Shown here one piece after another: positions 1 to 64,000 of a DNA stretch of 64,000 nucleotides; the first letter of the stretch is position 1, and each line of letters opens with the position of its first letter. The DNA is from Parvularcula bermudensis HTCC2503. Its GTDB lineage: Bacteria; Pseudomonadota; Alphaproteobacteria; Caulobacterales; Parvularculaceae. The notes below the pieces were generated by a model. That model ran no database searches and was not told the origin of the DNA. It saw nothing but the letters and a program-made list of their open reading frames with translations. Position numbers and translations under genes: made by a program. The stretch lies in the NCBI RefSeq assembly GCF_000152825.2, contig NC_014414.1, forward strand, positions 2,356,001-2,420,000, in the 5' to 3' direction.

Positions 1-2372
1 GGGGCCTCGGCCTGCACATAGACCCGCTTGATCCGCCCACGATCCACGAAATCGTTCACATAGAGGCCCCCGAGAGCCGTTGAGAGCGTTGTATTGACCG
101 TGCCCAGGGAGAGCCCGAGAGCTTGGGCCTTTTGGGCATCGACCTTGATATTGAACTGCGGATTATCTTCAAGACCGTTCGGCCGCACACCAACGACTTT
201 CGGGTTCTGCGCCGCCATGCCCAATAATTGGTTCCGCGCGGCCAGCAAGCCGTCATGTCCGACATTCCCGCGATCCTGAAGATAGAGATTAAAGCCACTG
301 GCATTCCCAAGTGAGCTGATGGGGGGCGGCACGATGGTGAAGGCTTGGCCTTCGACAAACTGGGAGAATGCACCGGACGCGCGACCGGCGACATCATTAG
401 CCGCAAGCCCCTCCGACTTCCGCTCTTCCCAATCCTTCAGCCGCACAAAAGCAAGGCCCTGATTTTGGCCCTGGCCGGCGAAGGAAAAGCCAGAGATGGT
501 GAACAACCCCCGGACAGCCTCCTCCTCATCTTCGAGGAAATAGTCGCGGATCGATCCCATGACGGTCTCGGTTCGGTCGAGGGTCGCAAGCGGCGGTAAT
601 TGCGCAAGCACGATTGCCGACCCCTGATCTTCGTTCGGCAGGAACGCCGTCGGTATACGGAGGAACAATATAGCGGCGAGAACCAAAAGGCCGCCATAGA
701 TCACAAGCCCCACGACCTGGAACCGGGTGACCAGCGCCTTGACCAGTCGCACATAACGCGTCGTCATTGCGGTAAAGCCGCGATTAAAGCCGTCGGCCGC
801 CGCTGCCACTATTCCTCTGCCCTCGGGCGACGCCCCCGCCCCTTCTGCTTTCGTCGTTTCTTTGTGCGGCTTCGCTTTGAGCAATTTCGCGCAAAGCGCG
901 GGGGAAAGAACAATGGCAACGACCACGGAAAGGATCATCGCCGACACGATCGTGATAGAGAATTGCCGGTAAATGATTCCCGCCGATCCAGGGAAGAAGG
1001 CCATCGGCACAAATACGGCCGAGAGAACCGTGGCGATCCCGATCAACGCCCCGGTAATCTGAGTCATCGATTTTCGGGTCGCTTCAGGCGCGGACAAGCC
1101 ATCTTCCTCGATGACCCGCTCGACGTTCTCGACCACCACAATGGCATCATCCACAAGAAGGCCGATAGCCAACACCATGGCAAACATTGTCAGGGTGTTG
1201 ATCGAAAATCCGAAGGCAAGAAGGATGGCGAATGTCCCCAGCAGGACGACGGGCACGGCGATCATCGGCACGATGGTCGCGCGGAAACTCTGTAAGAAGA
1301 CCAACATGACGATGAGCACAAGGCCGATGGCCTCATAAAGGGTCTTCTCCACTTCGTGGATGGATTTTTCGACGAACGGCGTTGAGTCAAAGGGATAGAT
1401 GATCTCCATCCCTTCGGGCAGGTTTAGCTCGATCAGCTCACCAATCCGCGCTTTGACGGCTTCGGCGGTATCAAGGGCGTTTGCCCCCGCCGCCAGATTG
1501 ACCCCAAATCCCGAGGCAGGTTTTCCGTTCCAAAGGGCGACGAAATTGTAGCTCTCAGCCCCCAGTTCAACCCGCGCCACATCGCGGAGCCGAACGTCGC
1601 CGCCCTCCTGGGTAGTCTTCAGAAAGATATTCTTGAATTCCTCAGGCGTCGACAAAAGAGACTGAAGCGTGATGGTGGCGGTGATCTCTTGACCCGCAAG
1701 GCTAGGGGCCCCGCCCAGCTCTCCCGAAGAGACTTGGGTATTCTGTTCTCGGATTGCCGCCACAACATCCCCAGGCGTTAAACCGAAGGCGGAGAGTTGA
1801 TCGGGGTCAAGCCAGATCCGCATGGCATATTGCGCGCCGAACAATTGAAGATTGCCGACCCCATCGATTCGACTAACCGGATCGACCAGATTGGACCGCA
1901 ACCAATCGGCAATGTCGGTCTGGTCATATTCCCCCGTCGGCGAGGTCGCCCCGACGATCAGCAGAAAACTGCTATTCGATTTCGTGACGGACACGCCTTG
2001 GCGCTGGACCACATCGGGGAGAAGGGGGGTCGCCTGGGACAGTTTGTTCTGCACCTGCACCTGAGCGATATCGGGATCCGTTCCCGGCGAGAAGGTGAGC
2101 GTGATGGAACTCGTTCCCGACGAACTCGATGTCGATGAGAAATAGGTGAGACCGTCAAGCCCGGTCATTTGCCGTTCGATCACCTGCGTGACCGAATCTT
2201 CAACGGCTCTGGCTGAGGCCCCGGGATAATTGGCATTGATCGACACGCTAGGCGAGGCAATGTCGGGATATTGAGCGACCGGCAGGACCCGGAGGGCCAT
2301 GACGCCAGCCAGCATGATGATGATAGAAATCACCCACGCCAAGACCGGCCGATCGATGAAAAACGTCCCCAT
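1..2372 (-). CDS. RND multidrug efflux permease, HAE1/AcrB family (C-terminus cut by window edge)
   Basis: This is the inner-membrane proton/drug antiporter of a tripartite efflux pump. Reading leftwards from the ATG at 2372, 790 codons are present before the window ends, against about 1,040 for the family, so roughly 250 C-terminal residues lie outside. The N-terminus MGTFFIDRPVLAWVISI is typical AcrB. The long periplasmic loop follows, and the TM4 motif GLLVDDAIVVVENVERV carries the paired Asp residues used for proton relay. The start is 14 bases after the adaptor stop, so the two are co-transcribed. No outer-membrane factor is visible here; it may lie beyond the edge or be shared. Substrates cannot be read from sequence. 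Confidence 0.93.
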   Translation of the reverse strand, partial: MGTFFIDRPVLAWVISIIIMLAGVMALRVLPVAQYPDIASPSVSINANYPGASARAVEDSVTQVIERQMTGLDGLTYFSSTSSSSGTSSITLTFSPGTDPDIAQVQVQNKLSQATPLLPDVVQRQGVSVTKSNSSFLLIVGATSPTGEYDQTDIADWLRSNLVDPVSRIDGVGNLQLFGAQYAMRIWLDPDQLSAFGLTPGDVVAAIREQNTQVSSGELGGAPSLAGQEITATITLQSLLSTPEEFKNIFLKTTQEGGDVRLRDVARVELGAESYNFVALWNGKPASGFGVNLAAGANALDTAEAVKARIGELIELNLPEGMEIIYPFDSTPFVEKSIHEVEKTLYEAIGLVLIVMLVFLQSFRATIVPMIAVPVVLLGTFAILLAFGFSINTLTMFAMVLAIGLLVDDAIVVVENVERVIEEDGLSAPEATRKSMTQITGALIGIATVLSAVFVPMAFFPGSAGIIYRQFSITIVSAMILSVVVAIVLSPALCAKLLKAKPHKETTKAEGAGASPEGRGIVAAAADGFNRGFTAMTTRYVRLVKALVTRFQVVGLVIYGGLLVLAAILFLRIPTAFLPNEDQGSAIVLAQLPPLATLDRTETVMGSIRDYFLEDEEEAVRGLFTISGFSFAGQGQNQGLAFVRLKDWEERKSEGLAANDVAGRASGAFSQFVEGQAFTIVPPPISSLGNASGFNLYLQDRGNVGHDGLLAARNQLLGMAAQNPKVVGVRPNGLEDNPQFNIKVDAQKAQALGLSLGTVNTTLSTALGGLYVNDFVDRGRIKRVYVQAEA

Positions 2373-2385
2373 AGGGGCCCCTCCC

Positions 2386-3663
2386 TTAGTGCGCAGCGGC
2401 CCCGGTAGAAGCCCCGGCAGCGGCGCGGGTGCCGGAGTTCCTGTCCGCAGGCGGATTTGTCACCCTGACAGGCGCGCCGGGCTGGACGCGCTGAAAGCCG
2501 TCGGTGATCAGCCGGTCCCCCGCCTTGACCCCTTCTGAGAGAATCCATTGACCGTCTTGTGCCTGAACGATCGTGACCGGACGCTGTTCAGCCATGCCCT
2601 CTTCATTCACGACAAAGACATAGGGCTCCCCTCGAGGGGTACGCAGGACCGCCTGTTGGGGCACGGCCATCACATCTTCAAGAATAGCGGTGGGAAGGGT
2701 CGCCCTGACGAACAGGCCCGGCAATAAGAGCCGGTCAGGATTAGGAACGATCGCGCGCAGAATGACGGTACCCGCCTCTTCATCCACACTGACCTCGGAA
2801 AATTCCAGGCGTCCTTTCTCGGAGAGCGGCTGGCCCTCCTTCCCGCTCAACGTCACGGGAACGGCCCCCGAGCCCGAGGACTGAGCCTCCGATTGCAACT
2901 GACGACGCCACCTCATGACATCCTCTGCCGAAGCGGTCAGATCGACATAGAGGGGATCGAGCTGGGTGATCGTCGCGAGGGCCGCGCTTTGATTGGCCGT
3001 GACCAACGCCCCTTGCGTAACGACCGAACGACCGATCGTGCCGTCGATCGGGGCGCGGACCACGGCCCGCTCGAGATCGATACGCGCGCGCTCAAGGGCC
3101 GCCTTCGCCATGGAAACATCGGCGCGGCTCTGGGCGACGGCGGCGTCAGCCTCATCCTTTTGTTGGGTACTAATGGCCTCGATTTCGGCAAGCGAGGCAA
3201 AGCGCTTGGCATTCTGCTCCGCCACAAGGGCCGTCGCCCGGCTCCGTTCATACGCGGCGGCCGCACTGGCCACTTCTGCCCGGTACTCACTGCTCTCAAT
3301 GGCGTAGAGGGGGTCCCCAGCCTTAACATTATCCCCCTCCTCAAACAGGCGATCTTCGATCAATCCCGTCACTTGGGGCCTGATTTCTGAGGTTCGGTAA
3401 GCGCGGGTCCGCCCCTGCAAGGTGGAAGTCAAGGTCACGGTTTCCGTCGACAGGACCTCAACCGTCACCGGCACCCCCGCCTGGGCGGGTCCTTGCCTTG
3501 CCTCACTCTGGGCTTCAGCCGGCTCACCGCATGCCGTGAGCAGGACGCAAGCAAGCGTCAGGATGATCAGAGGAAAGGCGGCGCGCAGCCCCACATGCGT
3601 GCTGGACAGGGAGCGATCACTCACCTGAGCACGTTGCCCCCATCGGGAACGCTGTTCCTCCAT
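2386..3663 (-). CDS. RND efflux periplasmic adaptor (membrane fusion) lipoprotein
   Basis: AcrA/MexA-type adaptor linking the RND permease to an outer-membrane channel. A hydrophobic N-terminal stretch ends in the lipobox LLTAC, so the protein is probably lipid-anchored. Next come a biotinyl-lipoyl-like half motif, an Ala/Glu-rich alpha-hairpin, the second lipoyl half (VVRAPIDGTIGRSVV) and a beta-barrel domain. A longer frame begins at 3696, but that ATG sits inside a palindromic operator. The ATG at 3663 has GAGG six bases upstream and is preferred, giving 425 residues. It is followed directly by the permease. The divergent TetR gene starts about 100 bp away and probably controls this operon. 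Confidence 0.92.
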   Translation of the reverse strand: MEEQRSRWGQRAQVSDRSLSSTHVGLRAAFPLIILTLACVLLTACGEPAEAQSEARQGPAQAGVPVTVEVLSTETVTLTSTLQGRTRAYRTSEIRPQVTGLIEDRLFEEGDNVKAGDPLYAIESSEYRAEVASAAAAYERSRATALVAEQNAKRFASLAEIEAISTQQKDEADAAVAQSRADVSMAKAALERARIDLERAVVRAPIDGTIGRSVVTQGALVTANQSAALATITQLDPLYVDLTASAEDVMRWRRQLQSEAQSSGSGAVPVTLSGKEGQPLSEKGRLEFSEVSVDEEAGTVILRAIVPNPDRLLLPGLFVRATLPTAILEDVMAVPQQAVLRTPRGEPYVFVVNEEGMAEQRPVTIVQAQDGQWILSEGVKAGDRLITDGFQRVQPGAPVRVTNPPADRNSGTRAAAGASTGAAAH

Positions 3664-3686
3664 TGTCGCCTCGGTCCGGTTGACTA

Positions 3687-3698
3687 GAATGAACATTC
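3687..3698. promoter_or_regulatory. Palindromic operator, probable TetR-family binding site
   Basis: GAATGAACATTC is a perfect 12-base palindrome in the short gap between the divergent adaptor and TetR genes. Divergent regulator/pump pairs usually carry such an operator over overlapping promoters. The assignment to the neighbouring TetR protein is inference. Confidence 0.55.
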
Positions 3699-3766
3699 AA
3701 TCTAAAACATACTACGATAAAGTCAATGAGCTTGCGCCGATCATGTTCGCGTGGGCGGGAGAGGGA

Positions 3767-4399
3767 ATGGCCACGGCGGACACCCTGTTCGAATGTCCAC
3801 GATCCCGACGGGAAGATATTTTAGAGGCAGCTGCGGCGTGCTTTGTCGAAGAAGGGTTTCACGGCGCCAGTATGGCCCGCATCGCCAAGCGCGCCGATGT
3901 CAGCCCGGGGCACATCTATCATTATTTCGAAAGCAAGGATGAGCTGATCCATGAGATCATCCGCACCGAAGAGGCGCGGCATCTCTCTTTCTTCGATGAT
4001 CTTGCCGATTTGGACGCACCCGAATTGCGGGCGTTCCTGATTGGCCGCGTGAAAGAAGGCGTGACGAAAACGACGCGGCTTTTCCACTCCGTTCTCACCC
4101 TCGAAACCCTTGCAGAAGCAAGCCGCAACCCGGACGTTTCAGCCATTGTCCATCGCTACGACACGCAGATCCACCGGCGATTTTCCGCGCTGTTGCGCGA
4201 CACCCTGGGGTTGAAGGATGCCGACCATCGGGTCGAAGTGCTCCGTACCTTATTCTCAGGACTCGCCATTCGGACCGTGCGGAACCCGAACCTCGACGCC
4301 ACGGCGCTGACCCCGCAAATTGTGCGCGCCGTTGCCGCGATCTTGACACCGGACCCAGAACAAAACGCCGAGAGCCATATCGATCAATCGGAGTCGTGA
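3767..4399 (+). CDS. TetR/AcrR-family transcriptional regulator
   Basis: A 210-residue protein whose N-terminal helix-turn-helix (SRREDILEAAAACFVEEGF, then IAKRADVSPGHIYHYFESK) is the standard TetR DNA-binding domain. The C-terminal helical domain would bind ligand. It is divergent from the RND adaptor/permease operon, the classical arrangement for a local efflux repressor. The reading frame stays open back to a TTG at 3680, but that overlaps the operator. The ATG at 3767 has GGGAGAGGGA just upstream and is chosen. The effector is unknown. It converges on the 62-bp repeat block. Confidence 0.9.
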   Translation: MATADTLFECPRSRREDILEAAAACFVEEGFHGASMARIAKRADVSPGHIYHYFESKDELIHEIIRTEEARHLSFFDDLADLDAPELRAFLIGRVKEGVTKTTRLFHSVLTLETLAEASRNPDVSAIVHRYDTQIHRRFSALLRDTLGLKDADHRVEVLRTLFSGLAIRTVRNPNLDATALTPQIVRAVAAILTPDPEQNAESHIDQSES

Positions 4400-4440
4400 A
4401 ACGACACCCGTCCTTTGTATTCTACAATTTCCCTTGTACG

Positions 4441-4655
4441 GATCGGTTCCCGCTTCGCTTGAAAAGGCTGTGGGTTTTTGATGGTCGCCTTTTCTTCACG
4501 CGAACCGGTGCCCACTTCGCTTGAAAAGGCTGCGGGTCTTTACTGGTCGCCTTTTCTTCACGCGAACCGGTTCCCGCTTCGCTTGAAAAGGCTGCGGGTC
4601 TTTACTGGTCGCCTTTTCTTCACGCGAACCGGTACCCACTTCGCTTGAAAAGGCT
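4441..4655. repeat. 62-bp tandem repeats with internal hairpins between convergent genes
   Basis: The core CTTCGCTTGAAAAGGCT recurs at 4453, 4515, 4577 and 4639, an exact period of 62 bases: three full units and a partial fourth ending at the stop codon of the next gene. Each full unit contains the inverted repeat GAAAAGGC / GCCTTTTC around an 18-nt loop, and a near-palindromic GAACCGGTTC. Copies two and three are almost identical. The block fills the gap between the stops of the convergent TetR and UbiC-like genes, so the hairpins could act as two-way terminators. It may also be a REP-like intergenic element. Confidence 0.85.
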
Positions 4656-5213
4656 CTAGGGCAGCGCCAAGAGGATTTCGATGGTCTCGGCAAGGCTTTC
4701 GTCCCCCTGCCCCTCAATGACGCGATTGACCCGGCCCGCTGCCCCCTCGGGAAAGGGAGAGGTAAGAAACGTGGACGCCCCTTCCCTCCCGCCAAGTCGA
4801 AAATAGGCATGCGGCGCGGTCGCTAACGCCCTCCCCTCACGGACCATGACGCGACCAAATGGTTCCCGACCCTCCGTTATCGCCGCGAAGGCGCGCGGGC
4901 TCATAGCCTGACGATCAACAAACAGCCATGTGGCACAGACCAGCCGCCCGCTTTTTTCGAGAGCCAAATAGGCCTGTCGCGCGAATTTTCCCGCCGTGAC
5001 GTGGCTGGCAACCGGTTGAACCTTGAGCCTATCGCCAAAAGCAGCCTCAAGGGTCGACGTCATGGTTGCGCGATGGTCGAGAAGCCGCCTTTCCGCTGGC
5101 GACAACTCCTCTGCCGCCACCCAATGATGGGGCAAGCGCGCCAAAACAGCGTCGGCACGCCCAGGGCCCAGACAGGCGGACACGGGAGGGGAAGACAAAC
5201 TCATAATGATCAT
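4656..5213 (-). CDS. Chorismate lyase (UbiC)-like protein
   Basis: A 185-residue protein that I align by eye with UbiC, which releases pyruvate from chorismate to give 4-hydroxybenzoate for ubiquinone synthesis. Shared features in order are a D-x2-MT-x2-LE segment near residue 46, an R-x5-L strand, and GREPFGRVM near residue 115, equivalent to GKTPLGRYLF of E. coli UbiC. No ubi gene is adjacent, and overall conservation is modest, so a related pyruvate-lyase-fold protein is possible. An alternative ATG lies at 5204; neither start has a strong Shine-Dalgarno. Confidence 0.5.
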   Translation of the reverse strand: MIIMSLSSPPVSACLGPGRADAVLARLPHHWVAAEELSPAERRLLDHRATMTSTLEAAFGDRLKVQPVASHVTAGKFARQAYLALEKSGRLVCATWLFVDRQAMSPRAFAAITEGREPFGRVMVREGRALATAPHAYFRLGGREGASTFLTSPFPEGAAGRVNRVIEGQGDESLAETIEILLALP

Positions 5214-5365
5214 ATCGGTCGTTCGGCTGGGAAAGTCACCGCTCCAAACCGCCCCGCCCCAAATAGTTGATACTTTCCGTAGGTGAATATCCCGAATTGT
5301 CGACTGAGGCCGCGTCCCTTATATGACCTCCATCCCCATCACCACGCCCCGAAAGGATCCCTGCC

Positions 5366-5806
5366 ATGGTTGCTGACCCGACCCCCTTCACGCCAGGAAC
5401 CGCCCTATTGGGGGGCATCCTTATCGGTGTGTCGTCCACCCTCCTGATGGCGAGCCTGGGAAGGATCGCTGGTATTAGCGGCATTGTCGGGGCAGCCCTT
5501 GGTCCCGCCGGCGCGGATCGGCAATGGCGGAGAGCTTTTCTGCTGGGGCTGCTGCTCCCTGGCGCGGTTTTGTCGCTGGCGTCGGCGCGGCCCGCCATCG
5601 ATTTCACGGCCGGCCCCATGACGCTGCTGATCGCGGGCCTTTTGGTCGGCTTCGGCACACGCCTTGGCTCGGGCTGTACGAGTGGCCATGGGGTCTGCGG
5701 GTTGGCCCGGCTGTCGCCGCGTTCCCTCGTGGCTGTTCTCACCTTTATGGCGGCAGGCGCCCTGACGGTCCTCGTCCTCCGCCATCTGATGGGAGGGGCG
5801 CAATGA
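5366..5806 (+). CDS. YeeE/YedE-family transporter, N-terminal half protein
   Basis: A 146-residue membrane protein with about four hydrophobic segments and the hallmark GSGCTSGHGVCGLARLS near residue 104, whose conserved cysteines carry sulfur species across the membrane in YeeE-type thiosulfate transporters. In many proteobacteria the transporter is split into two half-length genes, as here. GAAAGGAT precedes the ATG. The stop overlaps the start of the second half (ATGA), so the two are translationally coupled. Uptake of thiosulfate or another sulfur compound is inferred from the family. Confidence 0.85.
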   Translation: MVADPTPFTPGTALLGGILIGVSSTLLMASLGRIAGISGIVGAALGPAGADRQWRRAFLLGLLLPGAVLSLASARPAIDFTAGPMTLLIAGLLVGFGTRLGSGCTSGHGVCGLARLSPRSLVAVLTFMAAGALTVLVLRHLMGGAQ

Positions 5807-6222
5807 GCCAGCGACTTCTTGCGGCGATTGCCGGGGCCCTCTTCGGCACCGGATTGATCCTCTCCGGCATGACCAATCCGATGAAGGTTGTGAATTTCCT
5901 CGATGTCACAGGGATCTGGGACCCAAGCCTTGCCTTGGTGATGGGTGGGGCGCTTGTGACGACCTTCTTTGGGTATCGGCTTGTCCTGCGGCGGGAGAAA
6001 CCCCTATTCGAGCCGACCTTCCATCTCCCTCAAACACGCGAAATTACCCGCCCCCTGATCATCGGAAGCGTCCTTTTTGGGGTGGGATGGGGCCTCTCCG
6101 GTCTGTGCCCGGGACCGGCAATCTCAGTGGCGTCGATGGCCCCCTTGCGCCTTCTCCCCTTCGGCATCGGATTGATTGCGGGGGTTCTCGGCTACCAAGC
6201 CTACGCCAAGCGCAGCGGATGA
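5803..6222 (+). CDS. YeeE/YedE (DUF6691) transporter, C-terminal half protein
   Basis: A 139-residue partner of the preceding gene, overlapping it by four bases. Four hydrophobic segments and the second family hallmark GWGLSGLCPGPAI (about residues 90-102), with its conserved Cys, identify it as the other half of the transporter. The same frame is open upstream to 5524 inside the first gene, but the coupled ATG at 5803 gives the normal family start MSQRLLAAIAGALFG. No rhodanese or ArsR/BigR regulator is adjacent, so the sulfur substrate is not constrained by context. Confidence 0.85.
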   Translation: MSQRLLAAIAGALFGTGLILSGMTNPMKVVNFLDVTGIWDPSLALVMGGALVTTFFGYRLVLRREKPLFEPTFHLPQTREITRPLIIGSVLFGVGWGLSGLCPGPAISVASMAPLRLLPFGIGLIAGVLGYQAYAKRSG

Positions 6223-6266
6223 AGGCCCCCCGGCCTTAGCAGGATCAAGGCCCCTTGCCGGTCTCC

Positions 6267-7625
6267 TCAGATCCCCGTCCCCATCCCTATGTGGAGCTGG
6301 ACGATCGCGACGGCGAGATCCGCCCGCGCCTCGACCACCGCCTCCCGGCTGCCGATGAGGGTCCGCTGGGCATCGAGAACATCAATGAAGCTCGTCAGTC
6401 CTTCGCGATAAAGGGCGTCGAGTTGCCGATAAGCTTCTTCGCTTCGCTGGACGGCAAGGTCCAAATTCTCGAGCCGGGACCGTAAAGCCTCGATACGGGT
6501 CAAGGCGGTTTCCACCTCGGTAAGAGCGACAAGGACCGTCTGTTGCCATTCGGCAAGGGAGGCTTCCGCGCGGGCGATCTGCGCCCTGACCTCCGCCCGG
6601 CGTCGCCCTGCATCCAGAAGCGGGATGTCGACGATCGCGCTGAGGGTGAAGAGGAGTGGCTCGAAATCCGTGTCAGGATCGCCGCTGATCTGGGCGGGCA
6701 AGCGAAGGGACGGATAGAGATCCGCTTGTTCGGCGCCGATCAAGGCAAGATCTGCGATCAATCGTTGCTCGGCTTGAGCGACGTCCGGTCGCTGGCGAAG
6801 CAGCATCGCCGGCGCGCCCAGCGTAATCTCACCACGGTAATCGGGAAGAATATCATCCGTAGACTGGCCAAATTGCGCTCTTTCGGGGGGACGCCCGGCC
6901 AGGACAGCAAGGGTGAAGGCCGCGGCCTGACGATTCGCCTGAAGAATGCCGCGATCGGCGCGGGTTCGGGCCAGATCCGCCGCCGCCCGGTCGACGTCGA
7001 GGGCCGGTGTTAGCCCGGCGTCGAACCGCGCTTGCACCACGTCGAGGGTCCTCGCCTGCAAGTCGAGAGAGGTCTCAAGCAGGGCGAGACGAGCGCCCGA
7101 CCGTCGCAAATCGATATATTGGAGAGCTGCCGTCCCCGTGGCGAGGCGCTGCGCCTCTCTCACGCCGAAGCCCGCCGCCTCCAGATCCGCAGCCGCCGCC
7201 TCAAGACGCCGGCGGTTTCCCCCGGCAAGGTCGACCTCGAAGGCAAGGACGCCCGACAGAAGCGTCGTCGTCTCGCTCTCCCCCTCCCCTGAGATGAGGT
7301 CGGCATATTCCGCGCTGCCCTGCGCATCGAGACGGGGGAACAGATCGGACCGCACGGCCCCGCGCAAGGCCGCCGCTTCGGAGAGCGTGGCGAGCGCCGT
7401 GGCGATGTCGAGATTTCCTGCGAGGACATCGACCATCAGTGTAGAAAGGGTTTCATCCTCAAACCCCGCCCACCAGACCTCCTCGTCCTGCCCCGCAAGA
7501 TCAGCAGGAAGCGCTGCGGAATATGTCGCCGGAAGGTCGACCGTCGGCGCCGTGGGATCGGGACCGACGGCACAGGCGGTAAGGCTCAATAATGCGCCGC
7601 CAAGGATACAGATACGCCCCTTCAT
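6267..7625 (-). CDS. RND efflux outer-membrane factor, NodT/OprM family lipoprotein
   Basis: A 452-residue TolC-fold channel. The N-terminus is a lipoprotein signal ending LTACAVGPDP, the usual NodT/OprM pattern. Two homologous halves of long alpha-helical hairpins follow (for example LEAAAADLEAAGFGVREAQR and the second half near residue 290). It is the last gene of a three-gene efflux operon and overlaps the permease stop by four bases. With the adaptor and permease upstream it makes a complete tripartite pump. Confidence 0.93.
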   Translation of the reverse strand: MKGRICILGGALLSLTACAVGPDPTAPTVDLPATYSAALPADLAGQDEEVWWAGFEDETLSTLMVDVLAGNLDIATALATLSEAAALRGAVRSDLFPRLDAQGSAEYADLISGEGESETTTLLSGVLAFEVDLAGGNRRRLEAAAADLEAAGFGVREAQRLATGTAALQYIDLRRSGARLALLETSLDLQARTLDVVQARFDAGLTPALDVDRAAADLARTRADRGILQANRQAAAFTLAVLAGRPPERAQFGQSTDDILPDYRGEITLGAPAMLLRQRPDVAQAEQRLIADLALIGAEQADLYPSLRLPAQISGDPDTDFEPLLFTLSAIVDIPLLDAGRRRAEVRAQIARAEASLAEWQQTVLVALTEVETALTRIEALRSRLENLDLAVQRSEEAYRQLDALYREGLTSFIDVLDAQRTLIGSREAVVEARADLAVAIVQLHIGMGTGI

Positions 7626-10600
7626 TCCGCCAAGCGCTCCGCCCCCGGCGCATCGGCCAACTCCCGCTCAAGGGCACCACTGGCCGCCAGGCGGGCGCCC
7701 CCAAGACTGGAGAGACCGAGATAAAGGATCGGTGTCAGAAAGAGCGTGAAGAGCGCGGCGAGACCGAGGCCGCCGAACACGACCCACCCGATGGCGCTGC
7801 GCGCCTCTGCCCCCGCCCCGCCGGAAAGGATGAGGGGGACAGCGCCCAAGGCCGTCGAAATCACAGTCATCATGATCGGCCGAGCCCGTAAGAGAGCTGC
7901 CTCACGAACGGCTTCCCGCACCGTACGCCCTTCTCCCCGTAATTGATCGGCAAACTCCACGAGGAGAATCCCGTTCTTTGCCATCAACCCGATCAAAAGG
8001 ATCAATCCGATTTGGGAGTAGATATTGAGGGAGCCCCCCGTCAGCCACAGAACATAGATCGCCGCGGCCAAGGCAAAGGGAACCGTCAGCATGACAACGA
8101 TCGGACTGGTCAGACTCTCAAACTGTGCCACGAGCACAAGAAAGACGATAAGCAAGGCGAAAGCGTAGGTGATCATCAAGTCACGGGATGATTCCTGTAA
8201 GGTCTCTGCCTCCCCCTGGAGCCGCATCTCGATCCCGTCAGGCAAGGTCTCGGCCGCGAGTCGCTCGATCTCCAAAACCGCGTCCGCGAGGGCCACGCCG
8301 GTGGCCACATCGCTTTCCACTTCGATGGCCCGTCGCTGCTCGACCCGGTCGAGTTCGGCGGCCACCCCCTCCTCCACCATGGTCGTCAGGCTCGACATCG
8401 GAATAAGAGCCCCCGACTCTGCCCGAACGAACAGGTTCGAGAGATCCGACGGTTTCCGGATGGCTCGGGTTTCGGACTCGAGCAGGATGGGGATCGCCTG
8501 ATCCTGAACATTGAGATCGACAAGATCCTCCCCCCCGACCATCGTCCGTAGCGTGAGAGAAATTTCGTCCAAGGGGACGCCGAGATCTGACGCGCGCCGC
8601 CGGTCAATCTGGACCGATAGCTGCGGTTGCGTCGGCTGGTAGGAAATTTCGGGATTGGACAAGATCTCCGACTGGCTGTCGATCGCATCGGAAAGCGCCC
8701 GGGCCGCTTGGTAGATGGCGTCGTAATCCCCCCCCACCAGCGCCACTTCGAGGCCGCTGCGCCGACCGCGCCCGATATCGAGACTACCGCGTCCGAAGAC
8801 GGAGACCCGCGCCCCCGGGATCGCCGCCATTTGCGGCGACAATTCCCGGATCAGATCTTGTTGAGAAAGATCCCGATCTTCCCACGGCGCGAGATTGGCG
8901 TTGACGAGAATTCGGTTAGGATCGAAGCGCCCGACCACCGTGTACAGCGACTCGATGACGCCGCTCTCGCGATAGGGAGCAAGGACGTCCTCAATCGCGT
9001 CGGACTGCCGTTCCATATAGGAGAGGCCGACCCCATCGGGCCCCGTGGCGAAGATGACCACCTCGCCTCGATCCTCCGGCGGCACCAATTCACTAGGCAG
9101 CGACAGATAGCCGATCGCCGCCAGACCGGCCGCGAGCAGGCTGATGCCGACCACCGCCCGGGGATGCCGCAAACTGACATCGAGGCCCCGCTCATACACT
9201 TTCATCAGACGACGGCCGACCCGGACGAGGCGGGTATCGCGCACCTCATCATCGACGAACTTGAATTGAGCCGCCATGGCCGGGGCCAGCGTCAGGGCGA
9301 CAAAGGAGGAAATGATCACCGCCATCGCCAGCACGAATCCGAATTCGCGAAACAACCGCCCGGCGGTGGAGGGCAAGAACGAAATCGGGACAAAGACGGC
9401 GACCAGGACCGCCGTCGTCGCCACCACGGCAAAGAACACCTGCTGCGTCCCAATCGCCGCCGCGGCATGGCGCTTGAGCCCTTGGGATTGTTGTCGTTGA
9501 ACGTTCTCCAATACGACAATGGCATCGTCGACAATCAACCCGGTGGCCAGCACCAAGGCCAAGAGGGTGAGGAGATTGATCGAGAACCCCATCAGCCAGA
9601 TTCCCGAAATGGTGCCGATCAACGCGACGGGAATCGCCACGCTGGGGATCAACGTCGCCTTGCCCGACCCCAGAAACAGCCAAATCGTCGTCACGACAAT
9701 CAGCACAGTGAAAATCAAGCTGGTGACCACCTCCCGGACCGAGGTTCTGATGAACACCGCCTCGTCCGACAGGACCCGGATCGACAGGTCCTCGAACCGT
9801 CCATTCAATGCGGCCACCTTTGCGGCAACCGCATCGGAAATCTCGATCGTATTCGATTGTGCCTGGCGCACGATGCCGAGGCCGATGATGGGTGTGCCGT
9901 CAAGCCGCAAAAGATTTTCGGCGTCGGCGGGGGCCAGGATCACATCGGCAACGTCGCCGACCCTGATCTGCTGATCGATAATCACCTCTTTGATGAGATC
10001 CGGCGTCGCGGCCGTCGCTTCGGCCCTGACGATCAGTTCCTGGTCTTGCGACCGAAAGCTGCCGGCGGGGACATCGAAGGGGGCCTGACGCAACGCGTCT
10101 GCCACATCGCTGACGGTGAACCCGAAACGATTGAGCCGCGGCGGATCGATCACGACCCGCATTTGCCGAAGGCGGGTGCCGAATTCTTGAACGGCGGCCA
10201 CCCCATTCACAGAGAGGATTTCCGGCGCAATATCCGTCTCGATGATGCGGGTGAGTTCGTCCTCGGGAAGGACGTCGCTGATGATCGCCAGATCGATGAT
10301 CGGGTCGGCATCCTCGTCGGCCTTCGTGACAAAGATATTTTCCGCCCGATCAGGCAATTCTCGTGTCACGCGACTGACCGCCTCGCGGACATCGGCGGAG
10401 GCATTATCGAGATCGACCCCGGGGTTGAACTCAATCCGCATCCGCGCGTTGTTCTCTTCGCTCGATGAGCGAATTTCTCGCACACCGGACACTCTGGCCA
10501 CCGCCCCTTCGAGGACACTCGTCACTTCGGCGTCGATGGTCTCCGGCGCGCCGCCGGGCAAATTGGCGCGCACACTGACAATAGGCCGGTCGACATCGGG

Positions 10601-10726
10601 CAATTCCCTGATTTCGATGCCGAACATCGCCGCCGCCCCGGCGATCACGATGAGAAGATTGAGAACCGTAATCAGGAGCGGGCGCTTGACCGCCAAAGCG
10701 GGAAGGCCTCTTGCGTGATCGGCCAT
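7622..10726 (-). CDS. RND efflux permease, HAE1 family
   Basis: A complete 1,034-residue inner-membrane RND antiporter. The N-terminus (VKRPLLITVLNLLIVIAGAA) forms TM1. The TM4 motif GLIVDDAIVVLENVQR has the paired proton-relay Asp residues, and the two long periplasmic loops and twelve TM segments fit the family. It sits between its adaptor (one-base overlap) and outer-membrane factor (four-base overlap). It diverges clearly from the permease at the left edge, so the window encodes two separate pumps. No regulator is adjacent. Long frames on the opposite strand are antisense artefacts. Confidence 0.95.
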   Translation of the reverse strand: MADHARGLPALAVKRPLLITVLNLLIVIAGAAAMFGIEIRELPDVDRPIVSVRANLPGGAPETIDAEVTSVLEGAVARVSGVREIRSSSEENNARMRIEFNPGVDLDNASADVREAVSRVTRELPDRAENIFVTKADEDADPIIDLAIISDVLPEDELTRIIETDIAPEILSVNGVAAVQEFGTRLRQMRVVIDPPRLNRFGFTVSDVADALRQAPFDVPAGSFRSQDQELIVRAEATAATPDLIKEVIIDQQIRVGDVADVILAPADAENLLRLDGTPIIGLGIVRQAQSNTIEISDAVAAKVAALNGRFEDLSIRVLSDEAVFIRTSVREVVTSLIFTVLIVVTTIWLFLGSGKATLIPSVAIPVALIGTISGIWLMGFSINLLTLLALVLATGLIVDDAIVVLENVQRQQSQGLKRHAAAAIGTQQVFFAVVATTAVLVAVFVPISFLPSTAGRLFREFGFVLAMAVIISSFVALTLAPAMAAQFKFVDDEVRDTRLVRVGRRLMKVYERGLDVSLRHPRAVVGISLLAAGLAAIGYLSLPSELVPPEDRGEVVIFATGPDGVGLSYMERQSDAIEDVLAPYRESGVIESLYTVVGRFDPNRILVNANLAPWEDRDLSQQDLIRELSPQMAAIPGARVSVFGRGSLDIGRGRRSGLEVALVGGDYDAIYQAARALSDAIDSQSEILSNPEISYQPTQPQLSVQIDRRRASDLGVPLDEISLTLRTMVGGEDLVDLNVQDQAIPILLESETRAIRKPSDLSNLFVRAESGALIPMSSLTTMVEEGVAAELDRVEQRRAIEVESDVATGVALADAVLEIERLAAETLPDGIEMRLQGEAETLQESSRDLMITYAFALLIVFLVLVAQFESLTSPIVVMLTVPFALAAAIYVLWLTGGSLNIYSQIGLILLIGLMAKNGILLVEFADQLRGEGRTVREAVREAALLRARPIMMTVISTALGAVPLILSGGAGAEARSAIGWVVFGGLGLAALFTLFLTPILYLGLSSLGGARLAASGALERELADAPGAERLAE

Positions 10727-11826
10727 CAGAGAGCCGCTCCGCCGACGGTGGTTTGCCCTGGTACAGGGGGCGGCGCGGCCCTCTCGGGCCGGGCATCGAG
10801 GAGGTCGACTAAAGCCCCCTCCCGCATCTTCTGCACGCCTTCGGCCACGATCAAATCACCGGCTTGCAGCGGCGCGCGCACCAAGGCCTGACCGGCAGTA
10901 CGGGAGACAATCGTCACCGCCATCTGCGTTGCGCGACCGTCTTTCACCGCCCAGACATAGGCCCCGTCCCCGCCCCACACGATCGCCGCTTCCGGAACGC
11001 TGGGCAGCGGATCGCCGGGAATGTCAAAACCCACCCGGAAGCTCATGCCGGGTCGCAGCCGATCGGCCTCGTTATTCGCCTCGGCGCGGATTTGGAAAAG
11101 CCGCCGTTGCGGATCGATACGGGCGCCGATGCTGCGCACGACCGCTTCGACGTGTTGCTGGCCAGCGGCGAAGGGCTGGAGGGACAGCCGATCCCCAGGC
11201 TGTATCATGTTAAAGACCTGCTCTGGAGCCTCGAAATCGATAAACAGGCGGGTGCGCGCATCGAGCTGGGTAATCGCGGTATCGGTGCCGATCCGGGCGC
11301 CGGGATCGATCTGGGGAATACCGACATAGCCCGCAAAGGGCGCCCTCACCTGGCGATCGGCCAATGTCTCCTCTGCCAGACGCAATTCGATTTGCGCCGC
11401 TTCAACGGCCGTTCGCGCGGCGTCGATCTGGCTCTCGGAAACGGCCCCTTCGACATCGATCCGGCCATAGCGATCCAGTAATTGTTGCGCTTCCTTAAGG
11501 GCGACCCGGGCTCTCGCCACATCTAGACGTTCCTCGGCATCTTCAAAGGCAGCGAGGATCGCCCCCGCCTCAACGAAATCACCGGCCTCGAAAAAGACGC
11601 CGGTCACCTCGCCGCCGGTCTCGGGAAAGATCGTGGCTTGCTGCTGGGCCCGGGCGGTGCCCACGGCCTCAACCCGCTCGCTCAGCCGCTGCAATTCTAC
11701 CCGATGGGGAATGACGTTGGTCCCCGCCCCGCCCTCTCGATTGGTGGGGGCCTCCTCACCGCCGCACGCCCCCAGCGCCGCGCCGATGACGAAGACGATG
11801 GCCATTCGAAAAATATTGCACCGCAC
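10726..11826 (-). CDS. RND efflux periplasmic adaptor lipoprotein
   Basis: A membrane-fusion protein of 366 residues. I start it at the GTG at 11826, which has the strong Shine-Dalgarno AAGGAGG five bases upstream. This gives MRCNIFRMAIVFVIGAALGAC, a compact lipoprotein signal with the lipobox LGAC. A longer frame opens at 11901 inside an AT-rich promoter-like stretch and lacks a ribosome site. The lipoyl halves, helical hairpin (LKEAQQLLDRYGRI) and second lipoyl half (VRAPFAGYVGIPQID) follow in order. It is the first gene of the adaptor-permease-channel operon. Confidence 0.92.
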   Translation of the reverse strand: MRCNIFRMAIVFVIGAALGACGGEEAPTNREGGAGTNVIPHRVELQRLSERVEAVGTARAQQQATIFPETGGEVTGVFFEAGDFVEAGAILAAFEDAEERLDVARARVALKEAQQLLDRYGRIDVEGAVSESQIDAARTAVEAAQIELRLAEETLADRQVRAPFAGYVGIPQIDPGARIGTDTAITQLDARTRLFIDFEAPEQVFNMIQPGDRLSLQPFAAGQQHVEAVVRSIGARIDPQRRLFQIRAEANNEADRLRPGMSFRVGFDIPGDPLPSVPEAAIVWGGDGAYVWAVKDGRATQMAVTIVSRTAGQALVRAPLQAGDLIVAEGVQKMREGALVDLLDARPERAAPPPVPGQTTVGGAAL

Positions 11827-11879
11827 CTTCGCCTCCTTCACCCGGTCATTCCGGGCCGCCCCCTTGGCATAACGTGTCA

Positions 11880-11915
11880 CAAAATTATTATTCTTAGCCA
11901 AATAATCGTTATTTG
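11880..11915 (-). promoter_or_regulatory. AT-rich promoter region with inverted repeat upstream of the second RND operon
   Basis: This is a sharply AT-rich patch in GC-rich surroundings, 55-90 bases upstream of the adaptor GTG. It contains the inverted repeat ATTATT-N8-AATAAT (11887-11906). It probably holds the operon promoter and may be an operator. No -35/-10 pair is assigned. Confidence 0.35.
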
Positions 11916-12016
11916 CTGCCCTGGCACTGGCCTTGGCAAACCTTTTTCGGGGGGTCGTTCACAACAGCACAAGGAAACTAAGGCGATGCCGCGCGGCGTC
12001 GATATCGCCGCTCCGC

Positions 12017-12490
12017 TTAATCGCGCTGCCACGTGCCTGAGCGGCCGCCGCTTTTGGCCACAAGCTGGATCGGCCCGATCACCAGATCTTTCTGCTGGGC
12101 CTTGAGCATATCGTAGATCGTCAGACAGGCGACAGAGACCGCCGTCAGGGCTTCCATCTCGACCCCTGTACGACCGGTGGTCCGCGCCGTTGCCACCACT
12201 TTCAGCCCCGGCGCATCCGGATCCGGCGTGACGACGACATCGACCTTGTCGAGGGGCAGAGGGTGGCAAAGCGGAATCAAGTCCGCGGTCCGCTTCGCGC
12301 CGGTAATCCCGGCAAGGCTGGCAATCTGAGCCACATCGCCCTTGGGCGTCGCGCCTGAGACAAGGGCAAGGGTCTGCGGTGACATGCGCACAAGCCCCTC
12401 CGCCACGGCTTCGCGCACCGTCGCCTGTTTGCCGGACACATCCACCATGGCGGGGCGTCCATTGCGAAAATGCGTCAGATCCTCATTCAT
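12017..12490 (-). CDS. moaC: Cyclic pyranopterin monophosphate synthase MoaC
   Basis: A 157-residue enzyme that, after MoaA, makes cyclic pyranopterin monophosphate in molybdenum-cofactor synthesis. The family signatures are intact: MVDVSGK near the start, [15 protein letters not shown] in the middle and [20 protein letters not shown] toward the C-terminus. It is full length. It overlaps the upstream moaB stop by four bases and ends the operon tauE-moaA'E'-moaB-moaC. Its upstream partner MoaA is represented locally only by a truncated fusion, so an intact moaA must exist elsewhere if the pathway works. Confidence 0.96.
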
Positions 12491-13038
12491 CGTTCGGTCA
12501 ATCTCGGCATGATTTCATGCAGGTTGCACGGACGGTGCCGACTGTCGAGCTGGGGCGCGATCACCTTGTCCCACCCATCCTTGCACGCACCGGTGGAGCC
12601 CGGCAGGCAAAAGACAAAGATCGCCCGGCTGCCATCCGTCGCGGGAACGATCCCTGCGCAGGCCCGACTTTGGAGGGTCGAGAGCCCGACACTGTCATAG
12701 CTCACCATGTGAAAGACCACCGCAAAGCCTTCAAGGGTTTTCGAGAATAAGGGGGATATCGCTTCCACCGTCACGTCCCGGCCGGTCAGGCCCGTTCCCC
12801 CGGTCGTCAGGACCGCATCGACCCGCCCGCTATCGGCCCAATCCTGCACCTGCCGGGACAGAAGCTCCTGTTCATCGGGGACGATCCGCCGGTCGGCGAG
12901 ATCGTGCCCTGCTGCCGTAAGACGCGCGACCAGCAGGTCCCCAGAGCGGTCATCCGCCGCCGTCCTGGTGTCGGAGACGGTCATGACAGCGATCCGCAGA
13001 GGGACAAAAGGGCGGCTCTCATCGATCCTCGACGTCAT
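12487..13038 (-). CDS. moaB: Molybdenum cofactor biosynthesis protein MoaB
   Basis: A 183-residue MoaB/MogA-fold protein that adenylylates or handles molybdopterin. Family motifs are [16 protein letters not shown] near the N-terminus and [16 protein letters not shown] in the middle, the latter being the MPT-binding loop. The frame is open to 13128, but the ATG at 13038 has GGGGGAG just upstream and is preferred. The start overlaps the chimeric moaA'-moaE' stop by four bases and the stop overlaps moaC, so all are coupled. Confidence 0.93.
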
Positions 13039-13394
13039 TGGCTCTCCCCCCATCGGTCCTTGTCCTGAAAATCCGCCGCCCGGGGCTCGATCCAGCGCTC
13101 CCCCTGGTCTCCCCGTTCCCTCTTCCAAAAGGGCGCGGCGGTTTTGAGATAGTCCATCAGATAGTCCGCTCCCTCAGATGATAGATCACCGCCGCGTCGA
13201 ATAAAGGTTGCCGCAAGATGAGCCAGTTCTTCCCCACTGAGCAGGGCAGACTTGGGGAGGAAATCGGGGCGGGCCGCCAGACAATACTGGCACCGCAAAT
13301 CGCATCGATCGGTCACTGAAAGCCGTAAATAGGTGATGTCGCGGCCATAACCGTCCGTCAGCGGTGCAATGTTCGCTCTATCGTCAAAGGCCAT
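13035..13394 (-). pseudogene. moaA'-moaE' in-frame fusion remnant
   Basis: A 119-codon frame. Residues 1-69 match the N-terminus of the radical-SAM enzyme MoaA: RDITYLRLSVTDRCDLRCQY contains the start of the CxxxCxxC cluster, at Cys31, Cys35 and Cys38. Residues about 76-115 match the C-terminus of MoaE, the large subunit of molybdopterin synthase: YLMDYLKTAAPFWKRE and RWIEPRAADFQDKDRW, with Lys84 and Lys91 at the positions of E. coli MoaE Lys119 and Lys126. Everything between, including most of MoaA, any moaD and the MoaE N-terminus, is gone and the frame is kept. GGGGAGATA precedes the ATG. Neither parental enzyme could work in this form. An assembly error is the main alternative. Confidence 0.85.
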
Positions 13395-14181
13395 TATCTC
13401 CCCCCGTCCACAAAGTGAGGAAACGCGCTAAAAGCCTTAGGCCTACAAGCATGACCAGCCCCCCCGTCGCCGCCTTGAGTAAGGCGGGGGACAGAACCTT
13501 CACCCCGAGATGAGAGCCGATCTGCCCTCCGATCCCCACCGCCAGGAGGAGCGGCCAATAGAGAGTCAGATCGGCGACCTCTTCGCCCTTGAGCTTCGTT
13601 GCTTGCCCCGCAAGCCCGGCGAGGGAATTGAGGAGGATGAACAGGGATGTGGTCCCTGCAATCGCACGGCTCTCGCCCCAACGGGACAGATGCAGGATCG
13701 GCGCAAGAAAAATCCCGCCGCCAATGCCCACCACGCCGGACAAAAAGCCAACGCCCGCGCCGATCGGCAGCGCGATCACGCGCCCCCATGAAGGAAGCCT
13801 GTCTCTCTGCCCCTCTGGATGACCGAAGGACCGACGACCCATTGTTTCCATGGCCATGACGCCCCCAGCGATGAGCAGGCTGACGCCGAGTAGCCCCGTA
13901 AAGAGGCGCTCGGACACCACCAGGGTGCCGCCCCATGCCGCCATCGGGACGGAAACACCGCAGATGGGTAGGGCCCGGCGCCAGGGCAGGGTGCCGGCGC
14001 GGGCGAACCGCACACATCCCCCGGCGACCACCAGCAGATTGCAGCTCAAGGAGAGAATCGGCAGCACGGTATAGCTGATGCCGCTGAGCGCCAGCAGCGC
14101 CGTATAGGTTGACCCGCCCCCAAAGCCGACACTGGCATAGGCCAGCGCCGTTACCGCGAAGGCAAGGGCAAGAAACAGCAC
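13384..14181 (-). CDS. TauE/SafE-family sulfite/anion exporter
   Basis: A 265-residue integral membrane protein with about eight hydrophobic helices and the duplicated TauE/SafE signature: ASVGFGGGSTYTALL near the N-terminus and SGVVGIGGGIFLAPIL near residue 150. The family moves sulfite, sulfoacetate or other anions. The start is a GTG and no alternative in-frame start lies upstream. The stop overlaps the moaA'E' start by 11 bases, placing this gene at the head of the molybdenum-cofactor operon. A role in molybdate or sulfur supply is speculative. Confidence 0.85.
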   Translation of the reverse strand: MLFLALAFAVTALAYASVGFGGGSTYTALLALSGISYTVLPILSLSCNLLVVAGGCVRFARAGTLPWRRALPICGVSVPMAAWGGTLVVSERLFTGLLGVSLLIAGGVMAMETMGRRSFGHPEGQRDRLPSWGRVIALPIGAGVGFLSGVVGIGGGIFLAPILHLSRWGESRAIAGTTSLFILLNSLAGLAGQATKLKGEEVADLTLYWPLLLAVGIGGQIGSHLGVKVLSPALLKAATGGLVMLVGLRLLARFLTLWTGGDNGL

Positions 14182-14489
14182 GCAATAATCGCCTCTTCGT
14201 GTCCCAGTTGGCCCATGTCATCGCTGAAGTTAAGCATATCGCCCAGACCGACAACACCAAGGATCGCCCGGCAACGCGGCCGCCCGTGACGCTGGGGAGC
14301 GGGTGGACGTCATCACGCTCTAGTCGCTGACGTCCCCGCCCCCCTTTCCGGGGGACGCGGCGCTGCGGGTCGCACCGCCCTAGTCTGCTCAAAAGTGCTT
14401 AAGCCCCCTTCAACAGGAAAGGGCGACGCGAATACGCCGCGCCGCCCACTCACCGGTCACTAACGGGGATTAAGTGCCCGGCGAGATCC
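14182..14489. other. Intergenic region between the autotransporter and tauE
   Basis: This 308-bp stretch has no convincing gene. A 28-codon frame starting near 14240 on the minus strand (MLNFSDDMGQLGHEEA...) overlaps the tauE start and has no family resemblance. The right half probably holds the tauE-moa promoter; the left end holds the terminator at 14421. I looked for a molybdenum-cofactor riboswitch and could not convince myself of one. Confidence 0.6.
14421..14447 (-). terminator. Probable rho-independent terminator of the autotransporter gene
   Basis: On the minus strand this forms a ten-base-pair stem (one G-U pair) with a seven-base loop, followed by a short TTT run, about 45 bases after the autotransporter stop. 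Confidence 0.5.
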
Positions 14490-17400
14490 TCAAAAGCGTT
14501 GAGTGAAGGAAAGGCCCAAGCCAACACTGCTCACCGTGCCGAGCTGAGCCGACGAGTTCACCGACAAGCGGCCGCCGGGCCGGATCTCGGTGGTCAGCCC
14601 GCCTTCGAACTCGAACTGGCTCGATACCTCTTCGCCATTTGTTTCAAACGGCCCGTCAAAAGCCGTCGGCTCGGAGAAGCGCGATACAAACGTATGCTGC
14701 GTATCGCCGAAGTAATGCACGCCAGCCAAGCGGGCATGGGCGTTGAGCGTATCGGCAACGGCGTAGGACACTGTCGTACCGATCGCGATCTCGCCTCGTG
14801 TAAAGGATGCATCCTCAACCGAGAGGGCCGTCGCCTGGCCTTCACCGATCTCGAAGCCATCGATTTCCATCGATGAAACCCCGACGCCCACGAACGGATC
14901 AATCGAGAGATTGCCCTGCTTGTAAAGCGCGACCGAAAGCGCCGCTTGAGCATCGACACTACTGACGTCGCTCGATGCAGCCTGCTGGGTCAGCCGATCG
15001 CTGATCGGCTCGGCGGTCACCATGGTAAGGTTTTGCTCCCCCGTGGCGACGCCGACGAGGACGTTCAGATTACCGCTGGTGCCCAGCATGGTGACGGGCG
15101 CCTCCATCGACGCCGCAAGCTGGAACAGCTCACCATCCACATGGTCCGCAAGCGAGCTGTCTTGCTCGCCGTCGAACGAGGTGTAACCGACCGCAGCGCC
15201 AAGACGGACCGGTCCGGCCTGGTATCCAGACACCCCAAAGGCCAGGCGGTCTGCGTCGCCGCTGAAGCCTTGGAATTCGGGATCCTCGTCTTTGTCGAGG
15301 GAGAAGCGTTCCGCCGCTCCCCAGAGGTTGTGCTCACCGCTCACGGCGTCACGATTGTTCTGGCGCACGGCCGCCAGCAATGAGTCCTGTGCCGCAAGCA
15401 CCGTACGCGCACTAATATCGAGCGCCTCGGGGGTGAGCTGCGTGAGGGCGTCGTTCAACACGGCGGCATCATCGATCGCGCCGATCGCCGTGATGAGTGT
15501 GAGCAGATCATCGTTCACCTCATCGAGGGTGAGGGTCGTGATGAGAGCGTCACCGGCATTGGCGGCATTTTCAGCAAGGCCGTCAATGTCGGACGCTGCG
15601 GCAAGAAAAGTCCTGAGGATCAGGTCCGCATTTGCCTCGTCCAGGATCAGATCGTTCGAGATCAGAAGGCCATTCTCAAAGTCGACATCGACGAATGAGC
15701 CGCTGATGACGCCATTCGCATCGATAATGCGAACGTCATTGGCGCCGAAATTCAAGGATCCCGAGATATCGGTCTGTAATTGCCCATCAAGGACAACATC
15801 GCCCGCCGAAATGATCTGGTCGAAACCGGTATTGTCGATTTCGACGACAAAGACGCTGTTCGACCCAAAAGTGACATCGCCATCAACCGTGAGTGTCCCC
15901 GGTGAATTACCGACATTGAGAAGGCCGTCATTCACGAAATCACCGACGATCAGCGAACCGTCGCGCGCCGTAAAGCTCGTCCCAGCGGCCACCTCGACCA
16001 GGGCTGCTTCCAGCGTCCCGTCGAGGACGTTCGCCCCCGCATTGAAGCTCACCTGGGTGAGCCCTTGGTGCACCCCTTCAAGCGTGATGCCCTCGCCATT
16101 AAAGGTGAAGACCTCAAACTGCTGCAGGCTATCGTCGACGCCGCCGGAATTCACAAGGGTTCGTGCCGCCCCTGAGAAATTGACCGTGTCGTTACCATCG
16201 CCACCAAAAGCGGTGGTGAAGCTCCCGCCTTGGTCGTTGAACACATCGTCGCCGCCGAGGAAGAAAACGCGACCGTCCAGCGTGCCGCCCGCCTCAAGGG
16301 TAAGTGCCATGCTGGCATCGACGCTTCGGTCGATGACCGACCCTGCAGGGCCTGTCACGACGGCGCCGTTGCGCACGAATACCTCAGATCCCGCTACAGT
16401 CGTGACATCGATCCCCCAACTGGTGCGGCCGTCCACAAGGCCCGCGACATCGACAAATGTCGACCCGGTACCGTCATTGATCGCCGTGATGGCATCGACA
16501 TTATCAGTATTACCCTCCGCAGCCCCGATGACATCACCGGTGGCCACGATGCTGAGGTCACCATCGGTGCCTTGTCGCGCGAAGATGCCCTCGCCCGCAT
16601 CGCCGATGGCCGACCCACTCATCGTGATTGAGACATCAGTATTCGCGGGCGCTGGCGCCTCCGCTTCTGGATCAACCACCACCACTTGGCGATTGACATT
16701 CTCGACAAAGATGGCCTCGACACCACCCTCAATATCCCCAGAGATATCGAGAGTGACCTGTCCTTCGCCTTCATGGTTGGCGAAGACACCCACAAAGTCA
16801 CCTCTGACGCTGCCCGTTGTCGTCACCGAGATGTCACCGACCCCGGAATGCTCCGCTTCGATGCCCCGATCGCCGGCGGTCACAATGCCGTGCGCCTCGA
16901 CGCTGATATTGCCGATTTCGTCATGGTCGGCGTTGATGCCGTGCTGTCCAATCTCAGTACCGCCGGTCACATTGCCGTTCGCGATAATAAGGATGTCGCC
17001 ATTGTCGTTACCAAAGGCCTGGATTCCTTCATCGCCGCCAATCACGTCGCCATTGGTGATGATGGTTGTGTCACCCGCGCCGTTATTTTTGACGAAGATC
17101 GCGTCGCCCAGACCGCTGACAAGGCCATCCGTCACGATACGGACATTCCCGTCATCGAACACCTCCGCGTCTATGCCTCGGCTCTCGGCACTCGTGATAT
17201 CGCCACTCGTTGTGATGCTCAGATCCCCCTGACCAAATAGATTGGCGCTAATCGCGGTTTGCTCGGCGTCGATGTCCGCGGTCGAAATGGTGAGCGAACC
17301 ATTGGCAGCAGCGAGAACGCCAATAGTGCCGCTCAGTTCGCCCTGTGCATCGATGAAGGTGTCACCCGTTCCGAAATGGTTAACATCGAGGGCTATACCC

Positions 17401-19013
17401 TCGGAGGCCACGCGACCGAGGGTTTGAACGGATAGGTCTCCCTCGCCGCTCTGGTCAGCGAGGATACCGACATTCACCGCAAGGATACTCTCTGCACTGA
17501 TAGAGAGAGAGCCGCTTTCAAAGGACTGAGCCAAAATGCCGACATCACTCGCGGTAATCGGTCCCGTGGCGGTGATGGTGGTATCGCCCTGTCCCTCGTG
17601 GGTAGCATCGATCCCGATATCGCCGCTGATCGCGCCATCAGCGGCAATACTGATATCACCTAACCCGGCATGCTCCGCCTCGATGCCTGAACCAATATTA
17701 CTGCCGTCACTATCGCCGACAAGGTCTCCCTGGGCGGCAATAACAATATCACCGCTGGAGCTGATCGAGTTGATATTAGCCTCAATCGCATTGTCCGCAG
17801 CAGAAACAAGACCGGTCGTGGTAATCAGGACCGATCCATCACCGTTATGAGATCCTTCTACACCATCATTGTCGGCTGCAATGACATCAGCATTCGCTGT
17901 AAGAACGATGTCCCCCGTGCCATCGTGACTGGTCTCTATTCCATCCTGAGCCGCGTCAACAAGGGCATTGGTGATGACAACAATGTTCCCGGTCCCGTCG
18001 TGATCGACCTCGATCCCTTCGTTGCCGCCTTCAAGGAGTGTCCGGACAATATCGTTCGTTGTCACGACCACGTCGCCGACGCCGTTGTGGTCAATATCGA
18101 AACCGTCACCGCTCGTTGATGTCACCGCACCATTCGTCGTAATAATGATCGAGCCCGTGCCTTCGTGGTCGACGTCAAAAGCGTCACCCACTGATGTCAC
18201 CTCGCCATTGACGATGGCGGTAAAATCACCAACGCCGAGAAGCTGTGCACTGATCGCTTCTGCGTTACTGTTGTCGGCGACAACATCTTCCACGATGAGG
18301 GAAATATCGGATGTCGCATCGACATTTGTATCGATTTCGATCGCTGCACTCTCGGCATCGATCCCATTCGTGCTTATTGTTCCTGTCGAGACGAAATTGA
18401 CCGCTCCGCCCCCTTCGCTCGCCGTGATGACGACTGCCGATATGTCGTTATCCTCAGCAAGCGCACGAACGTCGGCAACGGAAGCGTTGATGGCGCCGGC
18501 GCCATTCTGCCCTATCACCAGGCCGGCTGTGTCCCCGGAAATTTCCCCTTCACTCACAAAGTCGATGCCGCCTTCGCCGCTATTTGAAAGGACGACGGCA
18601 ATGTCCTCGCCCAGAATTTGCGATCCAGCGTTCACCAGATCGAACGACTGACCGAGAGGGCCGGAACTATCTAACTGAACAGTGGTCTCGGTACTGAAAA
18701 AAATCGCTGGGAGTTCGGCATTGCCTGCTGTGACCGCCACATTGTCGACATCAATGAACAAGGCATCGATGACGGCATCAGAAAGGCAGGTAACATTGTC
18801 ACCAGGAGCGGCAATTGTGCCGATCGGACCATCGGACACACACTGAGCCGGGAGATTTTGGGCCGCTGCGCCCGGCACAATAACCCCGGGAAGCGCGGAA
18901 ATGATTGCCGTTGCGGAGGCAGCGAGAAGGAACCGATTAAGAGAAGGCGATCGCAGCCTATCTGCAGGTTGTCTGTTGCCGGATGCGGTGAAGGTGGAAG
19001 TAGTGATAGCCAT
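14490..19013 (-). CDS. Large autotransporter (type Va) with repetitive beta-helix passenger
   Basis: About 1,507 residues. The ATG at 19013 gives a long signal peptide ending near GAAAQN. The passenger is acidic, almost free of Lys, and built from degenerate repeats of about 30 residues of the form xHDGTGxIxVxTNxxVxAxxDGIE, as expected for stacked beta-helix rungs. A Gly/Asn-rich stretch and a GTLTVDGDVTFGSNSVFVVE segment precede a C-terminal beta-barrel of about 270 residues. The barrel begins around LWGAAERFSLD and ends in the aromatic terminus LSFTQRF, which BamA recognises. It is likely a surface-exposed adhesin. It is monocistronic, with its own terminator. An earlier ATG at 19085 lacks support. 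Confidence 0.9.
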   Translation of the reverse strand: MAITTSTFTASGNRQPADRLRSPSLNRFLLAASATAIISALPGVIVPGAAAQNLPAQCVSDGPIGTIAAPGDNVTCLSDAVIDALFIDVDNVAVTAGNAELPAIFFSTETTVQLDSSGPLGQSFDLVNAGSQILGEDIAVVLSNSGEGGIDFVSEGEISGDTAGLVIGQNGAGAINASVADVRALAEDNDISAVVITASEGGGAVNFVSTGTISTNGIDAESAAIEIDTNVDATSDISLIVEDVVADNSNAEAISAQLLGVGDFTAIVNGEVTSVGDAFDVDHEGTGSIIITTNGAVTSTSGDGFDIDHNGVGDVVVTTNDIVRTLLEGGNEGIEVDHDGTGNIVVITNALVDAAQDGIETSHDGTGDIVLTANADVIAADNDGVEGSHNGDGSVLITTTGLVSAADNAIEANINSISSSGDIVIAAQGDLVGDSDGSNIGSGIEAEHAGLGDISIAADGAISGDIGIDATHEGQGDTTITATGPITASDVGILAQSFESGSLSISAESILAVNVGILADQSGEGDLSVQTLGRVASEGIALDVNHFGTGDTFIDAQGELSGTIGVLAAANGSLTISTADIDAEQTAISANLFGQGDLSITTSGDITSAESRGIDAEVFDDGNVRIVTDGLVSGLGDAIFVKNNGAGDTTIITNGDVIGGDEGIQAFGNDNGDILIIANGNVTGGTEIGQHGINADHDEIGNISVEAHGIVTAGDRGIEAEHSGVGDISVTTTGSVRGDFVGVFANHEGEGQVTLDISGDIEGGVEAIFVENVNRQVVVVDPEAEAPAPANTDVSITMSGSAIGDAGEGIFARQGTDGDLSIVATGDVIGAAEGNTDNVDAITAINDGTGSTFVDVAGLVDGRTSWGIDVTTVAGSEVFVRNGAVVTGPAGSVIDRSVDASMALTLEAGGTLDGRVFFLGGDDVFNDQGGSFTTAFGGDGNDTVNFSGAARTLVNSGGVDDSLQQFEVFTFNGEGITLEGVHQGLTQVSFNAGANVLDGTLEAALVEVAAGTSFTARDGSLIVGDFVNDGLLNVGNSPGTLTVDGDVTFGSNSVFVVEIDNTGFDQIISAGDVVLDGQLQTDISGSLNFGANDVRIIDANGVISGSFVDVDFENGLLISNDLILDEANADLILRTFLAAASDIDGLAENAANAGDALITTLTLDEVNDDLLTLITAIGAIDDAAVLNDALTQLTPEALDISARTVLAAQDSLLAAVRQNNRDAVSGEHNLWGAAERFSLDKDEDPEFQGFSGDADRLAFGVSGYQAGPVRLGAAVGYTSFDGEQDSSLADHVDGELFQLAASMEAPVTMLGTSGNLNVLVGVATGEQNLTMVTAEPISDRLTQQAASSDVSSVDAQAALSVALYKQGNLSIDPFVGVGVSSMEIDGFEIGEGQATALSVEDASFTRGEIAIGTTVSYAVADTLNAHARLAGVHYFGDTQHTFVSRFSEPTAFDGPFETNGEEVSSQFEFEGGLTTEIRPGGRLSVNSSAQLGTVSSVGLGLSFTQRF

Positions 19014-19237
19014 TTTCAGCTCTTGACCTCTAAATATCCGCAGGCCCGAAAGGTCGGAGGCCCTCCCCCGTTTCGGCCTGCTCAAAAGGTCAGTCGCGAG
19101 CCCAGGGGGATTGGTTCAAAAAAATTGCGCGGCTGATGCGGCTGTTCATCGGCGGGGAGCCGGGAACGCGATCACCGAGCATGGCAGGCCTAGGCGCGCA
19201 TGACCGACAGCGCTGGGTGACCAGCGCAGCGCATTAA

Positions 19238-19260
19238 AAAAGGGGCCGTCGGCCCCTTTT
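19238..19260 (-). terminator. Strong rho-independent terminator downstream of yceI
   Basis: The hairpin AAAAGGGGCC-GTC-GGCCCCTTTT has a ten-base-pair stem and a three-base loop, flanked on the minus-strand exit side by further T residues. It lies 30 bases after the yceI stop and insulates the autotransporter promoter. The symmetric A/T flanks could make it work in both directions. Confidence 0.85.
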
Positions 19261-19289
19261 CTGAACAATCATTTGCGCGAAGGAAAACT

Positions 19290-19913
19290 TTAAGGGGTTC
19301 CGAGCACCCCGCGGAAACTCAGCTGCACCTCGTCGCGCACGACACCGCGCAACCCGGTCATGCCAAAATCAGATCGGCTGACCGTCACCTGACCATTAAA
19401 TCCCACCTCATGATGAGGACATTGGTTCAAGCCATCACAGCCGAGCTTGACCTCCAGCACCGCGGGCCGCGTGACCCCCTTGATTGTGATTGTGCCTTCG
19501 ACGCGGCCTAGACCTTCGCCCTCGAACCCGGCGAGGGACCCCTGAAACCGCGCTTCGGGATGACGCTCAACATCGAACCAGGCCTCGCTCATCAGCATAT
19601 GATTATAGCCACGATTGCCGGTCTCCACCGAGGCCAGATTGACGGCTGCGTCGATATCGATCCGGTCATTCCCGGCGTCGACGATCGCCACCGTTCCACC
19701 GAAATGCTCGAAGTTTCCGCGGACGTTCGGAAGACCCACAGGCTTTGCGGTAAATTCCACAACGGCCCCTTCGGGGGCGAGAGTGTAGTGCTGCGTTGGA
19801 AGCTCTCTCAGGGCCTCCATCGTCAGCGAGCTTGCCGGCGGCGCATTAAGGGTCGCACACGCCGATAACAGCGCGGCCGATATGACGAGGAACTGACGGG
19901 AGGGGGTGAACAT
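19290..19913 (-). CDS. YceI-family periplasmic lipoprotein
   Basis: A 207-residue member of the YceI lipocalin-like family, which binds isoprenoid-type lipids in the periplasm. Features: an N-terminal lipoprotein signal with LLSAC, then the YceI pattern AKPVGLPNVRGNFEHFGGTV, FDVERHPEARFQG and VEGTITIKGVTRPAVLEV. The C-terminal part HHEVGFNGQVTVSRSDFGM matches the family end. I chose the ATG at 19913 because GGAG lies ten bases upstream and the signal peptide then starts properly; longer frames start at 19928 and 19940. It is a single gene followed by a strong terminator. Confidence 0.88.
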   Translation of the reverse strand: MFTPSRQFLVISAALLSACATLNAPPASSLTMEALRELPTQHYTLAPEGAVVEFTAKPVGLPNVRGNFEHFGGTVAIVDAGNDRIDIDAAVNLASVETGNRGYNHMLMSEAWFDVERHPEARFQGSLAGFEGEGLGRVEGTITIKGVTRPAVLEVKLGCDGLNQCPHHEVGFNGQVTVSRSDFGMTGLRGVVRDEVQLSFRGVLGTP

Positions 19914-20071
19914 GGGGATATACTCCATTGTGAAAGCCAATATCCCTCAGTCGCCGTGACTGTCCCTCCGGTTCAAAATTTGTCTTCGCTGATGACGGCA
20001 AGCACGGCTCACAGATATGCCGGTTATGGTGGGCCGGCGCGTCCCTCGTCACATTTTGAGGAAGGCCGCTC

Positions 20072-21253
20072 TCACAAGCCGCAGCTTTCCCTCGCGGATA
20101 ACAACCCCGCACCATAGACCTCATCGTGACCCTCCTCTCCAAGATCGAGGGCTGTCTCCATCAGCGCGGCTGGAAGAATGGTTTCGGGATGCGCCGCCGA
20201 TCGCCAGCGCTCATCCGACGCTAATTGGGCGGTGACAAAGGGGACCGCAAACGATGTCCCCGTTCTGACCCTATACCCCCCTTTGAGGGGGATAGCGACG
20301 TCGACGCCGGGCGCCGCGATATCGATATGCGCCCCACGAACGGCTTTGCGATAGATCCGAAGATCGGCATCGACGGCGGTCACGGCAACAACCTGCCGAA
20401 AGGCGGCGGGATAGCGCGGATCGACTTTCGGTCCGTCATTGCCGGCCGCCGCGACGATCACCATCCCCTGGGCCGCCACGCGCTGAATGCCCCGGTCGAG
20501 GATTTTGTTATAGGGCCCCGCAAGACTGATATTAACGATGCGAACGCCTTCATCCGCCAACCAATCAAAGGCTTGCATGAGGTCATCCACGCCCGCCGCC
20601 TCAGTTTCGGAATCGGCATGGATGACGACGGCATTATAAAGGTCGACATCGCGCAACCTGCCCTCGCCAACAATCAGGGCCGCGAGGGCCGTGCCATGCG
20701 CTGTGGTGGGGGCGTTCGCCTGAGGCGTTTTCGCGCCGAAAGACGCCGCCCTAATCGTCGCGGACCAGTCTTCGGCCATCGTCGTGTCGATTGCCGTGTC
20801 GATGATTCCGACTTTGACGAATGCTCGGCAGCCTTCATGGGGCCACCCGATCACCCGCGCGGGAAAGCTCTCCCAGTCATCCGTGGCGGCCTGCAGACGG
20901 TAGGCATGATTGACGCCTGCGGAGGCCTCCGGCTCGATGCTTTCGACCTCGCGGATGGCAGCGCCGCCGGACATCCCTTCGGGAATGATCAGGGTCAGCA
21001 TGTAAAGGTTCAGCCCCGATAACGTCTCCTGCCCCCTTACACGGTAGCCACGGCGCTCAACCTCACGGCTCAGCGTTGTCAGTGCCGTTTGCGTATTGAC
21101 CAGCACAATCAATTCACGATCGTCGACCACATCATCCGCATGCGCCTCGACGACCGTCTGGGGCGGCAGGTCGAGGGAATAGGTCTCACAGGCTGGGAGG
21201 ACAGCCAGCGCAAGGAGGCCTGCAGCAACACCACTGATCATTTGCGGTTTCAT
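20072..21253 (-). CDS. Subtilisin-like (S8) serine protease lipoprotein
   Basis: A 393-residue subtilase. A lipoprotein signal ends at Cys22 (AVLPAC). Residues about 47-120 form a propeptide-like beta-alpha-beta domain. The catalytic domain carries Asp152 (VGIIDTAID), His186 (TAHGTALAAL), the oxyanion Asn272 (AAAGNDGP) and Ser334 (RTGTSFAVPFV), so the triad is complete. It should act in the periplasm or at an envelope face. It lies 46 bases downstream of the porin gene in one unit, next to a convergent ECF sigma/anti-sigma pair. That setting suggests a role in, or control by, envelope signalling; this is inference. Confidence 0.9.
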   Translation of the reverse strand: MKPQMISGVAAGLLALAVLPACETYSLDLPPQTVVEAHADDVVDDRELIVLVNTQTALTTLSREVERRGYRVRGQETLSGLNLYMLTLIIPEGMSGGAAIREVESIEPEASAGVNHAYRLQAATDDWESFPARVIGWPHEGCRAFVKVGIIDTAIDTTMAEDWSATIRAASFGAKTPQANAPTTAHGTALAALIVGEGRLRDVDLYNAVVIHADSETEAAGVDDLMQAFDWLADEGVRIVNISLAGPYNKILDRGIQRVAAQGMVIVAAAGNDGPKVDPRYPAAFRQVVAVTAVDADLRIYRKAVRGAHIDIAAPGVDVAIPLKGGYRVRTGTSFAVPFVTAQLASDERWRSAAHPETILPAALMETALDLGEEGHDEVYGAGLLSARESCGL

Positions 21254-21299
21254 CGCCTTTGTTCCTTCTCCCCCTTTGTCGGCCACCGGTCGAGAAAGT

Positions 21300-22493
21300 T
21301 CAAAATTGCCTTGCCGCCGTCAGCCACAATCTTCGTTGATCGCTGCCGAAGCCTTTCTCCTCGTACCGGGCAAAGTCGATACCGAAGCCAATGTCGCCGA
21401 TCTTCGCGTTGAATGAAGCGCTCCATTCCTGCCCATAGGATCGCCCGTCGCGCGCTGCGGCAAAGTCGCTCCAGCTGATAGCCAGCGTGACGCCCCGCGC
21501 AGGGCCGATTTGGCCCAATGCCGCTGAGGTCGCCACCAACCATTCCCGCACGCCATCGGGCGGCGTCACGGCAAAGACATCCGTCATCCCCTGGAATTTG
21601 TGGTTCGTGCCCAGCGGCGTCTGAAAGGCGGCGGTACCGTCGTAGGAGCCCAGGCTCTCGTACCGATACCGCGCACTGAACGCCCCAACACGGCCACGGA
21701 AACCGACCAAGGCATAGGCGGCATCGCCCGCCTGTCCGTCCTGCGTCTGCTCGGCCGCTGCGGCCTCCCAATCAATCCCGACATCATCATGATCGGCTCG
21801 GCCAGCCAGTCGCACGCCGGTGGTCAAACTTTCGGTTGCCGGGCCATCGTCGACGGCGAAATCAAGGGCATAGAGGAAGGTCGTCGCTTGTCCAAGGCGT
21901 GTCGCCACACTCATATTCACAAGGGTGTTCTCGCCTTCAAGCGGGCCATGGGCAGATGCCGACCCCAAGAAACTGTTCACCTGCCAAACATAACTGATAT
22001 CGGCGTTCCATCCCGGACGCGGCGACCAGGACAGCCGCGCGGCATCATAGGTCTGCTCATTCTGGCGGAAGCCCACCCTACCGACGAAGCGTTCGTCATC
22101 GAGGGCGATGTGCTGACGCCCCAAAGTGAGATCCAGGCCCTCGGCAGCCTTGTACAGAAGCTGAGCCCTGTTGACCTCCAGGGTCTCCCGGTCGGGGATA
22201 ACCGGCTGGAAGGCCCTCACCTCTGTGCCGTCGGCATAGTCATCGCCCAGAGCGGCCACCCCTTCGGCCTCCACCAAAGCCCATAGCGTGGGGGACAGGG
22301 CCGCTTCGATCGAAGCTCTCGCAGCGAGCGTGACAGCAAGGCTTTCCTCTCGGAAGGCCTCATCGTCCACCTGTTCGAGACGCAGGCGGGCATCCCCGTT
22401 CAGTCGTGGTGTGAGGGTCTGCGCCATGGCCGGCGTGAAGAGCGCCATAGCTGAGCCGAAGGCGGCAATCGCACGCCCCCTACGCCGCGCCAT
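21300..22493 (-). CDS. Alginate-export-type outer-membrane porin
   Basis: A 397-residue protein with a signal peptide (ending AMAQ) followed by repeated amphipathic beta-strands and an aromatic C-terminus (WLTAARQF), typical of a 16-18-strand outer-membrane barrel. Segments such as RAQLLYKAAEGLDLTLGRQ and SWSPRPGWNADISYVW fit the alginate_exp/AlgE-like family. The frame is open far upstream (to 23540), but that part is antisense to the anti-sigma and sigma genes. Function is probably carbohydrate or small-solute passage. It is divergent from the anti-sigma gene and leads the unit porin-protease. Confidence 0.75.
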   Translation of the reverse strand: MARRRGRAIAAFGSAMALFTPAMAQTLTPRLNGDARLRLEQVDDEAFREESLAVTLAARASIEAALSPTLWALVEAEGVAALGDDYADGTEVRAFQPVIPDRETLEVNRAQLLYKAAEGLDLTLGRQHIALDDERFVGRVGFRQNEQTYDAARLSWSPRPGWNADISYVWQVNSFLGSASAHGPLEGENTLVNMSVATRLGQATTFLYALDFAVDDGPATESLTTGVRLAGRADHDDVGIDWEAAAAEQTQDGQAGDAAYALVGFRGRVGAFSARYRYESLGSYDGTAAFQTPLGTNHKFQGMTDVFAVTPPDGVREWLVATSAALGQIGPARGVTLAISWSDFAAARDGRSYGQEWSASFNAKIGDIGFGIDFARYEEKGFGSDQRRLWLTAARQF

Positions 22494-22592
22494 GGATCTA
22501 AGTTTGAACCCTTTGCCCTTAACCGGCGACCGATATAGGACAAAGGTCGATGGCATCACCGAACGCGCATCATCGGCCGGAAGGAGCCTCTT

Positions 22593-23174
22593 ATGTCGGA
22601 CGATCCCATTACGGAAGAAGAACTTCAGGCCTTTGCGCATGGCCGACTGGCGGGAGACCAGGCAGATACCTTGCGCCAGCGCATCGAACAAGACCCGGAG
22701 TTGCGGGCACAAGTGGCGATGATCCGGCAACTTGCCGATGATCCGATGTGCGATCACCCCTTCCCCGGAGAATTTGGCTGGGCGAGGCTGACCCGCGCGA
22801 TGGACGCTGAGGACAGAAGGTTGCACACCGTCCCGGTGTGGCAAAAGCCCATTCCTCTGTGGCAGGCGGTCGCGGGCGTAGCCGCCGCCTTTGTCCTCTG
22901 GCAGGTCGGCAGCACCACTATGGTCGGACCGAGCGAGGGTCGCTATCAAACCGCGAGTGGAGACGCGATGAGCATAGCAACCCTCCGCGTTCGTATCGAT
23001 GATAAGATGACAATCGGTGAGTTGAACGACCTTCTCCAAGAAATCGATGCGGTCGTGATCGACGGGCCCGGGGCCAGCGGCCTTTACCAGCTGTCCTTTG
23101 TCGACGAGGCTTCCCGTCAAGCCGCTCTCCCCACCCTCAAGGCGGCGACGAAGCGGGTACAGATTATTGAGTGA
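22593..23174 (+). CDS. Membrane-anchored anti-sigma factor with propeptide-like periplasmic domain
   Basis: A 193-residue protein with an acidic N-terminal cytoplasmic part (ITEEELQAFAHGRLAGDQAD, typical of RsiW/ChrR-like anti-sigma factors) and a single TM segment at about residues 90-106. Its periplasmic domain (130-193) has predicted beta-alpha-beta-beta-alpha-beta order with GPGASGLYQLSF in the centre. That arrangement resembles the propeptide or inhibitor domain of subtilases, including the one two genes away. No zinc-finger HxxxCxxC is present. It converges on the ECF sigma gene with a seven-base gap. It probably holds that sigma factor at the membrane. Confidence 0.75.
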   Translation: MSDDPITEEELQAFAHGRLAGDQADTLRQRIEQDPELRAQVAMIRQLADDPMCDHPFPGEFGWARLTRAMDAEDRRLHTVPVWQKPIPLWQAVAGVAAAFVLWQVGSTTMVGPSEGRYQTASGDAMSIATLRVRIDDKMTIGELNDLLQEIDAVVIDGPGASGLYQLSFVDEASRQAALPTLKAATKRVQIIE

Positions 23175-23181
23175 TCGCTCC

Positions 23182-23733
23182 TTAGCCATGCGCCGTTTTA
23201 CCTGCCAAACAGTGCATAAGGAGCTTCTTGGCATGATGCAGACGGGTCTTGATCGTGCCGAGGGGGCAGGCCTCAATCTCGGCGATTTCATGGAGGGGCA
23301 GGTCACGGAAATAGGCGAGCTGTATCGCGGCACGGTGGTTTGGGCGTAACCTCTCAACGCATTCTCGCAGGTGGCGCGCATCCTCCAGGGTCGAGAGCAC
23401 GGTGTCCGGGCTCGGTGAGCCGTCGGGGATCGTCTCATCAGGCTCCGATAGGACCGTGCGTCCTGTACGCCGAAATCGGTCAATAGCCTTGTTCCGAGCA
23501 ATGCCGAACATCCAGGTCCGCGCTGAGGACCGTCCCTCAAACGTATCAGCGCGGCGCCAGATCTCCATCATCGTCTCCTGGAGGGCGTCTGCGGCTTCGT
23601 GGGCGTCGCGAAGACGGGTCTGGATAAATCGATGGATGTCGGGCCCATGTGTATCGTAAAGTACCCGCATCGCGTCCCGATCGCCCCCACCGATCCGCTT
23701 CAGCAACACCGCCGCTTCGTCGGTCTCAGGCAT
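23182..23733 (-). CDS. ECF-type RNA polymerase sigma factor
   Basis: A 183-residue sigma70-family group IV factor. Region 2 (VLYDTHGPDIHRFIQTRLRD through ARTWMFGIARNKAIDRFRR) and region 4 (LRPNHRAAIQLAYFRDLPL, then a helix-turn-helix ending CPLGTIKTRLHHAKKLL) are both complete. The likely anti-sigma factor is encoded tail to tail on the other strand. The divergent porin-protease unit is a candidate target. The start ATG has no strong Shine-Dalgarno. Confidence 0.92.
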   Translation of the reverse strand: MPETDEAAVLLKRIGGGDRDAMRVLYDTHGPDIHRFIQTRLRDAHEAADALQETMMEIWRRADTFEGRSSARTWMFGIARNKAIDRFRRTGRTVLSEPDETIPDGSPSPDTVLSTLEDARHLRECVERLRPNHRAAIQLAYFRDLPLHEIAEIEACPLGTIKTRLHHAKKLLMHCLAGKTAHG

Positions 23734-24469
23734 CAGATGTCACTCCACCCCTGAGCGTTTGCTCAGCTCGTCTGGCCCCGTTCCGCGCACTATAAGAGAA
23801 GTTCGATCTTTTGCAGCCCCCCAAAAGGGGCATTGAGGCTCGTGATGACGCGTGAGTGTACTCCCTCGGCGCGACGAATGCCGCGGGTCGCACCGCCGCT
23901 TCTGCTCCCGTCATCCGGCGCCTCGATGGGCACCCTGCCCACCGCTCAGTCCCCTATTAAGGGCGCCTGGGAATCTTTTCTATCGACCGAATGAAGGACG
24001 TAGATGACGATATTCTCATCCGACGATCAGAATACGCGCGCCCCCCTCCTCCCTCTCTTTCGAGACTCCTTCACACCGTCACGTCAGGCCGGGCGGAGGC
24101 TGAGAAGGTCCGACAGCCGCTTGAACGCATCGCCCGCCGTGCGGCGCCGGTGCGGGACCGGTTTATCGATCCATCTGACATCTCGGACGTACACCCCCCT
24201 CGTACTGGCCAACCGCCGGGATCAGTGTGCTAACATCTACCGAGCTGGTCTAAAATTTGGAGACGGACGAAGAGGCCAGCACGTATAATGTCTATGCGTC
24301 GACTGCTGGAACTTTTGGCCCACTTGGCGTGAATTTGCGGTTCCAGACCGAAGCAATCGGGGATGACAGCGAGGTAAGGCAAGCTGCGCATCGGACGGGG
24401 TGATAATGGTCGCCGAGGGCCCGGCCCAGCGTACCGAGCCGATCCTGTCGCGCTGTTTCTCTGGTGTTT
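23734..24469. other. Gene-poor region between the ECF sigma gene and the island
   Basis: These 736 bases contain no supported gene. The right part of the sigma promoter lies here. Frames of 62-94 codons are Arg/Pro-rich and look non-coding. One plus-strand stretch, about 24263-24403, reads ETDEEASTYNVYASTAGT... with protein-like composition but lacks a start codon, and could be a decayed fragment. Confidence 0.5.
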
Positions 24470-24516
24470 TGGTACCGCCTCCCCGGTTCGAACGGGGGAC
24501 CTCTTGATCCACAATC
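24470..24516 (-). repeat. Duplicated 3' end of tRNA-His (island att site, distal end)
   Basis: These 47 bases are identical to 33237-33283: the CCA end, T-arm, variable loop and anticodon arm of tRNA-His down to the anticodon loop. Both copies are in the same orientation, and identity stops abruptly at both ends. A truncated tRNA 3' end downstream of an intact tRNA gene is the usual scar of site-specific integration by a tyrosine recombinase. Confidence 0.9.
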
Positions 24517-24915
24517 GAAATTCAGGCGTTGCAGTACGCCGTCTACAAACCGTCCGATCCACCTAACCCATTGGTCTCCACTACGGTCGTTGATGGAAAG
24601 GATGGAAGGCCTTGGCTATCGGTTTGCTTCCGCTGTGCGCTATATGCGCGCTAAATTTCTGCTCGACCGGCACGCTTCGAAACGAGCACGATCGCGATCG
24701 TCCGCTTTGGGGCGATGGCGGTCGGGGCCTCAGGCCAAAAGAGACCGTCTACGATGTGACCCCGCCGCCCATCACGCTTCGATGTAACTGCTGCTCAAGC
24801 TACCTAGGGTCCACCACGGCTGCGAGATTCAATGAAAGCGCCTAACTGGTGTAGGGCCCAACTGATGACCGTTCGGACACAGGGAATGGAGCGTCAACTG
24901 AAACCCGGACGCAGC
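24517..24915. other. Gene-poor left end of the island
   Basis: There are 399 bases inside the distal att site with only short, unconvincing frames. This is a usual position for an integrase or cargo remnant, but I could not find recombinase motifs on either strand. Confidence 0.5.
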
Positions 24916-25302
24916 TCAATTCCCGATCGCTGGGCCCGTCTTCTGAAATCGCAAAAACGCCAGGATCAGGACGGCAGAACCAGTCACCTCCACGGCGATC
25001 ATGTTCAGCGGCAGTGATGCGCCGTGGAATTGCCAGGCAAAGATCCGCCCCAGCATCGCGATGGCGATGAGCGAAAGCGCCGGCAACAGCCAAACCCGCT
25101 TGCCCGTCAAAAGCGCTACCACCATGCATCCGCCCAAGACGAGGAAGAACGAGGCGAGATCGCCGATCTGCGTACTGAGTCCAGCATCACTCAGCAGCAT
25201 CATATCGAACTGTGTACTTACGGTCTCCGGCACGATCCACCAGCCAAGTCCCACAAGAAGGAACGAGGCGCCGTACGCGCCGACCAGGATCTTCAAGAGC
25301 AT
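24916..25302 (-). CDS. Small four-TM membrane protein, DUF4345-like
   Basis: A 128-residue protein with four hydrophobic segments (about 3-24, 47-66, 70-90 and 97-118), short loops and a C-terminal basic tail. The spacing resembles DUF4345 proteins, whose function is unknown. It is the last gene of the sulfatase island unit, 48 bases after the outer-membrane protein stop. It has no recognisable catalytic motif. Confidence 0.55.
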   Translation of the reverse strand: MLLKILVGAYGASFLLVGLGWWIVPETVSTQFDMMLLSDAGLSTQIGDLASFFLVLGGCMVVALLTGKRVWLLPALSLIAIAMLGRIFAWQFHGASLPLNMIAVEVTGSAVLILAFLRFQKTGPAIGN

Positions 25303-25350
25303 CGTTATTGCTGAAAGCCTCCGCCAATCGTTTGACGATCCGGGTCCGCC

Positions 25351-26097
25351 TTAGAAAGGCGTTTGCAGACCCAAGACAGGACCGGACAGTTTGGCGTCGA
25401 CATCGGTGGGTCCGAACTCGCGCTCAATCGACAGCTCGCGATAGCCGCCGAGCACAGACCACCTATCGTTGATCCGATATCCGACCCCGCCAAAAGCCTG
25501 CCAGGTTAAGTCGGCAGAGTCGCCTATACCAAAGCCGCCAACTTCTCCGAACGCCACGCCGTACAGCTTTGGACCGTAGTTGCGGTGCAACCGGGCGGCG
25601 ATCACGAGATCCACCCACCCCCCATCGTCTGTATAGGACGCACTTGGGGTGTCGCTGAGGCCAACTAGCCGGGTCTCGATGGCCGCGTCGGTGTACCGGG
25701 CACCGCTGCCAAGCTCGAACCGCGTGTTGGGGCCGTCGATGACGGCGTAGGACGTATAGGCGCTCAGCATGGTGACCCGGCTCTCAACTTTCACCAGCGA
25801 AAACATACCGCCAAGCGGTGATGCGTCCTCAGTCTCGAGATCCGCGAAGAGGAGGTCTGCGGTGAGGGACCACCGACCGTTTCGGGCGTCGATCGCGCCG
25901 AAAAAGGCCATATCGAGCGAGTCCACGATATCGCCGAAGTCGGCGTCAGCTTCGATCTCACCGAGGGGTATTTCGACTGTCGTGGAGGCGCCAGGGAACC
26001 AGGCGTAGAACGTGGTCATCACGTCCCAGTCGTTTTGGGAGAAGGCGGGGGTGGGGAAAGCAATAGCAAGTAACAAAAGTACCCGTTTAATCAACAT
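25351..26097 (-). CDS. Outer-membrane beta-barrel protein
   Basis: The ATG at 26097 has GGAGG about nine bases upstream and opens a clean signal peptide (MLIKRVLLLLAIAFPTPAFS, cleaved near SQ). The mature part of about 228 residues alternates hydrophobic and polar residues, with strands such as WSVLGGYRELSIEREF, and ends in an aromatic Phe (LGLQTPF), as in small outer-membrane barrels. The frame is open to 26139 but without support. In the sulfatase island it could let substrate into the periplasm; that is inference. Confidence 0.65.
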   Translation of the reverse strand: MLIKRVLLLLAIAFPTPAFSQNDWDVMTTFYAWFPGASTTVEIPLGEIEADADFGDIVDSLDMAFFGAIDARNGRWSLTADLLFADLETEDASPLGGMFSLVKVESRVTMLSAYTSYAVIDGPNTRFELGSGARYTDAAIETRLVGLSDTPSASYTDDGGWVDLVIAARLHRNYGPKLYGVAFGEVGGFGIGDSADLTWQAFGGVGYRINDRWSVLGGYRELSIEREFGPTDVDAKLSGPVLGLQTPF

Positions 26098-26340
26098 TAC
26101 GAAAGCCCTCCGTAAAAAGAGTTCAGAGTTGAGATACATAACACGTCAGCTTCTTCACAGTGCAGCGGCGACTGGCTTCAAGATCGATCCGTTTAATGAC
26201 CACCGAGTTGTCGCACGATCATCGGTGCCCCGACCGTCCCTCACTGACGTTCTCGTTACGCGCTTGAAGTGAGCGCCTTCACTTCCTTTTCCTCAATCGT
26301 CTGTTGTTGAGAAAGCTCAGCCCGGGCCAAAGACTATTCA

Positions 26341-27267
26341 TCACTGACCAACCACAAGACCGGCACGGTCGCTATCCAACGGCCTATCTCGAACGATCCG
26401 GAATCCGAGATGGGCCGTACTAAAATCGGGCTCAAAAGCCTCTCGAGCCGCAGCGCGATAGCGGCGACAATAGTTTTTGCTACACAGGAATGAGCCGCCT
26501 TTGATCGTGAACCGCGGCGTGCCTGCGGCAAAGGGACTATCGGTCCATTCCCAGACATTCCCGATCATATCGTAGGCCCCGATGCGGCCTGGCCGGTAGC
26601 AGCCGACGGGCGCCGTGCCGATGAACCCGTCCTCGGCGGAGTTGATGAGGGGGAAGATCCCTGTCCAGACATTGGCACGGGCTTCGCCATTGGGACCACG
26701 CATCCCTGAGTCCGGATCATTCGGATCGAAAAGGCCAAGGCTGGCCGCGTATTCCCATTCGACCTCGGTCGGCAGGCGCCCGCCTACCCATTCAGCATAG
26801 GCGTGCGCATCGGCCAATGAGATGTGTACCACCGGATGCAGCGCGAGACCATCAAGCGTCGACCCCTCACCGCCTGGTGTTCGCCAACTGGCTTCAGGAT
26901 CAAGGCGCCACCACGACATCGGGTTCTGGGGTGTTACGGTGGTGCGGAACTGCGCTGAGCCGCCATTTCGCTCCGCGTCCGTGATATAGCCAGTTGCTTC
27001 GACGAACCGCGCAAACTGACTGTTTGTAACTTCATGGACCTGCAGCTCAAACGGCGAGACGAAAACCCGCTCCGGCCGTCCCTCTTCCGGATAGACCGGA
27101 TCAGCCGCTTTGACGAACCCACCGCCCGGCACCTCGATGAAACCTCCGAGTTCGTTCGACGTGAGACAGGAGGGCGGCGACGGCGGCATCACCCGCGGCC
27201 AAAAGGTAATAGCCGCAACAGCTAACAAGCCAGCGCCGCCGATCAGGAGGCCGGTGCGTCTGTTCAT
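26341..27267 (-). CDS. Formylglycine-generating enzyme (SUMF1/FGE family)
   Basis: A 308-residue protein with an N-terminal hydrophobic anchor (residues 6-23) followed by the complete FGE fold: FIEVPGGGFVKA, EVTNSQFARFVEATGY, GGRLPTEVEWEYAA, AYDMIGNVWEWT and HLGFRIVR. The active-site segment KGGSFLCSKNYCRRYR keeps both cysteines (Cys262 and Cys267), matching Cys336 and Cys341 of human SUMF1. It should therefore be a true oxidase converting the sulfatase Cys to formylglycine rather than a cysteine-less FGE-like domain. It belongs to the same unit as the Cys-type arylsulfatase. The anchor suggests the catalytic domain is periplasmic. Confidence 0.9.
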   Translation of the reverse strand: MNRRTGLLIGGAGLLAVAAITFWPRVMPPSPPSCLTSNELGGFIEVPGGGFVKAADPVYPEEGRPERVFVSPFELQVHEVTNSQFARFVEATGYITDAERNGGSAQFRTTVTPQNPMSWWRLDPEASWRTPGGEGSTLDGLALHPVVHISLADAHAYAEWVGGRLPTEVEWEYAASLGLFDPNDPDSGMRGPNGEARANVWTGIFPLINSAEDGFIGTAPVGCYRPGRIGAYDMIGNVWEWTDSPFAAGTPRFTIKGGSFLCSKNYCRRYRAAAREAFEPDFSTAHLGFRIVRDRPLDSDRAGLVVGQ

Positions 27268-27316
27268 GGTCGGGAGCCTAAGGTTCTACGTTTCTGCATT
27301 TAGGGCAATGAGACAA

Positions 27317-27826
27317 TCATTGGACAGTGTATTTCAATGTGGCGAGCGCAATGCCAAGACTGCCCACCGACACCGCGCCTATCACCGGGTGCCACGCATC
27401 GCGGCTGACGACCCAGCCGACACGCGCGCCAAGCGTCACCAGGAGGAGGACGCAGAAGGCTTGCGAGAGGGAGAACGCGACGGTTGCGGGCAGCCATCCC
27501 AAACCCACCGCGACGAACAGAGCCGTCGGCACATTTACGACACTGATCATCGATTGACCGCCGGACCAGGCAGCACAGATCGCGGTGACCGTCAGCACCC
27601 GCTCCCCGGTTTCGACCGCATGGGACAGGAGAACCGCAAGTCCCCTCGCGAGAGTCATGGCGAGGACGGAACCAAACAGGATGAGGGCCGGCCGAAACGG
27701 CGCGTCTGACCGAAACTCCAGTGCCATCAAGACACTGAGGACCATGATCGCGCCGTATATCAGGCCGAAGGATGCCTTCTCGAACGTCTTCCAGGCGAGA
27801 TGGGGCAAGAAGGTAGGTGCCCTCAT
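27317..27826 (-). CDS. Polytopic membrane protein of unknown function
   Basis: A 169-residue protein with about five hydrophobic segments (near residues 20-37, 45-66, 77-90, 98-128 and 145-165). I do not recognise the family. It lies between the DJ-1-like and FGE genes in the island unit, with gaps of about 50 bases on both sides, which argues for co-expression with the sulfatase system. GGGGA lies upstream of the ATG at workable spacing. Confidence 0.6.
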   Translation of the reverse strand: MRAPTFLPHLAWKTFEKASFGLIYGAIMVLSVLMALEFRSDAPFRPALILFGSVLAMTLARGLAVLLSHAVETGERVLTVTAICAAWSGGQSMISVVNVPTALFVAVGLGWLPATVAFSLSQAFCVLLLVTLGARVGWVVSRDAWHPVIGAVSVGSLGIALATLKYTVQ

Positions 27827-27872
27827 TGCTCATCAGTCCCCGCCGGTTCGCCTGTTTCGTCTGTTCAGCATA

Positions 27873-28706
27873 TTATCGATTGCTCTCGGTCGCCATCTTT
27901 TCGAGGATCCGATGTGCCGTCTCGTAGCCACTATTTTGATTTTGGCCGGTGATGATGTTGCGATCGATCGAGGTATGGGTCGTGAACGGATCGAACCAGG
28001 CGTGCTGACATTCAAAAAGGGCCCCCGCTTTGACAAGCTCTTCCTCCGGGTGCTTCGGCGTGACGGCAATACCGAAGCTATTGATCTGATTGTTGGTCAC
28101 GCCAGTCACGCGGCGCCCTTTGACAAGAAGCTCCCCGTCGAGCCCCTTCGCTGAGACCAGACCCAGCGCACCGTGACAGACGGAGCCCAGGATCTTGCCC
28201 GACGCATTCGCTTTCGTGACCAGCTCAGCCAACACGTCACTCTGCGCGAGATCGTAGGCGGCGCCCCATCCGCCAGCCATGAAGATCACGTCGTAGTCGT
28301 CGGGATCGATCTCCGCCACCGGCTTGGAGTTTTTCAGCTTTTTCATCGCCGCAGCGTCCGCCATGAACCGCTTATCCTCCGCACACGCGAGCGGCCACGA
28401 CCAGGAGGGCGGCTGTATCGGAATTTCTCCGCCCTTGATCGACGCCATATCGACATCCAGTCCCGCGTCGATGAAGGCATAATAGGGCACCGTGAATTCA
28501 GACCCAAAGGCGCCGGTCTTGCGGGGCGTCGGATCAAGCTTGTTATGGCTGGTGCAGATGACGAGGGCGCGCCGGCCTTTCAGATCGAAGGGCGGGACCG
28601 TGTAGTGCCGGTGCAGCCCCAAGGCCTGAAGGAGGCGAGGAAGAAGGAAGTAGGTCGCCACCGCGAGGATCAGCAGAGACACGAGGATAATGAAAAACAA
28701 TTGCAT
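27873..28706 (-). CDS. Membrane-anchored DJ-1/PfpI (Hsp31-like) protein
   Basis: A 277-residue protein. Residues 2-24 form an N-terminal TM anchor. The remainder is a DJ-1/PfpI domain of the Hsp31 type: DDYDVIFMAGGWGAAYDLAQ, then the nucleophile elbow GSVCHGALGLVS with Cys177-His178. The family includes chaperones, glyoxalases and amidases. An anchored form inside a sulfatase operon is unusual, and its substrate cannot be inferred. It starts 50 bases after the sulfatase stop. Confidence 0.8.
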   Translation of the reverse strand: MQLFFIILVSLLILAVATYFLLPRLLQALGLHRHYTVPPFDLKGRRALVICTSHNKLDPTPRKTGAFGSEFTVPYYAFIDAGLDVDMASIKGGEIPIQPPSWSWPLACAEDKRFMADAAAMKKLKNSKPVAEIDPDDYDVIFMAGGWGAAYDLAQSDVLAELVTKANASGKILGSVCHGALGLVSAKGLDGELLVKGRRVTGVTNNQINSFGIAVTPKHPEEELVKAGALFECQHAWFDPFTTHTSIDRNIITGQNQNSGYETAHRILEKMATESNR

Positions 28707-28756
28707 TGAATGGCCCTTTCAACAGCGATGCGGCAGTGATCTGATCGACGGAGAGG

Positions 28757-30523
28757 TCAGGCGCTGCGACCCCGCAGCCACTGACGCCCAAACTTGAGTC
28801 CGAAGACCCCAGCTGCGGCGATGACGAGGAGAAAGCCCACCATATGCGGCCAGTATTTGTGGATCACTTTCGAGGTGAGATTGGTGGCCAGCACTTCAAT
28901 GGCGTACTCGCCCGGCCCCACCTCATAGACACCCACGTCCTCTGCATAGGAACGATATTCCGCCAGCATATCCTCGAAGAGTGCCGGGTTCTCCCCTGAC
29001 AGATCGATGGTTTCGCCCGGATCCACGGACAGATCGTAAAGGCGCCATTGCGCATCACCCAGCGGCGGAGTGTTGCGGGTGATCTTCCATTTGCCGCGAT
29101 AGAGGGCCGCATTGCCGCTCACCTCAAACGCGAAACTTTCATCATCCGTATAGGTAATATCTGTCTGGCCTGAGAGCATCGGCAGCACGCTCCGCCCATA
29201 GAACTGAGCTGGGTCGTAAGAAACGTCAGCCACGTCGAGTATTGTCGGCACCAGATCCGCCACGTGAACAGGCGCGTGCTCGACGCCAGAAGCGGGAATG
29301 CCCGGACCAGCCACGACCATCGGGACGCGCAGGCCGCCCTCGCTGCCATAGAACTTATACAGATCGAAGGGAGCGGAGAGTACGGACGCCCATTCGGGGC
29401 CGACCGCTGTCACGCTTTTCCGCTGCCCCAGATTCTCGAAGGAGGTGTCGAAACCCTCCATCCATTGCACAATGCTAAGGCCGACACCCGCGATGCCGTC
29501 GAGGCTCGTCTGGCCAGACTCCGCGCCGTTATCAGACAGCACCATGACGATGGTGTTCTCAAGCTGGCCCGTTGCCTCCAGATGGTCGAGGAGGCGGCCA
29601 ATGTGATAGTCGGCAGCCTCCATCATGCCGGCATTCACCTGCATTTCGCGGGCCGAAACAGCTTTTTCCTCCGCTGACAGATCGTCCCATGCCCGATGGA
29701 TCTCTGGCACCTCCGCCAACGTGGTGGTCGGCGGCACAAGGCCACGGTCAATCAGGCGGCGCAGGCGTTGCTCCCGCATCTCATCCCACCCGGCCTCAAA
29801 GACGCCGTCATAGCGGTCGACATACTCGCGCGGTGCCTGGATCGGCATATGTGCCGCCTGTAGCGAAAGATAGCCGAAGAACGGCCGATCCGGGTCGCCT
29901 TGATCGACATACTCGATCATCTTGTCGACCAAGGTCTTTGACGAATAATAGTCGTCCGGGAGCGTCGTCGGCTCTCCGTCCTCGAACCATTCGACCGAGT
30001 GGGAACCGGGCAGGTAAGGCTTAGCGTCGTAATTACCGCCGCCGGTGGCATCCATAACGAAGGAGCGCTGAAAGCCGAACTTGCTTGGAAGGTTCGCGCC
30101 GATTTCACCGATGCCCCATTTCCCGCTAACATAGGTCTGGTAACCGGCGTCAGACAGTATGGTGCCGATTGTCTCTTGATCGGGCGCCCATCGCATCGAA
30201 TAGCCGGGGGCTGATCGCATATCCTTCGTCACCGTCTCCACCAGCGTCCCCATGCCGACTTGGTGGTTGTCCATCCCCGTCATCAGCATGGCGCGCGTCG
30301 GCCCGCAAAACGGCGACGTATAGTACCGAGACAGAATGATCCCGCGCTCCGCAAGCTCGTCGATCCGGGCCGTGCGCGCATCCGCACCATAGGCGCCAAA
30401 CCCGCTGAAACCCACATCATCGAACAGCACAAGGAGGATGTTGGGCCGATCATCCTGCGCATAGGCTGGTACCATGCCGAACGCCGAGACCGCCAACGCG
30501 GTGATGGTGACCAGTTTCCGCAT
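28757..30523 (-). CDS. Arylsulfatase, Cys-type, with C-terminal membrane anchor
   Basis: A 588-residue S1-family sulfatase. The signal peptide is MRKLVTITALAVSAFGMVPAYA. The N-terminal metal site RPNILLVLFDDVGFSGFGAY is followed by the formylglycine signature SPFCGPTRAMLMTG with Cys73, and then the second signature YQTYVSGKWGIGE. The residue to be oxidised is Cys, so an FGE is needed, and one is encoded three genes downstream. Near the C-terminus a hydrophobic helix (VGFLLVIAAAGVFGL) and a basic tail would anchor it in the inner membrane. The ATG at 30523 is preferred over 30541 for its GGAG and its signal peptide. The natural sulfate ester is unknown. Confidence 0.92.
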   Translation of the reverse strand: MRKLVTITALAVSAFGMVPAYAQDDRPNILLVLFDDVGFSGFGAYGADARTARIDELAERGIILSRYYTSPFCGPTRAMLMTGMDNHQVGMGTLVETVTKDMRSAPGYSMRWAPDQETIGTILSDAGYQTYVSGKWGIGEIGANLPSKFGFQRSFVMDATGGGNYDAKPYLPGSHSVEWFEDGEPTTLPDDYYSSKTLVDKMIEYVDQGDPDRPFFGYLSLQAAHMPIQAPREYVDRYDGVFEAGWDEMREQRLRRLIDRGLVPPTTTLAEVPEIHRAWDDLSAEEKAVSAREMQVNAGMMEAADYHIGRLLDHLEATGQLENTIVMVLSDNGAESGQTSLDGIAGVGLSIVQWMEGFDTSFENLGQRKSVTAVGPEWASVLSAPFDLYKFYGSEGGLRVPMVVAGPGIPASGVEHAPVHVADLVPTILDVADVSYDPAQFYGRSVLPMLSGQTDITYTDDESFAFEVSGNAALYRGKWKITRNTPPLGDAQWRLYDLSVDPGETIDLSGENPALFEDMLAEYRSYAEDVGVYEVGPGEYAIEVLATNLTSKVIHKYWPHMVGFLLVIAAAGVFGLKFGRQWLRGRSA

Positions 30524-30579
30524 CTCTCCAGTTCCTCTCATCCTAGGTGAAATATCAGCTTGGGTAATGCGCCCTGATC

Positions 30580-31554
30580 TCAGAACGCAGCGGGATCAGT
30601 ACCATCGCGCCAGACGAGAACGTCCGTATTGGGATTGAGGTCCTCGTTCGGGTCCGTCAGGCCACCTGCCGCGAAAGACACCCGCACCGGCGTGCCTCGC
30701 GTGTCGAGACAAAGCAGGTGGTTGTTGTCCCCATCGGTGAGGTCGGCAAGGGCGAAGGGCGTGACTTCACGCTCCCCGCCTTCAGGAAGGGCGATGGTCA
30801 CCTTGTACATCTCCCGTTCGAGGTCGCCGGGTTCCGCGCCGCCGGGCTTGGTCACCCCACCCGCCCAGGTCGCGCGCACGACTTGCTCGGTGTCGATCGG
30901 GCACCGGCTGCCGCCGCCCCAGACGAGCGACGTGGCCTTCTGGCCCAGTCCCCATTGAGCGGGCGGGACAATTTCGGCCCAGACAAGGGTGGGCCCGGGT
31001 TCGAGCGGGATGGCGTCGACGCTAGCGCCTTTGAAGTTGATGGTGTTGTCGAGGGAGAGGACGTTTCCGACGATTTCCACTATCACCGGAGGGTCTTCCG
31101 CACTCCCATATTCGCCTGCCAGCAAGGCGGTCCGCAACTCACCCGGATCATCCGCAGGCGCCAGCGTCAGGCAGGCAACGTGACCAATTTTGCCAGACGC
31201 CGTGGTCACGCGGAAATCACCTGGTTCGAGCGTTGTCTGGTCGACTTCATGGGAGAAGATCACCGGCATCCCGTCGGCGCCGCCTGCCCCTTCACACGCG
31301 ACGCGGTCCGTCCGCCCCGCGGGCAACGCATTGTCCAATCCGAAGAAGGCGGAGAGGAGCTTCGCCTCTCGCCCATCGCTGTGGCGAGTGTTGGAAACGT
31401 CCGTTGCCGTCGTGTCTTCCTGAGCATAGGCGTCGAGCGTGCGCTCATACCGGGCGATGCCGGTTGCCATGGTGAGCGTTTCGCAGCCCACGAGGCTCGA
31501 GGCCCCAACGATCAATAGCGCGGCCTTCGCCCTAACGCTTGAACAAGTGACCAT
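30580..31554 (-). CDS. Lipoprotein of unknown function
   Basis: A 324-residue protein. The N-terminal signal ends in the lipobox ASSLVGC, predicting a lipid-anchored periplasmic protein. The mature part is beta-rich, has several cysteines and includes paired segments ending VACLTLAPADD and HLLCLDTRGTP. I recognise no family. GGGAG is about nine bases upstream of the ATG. It is the first intact gene of the sulfatase unit, 56 bases before the sulfatase start, so a role as a substrate-binding or sulfatase-associated lipoprotein is plausible but unproven. Confidence 0.65.
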   Translation of the reverse strand: MVTCSSVRAKAALLIVGASSLVGCETLTMATGIARYERTLDAYAQEDTTATDVSNTRHSDGREAKLLSAFFGLDNALPAGRTDRVACEGAGGADGMPVIFSHEVDQTTLEPGDFRVTTASGKIGHVACLTLAPADDPGELRTALLAGEYGSAEDPPVIVEIVGNVLSLDNTINFKGASVDAIPLEPGPTLVWAEIVPPAQWGLGQKATSLVWGGGSRCPIDTEQVVRATWAGGVTKPGGAEPGDLEREMYKVTIALPEGGEREVTPFALADLTDGDNNHLLCLDTRGTPVRVSFAAGGLTDPNEDLNPNTDVLVWRDGTDPAAF

Positions 31555-31722
31555 ATCTTCAGCTCCCCAACTGAGACTGGCAGCTATAGCTACCCGCTGC
31601 GTTCCCGCGATCGTGCCGTAGTCAAACCTTTAACGATAGCGCAGGGCTCCGTGCGACGCGCTTATATCATTCCCCTAGTAGGCTGCGGAAAACGGATGCA
31701 GTAGCTCCAGTGCGGCCAAAAA

Positions 31723-32803
31723 CTATTCATTTTTGACCTCCGTTCTTTGGAGGGCAGCCGCGTCGCGGAACGCGCGAGGGGTCATGCCGGTCCATCTCCT
31801 GAAGCTCCGGGAGAAATTCGATGGCGTATCGTACAAGGTCTTGTGCGATCAGACTAATAGGGTGCGAGCTTCTGCCGAGCAGCTCTTGGGCGCGTCGCTG
31901 GCGAATCTCATCGACCAAACGCCGAAAGGAGGTCCCAGCCATTTCCAGTTGGCGACGCAGTCCGCGCTCTGAGTATCCCAAGGCAGCCGCCGTCTCGCCC
32001 AGAGACCGGGAGAGATTATCGCCCTCTTCCAGAAAGCGCAGCACGCGTTTCGCCGGCGTCTCATCACTTCCGATTGACGTGACCAAGTCTTCGCATAATG
32101 CGAGCAGATGGGGGTGATTGATCGGATCGGCACCGGGGAGCGGCTGGCTCAGGAGAGCTTGCGGAAAGAATAGTCTGTCCTCGTTACATTCAAAGGAAAT
32201 CGGGAAGCCGATATCAATGGCAATCGTCTCCCATCCGTCAGGTTGACGCGCCCTCGTCTCTGCCCTGCACACGACGGAATGGGTACGAAGCATTCTATTG
32301 AGTAGGTTCGCCGAACCGATCAGGGCACTGATATTAGCGCCAAAGCCAGCATTCTCGAGAGCCGCGGTTGACCGCAAGCAGATCGCGACCTCATCACGAC
32401 ATTGCGGCGCGTCTTCCTCCGGCAAGGTGAACTCGATTGCCGAAAAAATGAGGGAGAAGAAGCGCTGCATCACCCGCAGGCCTTCGACGAAAGACGGCGC
32501 GCTCATGGCCGCGAAGGCCGGAAGACCGATATATTGTGCGTCGAACCGCTGAGCGAGGCGTAAGCTAAGGTGAGGATCGCCGGTCAGCGCCACGGCATTG
32601 TGCATCAAGCGGCCAAGCACCTGGTACTCGATGCGAGCCTTCCCGTCGTCAAACGCCTCGGCCGTCAGTCCCGTCCCCGCCAGCAGCGCCTCAGCATGAT
32701 GTCCGTCCTGTCTCAACGTCCGGAAGACGAAGCCGGGGTAAGTGATGGGACACGACGGCCCGCTCTCCGTGGGCACTGCTCGTTCCATTTCTACACCCTG
32801 CAT
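31723..32803 (-). pseudogene. AraC-family regulator with a frameshift in the DNA-binding domain
   Basis: The N-terminal part (arabinose-binding/OruR-like, about residues 25-230) and the first helix-turn-helix (LGETAAALGYSERGLRRQL) are normal. Near 31831-31837 the frame breaks. In the encoded frame the second helix-turn-helix becomes LVRYAIEFLPELQEMDRH. In the next frame it reads YDTPSNFSRSFRRWTGMTPR, the exact consensus end of the family, then runs to a stop at 31723-31725. A loss of two bases (or a gain of one) at the CTTG-TAC point explains this. The unshifted frame ends at 31727. It is either a broken regulator or a sequencing error. It lies upstream of the sulfatase unit. Confidence 0.85.
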
Positions 32804-33236
32804 TTGTCGTTGGCGGTGGCACTAGAATACCCGAATTGGTCGCTACGGGAAGCAGCCCTCAGTCGGCATTGCAAGGGGGCAGTCAACTTGACCGGTATGG
32901 TGGGTCTGCCCGTTCGCGCTTTGTTAAGGGAACGGACTGGTTGGGCGCGTTGCGAGGCTGAGGCTCATGAATGCTTTTGCCTCGGCCGGCTGGCTTGCGC
33001 CGCAAAGAAGCAATCGCTTGGGAAGAAGGTATCTTAGGGGCGGTCGCGCCAGCCCCTTGGCTTCCGTCAGGCTTCAGAGCGCACTCAATGATCAAGAGGT
33101 CCAAGCCTGCCGATTCGATGGACCGAGATTGCCAATATTGGCGATCAGTGCTGCAATTCCGAGAACATTGCGCGAAATGTGTGCGCTAGTTTCTCCGCGG
33201 CCACATTCAAAATTCGCTGTAAGTAATTGAGTTTGC
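32804..33236. other. Gene-poor stretch between tRNA-His and the AraC gene
   Basis: These 433 bases lie just inside the proximal att site, where an integrase gene is normally found. Only short frames (up to about 87 codons) occur, none with recombinase motifs. The AraC promoter must lie at the left end. Confidence 0.5.
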
Positions 33237-33313
33237 TGGTACCGCCTCCCCGGTTCGAACGGGGGACCTCTTGATCCACAATCAAGCGCTCTAACCGACT
33301 GAGCTAAGGCGGC
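33237..33313 (-). tRNA. tRNA-His (GTG), intact, CCA encoded
   Basis: This folds as a complete cloverleaf: acceptor GCCGCCT with AGGCGGT, D-stem GCTC/GAGC, anticodon stem CTTGA/TCAAG around loop TTGTGGA (anticodon GTG), T-stem CCCCG/CGGGG, discriminator A73 and encoded CCA. The 1-72 pair is G-U. A73 with U72 is the unusual histidine identity set described for many alphaproteobacteria. Its 3' 47 bases are repeated at 24470-24516, marking it as the integration site of the sulfatase island. Confidence 0.95.
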
Positions 33314-33408
33314 CCTGAAGGCGGCGAGGATTAGGCGTCCTCGCCGAGAAATTCAAGTCGCGATCCGCCGTGCCTCTGGTCGTTGAACCGGGGCGCTGCG
33401 CGGTCAGA

Positions 33409-34212
33409 TCAGGAACAGCGATAGCCCAAGCGCTGCGCTTCGGTCCGCAAAGTCGTGATCCGATTGTCCGAGCCGGGGTGGGTAGACAGAAATTCGGGGG
33501 GCCGCGACTGATTGGCCGATGCCCGCTGCATGTTCTGCCAGAACTCGATGGCTTCACAGGGATTATATCCGGCCTTCGCCATGAGCCTCAGCCCACCGAC
33601 ATCCGCCTCCAATTCCTGACTGCGACTATGCGGCAGGAGGAACAACGCCATGGCTCCAACACTCGCGGCTGTCAGGGCGCCCTGCTGGCATTGGTCACTT
33701 TCACAGGCGGTCGCACCGATCACCGCCCCCACGCCGAGGACACCGATTTGCGCCAAGGTCGACTGCGCCATACGTTCCTGGCTGTGGTTGAACCGCACAT
33801 GGGCAACTTCGTGGCCGACCACCGCCGCCAGTTGGGCATCGTTCTCCATGATATCCATGATCCCGGTATAAACGCCGATATGGTTGCCGGGCAGCGCGAA
33901 GGCGTTGAGGTCGTCAGAATCAAAAACAACGTAATCCCACGTCGCGGGATCCTCTCCTAAGGCGCGAACGATCTTTGGGGCCACACGATTGAGCCGAGAG
34001 GTATAGCGCGTGTCCGTGGACACTTTCTCTTGCTCTTTGATTTGTGCCCATGCCTGGTCAGCCTGGGCGGCAATCGATCCCGCCCCGCCGATCAGTAATT
34101 GGTTTCGCCCAAGCTCTTCATTGTAGCTGCAGCCAGCAAGACCAAGGGTGAGGAGAGCGAGTCCGGCCACAGCAGACTGTGCGGCACGCTTGAACGGAGA
34201 CAATGTGTGCAT
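33409..34212 (-). CDS. M48-family zinc metalloprotease lipoprotein
   Basis: A 267-residue periplasmic lipoprotein protease (lipobox GLAGC, Cys28) of the LoiP/YcaL/BepA-like M48 group. The zinc motif AVVGHEVAHVRFNH places HExxH at residues 134-138; the third ligand Glu is in SRSQELEADVGG. A C-terminal HPGSDNRI motif is also family-typical. It probably takes part in outer-membrane protein quality control. The frame extends to 34275, but the ATG at 34212 gives a proper lipoprotein signal. It is a single gene beside tRNA-His. Confidence 0.9.
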   Translation of the reverse strand: MHTLSPFKRAAQSAVAGLALLTLGLAGCSYNEELGRNQLLIGGAGSIAAQADQAWAQIKEQEKVSTDTRYTSRLNRVAPKIVRALGEDPATWDYVVFDSDDLNAFALPGNHIGVYTGIMDIMENDAQLAAVVGHEVAHVRFNHSQERMAQSTLAQIGVLGVGAVIGATACESDQCQQGALTAASVGAMALFLLPHSRSQELEADVGGLRLMAKAGYNPCEAIEFWQNMQRASANQSRPPEFLSTHPGSDNRITTLRTEAQRLGYRCS

Positions 34213-34302
34213 CGGAGCCCATACCTTTTCCACTAAGACAATCTTGTCCGAAAACCATCTGCGGCCAGCAAGCAAAACCGACGGTCTCGCCCTGAAATAT
34301 CG

Positions 34303-35112
34303 CTAATCCTCGGACGGTAAGACTGAGCGCCGATGAACGGCCAGGCGTCCCCCATCGACGAAAACGCATTGGCCGGTGATAAAGGAGGCCTCCCCGGAAG
34401 CAAGAAAATGAACGGCGCCCGCCGCCTCCTCGGGCTCGCCCCTTCTGGCCAAGGGGGTTTCGGCCACGGCGGCAAGCCGCTGCTCGCGGGTCTCCAGTTC
34501 GACATCGTCGATTTCGGATTTGATGGCGGCGATGCCCACCGCGTTTGCTCGTGCCCCATAGGGTGACAAGGTCAGCGCAACGGCTTTGGTCAATTGCACG
34601 ATGGCGCCTTGGGTCGCGACAAAGATCGCATGATCGGCACTGGCAGTTACGGCCTCGTTTGACACGACATTCACAATCGCCCCCGACCTGGCAACATCCA
34701 CGCCGCCATCGCCTGGATTGCCCGCCTGCTTGATGATTTCGCGCGTGACCGCCCGGTTGAGGAGAAATGCCGCGCGGACATTGCGGTCAAAAAGATTGTC
34801 GTAATCTTCCTCGGTCGTCTCAAGCAGCGGCGCGGCTTTGAAAAAGGTCGCGCAATGGGCGAGGATGTTGATTTCGCCGTAGCTGTCGAGCGCCTCGGCA
34901 ATAATATTGTGGACATCGAGCTTGTTGTGCAGCTCCGCCTCGATGAACACCGCCGTCCCCCCGGCATTCTCGATCTCCTCCTTCACCGCCTCCCCATGGG
35001 CCGGTTCCTCATCGGCCAGGATCAACCGATCCTTGGATTTTGCGAAACGGAGAGCCACGGCGCGGCCAACGCCACTCCCCGCCCCTGTCACGATAACCGA
35101 TCGACCTGCCAT
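34303..35112 (-). CDS. SDR-fold protein lacking the catalytic Tyr and Lys
   Basis: A 269-residue Rossmann protein with the nucleotide-binding motif TGAGSGVGRA (residues 9-18). The usual YxxxK is replaced by FVATQ: Phe164 stands for Tyr and Gln168 for Lys. The NAG motif is AHCA. Ser151 and the C-terminal ITGQCVFVDGG are kept. It therefore resembles divergent or inactive SDRs with a structural or regulatory role, or an enzyme with shifted chemistry. The ATG at 35112 is chosen because longer frames run through the terminator of the upstream gene. Confidence 0.8.
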   Translation of the reverse strand: MAGRSVIVTGAGSGVGRAVALRFAKSKDRLILADEEPAHGEAVKEEIENAGGTAVFIEAELHNKLDVHNIIAEALDSYGEINILAHCATFFKAAPLLETTEEDYDNLFDRNVRAAFLLNRAVTREIIKQAGNPGDGGVDVARSGAIVNVVSNEAVTASADHAIFVATQGAIVQLTKAVALTLSPYGARANAVGIAAIKSEIDDVELETREQRLAAVAETPLARRGEPEEAAGAVHFLASGEASFITGQCVFVDGGRLAVHRRSVLPSED

Positions 35113-35131
35113 GAATATGCTCTGTTCCACT

Positions 35132-35164
35132 AAAAAGGCCCTGGGCATACCATGCACCAGGGCC
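35132..35164 (-). terminator. Rho-independent terminator of the DUF465 gene
   Basis: The minus strand reads GGCCCTGG-loop-CCAGGGCC followed by TTTTTA, with a further GCAT/ATGC pairing inside the loop. It starts 28 bases after the DUF465 stop and separates that gene from the SDR gene. Confidence 0.85.
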
Positions 35165-35191
35165 ATCGGAAACGGGGAGTGATCGACGCAC

Positions 35192-35371
35192 TCAGTAGGA
35201 ATGCGCCTCTGATTGCAACGCGGACATCTCGTCCTTGATCGCCAGCTTCTGGCGCTTCAAATGCATCAAGCGTTGATCGTCTTGCTGCGGGCGTCGTTGC
35301 TCATCAGCGATTTTCGCCTCAAGCGCCTTGTGGCGCTGATCGAGACTATCGAGGCGGGCAAAGATCGTCAT
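35192..35371 (-). CDS. YdcH/DUF465-family small coiled-coil protein
   Basis: A 59-residue gene. The ATG at 35371 has AGGAG seven bases upstream. The protein reads MTIFARLDSLDQRHKALEAK and continues as two short heptad-rich helices, with the family signature LMHLKRQKLAIKDEM. DUF465 proteins are small helical hairpins of unknown function, common in alphaproteobacteria. A second, longer DUF465 protein lies 1.3 kb away at 36655. It is monocistronic, followed by its own terminator. Confidence 0.85.
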   Translation of the reverse strand: MTIFARLDSLDQRHKALEAKIADEQRRPQQDDQRLMHLKRQKLAIKDEMSALQSEAHSY

Positions 35372-35527
35372 AGGACACTCCTTTCATGGCTGAACGGTCC
35401 CCTATGGGAGCATCGAATCCTTTCCGAAGTCACGAGAAAAAGGCTTAACAATGCAGTTTCAGGAAAATCTTGGAACAACCCGCTCTTTATCTTAATCGTC
35501 AATGCTTTAAGCGAGAAATGTTTGCCT

Positions 35528-36115
35528 ATGTCGGAAAAGCAGCCCCGTTTGATTGTCGGTGTGAGCGGCGCCTCGGGAACGATCTACGCGCAGACACTCC
35601 TTGCGATGCTGGCGGACATGCCGGTGGAGACCCATTTAGTGGTCAGCAAAGCCGGGCGCCTGACGGCCGCCTATGAGCTTGGCGCCAACACCACCATCGG
35701 GCCTGCCGACCATACCCACGGGATTGCCGATATCGGGGCACCGATCGCGAGTGGCTCTTTTGAGACTCTGGGGATGATCGTCGCGCCCTGCTCGATCCGC
35801 ACAATGGCGGAAATCGCCACGGGGGTCACCTCGACCTTGCTCACCCGGGCGGCGGATGTCTGCTTAAAGGAACGACGGCGACTGGTGCTGATGGTCAGGG
35901 AGACCCCGTTTCACCTCGGCCACCTGCGTACCATGACGGCGTTGACGGAGATGGGGGCGGTGATTGCCCCGCCGCTACCCGCTTTTTATGCCGCCCCTCA
36001 AACGATCGAGGATCTCGTACATCAGTCGGTTGCTCGCACGCTCGATCTGTTCAATCTCAAGGCGCCGTCCATTCACCGATGGGGAGAAGATGTCGACAGA
36101 CCTGACCCTAACTGA
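35528..36115 (+). CDS. ubiX: Flavin prenyltransferase UbiX
   Basis: A 195-residue flavoprotein that makes the prenylated FMN cofactor of UbiD decarboxylases (ubiquinone pathway). Motifs: RLIVGVSGASGTIYAQTLL at the N-terminus, VVSKAGRL, MIVAPCSIRTMAEIATGVTS and LVLMVRETPFHLGHLRTM. The frame is open upstream to 35213, opposite DUF465, but MSEKQ at 35528 is the family start. No ubiD is in the window. It overlaps the next gene by 26 bases. Confidence 0.95.
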   Translation: MSEKQPRLIVGVSGASGTIYAQTLLAMLADMPVETHLVVSKAGRLTAAYELGANTTIGPADHTHGIADIGAPIASGSFETLGMIVAPCSIRTMAEIATGVTSTLLTRAADVCLKERRRLVLMVRETPFHLGHLRTMTALTEMGAVIAPPLPAFYAAPQTIEDLVHQSVARTLDLFNLKAPSIHRWGEDVDRPDPN

Positions 36116-36665
36116 GGATACGGCGGGGGAGCTGTTCTGGCAGTGGTCCTTGCAGCTCTATGGACACAGCGATGTTAAGGATCGCCTCCTCATCCTTCAA
36201 AATCGGTATCAGTATGACGTCAATATCGTCCTTTGGTGTCTGTGGACCGCCGTCATGGGCTGGCGCCTCCAGGACGACGATGTCGCCTCGATCACCGCAA
36301 CAGTGGACGACATGGCCAATTATGTCGTTCGGCGCATAAGGGAGATACGCGTCTACATCACGACGCCGAAAGCGCATTTCCCTGATCGCCCGTTACGCCT
36401 TTTACGCGATCACCTCCTGACATCTGAATTGATGGGCGAGAAAATGATCCAAGAGCGACTGGCGCGGGAGACGGTGCAACGCCTCGGCACCCCCAACGCC
36501 AAGGACTGGGCGATGGACGCGCTCGCCTCGCTGCACTTCAATTTGGTATCAGAACGGCAACCTCTTGCGTGGTTGTCTGCGCAAAATCCCTCGCACGAGA
36601 CTCCCCATACGCTTTTCGCCGGTGTAGTGGCCGCAGCCCAACAGGAGCCCGCCCATGACGGATGA
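36090..36665 (+). CDS. TIGR02444/DUF2390-family protein
   Basis: A 191-residue protein starting within the ubiX 3' end, with GGGGAGAAG before the ATG. The N-terminal segment FWQWSLQLYGHSDVKDRLLI followed by LQNRYQYDVNIVLWCLWTA is characteristic of the TIGR02444 family, which has no known function. It lies between ubiX and a DUF465 gene, overlapping both, so the three are co-translated. Confidence 0.8.
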   Translation: MSTDLTLTEDTAGELFWQWSLQLYGHSDVKDRLLILQNRYQYDVNIVLWCLWTAVMGWRLQDDDVASITATVDDMANYVVRRIREIRVYITTPKAHFPDRPLRLLRDHLLTSELMGEKMIQERLARETVQRLGTPNAKDWAMDALASLHFNLVSERQPLAWLSAQNPSHETPHTLFAGVVAAAQQEPAHDG

Positions 36666-36936
36666 CGACCCCAAACGCCCTCGTTTCATCGCAATCGACG
36701 GCGACAGCGCAAACGGGGAACCGATGCCGCCCAAAGGGGCCAATGACGAGGCCAAAGAGATGCGCCTCACCGCGCTCGAACAGGAGCATCGCGACCTCGA
36801 TACGGCCATCGATACCCTCGAAGAGCGCATGCCGTATGACCGGTTGACGATCCAACGGCTCAAGAAAAAGAAGCTCTCGATCAAGGATGAAATCGCCCGG
36901 CTACGGGATGAGCTGTGGCCTGACATCATCGCGTGA
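36655..36936 (+). CDS. DUF465-family protein with N-terminal extension
   Basis: A 93-residue protein. The C-terminal 55 residues (RLTALEQEHRDLDTAIDTLE, then LTIQRLKKKKLSIKDEIARL) are a DUF465 helical hairpin; the first 35 are polar and probably disordered. It overlaps the preceding gene by 11 bases. It is a paralogue of the 59-residue protein at 35192. Function unknown. Confidence 0.8.
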   Translation: MTDDDPKRPRFIAIDGDSANGEPMPPKGANDEAKEMRLTALEQEHRDLDTAIDTLEERMPYDRLTIQRLKKKKLSIKDEIARLRDELWPDIIA

Positions 36937-36971
36937 GGGGGCGAGCGGCCCCCTGCCCGGGCAAGGGGTCC

Positions 36972-38420
36972 TCACCCCACCAGAAAAATGGCCGCCAAGC
37001 CTAAAAAGGCGAAGAACCCAACGACATCGGTGACCGTTGTGACAAAGACCGCCGAGGAAACCGCGGGGTCCGCCCCGAAACGCTGAAGGGTGACCGGCAC
37101 CAGAATGCCGGCAAGCCCCGCCGACAGCATGGTCACCACCATGGCGGCCGCCAGGACCGCTCCAAGGATGACCCCCTCCCCCGGCCCCCCTCCGCCGATC
37201 GCTTCGTACCAGATCCCCGCCGTCACCCCGAGCAGGACAGCAAAGGCGGCCCCGTTGATCAGTGACACCGCCGTCTCTCGCCCGACAACGCGAAAAGTAT
37301 TCGCGCCGGTAAGATCCCGCGTGGCCAAATTCCTGACGGCCACCGTCAGCGTTTGCGTCCCGGCATTTCCGCCCATTGAAGCAACGATCGGCATAAGGAC
37401 CGCAAGGGCCACCACTTGCTCGATCGTCGCATCGAAAAAGCTGATGACGAAGGACGCAAGGATTGCCGTGCCCAAATTGACAGCCAACCAGATAAAACGC
37501 GATCTGGCGATTTTCGGAACGGGTACGGAGAGACCGCTCTCTTCACGGTCCACCCCGCCGAGGGCGAGCAAATCTTCGTCCGCTTCGGTTCTGACCACTT
37601 CGACGACGTCGTCAACCGTCATCATCCCCACCAACCGGTCGCTCTCATCTACCACCGGTGCTGAGATCAGATTGTACTTTTCGAAAAGATACGCGACCTC
37701 CTCCTGGTCCATGAGAACCGGAACACGGACTAAATCGTCCGCCATCAGATCCGTCAGCCGTGTATCACGCGGTGCCTTCAGGAATCGGGACAAAGGCACG
37801 CTGCCCAGTACTTTATAGCCGGGATCGACGACGAAAACCTCATAGAAGAGATCGGGCAGTCGTCCCCCCGACCGAAGGCGGTCGATGATTTGCCCAACCG
37901 TCGAGAAGGAGGGGGCGGCGAACACCTCCCGCTGCATCAGGCGTCCCGCACTCTCATCGGGGTAATCAAGGCTCGCCTGCAAGGCCAGACGATCTGCCAG
38001 GTCGAGGGCGGCGAGGACCTCTTCCCGGTCGGCGTCGTCCATATCTTGGACGACAAAGGCCGCTTCATCGGTATCGAGCTCGGCCACCGCCTCGGCGATC
38101 TGCGCATTCGGCATCGCCTCGATAATCTCGTCACGGACCTCCTCGGCGAGCTCGGCAAGCGTCTCAGGGGCCAGTTGCGGCCCCAAGACCTCGACAAGGT
38201 GATAGCGTCGTCCCTCCGGCAATTGCTCAAGGAGGTCGGCCATATCGGCAGGCCGCAATTCCTCGCACAGGCCTCGGGTTTTCTCGTTATCCTCGTCAAG
38301 GAGGCTTTCATCGACGCTGCGAACGAACTCTGCGGTCAACGACATCCGCTCGTCGAGCGCGGCATCGTTCGCATCGACGGTGTCGTCCGTGAACTGACCC
38401 TCAGAAATCTCGGGCACCAT
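36972..38420 (-). CDS. mgtE: Magnesium transporter MgtE
   Basis: A 482-residue Mg2+ channel/transporter. In order: the acidic MgtE_N superhelical domain (LCEELRPADMADLLEQLP through about residue 140), a tandem CBS pair (about 145-270, including MQREVFAAPSFSTVGQII and RLVGMMTVDDVVEVV), the connecting helix and five TM helices from about 300 to the end (MPIVASMGGNAGTQTLTVAV is the pore-lining signature). Full length. It is transcribed leftward and ends convergent with the DUF465 gene. Confidence 0.95.
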   Translation of the reverse strand: MVPEISEGQFTDDTVDANDAALDERMSLTAEFVRSVDESLLDEDNEKTRGLCEELRPADMADLLEQLPEGRRYHLVEVLGPQLAPETLAELAEEVRDEIIEAMPNAQIAEAVAELDTDEAAFVVQDMDDADREEVLAALDLADRLALQASLDYPDESAGRLMQREVFAAPSFSTVGQIIDRLRSGGRLPDLFYEVFVVDPGYKVLGSVPLSRFLKAPRDTRLTDLMADDLVRVPVLMDQEEVAYLFEKYNLISAPVVDESDRLVGMMTVDDVVEVVRTEADEDLLALGGVDREESGLSVPVPKIARSRFIWLAVNLGTAILASFVISFFDATIEQVVALAVLMPIVASMGGNAGTQTLTVAVRNLATRDLTGANTFRVVGRETAVSLINGAAFAVLLGVTAGIWYEAIGGGGPGEGVILGAVLAAAMVVTMLSAGLAGILVPVTLQRFGADPAVSSAVFVTTVTDVVGFFAFLGLAAIFLVG

Positions 38421-38521
38421 AGCTGTGGCAGTCCTTCTCGTTGAGGGCCGATCCCGTGCTCACTACCTATCTGCCGCCCCGTCTTAAAAGGGCAGACAGG
38501 GCACGCGATCGGGAACGCTCC

Positions 38522-38770
38522 CTATCGCTCGTAAAGGGATATCCATCCAGAATTGATGACGACAAAGATGATGCCCCACACGATAGCGGCAATCCAGGTG
38601 GTGCGTCTGATTTTGAACCAAAGTTTCGGATCGACCGGGGCGCCCCGCTCCTGCCCGCGGACAAGCGGCTGCTCGTCCTCATAGGCATTCCGCACCCGCA
38701 TCGGCAGAACGGCAAACAAGACGGTCCACCAAACGATCAGATAGGTGACGATGCTTCCTGTTACGCCCAT
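38522..38770 (-). CDS. DUF1467-family small membrane protein
   Basis: An 82-residue protein with two TM helices (about 5-23 and 57-76) and the family pattern WWTVLFAVLPMRVRNAYEDE between them. DUF1467 genes commonly sit after rnj in alphaproteobacterial nuo clusters, as here: four bases separate the rnj stop from this start. Function unknown. Confidence 0.88.
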   Translation of the reverse strand: MGVTGSIVTYLIVWWTVLFAVLPMRVRNAYEDEQPLVRGQERGAPVDPKLWFKIRRTTWIAAIVWGIIFVVINSGWISLYER

Positions 38771-38773
38771 GGT

Positions 38774-40441
38774 CTACGCCCTGATGATCGACGCCAAAAT
38801 ATCGCCTCTCTTCCCCCATCGTGGGGCGAGGATGGCGCGAATGGCGCGACGGATATGTGTTTCTAATTCTCGGTCATCGGCCATTTTCGGTCGAGGGAGG
38901 CTCGCCATCAATGCTTCGAGCGTCTCTTCGATCAATGGCAGGAGCGGCTCGCCCTCATTGTCTTCTTCAGGAACCCCAAGGGCAGTGACCGCCGGCCCAC
39001 CGACAAGTCGCCCTTTGGCGTCGAACGCGACCGAGACGACGATCACCCCCTCCTCGGCCAGGCGTCGCCGAGACTTCAGCGCCCGACTGTCCTCCGGCAA
39101 AAGGATCCTGCCATCGAGATAGAGGCGCCCGGCTGGGACCTGATCGATCCGTACCGGCCCGTCCGGCGCCAAGCGAATCATATCGCCGTTCCGCGGAACA
39201 AGGGTGCGACCAACCCCTAATTCCTCCGCCAACCGCGCATGCTCTCGCATATGACGAGGCTCCCCATGGACGGGGATCGCGGCCTCGGGCTTCACCCAAC
39301 CATACATATCGCGAAGCTCATCCCGGCAAGGATGACCCGACACGTGGATATACGTTTCTTCGGCGGTGATGACGGTCACACCGAGATCGGTGAGATCGTT
39401 GATCAGATCAAAAATCCCGCGCTCATTTCCAGGAATGATCTTTGAGGAGAAAAGGACCGTATCCCCCTCTCCCAAAGACAATTCGGGGTGATCCTCACGC
39501 GCAATCCGGCCGAGGGCCGCTCGGCTCTCCCCCTGGCTGCCCGTACACAGATAAAGAACCTTGTTATGCGGCAAATAGCCGGCTTCCGACGGCTCGACGA
39601 AGGAAATGCCCGGCGGCAGCAGTCCGACCTGCTGGGCGACGTCCATCATGCGCAGCATCGACCGCCCCAATAGACAGACACTGCGATCGGTGACTTGCGC
39701 GGCGCGGCAAACCGAAAGCAGACGGGACACATTCGAGGCGAAGGTCGTCACCGCCACCCGGCCCGTCTGTTCTCCGATGATCTGTGCCAAGGTCTCCGCC
39801 ACATCGCTTTCAGACCCCGACCGTCCCTCCGACAGGACATTGGTCGAATCGCAAATCATGGCCATGACGCCTTCGCGCCCAAGGTCCTCAAGTGTCGTGC
39901 GATCGGTCACGTCCCCCAGCACCGGCATCGGATCGATCTTCCAATCGCCCGTATGCAGAACCGTGCCGAATTTTGTCCTGATCGCGATGGCATTCGGCTC
40001 AGGAATAGAATGGGTCAGTGTAATGAATTCAAGGTCGAAGCCGCCGAGGGAAAAGCGAGCGCCGAGATCGATAATCTTGATCGGCGGATTTTTGATGCCC
40101 ACCTCATGAAATTTTCGGCGCACCAGCTCAGCCGTAAAGGGCGTGGCGTAGATATCGCAATCGAGGTCGGGCCAGAGATGGGCGACCGCCCCGATATGGT
40201 CTTCATGACCATGGGTCAGAACCAGACCGAGTAAATCGGCGCCATCATCCAACTCATCCAGCAGATAATTATGGTCAGGCGTAATGAGATCGATGCCGGG
40301 CCATTCATCCCCCGCAAAGGTCACCCCGCAATCGATCATCATCCACTGGCGCGCATTCGCCGGTCCCAAGGCGAACATGTTGAGATTCATCCCAATCTCG
40401 CCCGACCCGCCAAGGGGTAGGAAAATCAACTCATCTTGCAC
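38774..40441 (-). CDS. rnj: Ribonuclease J
   Basis: A 555-residue metallo-beta-lactamase/beta-CASP ribonuclease of mRNA and rRNA processing. The N-terminal FLPLGGSGEIGMNLNM, the zinc site VLTHGHEDHIGAVAHL, later MICDSTNVLSEGRSGSE and the beta-CASP motif TYIHVSGHPCRDELRDMYGW are all present. The start is a GTG, four bases after coaX. RNase J replaces or complements RNase E in many alphaproteobacteria. It belongs to the nuo-birA-coaX unit. Confidence 0.95.
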   Translation of the reverse strand: MQDELIFLPLGGSGEIGMNLNMFALGPANARQWMMIDCGVTFAGDEWPGIDLITPDHNYLLDELDDGADLLGLVLTHGHEDHIGAVAHLWPDLDCDIYATPFTAELVRRKFHEVGIKNPPIKIIDLGARFSLGGFDLEFITLTHSIPEPNAIAIRTKFGTVLHTGDWKIDPMPVLGDVTDRTTLEDLGREGVMAMICDSTNVLSEGRSGSESDVAETLAQIIGEQTGRVAVTTFASNVSRLLSVCRAAQVTDRSVCLLGRSMLRMMDVAQQVGLLPPGISFVEPSEAGYLPHNKVLYLCTGSQGESRAALGRIAREDHPELSLGEGDTVLFSSKIIPGNERGIFDLINDLTDLGVTVITAEETYIHVSGHPCRDELRDMYGWVKPEAAIPVHGEPRHMREHARLAEELGVGRTLVPRNGDMIRLAPDGPVRIDQVPAGRLYLDGRILLPEDSRALKSRRRLAEEGVIVVSVAFDAKGRLVGGPAVTALGVPEEDNEGEPLLPLIEETLEALMASLPRPKMADDRELETHIRRAIRAILAPRWGKRGDILASIIRA

Positions 40442-40445
40442 GTTG

Positions 40446-41264
40446 TTAGCCTTTCACCCCTGTCTTCTGTGAGGGGGCGTTTCCAAGCGGCTCGCCCTCC
40501 ATCATCCGACGGGCGATTTCTTTGAGACCACTTATGGTGAGGTCGGCATCATAATGATCGATCGTCTCGGCCGCGCTACTGAAGAGCGAAGAGACGCCCC
40601 CCGTGGCGACGACCGTCAGCTCTTGGCCATATTCCTTCTCGATCCGTCTGACCATCCCATCGATCAAATCGACATAGCCCCAAAAGACGCCCGACTGCAT
40701 GGCGCCGACAGTGTTGGTGCCAATCACCTTGGCCGGTCGCTCAATCCCCACGCGCGGGAGACGAGCGGCAGCGTTATAAAGGGCCTGCATGGATAAATGG
40801 ATCCCTGGCGCGATGATCCCGCCCAGAAAATCGCCCTTCTCGCTAATGAGATCGAAATTCGTCGCCGTGCCGGAATCCACCACAACAGTAGGCCCCCCAT
40901 AGGTGACAAAGGCGCCCACGGCATTGGCGAGGCGGTCCGCCCCCACTTCGGCGGGACGGTCGATCAGCACCTCGATCCCGGGGACCGTGGTTTCCATCAC
41001 GACCAGGGCCTCTTTGCCGACATAGCGGCGCGAGAATGTCTGAACATTATGGAGGGCATGGGGAACAACGCAGCAGACGATGCAATCGGTGACGTCATCG
41101 AGACTGAACGCTCCCTCGATCCGAAAGATCTGGGATAACCAGACGGCATATTCGTCGGCCGTCCACCCGACCGAGGCGGAGGCGCGCCAGCGACCCACGG
41201 TCGTTGTTCCTTCGATCATCGCGAAGACCGTGTTGGTATTGCCGATATCGACGGCGAGGAGCAT
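40446..41264 (-). CDS. coaX: Type III pantothenate kinase CoaX
   Basis: A 272-residue enzyme catalysing the first step of coenzyme A synthesis. The ASKHA ATP-site LLAVDIGNTNTVFAMIEG, the pantothenate-binding GADRLANAVGAF and VVDSGTATNFDLI, and GGIIAPGIHLSMQAL are family signatures. It lies between birA and rnj, a conserved alphaproteobacterial arrangement. A 13-base duplication (GCCTTTCTGTCGG twice) lies in the leader between birA and coaX. Confidence 0.95.
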   Translation of the reverse strand: MLLAVDIGNTNTVFAMIEGTTTVGRWRASASVGWTADEYAVWLSQIFRIEGAFSLDDVTDCIVCCVVPHALHNVQTFSRRYVGKEALVVMETTVPGIEVLIDRPAEVGADRLANAVGAFVTYGGPTVVVDSGTATNFDLISEKGDFLGGIIAPGIHLSMQALYNAAARLPRVGIERPAKVIGTNTVGAMQSGVFWGYVDLIDGMVRRIEKEYGQELTVVATGGVSSLFSSAAETIDHYDADLTISGLKEIARRMMEGEPLGNAPSQKTGVKG

Positions 41265-41337
41265 GCCGTTCCTTTCCTTCCGGCCTTTCTGTCGGGCCTT
41301 TCTGTCGGGCGACGATCACCCGTTGCGTGAAACTGAC

Positions 41338-42114
41338 TTAGGCCGTTTGCCGACGCAAAAACACGTCCCCCGCCAAGAAACGCGTCACCTCCCCCTGATG
41401 CTCGAGCAGCAATGCCCCATCTTTGTCGAGCCCGCGAAAGATCCCCTCAAGGGTGCGATCGCTCAATCTGACGACCAAGGCCTGGTTGAGGCCCGTCGCC
41501 CGCTCCAGCCAGGCCGATCTGATGCGGGAGAAGCCGTGTGCGCCATAAATCGCCCACCATTCGTCGAAGCGCGCGTCGAGCGTCTCAAGAAAAGCGGTGG
41601 GGGGGGGAGGGGTAATCCATTGGCTGAGTGCCCGGCCTTCGGGCGGCGCATGGGGGGGCACCTGCGCCAGATTGACGCCGATGCCGATGGTGGCCGCCAT
41701 CAAGCCCTCTAATCCTGCCACGGTTTCAACGAGGATCCCGCACACTTTCCCCCCCTCAAGGAGGACATCATTGGGCCATTTCAGGCCGATGATCGTCCGA
41801 GGAATCCCCACCGCCTCAAAAGAATCGACAATAGCGAGGGCCGCGAGGAACGAAAAAAGGGCCGGCGTTCGGCCGTGTTCCGGCGCCAATGGCCATAACA
41901 GCGTCCCGGAAAAATTATCGGCATGGTCTGACCACGCCCGCCCCCGCCGACCGCGACCAGCGGTTTGGTGATCGGCGATAACCCAACAGGGGGAGCGGTC
42001 CATTTCCCCCTGCATGCGGGCCAATTCGGCCGCGGTATCATTGGTCGAGCCGACAGCGCGATAGTGCCAGACGGGTCGCCCAGCTCGGGTCCGTCGCAGC
42101 TCTGCGTCACTCAC
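41338..42114 (-). CDS. birA: Biotin-[acetyl-CoA-carboxylase] ligase BirA (class I, no repressor domain)
   Basis: A 258-residue enzyme attaching biotin to carboxyl-carrier proteins. The biotin/ATP site reads VIADHQTAGRGRRGRAW, followed by KWPNDVLLEGGKVCGILVE. It lacks the N-terminal winged helix of E. coli BirA, so it does not act as a repressor. The start is a GTG overlapping the nuoN stop by four bases. Confidence 0.94.
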   Translation of the reverse strand: MSDAELRRTRAGRPVWHYRAVGSTNDTAAELARMQGEMDRSPCWVIADHQTAGRGRRGRAWSDHADNFSGTLLWPLAPEHGRTPALFSFLAALAIVDSFEAVGIPRTIIGLKWPNDVLLEGGKVCGILVETVAGLEGLMAATIGIGVNLAQVPPHAPPEGRALSQWITPPPPTAFLETLDARFDEWWAIYGAHGFSRIRSAWLERATGLNQALVVRLSDRTLEGIFRGLDKDGALLLEHQGEVTRFLAGDVFLRRQTA

Positions 42115-43553
42115 CCTGAAAAGAGCGGCGCCGCCGCCGCGTCAGCGAGGCGATAAAGGGGGGGCAACAAAAACAGCAGGCCAATCGTCATCAATAGAGC
42201 GACCCCGGTAGCGGTCACGGACACGGCTGTGCCGCGTTCACTGACAAACACATCGCTGCCTGCAGAGAACCAAATTGTTTTGATGACGGAAAGATAGTAG
42301 AATGTCGAAATCACGCTCGCCACCACCCCAATCACCGTCAAGAGATAGAGGCCCGCCTCCACCCCGGCGGTGAACACCGCGAATTTAGCGAAAAATCCAA
42401 GAAACGGTGGGATCCCGGCCAGAGACAGGAAGAGCGCCGTAAAGGCGAGCGCCAACCCCGGTTGGCTTTGACTGAGACCCGACAAGTCGGAAATATTCTC
42501 CGCCATCCCCTCGGGCCGCCGCATGGCCAGAATGCAGGCAAAGGTCCCGAGGGTCATCAGCAGATAGATCCCCAGATAGACCACAACCCCAGTCACCCCG
42601 GCCTCCGTCCCGGCGGTCAACCCAATCAACGCATATCCAATATGGCCGATCGACGAATACGCCATAAGACGTTTGATATTGGTCTGCATAAGCGCCGAGA
42701 TTGAGCCGATCCCCATAGAGAGGACGGCAATGATCCAGAGAACGGGCTGCCAGTCCGCGACAATCGTGCCGAACCCTTCGATCATGACACGGATAAAAAC
42801 GATCATGCCCGCGACCTTGGGCGCCGCGGCGAAAAACGCCGTCACCGGCGTCGGCGCCCCCTCATACACATCCGGCGTCCACATATGAAAGGGAGCGGCG
42901 GACACTTTAAAGGCAAGACCGGAAAGCAAGAAGATCAGCCCGAAAGTCACGGCCACGCGATCCTCACCAGCGGCAATTTCGGCGGCGATGGCGTCGAGGC
43001 GAATTTCGCCGGTAAACCCGTAAATCAGTGAAATACCGTAGAGAAGCAGCCCTGAAGACAGGGCCCCAAGCACAAAATATTTCAGCCCCGCCTCAGTCGA
43101 CCGAACCGAGTCGCGATTGAACGCTGCCATGACATAGAGCGCGAGAGATTGCAGTTCGATCCCCATATAGACGACAAGCAAATCGTTCGCCGTCACCATA
43201 ATCCCCATGCCCACTACGGAGAGCAGCACCAGAATGGGATATTCAAAGCGCGCAAGGCGCTCTATCTCGAAATACCGGACTGAAAGGAAAAGGCTGACGA
43301 TCGCCCCAATATAGACGAGGGCCCGCCCCGCCTTTGCCAACCCGTCAAGGCTGAAGGACCCGCCAAAGGCGGTGGCGCGGTCCGCTGCGCCAAACCATGC
43401 CAAAAAGAAGGCCCCCACCAGAGCAAGGATCGCTCCATAGAGCACAGGTCGTACGGGGTCGCTCTTCACCGAGACGCCGAACACCAACAGCGCCATGGAC
43501 GCGAGGGCCAGCAAAAGCTCAGGCCCCAGAGCGGTCAAATCCTCGATCAACAT
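42111..43553 (-). CDS. nuoN: NADH-quinone oxidoreductase subunit N
   Basis: A 480-residue antiporter-like membrane subunit of complex I with about 14 TM helices. Conserved segments include LLVVYMGIELQSLALYVMAA (TM5 with its Glu), FHMWTPDVYEGAPTPVTAFF (TM7) and MAYSSIGHIGYALIGL. Full length. The start overlaps the nuoM stop by one base and the stop overlaps birA. It is part of the proton-pumping arm. Confidence 0.97.
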   Translation of the reverse strand: MLIEDLTALGPELLLALASMALLVFGVSVKSDPVRPVLYGAILALVGAFFLAWFGAADRATAFGGSFSLDGLAKAGRALVYIGAIVSLFLSVRYFEIERLARFEYPILVLLSVVGMGIMVTANDLLVVYMGIELQSLALYVMAAFNRDSVRSTEAGLKYFVLGALSSGLLLYGISLIYGFTGEIRLDAIAAEIAAGEDRVAVTFGLIFLLSGLAFKVSAAPFHMWTPDVYEGAPTPVTAFFAAAPKVAGMIVFIRVMIEGFGTIVADWQPVLWIIAVLSMGIGSISALMQTNIKRLMAYSSIGHIGYALIGLTAGTEAGVTGVVVYLGIYLLMTLGTFACILAMRRPEGMAENISDLSGLSQSQPGLALAFTALFLSLAGIPPFLGFFAKFAVFTAGVEAGLYLLTVIGVVASVISTFYYLSVIKTIWFSAGSDVFVSERGTAVSVTATGVALLMTIGLLFLLPPLYRLADAAAAPLFSG

Positions 43554-45214
43554 TATCGTACCTCCGCCGGGTCGACAGCGCGCGCCGCGGTGACGCTCTC
43601 CATCTGCTCCGCCTCATCGCCGCCGGCAATGCGGATTTGCACCAATTCAGTCGCAGGACGGAATACCGCCAAGGTCGGAGACGGATGCACGCCAAGATAG
43701 AGGGCCATGGCGGCCAGCACCGTCAAGAGACTGAGCTCCCGGCGATCGAGATCAGGCATCGTCTTCACCTCGGGGTTCGTGACCGTCCCAAAGGCGACCT
43801 CACGATAAAGGCGAAGCCCATAGCTTGCGGCCAGAACCATCCCGAGCGCAGAAAGGGCCGCCACCCATGTATTGACCTGAAACGCGCCGACCATTGTCAG
43901 GATCTCTCCAACGAACCCGGACAATCCCGGCAGACCGACATTCGCCATGCTGAACAGCAAAAAGAAGAAGGCAAACCATTTCATGTGACCGACCAAGCCG
44001 CCATAGGCCGAGATTTCACGGGTATGGAGGCGATCGTAAACAATCCCGACACAGAGGAATAAGGCCCCGGATATAAATCCGTGGCTGAGCATCTGGAACA
44101 GGGCCCCCTCAAGCCCCTGATCGGTCATGGTGAAAATGCCCATGGTTACAAAGCCCATATGCGCCACGGAGGAATAGGCGATGAGCTTCTTCATATCCTC
44201 CTGCGCAAAGGCGACCAGCGAGGTGTAGAGGATTGCAATGACACTCAGCGTGAAGACCAAGGGTGCAAAATAAAGCGACGCATCGGGGAACATAGGCAAG
44301 GAGAAGCGCAAGAACCCATACCCCCCCATTTTGAGGAGAATCGCTGCGAGCACGATTGATCCAGCGGTGGGCGCCTGAACATGGGCATCCGGAAGCCAGG
44401 TATGGACCGGCCACATCGGCATCTTCACCGCGAAACTGGCAAAGAAGGCCAACCAAAGCCATTTCTGCGCGCCGTCACCAAAGCTGACCTGCTGGAGGGC
44501 CACCACGTCCGTCGTGCCCGTTTGCAGATACATATAAATAAGCGCGAGCAGCAGCAGTAGCGATCCAAAGAGGGTATAGAGGAAAAACTTGAACGCGGCA
44601 TAGATGCGATTTTGAACCGTCAGCCCAAAGATCGAACGTTCGCCTTTCGACCCCCAAATTCCGATGATCAAGAACATCGGAATAAGTGATGCCTCAAAGA
44701 ACACGTAGAACAGTAGCAAATCCAGGGCGCAGAAGACGCCGATGATCAAGGTCTCAAGGACGAGAAAGGCCACCATATATTCGGCCACACGCGACGAGAT
44801 CGAGCGCCATCCGGCAAGGATCGCGATAGGCATAATGAAGGTTGTGAGAAGCACGAACAGGATGGATATACCGTCCACCCCCATTTTGTAGGTGATGCCC
44901 TGCGGCAGACAGGTCTCATCGACCGCCTGATCCACGCCCGCGGACGACGCCTCCGCACACCCCGTCAGCCACGCAGTCTGCTCGACGAGCTGATAGCCCT
45001 GCGCACTCTGATCAAATTGCAGATAGACATATCCCGAAAAAGCGAAGGTGAAGAGCGTCGTTGCCAGGGCGACCCATTTGGCCGCCCGCGCCGCCCCATC
45101 CCGCTCATCGGGGCGTGATGTCGCCTGCCGCAACATGATGAATGCGACCCCGACCAAAGGCAAAAAAGTCAGGATCGTAAGAAGCGGCATGTCCGCGAAG
45201 CTTTGGTCGATCAC
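43553..45214 (-). CDS. nuoM: NADH-quinone oxidoreductase subunit M
   Basis: A 553-residue antiporter-like subunit. Signatures: [20 protein letters not shown] (TM5 Glu), [20 protein letters not shown] and [19 protein letters not shown]. The start is a GTG overlapping the nuoL stop (GTGA). A loop of about 25 residues rich in Ala, Asp and Cys near residues 75-100 is longer than in E. coli NuoM; such loops vary between species. Confidence 0.97.
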
Positions 45215-47394
45215 GCCCCACCTCGCAACATTGTGAAGAGAACAATCAAGGTCACCCCCGCCAGCATGATGAACGCGTAGGTGAAGACATAGCCGGTCTG
45301 TATCCCAACCAATCGCTTAGCACTTGAGAAGAAAAATCCACTCAAGCCATTGGGCCCAAGGCCGTCGATGGTCCGCTCATCCCCTTGGCGCCAGAGCGCA
45401 CGCGCAAGGATACGCGCCGGTTCGAGGAAAATCCGACGATAAAGAACATCAATATACCAACGATTTTGGAGAAAGCCGTAAAGAAGCCCACCGCGACTGA
45501 TGAGGCCGGGGCGAAGCGGATCGCTGGTTGCACGATATTGGGTGAAGGCCGCGAAGAAGCCAATCAGCCCCGCGATCAGGGGGGCCCATAAGACCCAGGC
45601 TGGGAAGTCGTGGTGCGCCTCCCCATGCCCTTCGGCCTTATGCGCCTCAGCCCCATGATCCGTGACAGAAGGGGCCGCCCCGTGATCTCCCTCTGCCCCC
45701 GAGATCTCGTGGGTCGAGCTCATCCCATGATCTGCGTTTACCGCCGCAGGACCAGCTTCGGCAGCGTCATAGGCGGCATCGTCATGGGCGGCCGCCTCAT
45801 AACTGGCTTCAATATGTAAACTCTCCCCCCAAAAAGCGGTCTTCCCGGCACCGACAAAGGGTTTGTAGAAAGCCATCCCGGCAATCACGGCGCCAAGCGC
45901 CAGGGGGAGCAAAGGCAAGATCATCGTGTTCGGGACCGGGTGAGGATGCTTTTTCACCGCATCATCGGCGCGCCAGCCCCCATCAAAGGTGAGGAAGATG
46001 AGCCGCCATGAGTAAAAACCGGTCAGAACCGCCGCCAATATACCGAGCACAAACGCATAGGTCGCGAAGGGCACACCGAGCGTAATGCCCTCATAGGCCG
46101 CTTCAAGAATGTAATCCTTGGACACGAACCCAGCGAACCCGAAGGGCGCCCCGAAGACCTGAACCATCGGAATCCCCACACCGGTGATGGCCAGCGTCCC
46201 CAACAACATCGCCACGAAGGTGACGGGCATATGATTACGAAGCCCCCCCATGGACCGCATGTCCTGTTCATGGTGGCAGAAATGAATAACCGCCCCAGCT
46301 CCGAGAAAGAGAAGGGCCTTGAAAAAGGCATGGGTGGTGAGATGGAACATCGCCTGGGCGTACCCACCGACCCCCGCCGCGAAGAACATATATCCCAGCT
46401 GTGAGGCCGTCGAATAGGCGATAACCCGTTTGATATCCGTCTGCACGAGGCCGATCGTGGCGGCGAATATCGCCGTACTGGCACCGATGACCGTGACCAG
46501 CGCGGAGGCCGCCGGCGCAAGGGCGTAAAGATCCGACATCCGACACACCAAGAACACCCCGGCGGTCACCATTGTCGCCGCGTGGATCAGCGCCGACACC
46601 GGGGTCGGCCCCTCCATAGCGTCGGGCAACCAAGTGTGTAGCCCGAGCTGCGCAGATTTCCCCATGGCCCCGATAAAGAGGAGAACGCCGATCAGATCGA
46701 GCACGGAATATTGCCGATCCAGAAATGTCATGCTCGCTTCGGCGATGGGGATCGGCCCCTCCCCGCCCAAAGGCAGGATCACTCCATCGGCCAGGGCGGC
46801 GAAAATCGGATCGAACTTTACCGTGCCGAAAGCCACAAAGACCGCCATGATACCAAGCGCGAGACCGACATCTCCCACACGGTTCATCACGAACGCTTTA
46901 ATCGACGCGTCATTGGCGCTGTCTTTATGGTGCCAAAATCCGATCAGCAGATAGCTAGCGAGACCAACGCCCTCCCACCCGAAAAACAGCTGCACCAGAT
47001 CGTCGGCGGTGACCAATGCCAACATGGCGAAGGTAAAAAGCGAAAGATAGGCAAAGAACCGCGGCCGCGAGGGGTCCTCGTGCATATAGCCGATGGAATA
47101 GAGATGAACGAGTGAGGAGACGCTGGTCACGACGATCAACATCACCGCCGTCAACGTATCAAGGCGCATCGACCAGCTGACATTGAAGGACCCAGATTGG
47201 ATCCATTGGAAAAAAGTGATCGTGTCCTTCGCGCCGTTCGCGCCGATATCGAGGAAGGTCAACCAGGACAAGAGCGCCGAAATACCGACCAGAACCGTCG
47301 TCACAATTTCCGCAGCACGCGGACCGGCCGCGACCGCGGCAGGCTTGGCCAGGATCGCGCCGAAAAGCGGAAGCAGGATGATCAAAGGTTCCAT
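45211..47394 (-). CDS. nuoL: NADH-quinone oxidoreductase subunit L with His-rich insertion
   Basis: A 727-residue antiporter-like subunit carrying the lateral helix, against about 610-700 for most homologues. The core is normal: [60 protein letters not shown] and [20 protein letters not shown]. The extra length is a 68-residue loop (about 529-596, bases 45607-45810) dominated by Ala, Glu, Asp, Gly and nine His, placed before the C-terminal TM/lateral helix part. It sits seven bases after nuoK. Confidence 0.96.
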
Positions 47395-47401
47395 GGGCGG
47401 A

Positions 47402-47707
47402 TCAATTCTTCATGGCGTCCGCCGCCTCGACCGAAATATCGCCGCTGCGCCGGAAGAAAGTCACGAGGATGGCCAGACCGATCGCCGCCTCCGCGGCGGC
47501 CACAGTCAACACCATAAAAGCAAAAACCTGCCCCTTGATGTCGTCGAGAAACATCGAAAATGCGACGAAATTGATATTCACCGCGAGGAGCATCAATTCA
47601 ATCGACATCAAAATGATGATGACATTCTTCCGATTGAGGAAAATGCCCGCGACACCGATTGCGAACAAAAACCCGCCGACAAGGAGATAATTTTGCAGGC
47701 TGACCAC
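47402..47707 (-). CDS. nuoK: NADH-quinone oxidoreductase subunit K
   Basis: A 101-residue membrane subunit with three TM helices and two conserved Glu: [20 protein letters not shown] (TM2) and [20 protein letters not shown] (TM3), both needed for proton translocation. The start is a GTG, three bases after the nuoJ stop. Confidence 0.97.
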
Positions 47708-47710
47708 AGA

Positions 47711-48313
47711 TCAAATTCCTTTTCCTGTCGGCACGGACACCACCTCAACCCCGTCCTCACGGCGGCGTCCGACCTGTCGGGAGACATCCTGGGTCTTGAT
47801 TCCCTGCCGCTGCCGGAAGGTCAGCAAGATCGCGCCGATCATCGCCACGAGGAGAACAAGACCTGCAATCTGAAAGAAGTGCACATATTCCGTATAAAGG
47901 ACCATGCCCAATTGCTCGGCGTTATTGGGGCCGTCAGAGGCAGCGACCGGCGCCTGCGCCGCCGGGGCCCCACTCCATGACGTCACCATGACCCCGATCT
48001 CGATGACCAATGCGGCGGCGACGACGACCCCGAAGGGCAAATATCGCGCATAGCCCGCGCGCAACTCCGCAAAATCGATATCCAGCATCATCACGACGAA
48101 TAGGAACAACACCGCAACGGCGCCGACATAAACGACCACGAGAAGGAAGGCGAGATATTCGGCCCCGATCAGAACGAAGAGGCCCGCCGTGGAAATGAAG
48201 GCCATGATCAAGCACATGACGGAGTGGACGGGATTTCGGGCGAAGATCACCCCAAGGCCCCAGACCACGACCGCCGTGGCGAATATCGAAAAAGCGAAAT
48301 CCGCAAACCCCAT
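47711..48313 (-). CDS. nuoJ: NADH-quinone oxidoreductase subunit J
   Basis: A 200-residue, five-TM complex I subunit. VIFARNPVHSVMCLIMAFIS (TM1-2), FLLVVVYVGAVAVLFLFVVM (TM3, with its pi-bulge region) and a polar C-terminal tail fit the family. AAGGA precedes the ATG. It is the first nuo gene present. nuoI, which normally lies immediately upstream, is replaced by a 311-bp non-coding stretch and recA, so the operon has been split here. Confidence 0.96.
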   Translation of the reverse strand: MGFADFAFSIFATAVVVWGLGVIFARNPVHSVMCLIMAFISTAGLFVLIGAEYLAFLLVVVYVGAVAVLFLFVVMMLDIDFAELRAGYARYLPFGVVVAAALVIEIGVMVTSWSGAPAAQAPVAASDGPNNAEQLGMVLYTEYVHFFQIAGLVLLVAMIGAILLTFRQRQGIKTQDVSRQVGRRREDGVEVVSVPTGKGI

Positions 48314-48624
48314 GATCGTCCTTCGCTAGTTGCGCGGCACAGATCGCAGTCACCAACGATCTGTCCAATCGGCAAGGATGTCGCCGGGCGTTAGCCGAAT
48401 TGCCAACTCGGTGAAAACCCCTTTTTGCGGTGCGGCGGAAATCCGCCTGGCGTTTTTCGTGATTGACAACCGCTGGCGACAGCCCAGCTGGCGATGAAAA
48501 CCGATTCGTCACGAGCCGATTTTCAGGAAATGACCCAAATTCTCTCCGTTCATACGTTTGAGGGCGCCCCTCCCCTGCCGGAGCGCCGGGGCGTCAGTGA
48601 GGGATGAGGGATGAGGGCGCCCTG
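48314..48624. other. Region between recA and nuoJ at the nuo operon break
   Basis: These 311 bases have no supported gene. The stretch must hold a promoter for nuoJKLMN-birA-coaX-rnj, since recA lies upstream on the same strand. Near its right end GGGCGCCCTCA occurs twice around a GC-rich stretch (about 48560-48622) and may form the recA terminator. No nuoI remnant was recognised. Confidence 0.5.
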
Positions 48625-49707
48625 TTAGCCTCCCGTGCCGTCATCCGCGACTTCATCGTTGTCTTTGGGGCCGACAAGCATATCATCGGCGATCAGGCCC
48701 GCATTGCGCCGCACCGCTTGCTCAATGGCGGCGGCAATATCTGGATTATCCTTCAGGAAAGATTTGGCATTATCCCGACCCTGACCGATTCGCTCGGAAT
48801 TATAGCTGTACCAACTTCCTGATTTTTCGACGATATTCCCTAATACCCCCAGGTCGAGCAATTCGCCGACTTTGGAGATACCTTCTCCATACATGATATC
48901 GAATTCGACTTGCTTGAAAGGAGGGGCAACCTTGTTTTTCACGACTTTCACCCGGGTCTGGTTACCGATGACCTCGTCCCGTGCCTTGAGGGCCCCGATG
49001 CGCCGAATATCGAGCCGGACGCTGGCGTAGAATTTGAGGGCATTCCCCCCCGTCGTGGTTTCGGGCGACCCGAACATCACCCCGATTTTCATCCGTATTT
49101 GATTGATGAAAATCACAAGGCAATTGGATCGTGAAATCGACCCCGTCAGCTTCCGCAATGCCTGGCTCATCAATCGCGCCTGGAGGCCGGGGAGGCTATC
49201 GCCCATCTCCCCTTCGAGTTCAGCCTTCGGCGTCAGGGCCGCGACCGAATCGATTACCAGCACATCGATCGCCCCCGACCGGACAAGGGTATCGGCAATC
49301 TCAAGGGCTTGCTCCCCCGTATCGGGCTGGGAAATCAGCAATTCATCGAGCTTGACCCCCAATTTTGAGGCATAGATGGGGTCCAACGCATGCTCGGCAT
49401 CGATAAAGGCTGCCGTCCCCCCCGCTTTCTGCGATTCCGCTGCGCAATGAAGCGCCAGCGTCGTCTTCCCGGAACTTTCAGGTCCATAGATCTCGACGAT
49501 CCGTCCCTTCGGCAACCCGCCGATCCCCAAGGCGATATCGAGGCCCAAAGACCCCGTCGAAATCCCCTCGATTTGGACAATTTTGTCCTGGGATCCGAGT
49601 TTCATCACAGATCCCTTGCCGAAAGCCTTGTCGATCTGTGACAGGGCCGCTTCGAGCGCTTTTGATTTATCCATACCGCCGTCGATTACCTTAAAATTTG
49701 CCGACAT
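48625..49707 (-). CDS. recA: Recombinase RecA
   Basis: A 360-residue DNA strand-exchange protein and LexA co-protease. Walker [17 protein letters not shown], Walker [12 protein letters not shown], the L2 loop [20 protein letters not shown] and the acidic C-terminal tail (ending DDGTGG) are complete. It is preceded by LexA boxes. Its position directly upstream of nuoJ is atypical and suggests rearrangement around it. Confidence 0.98.
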
Positions 49708-49757
49708 TGCCTATCCCAACCCTTCAGTGCTTGCGAGATCCAGTGATCTCTTTATTT

Positions 49758-49805
49758 GTACGCTTTTTGTTCCTGTCACGCAACGAACAAGAACACAAAA
49801 GGAAC
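49758..49805 (-). promoter_or_regulatory. LexA (SOS) boxes upstream of recA
   Basis: At 49791-49805 the sequence GAAC-N7-GAAC (minus strand GTTC-CTTTTGT-GTTC) is a perfect alphaproteobacterial LexA box, 84 bases upstream of the recA ATG. A second, near-match direct repeat GTAC-N7-GTTC lies at 49758-49772 on the plus strand. Site identity is from known consensus; binding is inferred. Confidence 0.8.
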
Positions 49806-49911
49806 AAAAACACCTCTTATGGGGTCAGGCCCATCTTATCGAAATGAAGTGACGCCGATTCGGCCTTCGAATGAGAGAGCCGATCATGGGCGATCATGGG
49901 GTCCAATCACC

Positions 49912-51390
49912 TCACCGCGGACCGCTGAGGACGCGAGACACCGCATCTTGCCATCTGGCCGAAGCGGCCGTGCGGTCCTCCGCCCGCATTTTGGGACCAA
50001 ACACGGCTTCGGTGCGCCGCGCATCTGCGGCCTCATCGAGGCTCGAATACCATCCGACGGTAAGGCCAGCCAGGACAGCCGCCCCCTGTGCCGTGGTCTC
50101 CGTGACGATGGGCCTGTCGATCTCAAGATCCAGAATATCGGCCAGCCGCTGGCACAGCCAATCATTAGCGACCATCCCGCCGTCGACTTTGATTCGCGTA
50201 ATGTCCCCTGCATCGGCCCGCATTGCGCGCAAGAGATCGGCGGTCTGAAAGGCCACGGCCTCGAGCGCCGCGCGGGTAATATCCGCCGGTTGGGTATCAC
50301 GGGTCAGGCCGAAAATGGCCCCGCGCGCATGGGGGTCCCAGTAGGGCGCGCCAAGACCGGTGAATGCGGGCACAAACACGACCCGCCCCTCCTCCGTCGA
50401 GGCCGCAGCGAGCCGCGCGGTCTCCTTTGCATCTTCGAAGAAGTGCAGATTATCACGTAGCCATTGGATGGCAGCCCCAGCGACAAAGATTGAGCCCTCT
50501 AGGGCATAGGTGGGCTGACCATCGAGCCGATAGGCGATGGTCGAGAGCAGCCGATGGGACGATTCTTGGCGGCGGGTCCCGGTATTGATGAGAGCGAAAC
50601 AGCCCGTGCCGTAGGTCGATTTGACCTCCCCCACAGCAAAAGCAGCCTGCCCGACCATGGCGGCATGCTGATCGCCCGCCACCCCCCCAATCAGGATGGG
50701 ATCCCCAAAAATCCCGGCTGCCGTCGTGCCAAAGCAAGCGGCGCAGTCCTGAACATTTGGCAGACATGCCATAGGCACACGGAATAGAGCACACAGCTCC
50801 TCGTCCCATGTCTGGCGATCGACATCGAACAGGAGGGTACGAGCGGCATTGGTGGCGTCCGTCACATGGGCGGTACCGCCGGTCAGATGCCAAATCAGAA
50901 AACTGTCCACCGTACCGGCCAGCACCTGCCCCGCTGCGGCCTTGTCCCTCGCCCCGGGAATGTGATCGAGGATCCAAGCGATCTTGGTGGCGGAGAAATA
51001 AGGATCGAGGAGCAGCCCGGTCTTCGACGTGACCATCGCTTCGGCGCCATCACGCCTGAGATCTGCGGTGGTCGCCGCCGTCCGTCGATCCTGCCAGACG
51101 ATCGCCCGATGCAGCGGCTCTCCCGTGGTTCGATCCCAGAGAATAACCGTTTCGCGCTGATTGGTAATCCCAATCGCCGCCGGTCGACCCCGCGCGGCGA
51201 TAATGTCTTGTCCCGCTTTGACTGTGAGACGCCAGATGTCTGCCGGATCGTGCTCGACCCAGCCATCGTCGGGATAATGTTGGGGCAGATCATACTGCGC
51301 CACCATCCCCGGGGCCCCCCACCGATCAAATTCGATCGCCCTGGCGCTGGTGGTTCCTTGATCGAAGGCGAGGATATAGTCTTCAGCCAT
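49912..51390 (-). CDS. glpK: Glycerol kinase
   Basis: A 492-residue FGGY-family kinase making glycerol 3-phosphate. DYILAFDQGTTSARAIEFDR (phosphate 1 motif), AIGITNQRETVILWDRTTGE, KSTYGTGCFALINTG and KVDGGMVANDWLCQRLADIL are family signatures. The ATG at 51390 is used; a GTG six bases upstream is possible. No glpF or glpD is adjacent, so it is monocistronic. It is divergent from the PilZ gene. Confidence 0.96.
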   Translation of the reverse strand: MAEDYILAFDQGTTSARAIEFDRWGAPGMVAQYDLPQHYPDDGWVEHDPADIWRLTVKAGQDIIAARGRPAAIGITNQRETVILWDRTTGEPLHRAIVWQDRRTAATTADLRRDGAEAMVTSKTGLLLDPYFSATKIAWILDHIPGARDKAAAGQVLAGTVDSFLIWHLTGGTAHVTDATNAARTLLFDVDRQTWDEELCALFRVPMACLPNVQDCAACFGTTAAGIFGDPILIGGVAGDQHAAMVGQAAFAVGEVKSTYGTGCFALINTGTRRQESSHRLLSTIAYRLDGQPTYALEGSIFVAGAAIQWLRDNLHFFEDAKETARLAAASTEEGRVVFVPAFTGLGAPYWDPHARGAIFGLTRDTQPADITRAALEAVAFQTADLLRAMRADAGDITRIKVDGGMVANDWLCQRLADILDLEIDRPIVTETTAQGAAVLAGLTVGWYSSLDEAADARRTEAVFGPKMRAEDRTAASARWQDAVSRVLSGPR

Positions 51391-51519
51391 CGTCACCGCT
51401 TAGGTGGTTCTGTAACCATAGAAAAGGCTGATGCTAACGGAAAAAAATCCCGCAAAAGTTGATTAATACCAATTATTCACGTTTAAGTGGCAGGAAGTTC
51501 CTTTCTAAGGTTCTATCCC

Positions 51520-51807
51520 ATGACACTTTCGATTTTTCAAACATCGCTAGAACATACGCGTCGTCGCTATGTCCGGTACCCCGTCAAGGGAGCGGTCGAG
51601 ATTAGTCATGACGGCCAAAGGGTTGGGTTCGGGAGCTTGGTCGATATCTCCAAAGGGGGGCTCGGCCTCACCTGTGACACGCCGCTGACTGTCGGCCAGA
51701 CCTATGTCTTCCGCACGAGCACGGGGATCGTCAGGAAGGGCCGGGTCGTCCATTGCGTTGGGCTGACCCGATACGGGGTAGAATTCAAAAGTCTCGCAGA
51801 GGCATAG
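51520..51807 (+). CDS. Single-domain PilZ protein (c-di-GMP receptor)
   Basis: A 95-residue PilZ domain. The N-terminal RRRYVRYPV supplies the RxxxR motif and LVDISKGGLGL the D/NxSxxG motif that together bind cyclic di-GMP. AAGG lies nine bases before the ATG. It is followed 100 bases later by a diguanylate cyclase on the same strand, which is a plausible source of its ligand. Confidence 0.88.
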   Translation: MTLSIFQTSLEHTRRRYVRYPVKGAVEISHDGQRVGFGSLVDISKGGLGLTCDTPLTVGQTYVFRTSTGIVRKGRVVHCVGLTRYGVEFKSLAEA

Positions 51808-51908
51808 ATCAACAACGAGCGAGGCGCCTTTTTCGCCGATCGTCACCTTATGGAAACCCCAAGCGACTAGTTATTCCCTCGGGGAAGTGATTGGGACCTT
51901 AGGATATT

Positions 51909-53042
51909 ATGCTCGTTTATCCGCGGCCTCGCCTTGACATGGTCAAGGCAGAAATCGGTCAGCGCTATCAAATCCTCAAGGGATCTGCGGCGTATGACAC
52001 CAATCATCTCGCCAGGACCGCGGCCCTCACCTTCGGGGTTCCAATCGTTCATGTCGCGCTTGTCGAGCGTTATCGGCGTTGGTTCTCCGCCGCCCATGGG
52101 GTCAATACAGCTGACGCCGAGGCCATTGAGACCTTGGGCGCGCTCTCCATCCTTTCGGATACCGGCTTTTGCATCGAGGATGCCCGGACCGAGCCCTATT
52201 TTGCCCAAGAGGCGGCGGTAAAAGGATCGCCCCATATCGCCTTTTTCGCGGGCACCCCGCTACGGGACCCAGGCGGCAAGCGCTTTGGCACCCTATGCCT
52301 CTTCGCGCCCGAGCCCCGCCGCCTCACCCCGCGCGAAGAGCGCACCCTTCAGAGTTTCGGCGACGTCATCAGCAGTGATTTATGCTTGAGGAGCGCCGCC
52401 CGCTATTGCGTCAACGATCTCATCGACGCCGAAAGCGACAAGATCCAGCTCTATGATCTGGCGATGACCGACCCCTTAAGCGGCGCCCTTAACCGGCGCG
52501 CCTTCACGATCCTTGCCCAACGCGAAGTCCGTCGCTCTCTCCGCCACCACAACGCCCTGTCGGCGGTGATGGTGGACATCGATCATTTCAAGCGCGTCAA
52601 CGATACCTACGGCCACGCGGTGGGCGATGAGGTCATTGCTTCGGTCGCCGCCCTCATCAATCGGATCAAGCGCCAGGAGGATCTCCTCGGTCGGCTCGGC
52701 GGGGAAGAGTTTGGGCTTATCCTCCCAGACACGGATATCGAGCAGGCACTGCGCATGACCGACCGTCTCATCGAGGCAATTCGTGGGCTGAGCTTCACGG
52801 GCGGCAGCGGCACGTTTCGTATCACCGCGAGCTTGGGCGTTGCCAGCTTGCGGGGACATGATGACCCCCTCAGCGAGTTTCTGCGCCGGGCCGATGAGGC
52901 CCTCTACAAGGCCAAGGAAAACGGTCGGAACCGTGTCGAAGTCCATGGCGAAGATGCCCTTGGCCTCCCCTCGCCCTCGCCCCGGGATCTGTTGAGCCTC
53001 GTCTCGCAGGCCAGCAGCCCCTGCGAGACCAGTAGAGCCTGA
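51909..53042 (+). CDS. GAF-GGDEF diguanylate cyclase
   Basis: A 377-residue cytoplasmic enzyme making cyclic di-GMP. Residues about 25-165 form a GAF domain (AFFAGTPLRDPGGKRFGTLC is its core). The GGDEF domain has DIDHFKRVNDTYGHAVGD and the active-site GGEEF at 264-268. The inhibitory I-site RQED lies at 255-258, exactly five residues earlier, so product feedback inhibition is expected. It is co-oriented with the PilZ gene. Confidence 0.94.
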   Translation: MLVYPRPRLDMVKAEIGQRYQILKGSAAYDTNHLARTAALTFGVPIVHVALVERYRRWFSAAHGVNTADAEAIETLGALSILSDTGFCIEDARTEPYFAQEAAVKGSPHIAFFAGTPLRDPGGKRFGTLCLFAPEPRRLTPREERTLQSFGDVISSDLCLRSAARYCVNDLIDAESDKIQLYDLAMTDPLSGALNRRAFTILAQREVRRSLRHHNALSAVMVDIDHFKRVNDTYGHAVGDEVIASVAALINRIKRQEDLLGRLGGEEFGLILPDTDIEQALRMTDRLIEAIRGLSFTGGSGTFRITASLGVASLRGHDDPLSEFLRRADEALYKAKENGRNRVEVHGEDALGLPSPSPRDLLSLVSQASSPCETSRA

Positions 53043-53098
53043 CGAGGATAGACGGCGAAGGATTGCCCCCATGGGGAGCCCCCCGCTAGAGGGGGCCT

Positions 53099-54082
53099 AT
53101 GCAAACTCATCCTTCTGTTCTTTCCCTTATCGGGAACACCCCCCTCCTGAAGCTGCGTCGCGCGTCCGAGGAGACCGGCTGTCTTATTCTCGGCAAGTGC
53201 GAATTCCTCAATCCGGGCCAATCGGTGAAGGATCGCGCCGCCCTCTCGATCGTCGAAGCGGCGGAGGCGGCGGGCACCCTCAAACCCGGCGGCACCATTG
53301 TCGAGGGCACCGCAGGCAATACAGGGATTGGTCTTTGCCTCGTGGGGAAAGCCAAGGGCTATAAGGTGAAGATCGTCATGCCGCGGACGCAAAGCGCGGA
53401 AAAAAAGGATGCGATCCGACTTCTCGGCGGCGAGCTGATTGAGGTGGATGCCGTCCCCTACGCCAATCCCGCCAACTATATTCACCAATCTAAGCGCATC
53501 GCCGCAGAGACCGAGAACGCGGTTTGGGCCAATCAATTCGATAACACGGCCAATCGCGACGCCCATATTCGGACGACGGGGCCGGAGATCTGGACTCAGA
53601 CCGACGGAACCGTCGATGGGTTTTGCTGTGCCGTTGGATCGGGCGGCACCCTCGCCGGCGTTTCGATGGCCCTTAAGGAGAGAGGCGACGTCAAAATCGC
53701 CGCCGCCGACCCGGAGGGCGCCAAGATCTATTCCTGGATCAAGACCGGTGAACTGGCGGGCGACGGAAGCTCCGTGATGGAGGGCATCGGGCAGGGTCGG
53801 GTCACCGCCAATCTCGACGGCGCTCAATTCGACGACGCCTATCGGATCCCCGACGACGAAGCCCTTCAAATCGTCTTTTCGCTGATGGAGGAAGAAGGTC
53901 TGTGCCTTGGGGGCTCGTCCGGAATCAATATTGCGGGCGCCAAAAGGTTGGCGAAGGATCTGGGGCCTGGGTCGACCGTGGTGACGATCCTTTGCGATTA
54001 CGGCAATCGCTATCAGTCAAAGCTGTTCAACCCCGAATTTCTCCAATCGAAAGGCCTGCCGGTACCCCCATGGATGTCCTGA
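53099..54082 (+). CDS. cysK: Cysteine synthase A
   Basis: A 327-residue PLP enzyme forming cysteine from O-acetylserine and sulfide. The PLP lysine is Lys44 in NPGQSVKDRAALS; the phosphate loop EGTAGNTGIGLCLV and the substrate region follow. It ends PWMS and overlaps the GNAT gene by 13 bases. With the downstream metC it forms a sulfur amino acid cluster. Confidence 0.92.
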   Translation: MQTHPSVLSLIGNTPLLKLRRASEETGCLILGKCEFLNPGQSVKDRAALSIVEAAEAAGTLKPGGTIVEGTAGNTGIGLCLVGKAKGYKVKIVMPRTQSAEKKDAIRLLGGELIEVDAVPYANPANYIHQSKRIAAETENAVWANQFDNTANRDAHIRTTGPEIWTQTDGTVDGFCCAVGSGGTLAGVSMALKERGDVKIAAADPEGAKIYSWIKTGELAGDGSSVMEGIGQGRVTANLDGAQFDDAYRIPDDEALQIVFSLMEEEGLCLGGSSGINIAGAKRLAKDLGPGSTVVTILCDYGNRYQSKLFNPEFLQSKGLPVPPWMS

Positions 54083-54621
54083 GTTCCCCACCGCGCACCA
54101 GGAAGCCTGAACGGATCGAAGCGGTCATCACCTATCTGGAACAGACAAAGCGACCGAGCAGCCCGAAACCCGCGCAGCCAAAGGGGCGTCACGCGATCCT
54201 GCGCTGCGAAGAGCCGCCGGTGAGCTTTTACCGCTATATCTACAGCGCCGTTGGCACCCCGCACAAATGGGTGAGCCGACGCTATCTGAACGATGATGAC
54301 CTGAGCGCCCTCATCTGCAAACCGAGTGTCAACATATTCGTTCTGTACAGAGAGGGATGGGTCGCGGGGTTTGCCGAACTCGAACATATCGACACGTCAC
54401 TGATCGAGATACGGTTTTTCGGCCTTGTGCCGGAGGCGAAGAATAAAGGCCTTGGCGGTTGGTTCCTGTATGAAATCCTCCAGATGGCGTGGCAACACGA
54501 TCCCCAAAAAATACGGATAGAGACTTGTTCCCTAGACGATCCCGCCGCTCTGAGGTTGTATCAAAAAATGGGCTTCAGCGTTTACGGTCAGGCGACCGGT
54601 GTCATTGAGTGGTACGGATGA
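54070..54621 (+). CDS. GNAT-family N-acetyltransferase
   Basis: A 183-residue protein with a GNAT core in its C-terminal half: the acetyl-CoA loop VPEAKNKGLGGWFLYEIL and then DDPAALRLYQKMGFSVYGQA, which is the standard end. The frame is open far into cysK; the ATG at 54070 gives the expected length. The substrate is unknown. It is coupled to cysK and metC (overlaps of 13 and 4 bases), suggesting a role linked to cysteine metabolism. Confidence 0.85.
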   Translation: MDVLSSPPRTRKPERIEAVITYLEQTKRPSSPKPAQPKGRHAILRCEEPPVSFYRYIYSAVGTPHKWVSRRYLNDDDLSALICKPSVNIFVLYREGWVAGFAELEHIDTSLIEIRFFGLVPEAKNKGLGGWFLYEILQMAWQHDPQKIRIETCSLDDPAALRLYQKMGFSVYGQATGVIEWYG

Positions 54622-55763
54622 AGGGACCGACGAAAGACACCCATTTGGGCCGACCGACCAAAGGAAGACGTCTCATCAATCCAAGCGTGGAATGCGGATC
54701 GACCGTCCTGTTTTCCTCCTACGATGATTTCCGGGCGAATCGCCCTCCCTGGCATTATGGGCGCACCGGCACGCCGACCCATAGAGCCCTGGAAGAAAGT
54801 CTTTGCGACCTTGAAGGCGCCGATAACGTGGTGCTCACCGGATCGGGACTTGAGGCTTGTACCCTAGCGATCCTCTCCTGTGTCACGGCGGGGGGCCATG
54901 TCCTTGTGACCGACAGCGCCTATGAGCCGACCCGGACATTTTGCGACGGGCTGCTGCGCGGCTTCGACATCGAGACGACCTATTTTGACCCCCAGGCGGG
55001 GCGTGAGGAGATTGCCGCGCTTTGTCGCCCCACGACGCAACTCATTTTCTGCGAAAGCCCTGGCTCCCTCACCTTCGAGGTGCAGGACCTCCCCGCCATC
55101 GTCGCGGGCGCGGGGGAGGTGCCCGTCGCCGTCGATAACACCTATGGCGCCGGGGTATTACTCCGCCCCTTGGAGCTTGGATGCGCGATCAGTGTCCAGG
55201 CGCTGACAAAATATGTCGGCGGCCATTCAGACCTCCTGCTCGGCGCGGTGGCGACCGCGCCTAGGCTTTCCGCCAAGGTCAGGCGGATGGCCAGGATGCT
55301 CGGCATTTCCGTCTCAGGCCGCGATGTCGCCATGGCCCATCGCGGCCTTCGAACGCTGCATCGGCGCCTTGCCGTGCATGAAGAGAACGGCCTTGGTCTG
55401 GCGCGCTTTCTTGAAACCCACAGCGCCATCCGGCGGGTGCTGCATCCTGGCCTCGACAGCCACCCCCAGGCGGCGCTCTGGGCACGGGACGCAAGCGGCA
55501 CGAACGGGCTGTTCTCGGTCATCGCGGATTGGGAGGACGAAGCCGTGACCGCACGGTTTATCGACCATCTCACGCTTTTTGGTCTGGGCTATAGTTGGGG
55601 CGGTTATGAGAGCCTTTGCCTGCCCGCCTGGCCCACCGCCAACCGGACCGCGGTTCCCTGGACCGAAGGGGGCCAAGTGCTCCGGTTCCATGCGGGGCTT
55701 GAGGACCTCGACGACCTGATTGAGGATGTCGCTGCGGCGCTCGCCGCCGCAACCTCGACATGA
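54618..55763 (+). CDS. metC: Cystathionine beta-lyase (Cys/Met-metabolism PLP enzyme)
   Basis: A 381-residue fold-type I PLP enzyme of the MetC/MetB family. The YGRTGTPTHRALEESL segment, VAVDNTYGAGVLL and the PLP lysine Lys198 in VQALTKYVGGHSDLLLG are diagnostic. The N-terminal THLGRPTKGRRLINPSVE is typical of cystathionine beta-lyase. It is translationally coupled to the GNAT gene by ATGA. A gamma-lyase or gamma-synthase activity cannot be excluded from sequence alone. Confidence 0.88.
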   Translation: MKGPTKDTHLGRPTKGRRLINPSVECGSTVLFSSYDDFRANRPPWHYGRTGTPTHRALEESLCDLEGADNVVLTGSGLEACTLAILSCVTAGGHVLVTDSAYEPTRTFCDGLLRGFDIETTYFDPQAGREEIAALCRPTTQLIFCESPGSLTFEVQDLPAIVAGAGEVPVAVDNTYGAGVLLRPLELGCAISVQALTKYVGGHSDLLLGAVATAPRLSAKVRRMARMLGISVSGRDVAMAHRGLRTLHRRLAVHEENGLGLARFLETHSAIRRVLHPGLDSHPQAALWARDASGTNGLFSVIADWEDEAVTARFIDHLTLFGLGYSWGGYESLCLPAWPTANRTAVPWTEGGQVLRFHAGLEDLDDLIEDVAAALAAATST

Positions 55764-55801
55764 GCGATGGCGGGGATCCGATGATCGGAGGAAGGATAAC
55801 C

Positions 55802-56125
55802 ATGACAAAGGCAATGACCGCCCTCGTGATCGTGGCGCTCGGCACTCTTCTGGGATGTGCGGCGACCCCGTCCGCCGACAAGATCGTTTATGTCTCCCTC
55901 ACCACAGCGCCGAGCGGCGCCCTTGTGACCTTCGAAGGGGGGGAGACCTGTACCACCCCGTGCGTTATCGGGGTGATCGAGAGCGTCCCGCTGACGATTG
56001 GGCGGATCGGCTATGAGGCGGTTCCGATGGAATTGACCCCTGACAGCCCGCGCCAACTCTCCGTCGATCTCAAACGTGTGGTCGAAGACGACAGCTTCAC
56101 TATTGAGAGCCTGCCCGACCTGTAA
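55802..56125 (+). CDS. PEGA-domain lipoprotein
   Basis: A 107-residue protein with a lipoprotein signal ending LLGC, then a PEGA-type beta-sandwich core (TTAPSGALVTFEGGE, then TTPCVIGV). PEGA domains are found on surface or S-layer-like proteins and often modulate attachment. The ATG at 55802 has GGAAGGAT upstream; the frame opens at 55760. It is followed by a membrane protein of unknown function, possibly a pair. Confidence 0.7.
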   Translation: MTKAMTALVIVALGTLLGCAATPSADKIVYVSLTTAPSGALVTFEGGETCTTPCVIGVIESVPLTIGRIGYEAVPMELTPDSPRQLSVDLKRVVEDDSFTIESLPDL

Positions 56126-56197
56126 AACCAAAAGGCCTCCCTCGTCAGTACCGTAACGGCATGGTAAACCTCCCGCCAGGGAGAGGGGAATTGCGAC

Positions 56198-57460
56198 ATG
56201 TCTATTCGGGACCGGCTTGAGACCTTTGTCCGCTCCGACCGGATCAAAGACGGTTGGCGCCTTTTTCTCGACGATGAGAATAAGGAGACCATCGCCCGGG
56301 AAACCTTTCCCTTTGTGACCGACGCCCTTGTCAGACAGATCGTTGCCGACAATGTAGAGACGCCGCTGGAAAGGCTTTGGTCGACAGCTCCCCTCCCCGC
56401 AATCCTCTTGAATTACGCCTTCTGGCCCTATGCCATCGGTCGCTTGGCTATGTTGATCGGTTTTGGCTTGTTGGGATTTGTCGCCTTGCTCGCCACATTG
56501 GTTTTGCTTCCTGCGGCGGAACCCCTGGCGGCGGTCCTGGCCCTTTCCTCGGGGAGTGCGGTCCTCCTCACACTGATTGCGATCTCGCTCCTGACCGATA
56601 CGCAGATCAGCCGCTCACGGCTCCGGCAAGAGCCACGGCTGGGCCCCTCGGTCCAAAAAATCACCACGGCGATCAATCGAACCCACAAAGATTTGAAGTC
56701 CTTCATCGATGAGGTGAATGACCTTCAGGATACCTATCTGCGGGACGATTCCGTGACGCCGCCGCATGATGGCGAAGGCTATGCCCTCAGGGCGGGACGG
56801 ATTTTGATCCTGCGGGACATTGCTCGACTGGCGGTGGCGAAATTCAGCGATCTACCGAGTACCCTCGCCGATAAGGAAGAAGCGCTTGGCCTGTCGGCGA
56901 TACGCCGGCGGGTGGATGGCCTGACCTTTACGGCCCTCACCGTGATCCTTCTTGGGTTCTTCGGCATTCTGGTGGGTCTCACCCCCACTTGGCTGACGCT
57001 GTTCGGCGCGGAGATCCCCTCGCTCGGCCCCCCGATCTTAGGGGTGGCGGCGTTGCCCTTGCTCTTTTTCTGTATTGCGGCGGGCGTGATAATCTGGGGT
57101 GCCTATGAAGCGGTCAGAATCTATGACGAGGATCGGGCGGCCATCGTCATGGCCCTGAGAGACTTCGTTCTCAATGCCAAAGCAAAGTCAGCCGAAGCGA
57201 TCGTCACGCTGCTGGCGGAGACCGGCCCTGAGGGCGTGGCCCGCAATGAGGCCCTGACCGCGTGGGAGACCAAATTGGTCGAAAAAGACGGCCTGAGCGA
57301 TCTGCTCGGCCGGTTAGAGGTCAGAGTGGCGCGACCGGAAAAGGCCAAAAAGATCGCCTTCCCCCCGTCGGCCACTGTGGCCCCTAATCACAGCGGTCGG
57401 CCGCGGTCGTTGCAGCGCTTATCTCGACCGAAGGCGCCCCCCACCCTCTGGCAGCCCTAA
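56198..57460 (+). CDS. Four-TM membrane protein of unknown function
   Basis: A 420-residue protein. TM helices pair at about 80-105 and 110-130, and again at about 245-265 and 280-302. The helical segments around them (150-240 and 305-360) include coiled-coil-like stretches such as SVQKITTAINRTHKDLKSFI. The C-terminal 50 residues are basic and Pro/Arg-rich. I do not recognise a family. AGGGAG precedes the ATG. It overlaps the convergent anmK stop by four bases. Confidence 0.65.
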   Translation: MSIRDRLETFVRSDRIKDGWRLFLDDENKETIARETFPFVTDALVRQIVADNVETPLERLWSTAPLPAILLNYAFWPYAIGRLAMLIGFGLLGFVALLATLVLLPAAEPLAAVLALSSGSAVLLTLIAISLLTDTQISRSRLRQEPRLGPSVQKITTAINRTHKDLKSFIDEVNDLQDTYLRDDSVTPPHDGEGYALRAGRILILRDIARLAVAKFSDLPSTLADKEEALGLSAIRRRVDGLTFTALTVILLGFFGILVGLTPTWLTLFGAEIPSLGPPILGVAALPLLFFCIAAGVIIWGAYEAVRIYDEDRAAIVMALRDFVLNAKAKSAEAIVTLLAETGPEGVARNEALTAWETKLVEKDGLSDLLGRLEVRVARPEKAKKIAFPPSATVAPNHSGRPRSLQRLSRPKAPPTLWQP

Positions 57461-58617
57461 GCGGTCAGAGGGTGAATCTCGCCCCCAAGCAAGGGTCGGG
57501 GGACATGGGTGGTCATCGGAAACGATATGGGCAATTCCTTCAGTCGACGGACCGCCAGAAAGGCAAAGGCCTCCGCTTCGACAAAATCACCCCGCCAGCC
57601 TAGCTCCTCACAGGCGACGACGGGGCTTGGCAACCGGTCGGCCAGCGCCGCCATCATGACCGGATTATGCCGTCCGCCCCCGACGACGACCCAGATTGAC
57701 GGCGGCTCAGGGAGGAAGGCGGCAGCGCTCGCCACGCAACTCGCCGTAAAGGCCGTTAAGGTGGCGGCCCCATCCTCAAGCGTAAGCCCGTCGACCCCGC
57801 CGAGCTTGAAGTCATAACGATCAAGGGATTTCGGTGGCTTTCGCTTCAGATAGGGGCTGTGGCTCATCAAGTGGATACGATCCTCATGGATCTTTCCATT
57901 TGCTGCCAGCTTGCCCCCCTCATCCATGCGGTTGACCGTCTTTGCGCTGACCCATTGATCGATCAGCCCATTCCCCGGGCCACAGTCAAAGGCCATCAGA
58001 CGGGCGATCGACCTGTCTTTGGGCAGGAAGGTAATGTTCGCCACACCGCCAATATTGAGAACCGCGATCGACCCATCGATCGCCGCTCCGCGGGCGCGGG
58101 CGAGATGGTAAATCGGGGCCAGGGGCGCCCCCTCCCCTCCATTGGCGATGTCCGCCCGCCGAAATTGATCGACAACAGGGATCTGAACTTCACTCGCAAG
58201 GTGACGCCCATCTCCAATTTGAAGGGTCTGGCCAGGGGCGGCCCGACCGGCAATGGCGGGCCGATGAAGGATGGTTTGACCGTGAAACCCGACCACATCC
58301 ACCGCCTGGGGCGTGAGGCGATGGGCCTGCAGAAAGTCCCGCACGGCTTCGATATGCGCTGAGGTTACGAGGTCCGAGGCCTGATGAATTTCCTTAGCAT
58401 CGCTTCGCCCCTCAAGCGCCGCTTTGGTGGCGGCCACCACGGCAGCCCGGGTTCCCGACGGATAGGGGAGAAAGTGCATAGGGCCGAATTCGGACAGGGT
58501 TTCTCCATCCGTCCGAAGCATTGCCACATCGACTCCGTCGAGGGACGTGCCTGACATGAGGCCGATAGCGGAATAGACCCGGTCGGGTGAGGGCGCGCGG
58601 ATTGTTCTTGGAGCCAT
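57457..58617 (-). CDS. anmK: Anhydro-N-acetylmuramic acid kinase
   Basis: A 386-residue kinase recycling cell-wall anhydro-MurNAc. The ATP-site IGLMSGTSLDGVDVAMLRTD, VVGFHGQTILHRP, LNIGGVANITFLP and VVVGGGRHNPVMM are family signatures. Full length. It is divergent from tyrS with 173 bases between, and it converges on the unknown membrane protein gene. Confidence 0.95.
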   Translation of the reverse strand: MAPRTIRAPSPDRVYSAIGLMSGTSLDGVDVAMLRTDGETLSEFGPMHFLPYPSGTRAAVVAATKAALEGRSDAKEIHQASDLVTSAHIEAVRDFLQAHRLTPQAVDVVGFHGQTILHRPAIAGRAAPGQTLQIGDGRHLASEVQIPVVDQFRRADIANGGEGAPLAPIYHLARARGAAIDGSIAVLNIGGVANITFLPKDRSIARLMAFDCGPGNGLIDQWVSAKTVNRMDEGGKLAANGKIHEDRIHLMSHSPYLKRKPPKSLDRYDFKLGGVDGLTLEDGAATLTAFTASCVASAAAFLPEPPSIWVVVGGGRHNPVMMAALADRLPSPVVACEELGWRGDFVEAEAFAFLAVRRLKELPISFPMTTHVPRPLLGGEIHPLTA

Positions 58618-58790
58618 GGAAAGCGCCTTCCAGCAAATCTTCTCGCGAGAAGGGTAAATGCGAAATCTTGCCCTCTTCTTATCAGCAGCACGCCGCGAAA
58701 GGCAGCGATCGAAGCATGGGCGAGGCTTTCTTCTGCCCGAAGGATTGCCTAGACCGCTGAGCCGTTCGACCTCTTTATGGGCCCTCTCCT

Positions 58791-60062
58791 ATGACCCGGT
58801 TTCAATCTGACCTCTTACGCGTCCTCGACGAGCGTGGTTTCATCCACCAAATCACCCATCCAGACGCCCTGGATCAGGCCGCCAAGCAGGGGACTGTCAC
58901 CGGTTATATTGGGTTCGATGCCACCGCGGACAGCCTCCATGCCGGTCATCTGACCCAGATCATGATGCTGCATTGGCTGCAGCAAACAGGACACCGCCCG
59001 ATTGCCCTGATGGGAGGCGGGACGACAAAAATCGGCGATCCGTCGGGGAAAGATACGCAACGAAAGCTGCTCGACGATGCGACGATCGCGGCGAACATCG
59101 CCGGTATACGGCAGTCCTTCGACCCCTTCTTGCAATTCGGCGACAGCGGCAATCAAGCCCTTATGGTGAATAATGACGACTGGTTGTCGAGCCTTGGATA
59201 TATCCGTTTCCTGCGTGATTTCGGTGTCCATTTCACTATCAACCGCATGCTGACATTTGACTCGGTCAAACTGCGACTGGACCGTGAGCAGCCGCTGACC
59301 TTCCTCGAATTCAACTACATGCTCATGCAGGCCTATGATTTTTTCGAACTCAATGAGCGGTATGGCTGCACGCTTCAGATGGGCGGATCGGATCAATGGG
59401 GGAATATTGTCAACGGGGTCGAACTCTGCCGCCGGATCGCAGCGGCCGAAGGGGCCGAGGGCAGTAGAGATGTGTGCGGTCTGACCACACCGCTTCTCAC
59501 CACCGCCTCGGGCAAGAAAATGGGCAAGACGGAAAATGGCGCCGTATGGCTCAACGCCGATCGCCTGAGCCCTTATGAATACTGGCAATATTGGCGGAAT
59601 GTCGAAGATGCCGATGTCGTCACGATGCTGACCCGGTTCACGACCCTTCCCCTCGACGATATTCAGCGCCTTGGGGCATTAGGCGGCGCGGAAATCAACG
59701 AGGCGAAAAAGATCCTTGCCACGGAAACAACGGCCTTGCTGCACGGAAGGGAAGCCGCCGAGGCGGCTGCCGAAACCGCCCGACAGACCTTTGAGCAAGG
59801 CGGGGCGGCGGACGACCTGCCCAGCGTCACCGTCGCTGAGGCCGCCCTTGCTGCGGGCCTCCCCCTCTTCGAGCCGTTCACCGAACTTGGGTTGATCAGC
59901 TCAAAGAGCGAAGGACGACGTCATATCAAGGCGGGGGCCCTGAAGGTGAACGATGCCCCAGCGACGGAGGAATTTTCCCTCACCCCAGAGTATTTGATCG
60001 ATGGGCGGATCAAATTGTCGATCGGTAAAAAGAAGCACGGCCTGGTGGTGATGAGCTCATGA
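58791..60062 (+). CDS. tyrS: Tyrosyl-tRNA synthetase
   Basis: A 423-residue class I synthetase. The HIGH-type motif is HAGHL, after [14 protein letters not shown]; the KMSKS-type motif is KKMGKTENG. The tyrosine pocket is [10 protein letters not shown] and [16 protein letters not shown]-terminal S4 RNA-binding domain ([20 protein letters not shown]) completes it. It overlaps prmA by four bases. Confidence 0.97.
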
Positions 60063-60952
60063 GCGACACGGTGGTCCTGACATGGTCGGGCAGCGAAACG
60101 GCCCTCCAGTCCCTCGAACAGGGGCTGACCCATATCCTTTATCCCCCTGCCGAAGCCGTATCGCTGACAAAAGACGACCCCACGTCAGACGATGCGGAAA
60201 GTGGCTGGCGATTGGAGGCGTATTTCGCGCTTCCCCCCGATCTCGACCAGATCGCCGCACTGACCGCGCCTCTCCCCCTCGACCCCTGGGAGGAGGAGCT
60301 GCTTGAGGACCGGGATTGGGTGTCCCACGCGCTGGAAGGCTTGGGCATCGTCAAGGCCGGCGCCTTTGTGCTGTTCGGTCGCCACGATGCGGACAAGGTC
60401 AATGCCGAAGACGGACTGCCGCTTCAGATCGAGGCCAATCGCGCCTTTGGAACCGGTCACCATCCGACCACGGCAGGCTGCCTCGAGGCTCTCACGGCGC
60501 TCGCGAAAGGCGAACCACGGCGCCTTCTCGACCTCGGCACGGGGTCGGGGGTGTTGGCCATCGCCGCCCGTCGGTTATTCCCCGAAGCGCGCATCGTCGC
60601 CACGGATATCGACGCGCCCTCGGTGGCGATCGCGGCTGAGAACGCGGCGCTCAATAAGGCGCCGGGCATTGTTTTTCTCGAAGCCACTGGGGTGCCCCAA
60701 GAGGTGGCGGAGGAAGGGCCTTTTGATATCATCCTCGCCAATATTCTCGCCGAGCCTTTGATCAGCCTAGCACCTGCCCTTGCCGCGGCCCTCGCCCCCA
60801 CAGGACAGATCGTTCTGGCGGGATTACTGGATCGGCAGGAAGACGGTGTGACGGCCGCCTATGGCCGCGAAGGGCTTACCCTCAAAGGCCGCTTCGACGG
60901 CGGGACGCCGACATGGCCGACCCTCCTCCTCTCTGCCCGCTCCGGAGGATGA
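60059..60952 (+). CDS. prmA: Ribosomal protein L11 methyltransferase
   Basis: A 297-residue SAM-dependent methyltransferase that trimethylates L11. The SAM loop [15 protein letters not shown] is followed by [18 protein letters not shown], and the region [17 protein letters not shown] is diagnostic of PrmA. It is coupled to tyrS by ATGA. Confidence 0.92.
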
Positions 60953-61007
60953 CGACGTCATTGCACGGCTGACGCCTCGCCTCGGCTCCCCCCCCCCTGA
61001 AAAGGCC

Positions 61008-62075
61008 CTAGGGGCGACGCGCAGCGTGGACCAGGGCCCCGCCAAGGCCGGCTTGAAGCGCCAGGAGAAACGTCTTTAGGGAAAGAAAAACGAGGGTGAA
61101 CAGCACACCGATCCCGCCCTTGAGCCAAAGGGTCAGATCCCCGTCGGGAACGAAGGCTTCGTAGCTGGAAATCAGATAGGCCGAGCCCGCCTGGATATTG
61201 GCGAAAATGACCATGATGGCGATAAAACTGACCCATAAGGTCGCGAAGCTGATCACCGCATAGAGGGCAACAATGGCCATCAGTGAGAAGACATTGATCC
61301 CCGCCGACAGACCGAGGGCCGCGCCAAGGGCTCGCCCCTGGTCCGGGCGGTGGGCCGCCACGAGATAGGGATAGGCAAAGAGCCGGAGGATGACATAGCC
61401 GGCGACGAGGACAATCGGGATCGCGACGATCAGCTTCGCCGTCCCAAAGGCGATCCCGAAGCGCAAGAACCACATGTCGATGGCGCCCACCAACGCCCCG
61501 GAGGCGCCGAAAGCGGGGGCGGTGTCGATCGCATGCAGGCTCCCGGCCTCGAAACTCGAAACCTGCTGTCCCAGCAGCGCTCGCAGCGGTCCGCCCAGAC
61601 CGTGACCAATCACCGAAATCAGCGCGCCCGCAACGATCAGCACGACCGCAAAACTGCCTGCCGCCGCGAGAACATATTTGAGATGTCGGGGACCGAAGGC
61701 GAGGTGCATGAAACGGTGATGGGGAACCTCGCCAGCCGCCGCATAGCGGACCAAAGGCACCATGACGCTCGCATAAAGAATGACGGCGATCAGCAGTCCC
61801 CCCCCAAGAAGAGGACCGAATGGGGGAGAGAATCCGGTCGCGGCCCCTTGCGCCAGAAACGTCGTGAACTGGGTAATCGGGCCTGGCTGCAATTGAAACT
61901 GGAGGGCCAGGGGCCGTTCCTGCTCAACGAGCCCCATTTGGATCATGACGAAGTCAAGCAGGAAGAGAAGCGCCACCGGCAGCCAGCTCAGTCGCAAGAC
62001 GGTGCCGAAATGGCCGACCGCAAAGCCAAGGGCCTCATAGATCACGCCCATGACCGATAGTGTCGGTCGCCCCAT
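61008..62075 (-). CDS. Polytopic membrane protein of unknown function
   Basis: A 355-residue protein with about seven or eight hydrophobic segments, including residues 25-45, 85-107, 145-170, 210-240 and 260-290. There is no motif I can assign. The ATG at 62075 has GGCGGAT before it; a TTG four codons upstream is the alternative. It is convergent with prmA and downstream of tig on the same strand, but a hairpin separates it from tig. Confidence 0.7.
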   Translation of the reverse strand: MGRPTLSVMGVIYEALGFAVGHFGTVLRLSWLPVALLFLLDFVMIQMGLVEQERPLALQFQLQPGPITQFTTFLAQGAATGFSPPFGPLLGGGLLIAVILYASVMVPLVRYAAAGEVPHHRFMHLAFGPRHLKYVLAAAGSFAVVLIVAGALISVIGHGLGGPLRALLGQQVSSFEAGSLHAIDTAPAFGASGALVGAIDMWFLRFGIAFGTAKLIVAIPIVLVAGYVILRLFAYPYLVAAHRPDQGRALGAALGLSAGINVFSLMAIVALYAVISFATLWVSFIAIMVIFANIQAGSAYLISSYEAFVPDGDLTLWLKGGIGVLFTLVFLSLKTFLLALQAGLGGALVHAARRP

Positions 62076-62159
62076 ATCCGCCCCCAAACCGCAGCCCGCA
62101 CTCCCTCGAACGGTAGGACGGTGACCAGTCGCTGTCTATGACGAAGGCAGATAATGCGA

Positions 62160-62183
62160 GGGGGCATCGATGGCGATGCCCCC
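62160..62183 (-). terminator. Strong hairpin downstream of tig
   Basis: GGGGGCATCG-ATGG-CGATGCCCCC is a perfect ten-base-pair stem with a four-base loop, about 30 bases after the tig stop. No long T run follows, so it may be a weak terminator or a 3'-end stabiliser. Confidence 0.55.
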
Positions 62184-62214
62184 CTATGCCCGCTAATGCT
62201 CGTTAGAAGGCCCG

Positions 62215-63567
62215 TTAGTCCGCCGCCGGTGCCGGCTCGTCTTCGCCGGGATCCTTCATCAATTCCTCACGGCTGACCGTCGTCTCGGAAATCTCCGCTT
62301 TCTCGATAATGTGGTCGATGACCTTGTCCTCGAACAGCGGCGCGCGGATCTGGGCCAGGGCGGCGGGGTTCTGCTGCAGGAACTCGATCACTTGCTGCAC
62401 CGGAACGCCAGCCTGCATGGCTTGCATCTGAATTTGCCGCTGAAGGTCCTGATCGGGCACGGTGACGTTCGCTTCCTTGCCGATTTCGGCCAGGACAAGA
62501 CCAAGGCGGACCCGACGCTCGGCAATCTTGCGATAGTCAGCTTTCAGATCGTCCTCGGACTTTTCCTTGTCCTCCTCGTCCCGCTCGACATTCTCAACCT
62601 GTGACCAGATCTGGTTGAACTCCGCCTCGACCATGCCCGGGGGCAGGTCGAATTCGTGCTGTTCATCAAGCAGGTCCAGAATATCGCGTTTGAGGTGAAG
62701 GCGCGACTGAGTCTCGAACCGGCCTTCCACTTGCTCGCGCACCCGCGCCTTTAATTGGTCGAGGTCCTCCATACCGAGGGACTGGGCGAGTTGATCGTCG
62801 ACCGTCGCCTCCTTCGGCGCTTTCACCGCATGGACGGTGATGTCGAAAGTGGCCTCTTTGCCCGCCAGGTGCGGCGCCCCGTATTCTTCGGGGAAGGTGA
62901 CGGTGATGGTCTTTTCCTCGCCGGCCGTTACCCCGAGCAATTGCTCCTCAAACCCAGGAATGAAGGATTGGGAGCCCAGCACGATGGGGACATATTCGCC
63001 CGCTCCGCCGTCAAAGGGCTCGCCATCGATTTTGCCGACAAAGTCGATTTCGAGCTGGTCGCCATTCTCGGCCGCGGCGCCTTCGTCACGGGCCGCATAT
63101 TGGGTATTCTGCTCGGCGATCTTCTTCAGTTCCTCATCGACTTCGTCGTCAGGAACTTCCGTCACCTTCTTTTGGAAACTCAGCCCGTCGATGGCGATCG
63201 GCTCGAAGTCGGGAAGCACCTCGACGTGGATGTCATATTCAAGATCCGCATCGCCCTCGATGACCTTCTCGATGATCCCGTCTTCAAAGTGCGGATGGGG
63301 CGGCATGGCGGGGCGGATCTTGGCGTCGCCAAAGGCTTTTTCCTGCGCCGCAGCCATTTCTTCCTGGATCAGTTCGGACATCATGCCCTTGCCGTACATC
63401 TTCTTCAGGAAAGACAGCGGCGCCTTTCCCGGTCGAAATCCTTTCAGATGAACCTGGCCTTTCACTTCCTCGAGCTTGGCATCGAGGCGTGTGGACAAAT
63501 GCGTCTGGGGGATGACGACGTGGAATTCTCGGCTCAGCCCCTCAGCGGACTTCTCAGTGACGTTCAT
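62215..63567 (-). CDS. tig: Trigger factor
   Basis: A 450-residue ribosome-bound chaperone and prolyl isomerase. The N-terminal ribosome-binding loop is GFRPGKAPLSFLKKMYG; the FKBP-type PPIase domain (about 160-245) includes GAGEYVPIVLGSQSFIPGFE; a long helical C-terminal arm follows and ends in an acidic tail. Full length. In many genomes clpP follows tig; here it does not. Confidence 0.96.
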   Translation of the reverse strand: MNVTEKSAEGLSREFHVVIPQTHLSTRLDAKLEEVKGQVHLKGFRPGKAPLSFLKKMYGKGMMSELIQEEMAAAQEKAFGDAKIRPAMPPHPHFEDGIIEKVIEGDADLEYDIHVEVLPDFEPIAIDGLSFQKKVTEVPDDEVDEELKKIAEQNTQYAARDEGAAAENGDQLEIDFVGKIDGEPFDGGAGEYVPIVLGSQSFIPGFEEQLLGVTAGEEKTITVTFPEEYGAPHLAGKEATFDITVHAVKAPKEATVDDQLAQSLGMEDLDQLKARVREQVEGRFETQSRLHLKRDILDLLDEQHEFDLPPGMVEAEFNQIWSQVENVERDEEDKEKSEDDLKADYRKIAERRVRLGLVLAEIGKEANVTVPDQDLQRQIQMQAMQAGVPVQQVIEFLQQNPAALAQIRAPLFEDKVIDHIIEKAEISETTVSREELMKDPGEDEPAPAAD

Positions 63568-63838
63568 GGTGACCCTTTGGGCAACAACGCCGATCCAGAT
63601 GGACGGCTGGGAAAACGGAAAGCAAGGCGGTTAGCGGTGCCTCTTCAGGGACGCAAGGCCGGGACGCGGCATGGCGGCCACTAATTCGGGCCAGTCGAGC
63701 GTAAACCGGACTTAAGGACGTTTCGGCGACACTCAGCGAAAGGACGGCCGGAAGCAATTATCGATGATCCTCTCCCCGCCCGCACTGCGCCTTGGCGATC
63801 GTGCATTTCCCATCTTCCCCGCCAAAGGGGAAGGGGGG

Positions 63839-64000
63839 ATGATGATGAGCCTCGCTATCCTGGGGCTCAGCGGCCTACTGGCGGCCCTTTATCTTCCCGC
63901 AGGGACCTATATCGTCGATGAGGGAACCTATGGGTATCTTGCCCGCCGGGTCCTTGAGGGCGGGCGCCTCAATCTCGACATTCAAGACCATCATACCGGC
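63839..64000 (+). CDS. Start of a probable membrane glycosyltransferase (truncated by window edge)
   Basis: Only about 54 codons are present. Three ATG codons in a row follow AAGGGGAAGGGGGG; the frame also opens at 63764. A hydrophobic helix (SLAILGLSGLLAALYLP) is followed by DEGTYGYLARRVLEGGRLNL, which resembles the first periplasmic loop of PMT/ArnT-like (GT-C) glycosyltransferases with their acidic residue. The family call rests on this short segment. Confidence 0.4.
   Translation, partial: MMMSLAILGLSGLLAALYLPAGTYIVDEGTYGYLARRVLEGGRLNLDIQDHHTG

Follow-up and report, generated by a model that had tools for sequence, protein, structure and literature searches.

Formylglycine-generating enzymes (FGEs) convert cysteine to formylglycine with O2, and to our knowledge the bacterial FGEs studied so far are cytosolic. 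Among the sulfatases closest to the one considered here, the arylsulfatase AtsA (PAS) of Pseudomonas aeruginosa is assigned to family S1_4 in PMC5066984. Among insertions, cis-mobilizable elements (CIMEs) are defined in PMC5704250, and the vcr islands of Dehalococcoides at ssrA, according to PMC3146451, hold catabolic cargo flanked on one side by an RNA gene and on the other by its directly repeated 3′ end. The locus that we analysed, in a window of 64,000 nucleotides of Parvularcula bermudensis HTCC2503 (the whole stretch of DNA under study, to which all positions refer), resembles the vcr islands in this layout. However, PMC3146451 gives them a 20-bp tmRNA repeat and, in 16, a serine-recombinase integration module, whereas the repeat here is 47 nt of tRNA-His and there is no recombinase. 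Like tRNA-targeted islands and CIMEs in general, our locus has its cargo between an intact tRNA gene and an exact duplicate of that gene's 3′ part, and lacks integration and transfer genes; unlike for these, no parent element with the present cargo is known. We conclude that a block of eight genes has most likely been inserted beside tRNA-His, and that its products are probably an enzyme, held in the membrane, that removes sulfate from organic molecules, together with the means of activating it.

Proteins of the eight-gene set

The sulfatase gene (28757–30541, minus strand) encodes a Cys-type enzyme similar to AtsA/PAS (PF00884, 6e-57; structure 1hdh, 2.4e-108) with a predicted signal sequence and C-terminal membrane segment (hydrophobic residues 10–28 and 567–585). 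Its C79 lies within C-G-P-T-R, which has the form C-x-P-x-R of Cys-type formylglycine sulfatases (S1) in the sulfatase domain, and is invariant in 17 of 17 aligned relatives. The FGE (26341–27267, minus strand; PF03781, 6.2e-59; Thermomonospora curvata FGE 6s07, 9.2e-59) starts with a predicted membrane anchor (hydrophobic residues 5–23) and has both catalytic cysteines, C262 and C267, which are invariant in 11/11 aligned relatives and align with the cysteine pair that this motif contains in 6s07. At the level of sequence, these motifs bear out the earlier note, which had described the pair as a Cys-type arylsulfatase and a catalytically complete FGE. Catalytic residues and hydrophobic ends alike are conserved among relatives. 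Because of the predicted signal and anchor segments (the topology of the module proteins is read from hydropathy only), we suggest that the sulfatase is an exported, membrane-tethered, AtsA-like enzyme matured outside the cytoplasm by the anchored FGE. It would be held by its C-terminal helix with the catalytic domain in the periplasm, where the FGE, anchored on the same side by its N-terminal helix, would oxidise C79 to formylglycine with O2; the active sulfatase might then desulfate a small and possibly hydrophobic sulfate ester.

The other six proteins, all encoded on the minus strand, are less readily classified. An AraC-type regulator (31727–32803; PF12625, 3.3e-25; PF12833 or HTH_18, 5.8e-07, at 30.2 bits below the cut-off of 33.6) stands ahead of the co-directional genes, which may form a single operon. 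The lipoprotein-like protein (30580–31554) belongs to no Pfam family and has relatives in 13 of the 15 module loci, plus one partial; it appears beta-rich, strands predominating in its model (pLDDT 71.7). The fold search with this model was uninformative, with antibody-like and S-layer beta domains at TM 0.13–0.27 of the query among the 50 matches listed. The DJ-1/PfpI-family protein (27873–28706; PF01965, 9e-16) has the nucleophile elbow C177-H178, invariant in 17/17 aligned rows, and a predicted N-terminal membrane helix (residues 3–21) whose flanking charges are compatible with either side of the membrane. For the five-helix membrane protein (27317–27826), no Pfam family scored over its cut-off, GDT1 (E 0.019) and VIT1 (E 1.1; 0.29 for a relative) being dropped for that reason; its model has five helices at a pLDDT of only 57.2, and the fold search with it gave no match with E < 1. 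The barrel named in the earlier note (25351–26139) does match the outer-membrane family PF13505 (6.7e-05), but its 23.6 bits fall under the cut-off of 28.7; we call it outer-membrane beta-barrel-like. The small membrane protein (24916–25302), which has relatives at 41–50% identity in 5 of the 15 module loci (L101, L102, L113, L114 and L115), had been labelled DUF4345-like and fails the Pfam test for that label: with PF14248 it scores 12.2 bits (E 0.18), where the cut-off is 26.5. In the Roseibium locus L107, however, the gene behind the FGE does encode a genuine DUF4345 protein (5.9e-22). As a guess, the lipoprotein and the barrel could be envelope partners of the sulfatase, and the anchored DJ-1 protein might handle a reactive product.

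The earlier note had also raised the possibility of a sulfate-ester acquisition system. This remains a proposal: no transporter is recognised in the set, and chemistry known from the family is confined to the sulfatase and the FGE. The missing transporter, together with three proteins bearing membrane segments and several without a family, would suit a set that is not nutritional and instead remodels or detoxifies a sulfated compound or one of the cell's own sulfated surface molecules. We consider such a role somewhat unlikely, since the acyl-CoA ligase, acyl-CoA dehydrogenase, thiolase or FadB-like genes close by in L110, L113 and L114 look more like catabolism; these neighbours are common genes and belong to other organisms.

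The tRNA-His site and the interval it bounds

ARAGORN finds a single tRNA gene in the window, an intact tRNA-His(gtg) at 33237–33313 (minus strand). Its positions 31–77 (33237–33283), beginning on the 5′ side of the anticodon and ending with CCA, recur as an att-like direct repeat at 24470–24516 on the same strand, 8,767 nt away start to start; the two are identical at 47/47 positions and the identity ends at CCA, confirming the exact, co-oriented copy 8.8 kb off that the earlier note had reported. When the closed genome, a single contig of 2,902,643 bases, was searched with 251 bases round the gene, the 47-nt part had one extra copy (E 9.4e-18), and the two remaining matches were 75% and 81% identical. 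Because this copy is the only one besides the gene itself, we reject chance and a dispersed repeat, the latter having been named in advance as evidence against an island. With this copy, the locus has at its distal boundary the directly repeated tRNA 3′ portion expected of a tRNA-targeted island.

Eight ORFs, all on the minus strand, lie between the copies. The claim that everything there is one co-oriented gene set is therefore upheld for the ORFs but not for some 400 nt without a recognised gene at each end. The distal stretch (24517–24915, 399 nt) is single copy in the genome, so repeated DNA was rejected there, and has no PHROG or integrase match of note; that between the regulator and tRNA-His (32804–33236, 433 nt) contains no integrase-like stretch. 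Pfam, PHROGs and tblastn revealed no integrase in the interval, which also holds no phage genes. The best tblastn match to an integrase remnant in three non-coding stretches (E 0.28 over 14 amino acids) amounts to nothing; this control is thin, as it used five proteins from eight integrase loci (for L124 and L126 the reading frame was probably incorrect) and the integrase of congener G003. Among five small window ORFs, the PHROG scan gave one weak match of unknown function (E 0.015), at 24004–24288, outside the interval. Promoter scanning found 1 site against 2.5 in shuffled sequence, and terminator scanning 12 against 8.2, so that neither is informative. The G+C content of 0.576–0.627 per kb equals that of the surroundings, deviating composition being common in tRNA-targeted islands, not required. 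Lacking an integrase, the interval is filed as a CIME-like remnant and not as an intact integrative element, and with no compositional anomaly it is at best a remnant of the cis-mobilizable type: att copies are kept, and integration and transfer genes are absent.

The same site is occupied in congeners. G003 has a second copy of tRNA-His positions 33–83, with 15.7 kb between the copies, and its intact gene is immediately followed by one for a tyrosine integrase. In G009 a 49-nt copy with 92% identity lies in the same orientation at a distance of 86.6 kb. Upstream of tRNA-His, genes are conserved in the genus: an M48 gene lies within 1.4 kb in 8/8 congeners with an orthologue, these orthologues being 56–69% identical. 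Downstream genes are not conserved, and the proteins predicted there gave only two weak cross-matches between any of eight genomes, a variability that could also mean that gene order has decayed throughout this divergent genus. For an empty site, window ORFs of at least 100 amino acids were compared with 20-kb (one 16-kb) stretches round tRNA-His in seven congeners; G001 and G007 were left out because their contigs are short, and G007 also lacks an M48 orthologue. In the 12–18 kb downstream of each tRNA-His, this comparison gave no syntenic match to the island's left flank. What did match was the tRNA itself, genes of the right flank, and paralogues of weak similarity (26% and 35%).

Occurrence and origin of the set

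The same uncommon gene set occurs in other chromosomal settings of distantly related bacteria. A search for the gene order in other genomes, as the earlier note had proposed, recovered the complete set of eight, its order unchanged, from Asticcacaulis (L101) and incomplete versions from the other 14 module loci (L102–L115), which include Aquisalinus, Roseibium, Sphingomonadales and MAGs labelled Armatimonadota and Verrucomicrobiota. Among the open-licence PMC papers listed we found none on it, topics of steroid sulfate and of DUF4345 with sulfatase included. The set is not peculiar to the island. Nor is its order fixed in all relatives, which had been named as counting against an island. Of 10 genomes from the genus one carries the module-type DJ-1 gene, as do 3 of 62 from the family, and the two further family members with the module, Aquisalinus and Parvularcula sp. 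BBD 1991-13, showed neither tRNA-His nor M48/SDR neighbours in the flanks examined. No FGE was found within 5 of the 15 module loci. Joint gain of enzyme and maturase, as formerly suggested, fits. Movement of all eight genes as one unit is unsupported, because the window's nearest neighbour varies from gene tree to gene tree. Plasmid records matching DJ-1 (684) and the sulfatase (623) are all below 60% identity. A tRNA accompanies 3 of the 19 loci L101–L119 (L104, L111 and L115). The L104 regulator gene immediately follows tRNA-Glu, and positions 21097–21115 of that locus match the tRNA end and flank at 17/19 (E 0.018), which is a lead only; no tRNA copy was found in L111 or L115.

Integration at tRNA-His is indirectly favoured by the integrase-bearing element at the same site in G003, by patchy occurrence and by the module's presence in other places; the proposal that the repeat is the scar of such an event gains from all three and is weakened by an interval without integrase. 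We think it fairly likely that an element of about 8.8 kb integrated here, with a conserved yet scattered module for extracytoplasmic sulfatase maturation by an FGE as its cargo. It would have entered tRNA-His by recombination in the part that extends from the anticodon region to the 3′ end, its own 3′ part rebuilding the tRNA and the original one being displaced to 24470–24516, and would now be a cis-mobilizable-type remnant or have been mobilised in trans. Alternatively, the repeat could record another or larger element, the module having already stood beside tRNA-His or having arrived later by homologous recombination, so that the interval merely holds it now. The lack of integrase and phage genes and the differently sized elements of G003 and G009 agree with this, but we judge it improbable, since the eight genes leave no more than some 400 nt of the interval free at each end and all belong to a set found elsewhere. 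That the module is ancestral and was lost in relatives, the copy being an unrelated partial tRNA-His duplication, would suit the host-like G+C and the two other carriers in the family, but is very improbable given a DJ-1 marker absent from 59 of 62 family genomes, carriers whose examined flanks differ, and a copy shaped like an att site whose G003 counterpart has an integrase.

Beyond the integrated element that we favour, we tentatively put forward, as possible rather than probable, an uncommon and self-sufficient envelope module that moved between distant lineages and processes sulfated amphiphiles, its membrane-tethered sulfatase being exported first and then matured by an FGE of the module that is itself anchored in the membrane, with help from dedicated lipoprotein, DJ-1 and five-helix partners.

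Comparison with known systems

If enzyme and maturase do travel together, a Cys-type sulfatase could work at once in a new host, and the lipoprotein, five-helix and anchored DJ-1 proteins, none of which has a known role, would for the first time be placed in a functional setting. Conserved N-terminal hydrophobic segments in these FGEs make it a testable claim that formylglycine is made outside the Gram-negative cytoplasm; bacteria would then have a post-export pathway comparable to that of the eukaryotic endoplasmic reticulum, instead of the cytosolic maturation described for the bacteria studied so far.

The best solved match to the sulfatase is P. aeruginosa AtsA/PAS, aligned over residues 31–540; the window protein adds a signal sequence ahead of this part and a C-terminal membrane segment behind it. 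Sulfatase–FGE loci of other Alphaproteobacteria and L118 share a C-terminal hydrophobic segment (mean at least 1.57 in 8 of 9 sulfatase ORFs) and hydrophobic FGE starts (8/8, six lipobox-like by eye), but have a second sulfatase nearby and no set of AraC, DJ-1, five-helix and lipoprotein genes. Like the bona fide FGEs of T. curvata, Streptomyces coelicolor and human (SUMF1), the window FGE has the whole domain and both cysteines; it differs in its predicted N-terminal anchor, which would hence place it outside the cytoplasm. The insertion is ordinary in kind, and the interest of the locus lies in a conserved set with an FGE predicted to be exported.

Probable insertion at tRNA-His

The eight-gene interval was likely inserted at tRNA-His, an event ordinary in kind. 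The window, which covers positions 2,356,001-2,420,000 of one 2,902,643-base contig, has a sole tRNA, tRNA-His(gtg), located by ARAGORN at 33237-33313 on the minus strand, and positions 31-77 of this gene recur as an exact direct 47-nt copy in the same orientation at 24470-24516. Spanning the anticodon region to CCA, the repeat has a form common among att sites. Both the copy and the co-orientation of the intervening genes claimed in the earlier note are borne out, and a whole-genome search returned this one extra copy, which is thus not a dispersed repeat. The eight genes—encoding an AraC-type regulator, a lipoprotein-like protein, a sulfatase, a DJ-1 protein, a five-helix protein, an FGE, a barrel-like protein and a small membrane protein—all lie on the minus strand, with gaps of 38-50 nt at five of the seven junctions and of 172 and 201 nt at the remaining two, and presumably form one operon. 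At 33090-33102, ~140 nt past the tRNA 3' end, 13 nt from the anticodon stem region of tRNA-His (GATCAAGAGGTCC) are found again, inverted. The left flank carries an ECF sigma factor (23182-23733; best congener match 48%) and, by eye, a subtilisin-type protease-like gene (20072-21286).

A search with the window tRNA-His as query, which may overlook copies derived from more divergent tRNAs, found its 3' part present a second time in three of ten genus genomes, the window's included. In the congener G003, positions 33-77 are repeated, with an extension to 33-83, 15.7 kb from its tRNA-His; its element (L089, G003:C18:28001-48000, at 1733-17450) has a 51-nt exact repeat. Directly after the G003 tRNA-His lies a tyrosine integrase (PF00589, 1e-11; PHROG integrase, 1.1e-47) that also has an arm-binding domain. 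Further members of the element are a Prim-Pol protein, an Eco57I-type methylase and a weak terminase-like match below the cut-off. A tRNA-Asp sits just past the far end of this element. In another congener, G009, a 49-nt copy (92% identical) lies 86.6 kb off in the same orientation, with a common 19-nt stretch, 18 identical, near each copy. The span between the G009 gene and its copy (G009:C2:1101440-1188134; loci L067 and L079) is perhaps a large integrated element.

An M48 gene is found within 1.4 kb of tRNA-His in all eight congeners with an orthologue, whereas downstream, in an all-vs-all comparison of predicted proteins from eight genomes, the matches were confined to ABC-transporter-like proteins shared by G006 and G008 (32-37%) and one match between G000 and G005 (31-32%). 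This kept M48 side and variable downstream side fit a hotspot at tRNA-His. The downstream variability may also reflect general synteny loss, because the genus is divergent, M48 itself being 56-69% identical across it. Against an insertion, no empty tRNA-His site was found in the congener stretches compared downstream of the gene, the interval yielded no integrase or convincing remnant, and its G+C and third-position G+C resemble those of the flanks. The interval is therefore best called a remnant like a cis-mobilizable element (CIME), or trans-mobilised cargo. Elsewhere in the genome there are eight integrase-family matches; tRNA genes occur in four of the eight short loci around them (Arg; Thr and Tyr; Asp; Gly), none of them His.

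Distribution and descent of the gene set

The gene set is real, uncommon and conserved, and its role is uncertain. One search of genome contigs with the sulfatase gave 19 loci, 15 of which (L101-L115; sulfatases 52-74% identical) have further genes of the set nearby. The other four (L116-L119; 30-45%) are without the remaining set genes, apart from an FGE in L118. The full eight-gene order, which the earlier note had proposed seeking in other genomes, is present in Asticcacaulis sp. AC402 (L101), where a DSBA-family gene separates the lipoprotein from the sulfatase; Aquisalinus flavus (L102) has seven genes in order, then the lipoprotein. The order regulator-sulfatase-DJ-1, with or without intervening genes, recurs in 10 of the 15 loci, FGE in 10, the five-helix protein in eight and the lipoprotein in 13 (plus a partial copy in L108), counts that are lower bounds because some loci end at contig ends. 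A second DJ-1 occurs in L102, L103, L107 and L109, and the last of these, from Roseibium hamelinense, has two sulfatases. A short-chain dehydrogenase follows the sulfatase in L109 (domain scan, 8.1e-38) and, by eye, in L113 and L114. In L104 the module lies directly behind a tRNA-Glu (7703-7779), and 21097-21115, beyond the module, matches the tRNA-Glu end and flank at 17 of 19 positions (E 0.018).

A sample of 385 genomes from the class gave one match to the five-helix profile, in the window's own genome, and matches to the lipoprotein profile in three (the window's, G150 and G114); misses are possible since few candidates were scored per genome (at most nine and five, respectively). Module-type DJ-1 (E <=1e-60) was found in three of 62 family genomes (the window's, G033 and G445; judged by its coordinates, the G445 match is L115) and one of ten genus genomes, and sulfatases in nine congeners reach at most 46% identity among the matches listed. 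The 17-row sulfatase tree places the window and Asticcacaulis as sisters (100/99), in a group of four completed by Parvularcula sp. BBD 1991-13 and Aquisalinus (97/96). MAG sequences labelled Armatimonadota (two), Verrucomicrobiota (one) and unplaced (one) cluster together (100/99), and their cluster joins Sphingomonadales (89/92). This suggests transfer between distant lineages, although the MAG labels may be wrong. The window's nearest neighbour is Parvularcula BBD for FGE and Aquisalinus for DJ-1 and lipoprotein; as it differs between trees, the genes may not have been strictly co-inherited, and parts of the set may have been exchanged.

Predicted location, maturation and substrate

The most interesting feature of the set is an FGE that is predicted to be exported. 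The nearest solved structure to the sulfatase is P. aeruginosa AtsA, with C79 at the catalytic-residue position. Hydrophobic segments occur at both ends of all 17 aligned sulfatases (19-residue means of 1.31-2.22 at the N terminus and 1.92-2.81 at the C terminus), and positive residues come after the C-terminal segment. This pattern predicts that the domain is periplasmic and anchored at its C terminus. The FGE matches T. curvata FGE across the domain, both cysteines included, in agreement with the earlier claim of catalytic completeness, and would mature the window sulfatase. Its N-terminal hydrophobic segment scored 1.31-2.62 in nine of 11 FGEs, several protein starts in this scoring being mechanical first-start choices; the other two (L101 and L102) were missed by the search motif, and the segment is visible by eye in the alignment. 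All 17 DJ-1 proteins start with an N-terminal helix (1.77-3.29), but the charges around it are ambiguous as to the side on which the domain lies. For the set proteins, family membership, catalytic residues, hydrophobic segments and conservation are seen in the sequences themselves, and the membrane sides are predictions from them.

Outside the set, FGEs from other sulfatase loci have a hydrophobic start in eight of eight cases (1.14-2.31; six with lipobox-like ends by eye), and eight of nine sulfatase ORFs a C-terminal segment of at least 1.57. Since both features are shared by these loci (L090, L091, L093, L094, L098, L099, L100 and L118), an exported FGE by an anchored sulfatase would not be unique to the set and appears to be more general among these bacteria.

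For the presumed substrate we lean towards hydrophobic sulfate esters, by association only and in three of 15 loci, because of neighbouring genes, a selection of which was scanned at some module loci: two adjoining acyl-CoA dehydrogenases, an AMP-binding ligase, a GST-like protein, a DSBA-family protein and an SBF-family symporter (L113); an acyl-CoA dehydrogenase, a nitronate-monooxygenase-family protein and a long-chain acyl-CoA synthetase (L110); and a thiolase and a FadB-like protein (L114).

In open-licence PMC literature, covered mostly by titles and abstract openings, we found no paper on a bacterial post-export FGE pathway or on this gene set. One report describes a formylglycine sulfatase on a plasmid, with likely maturases encoded on other replicons (PMC11500405). 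Bacterial OCTINs, as presented in PMC5915273, have an FGE domain, with signal sequences in the Gram-negative ones, and lack the catalytic cysteines; unlike these OCTINs, the FGEs of the set keep them.
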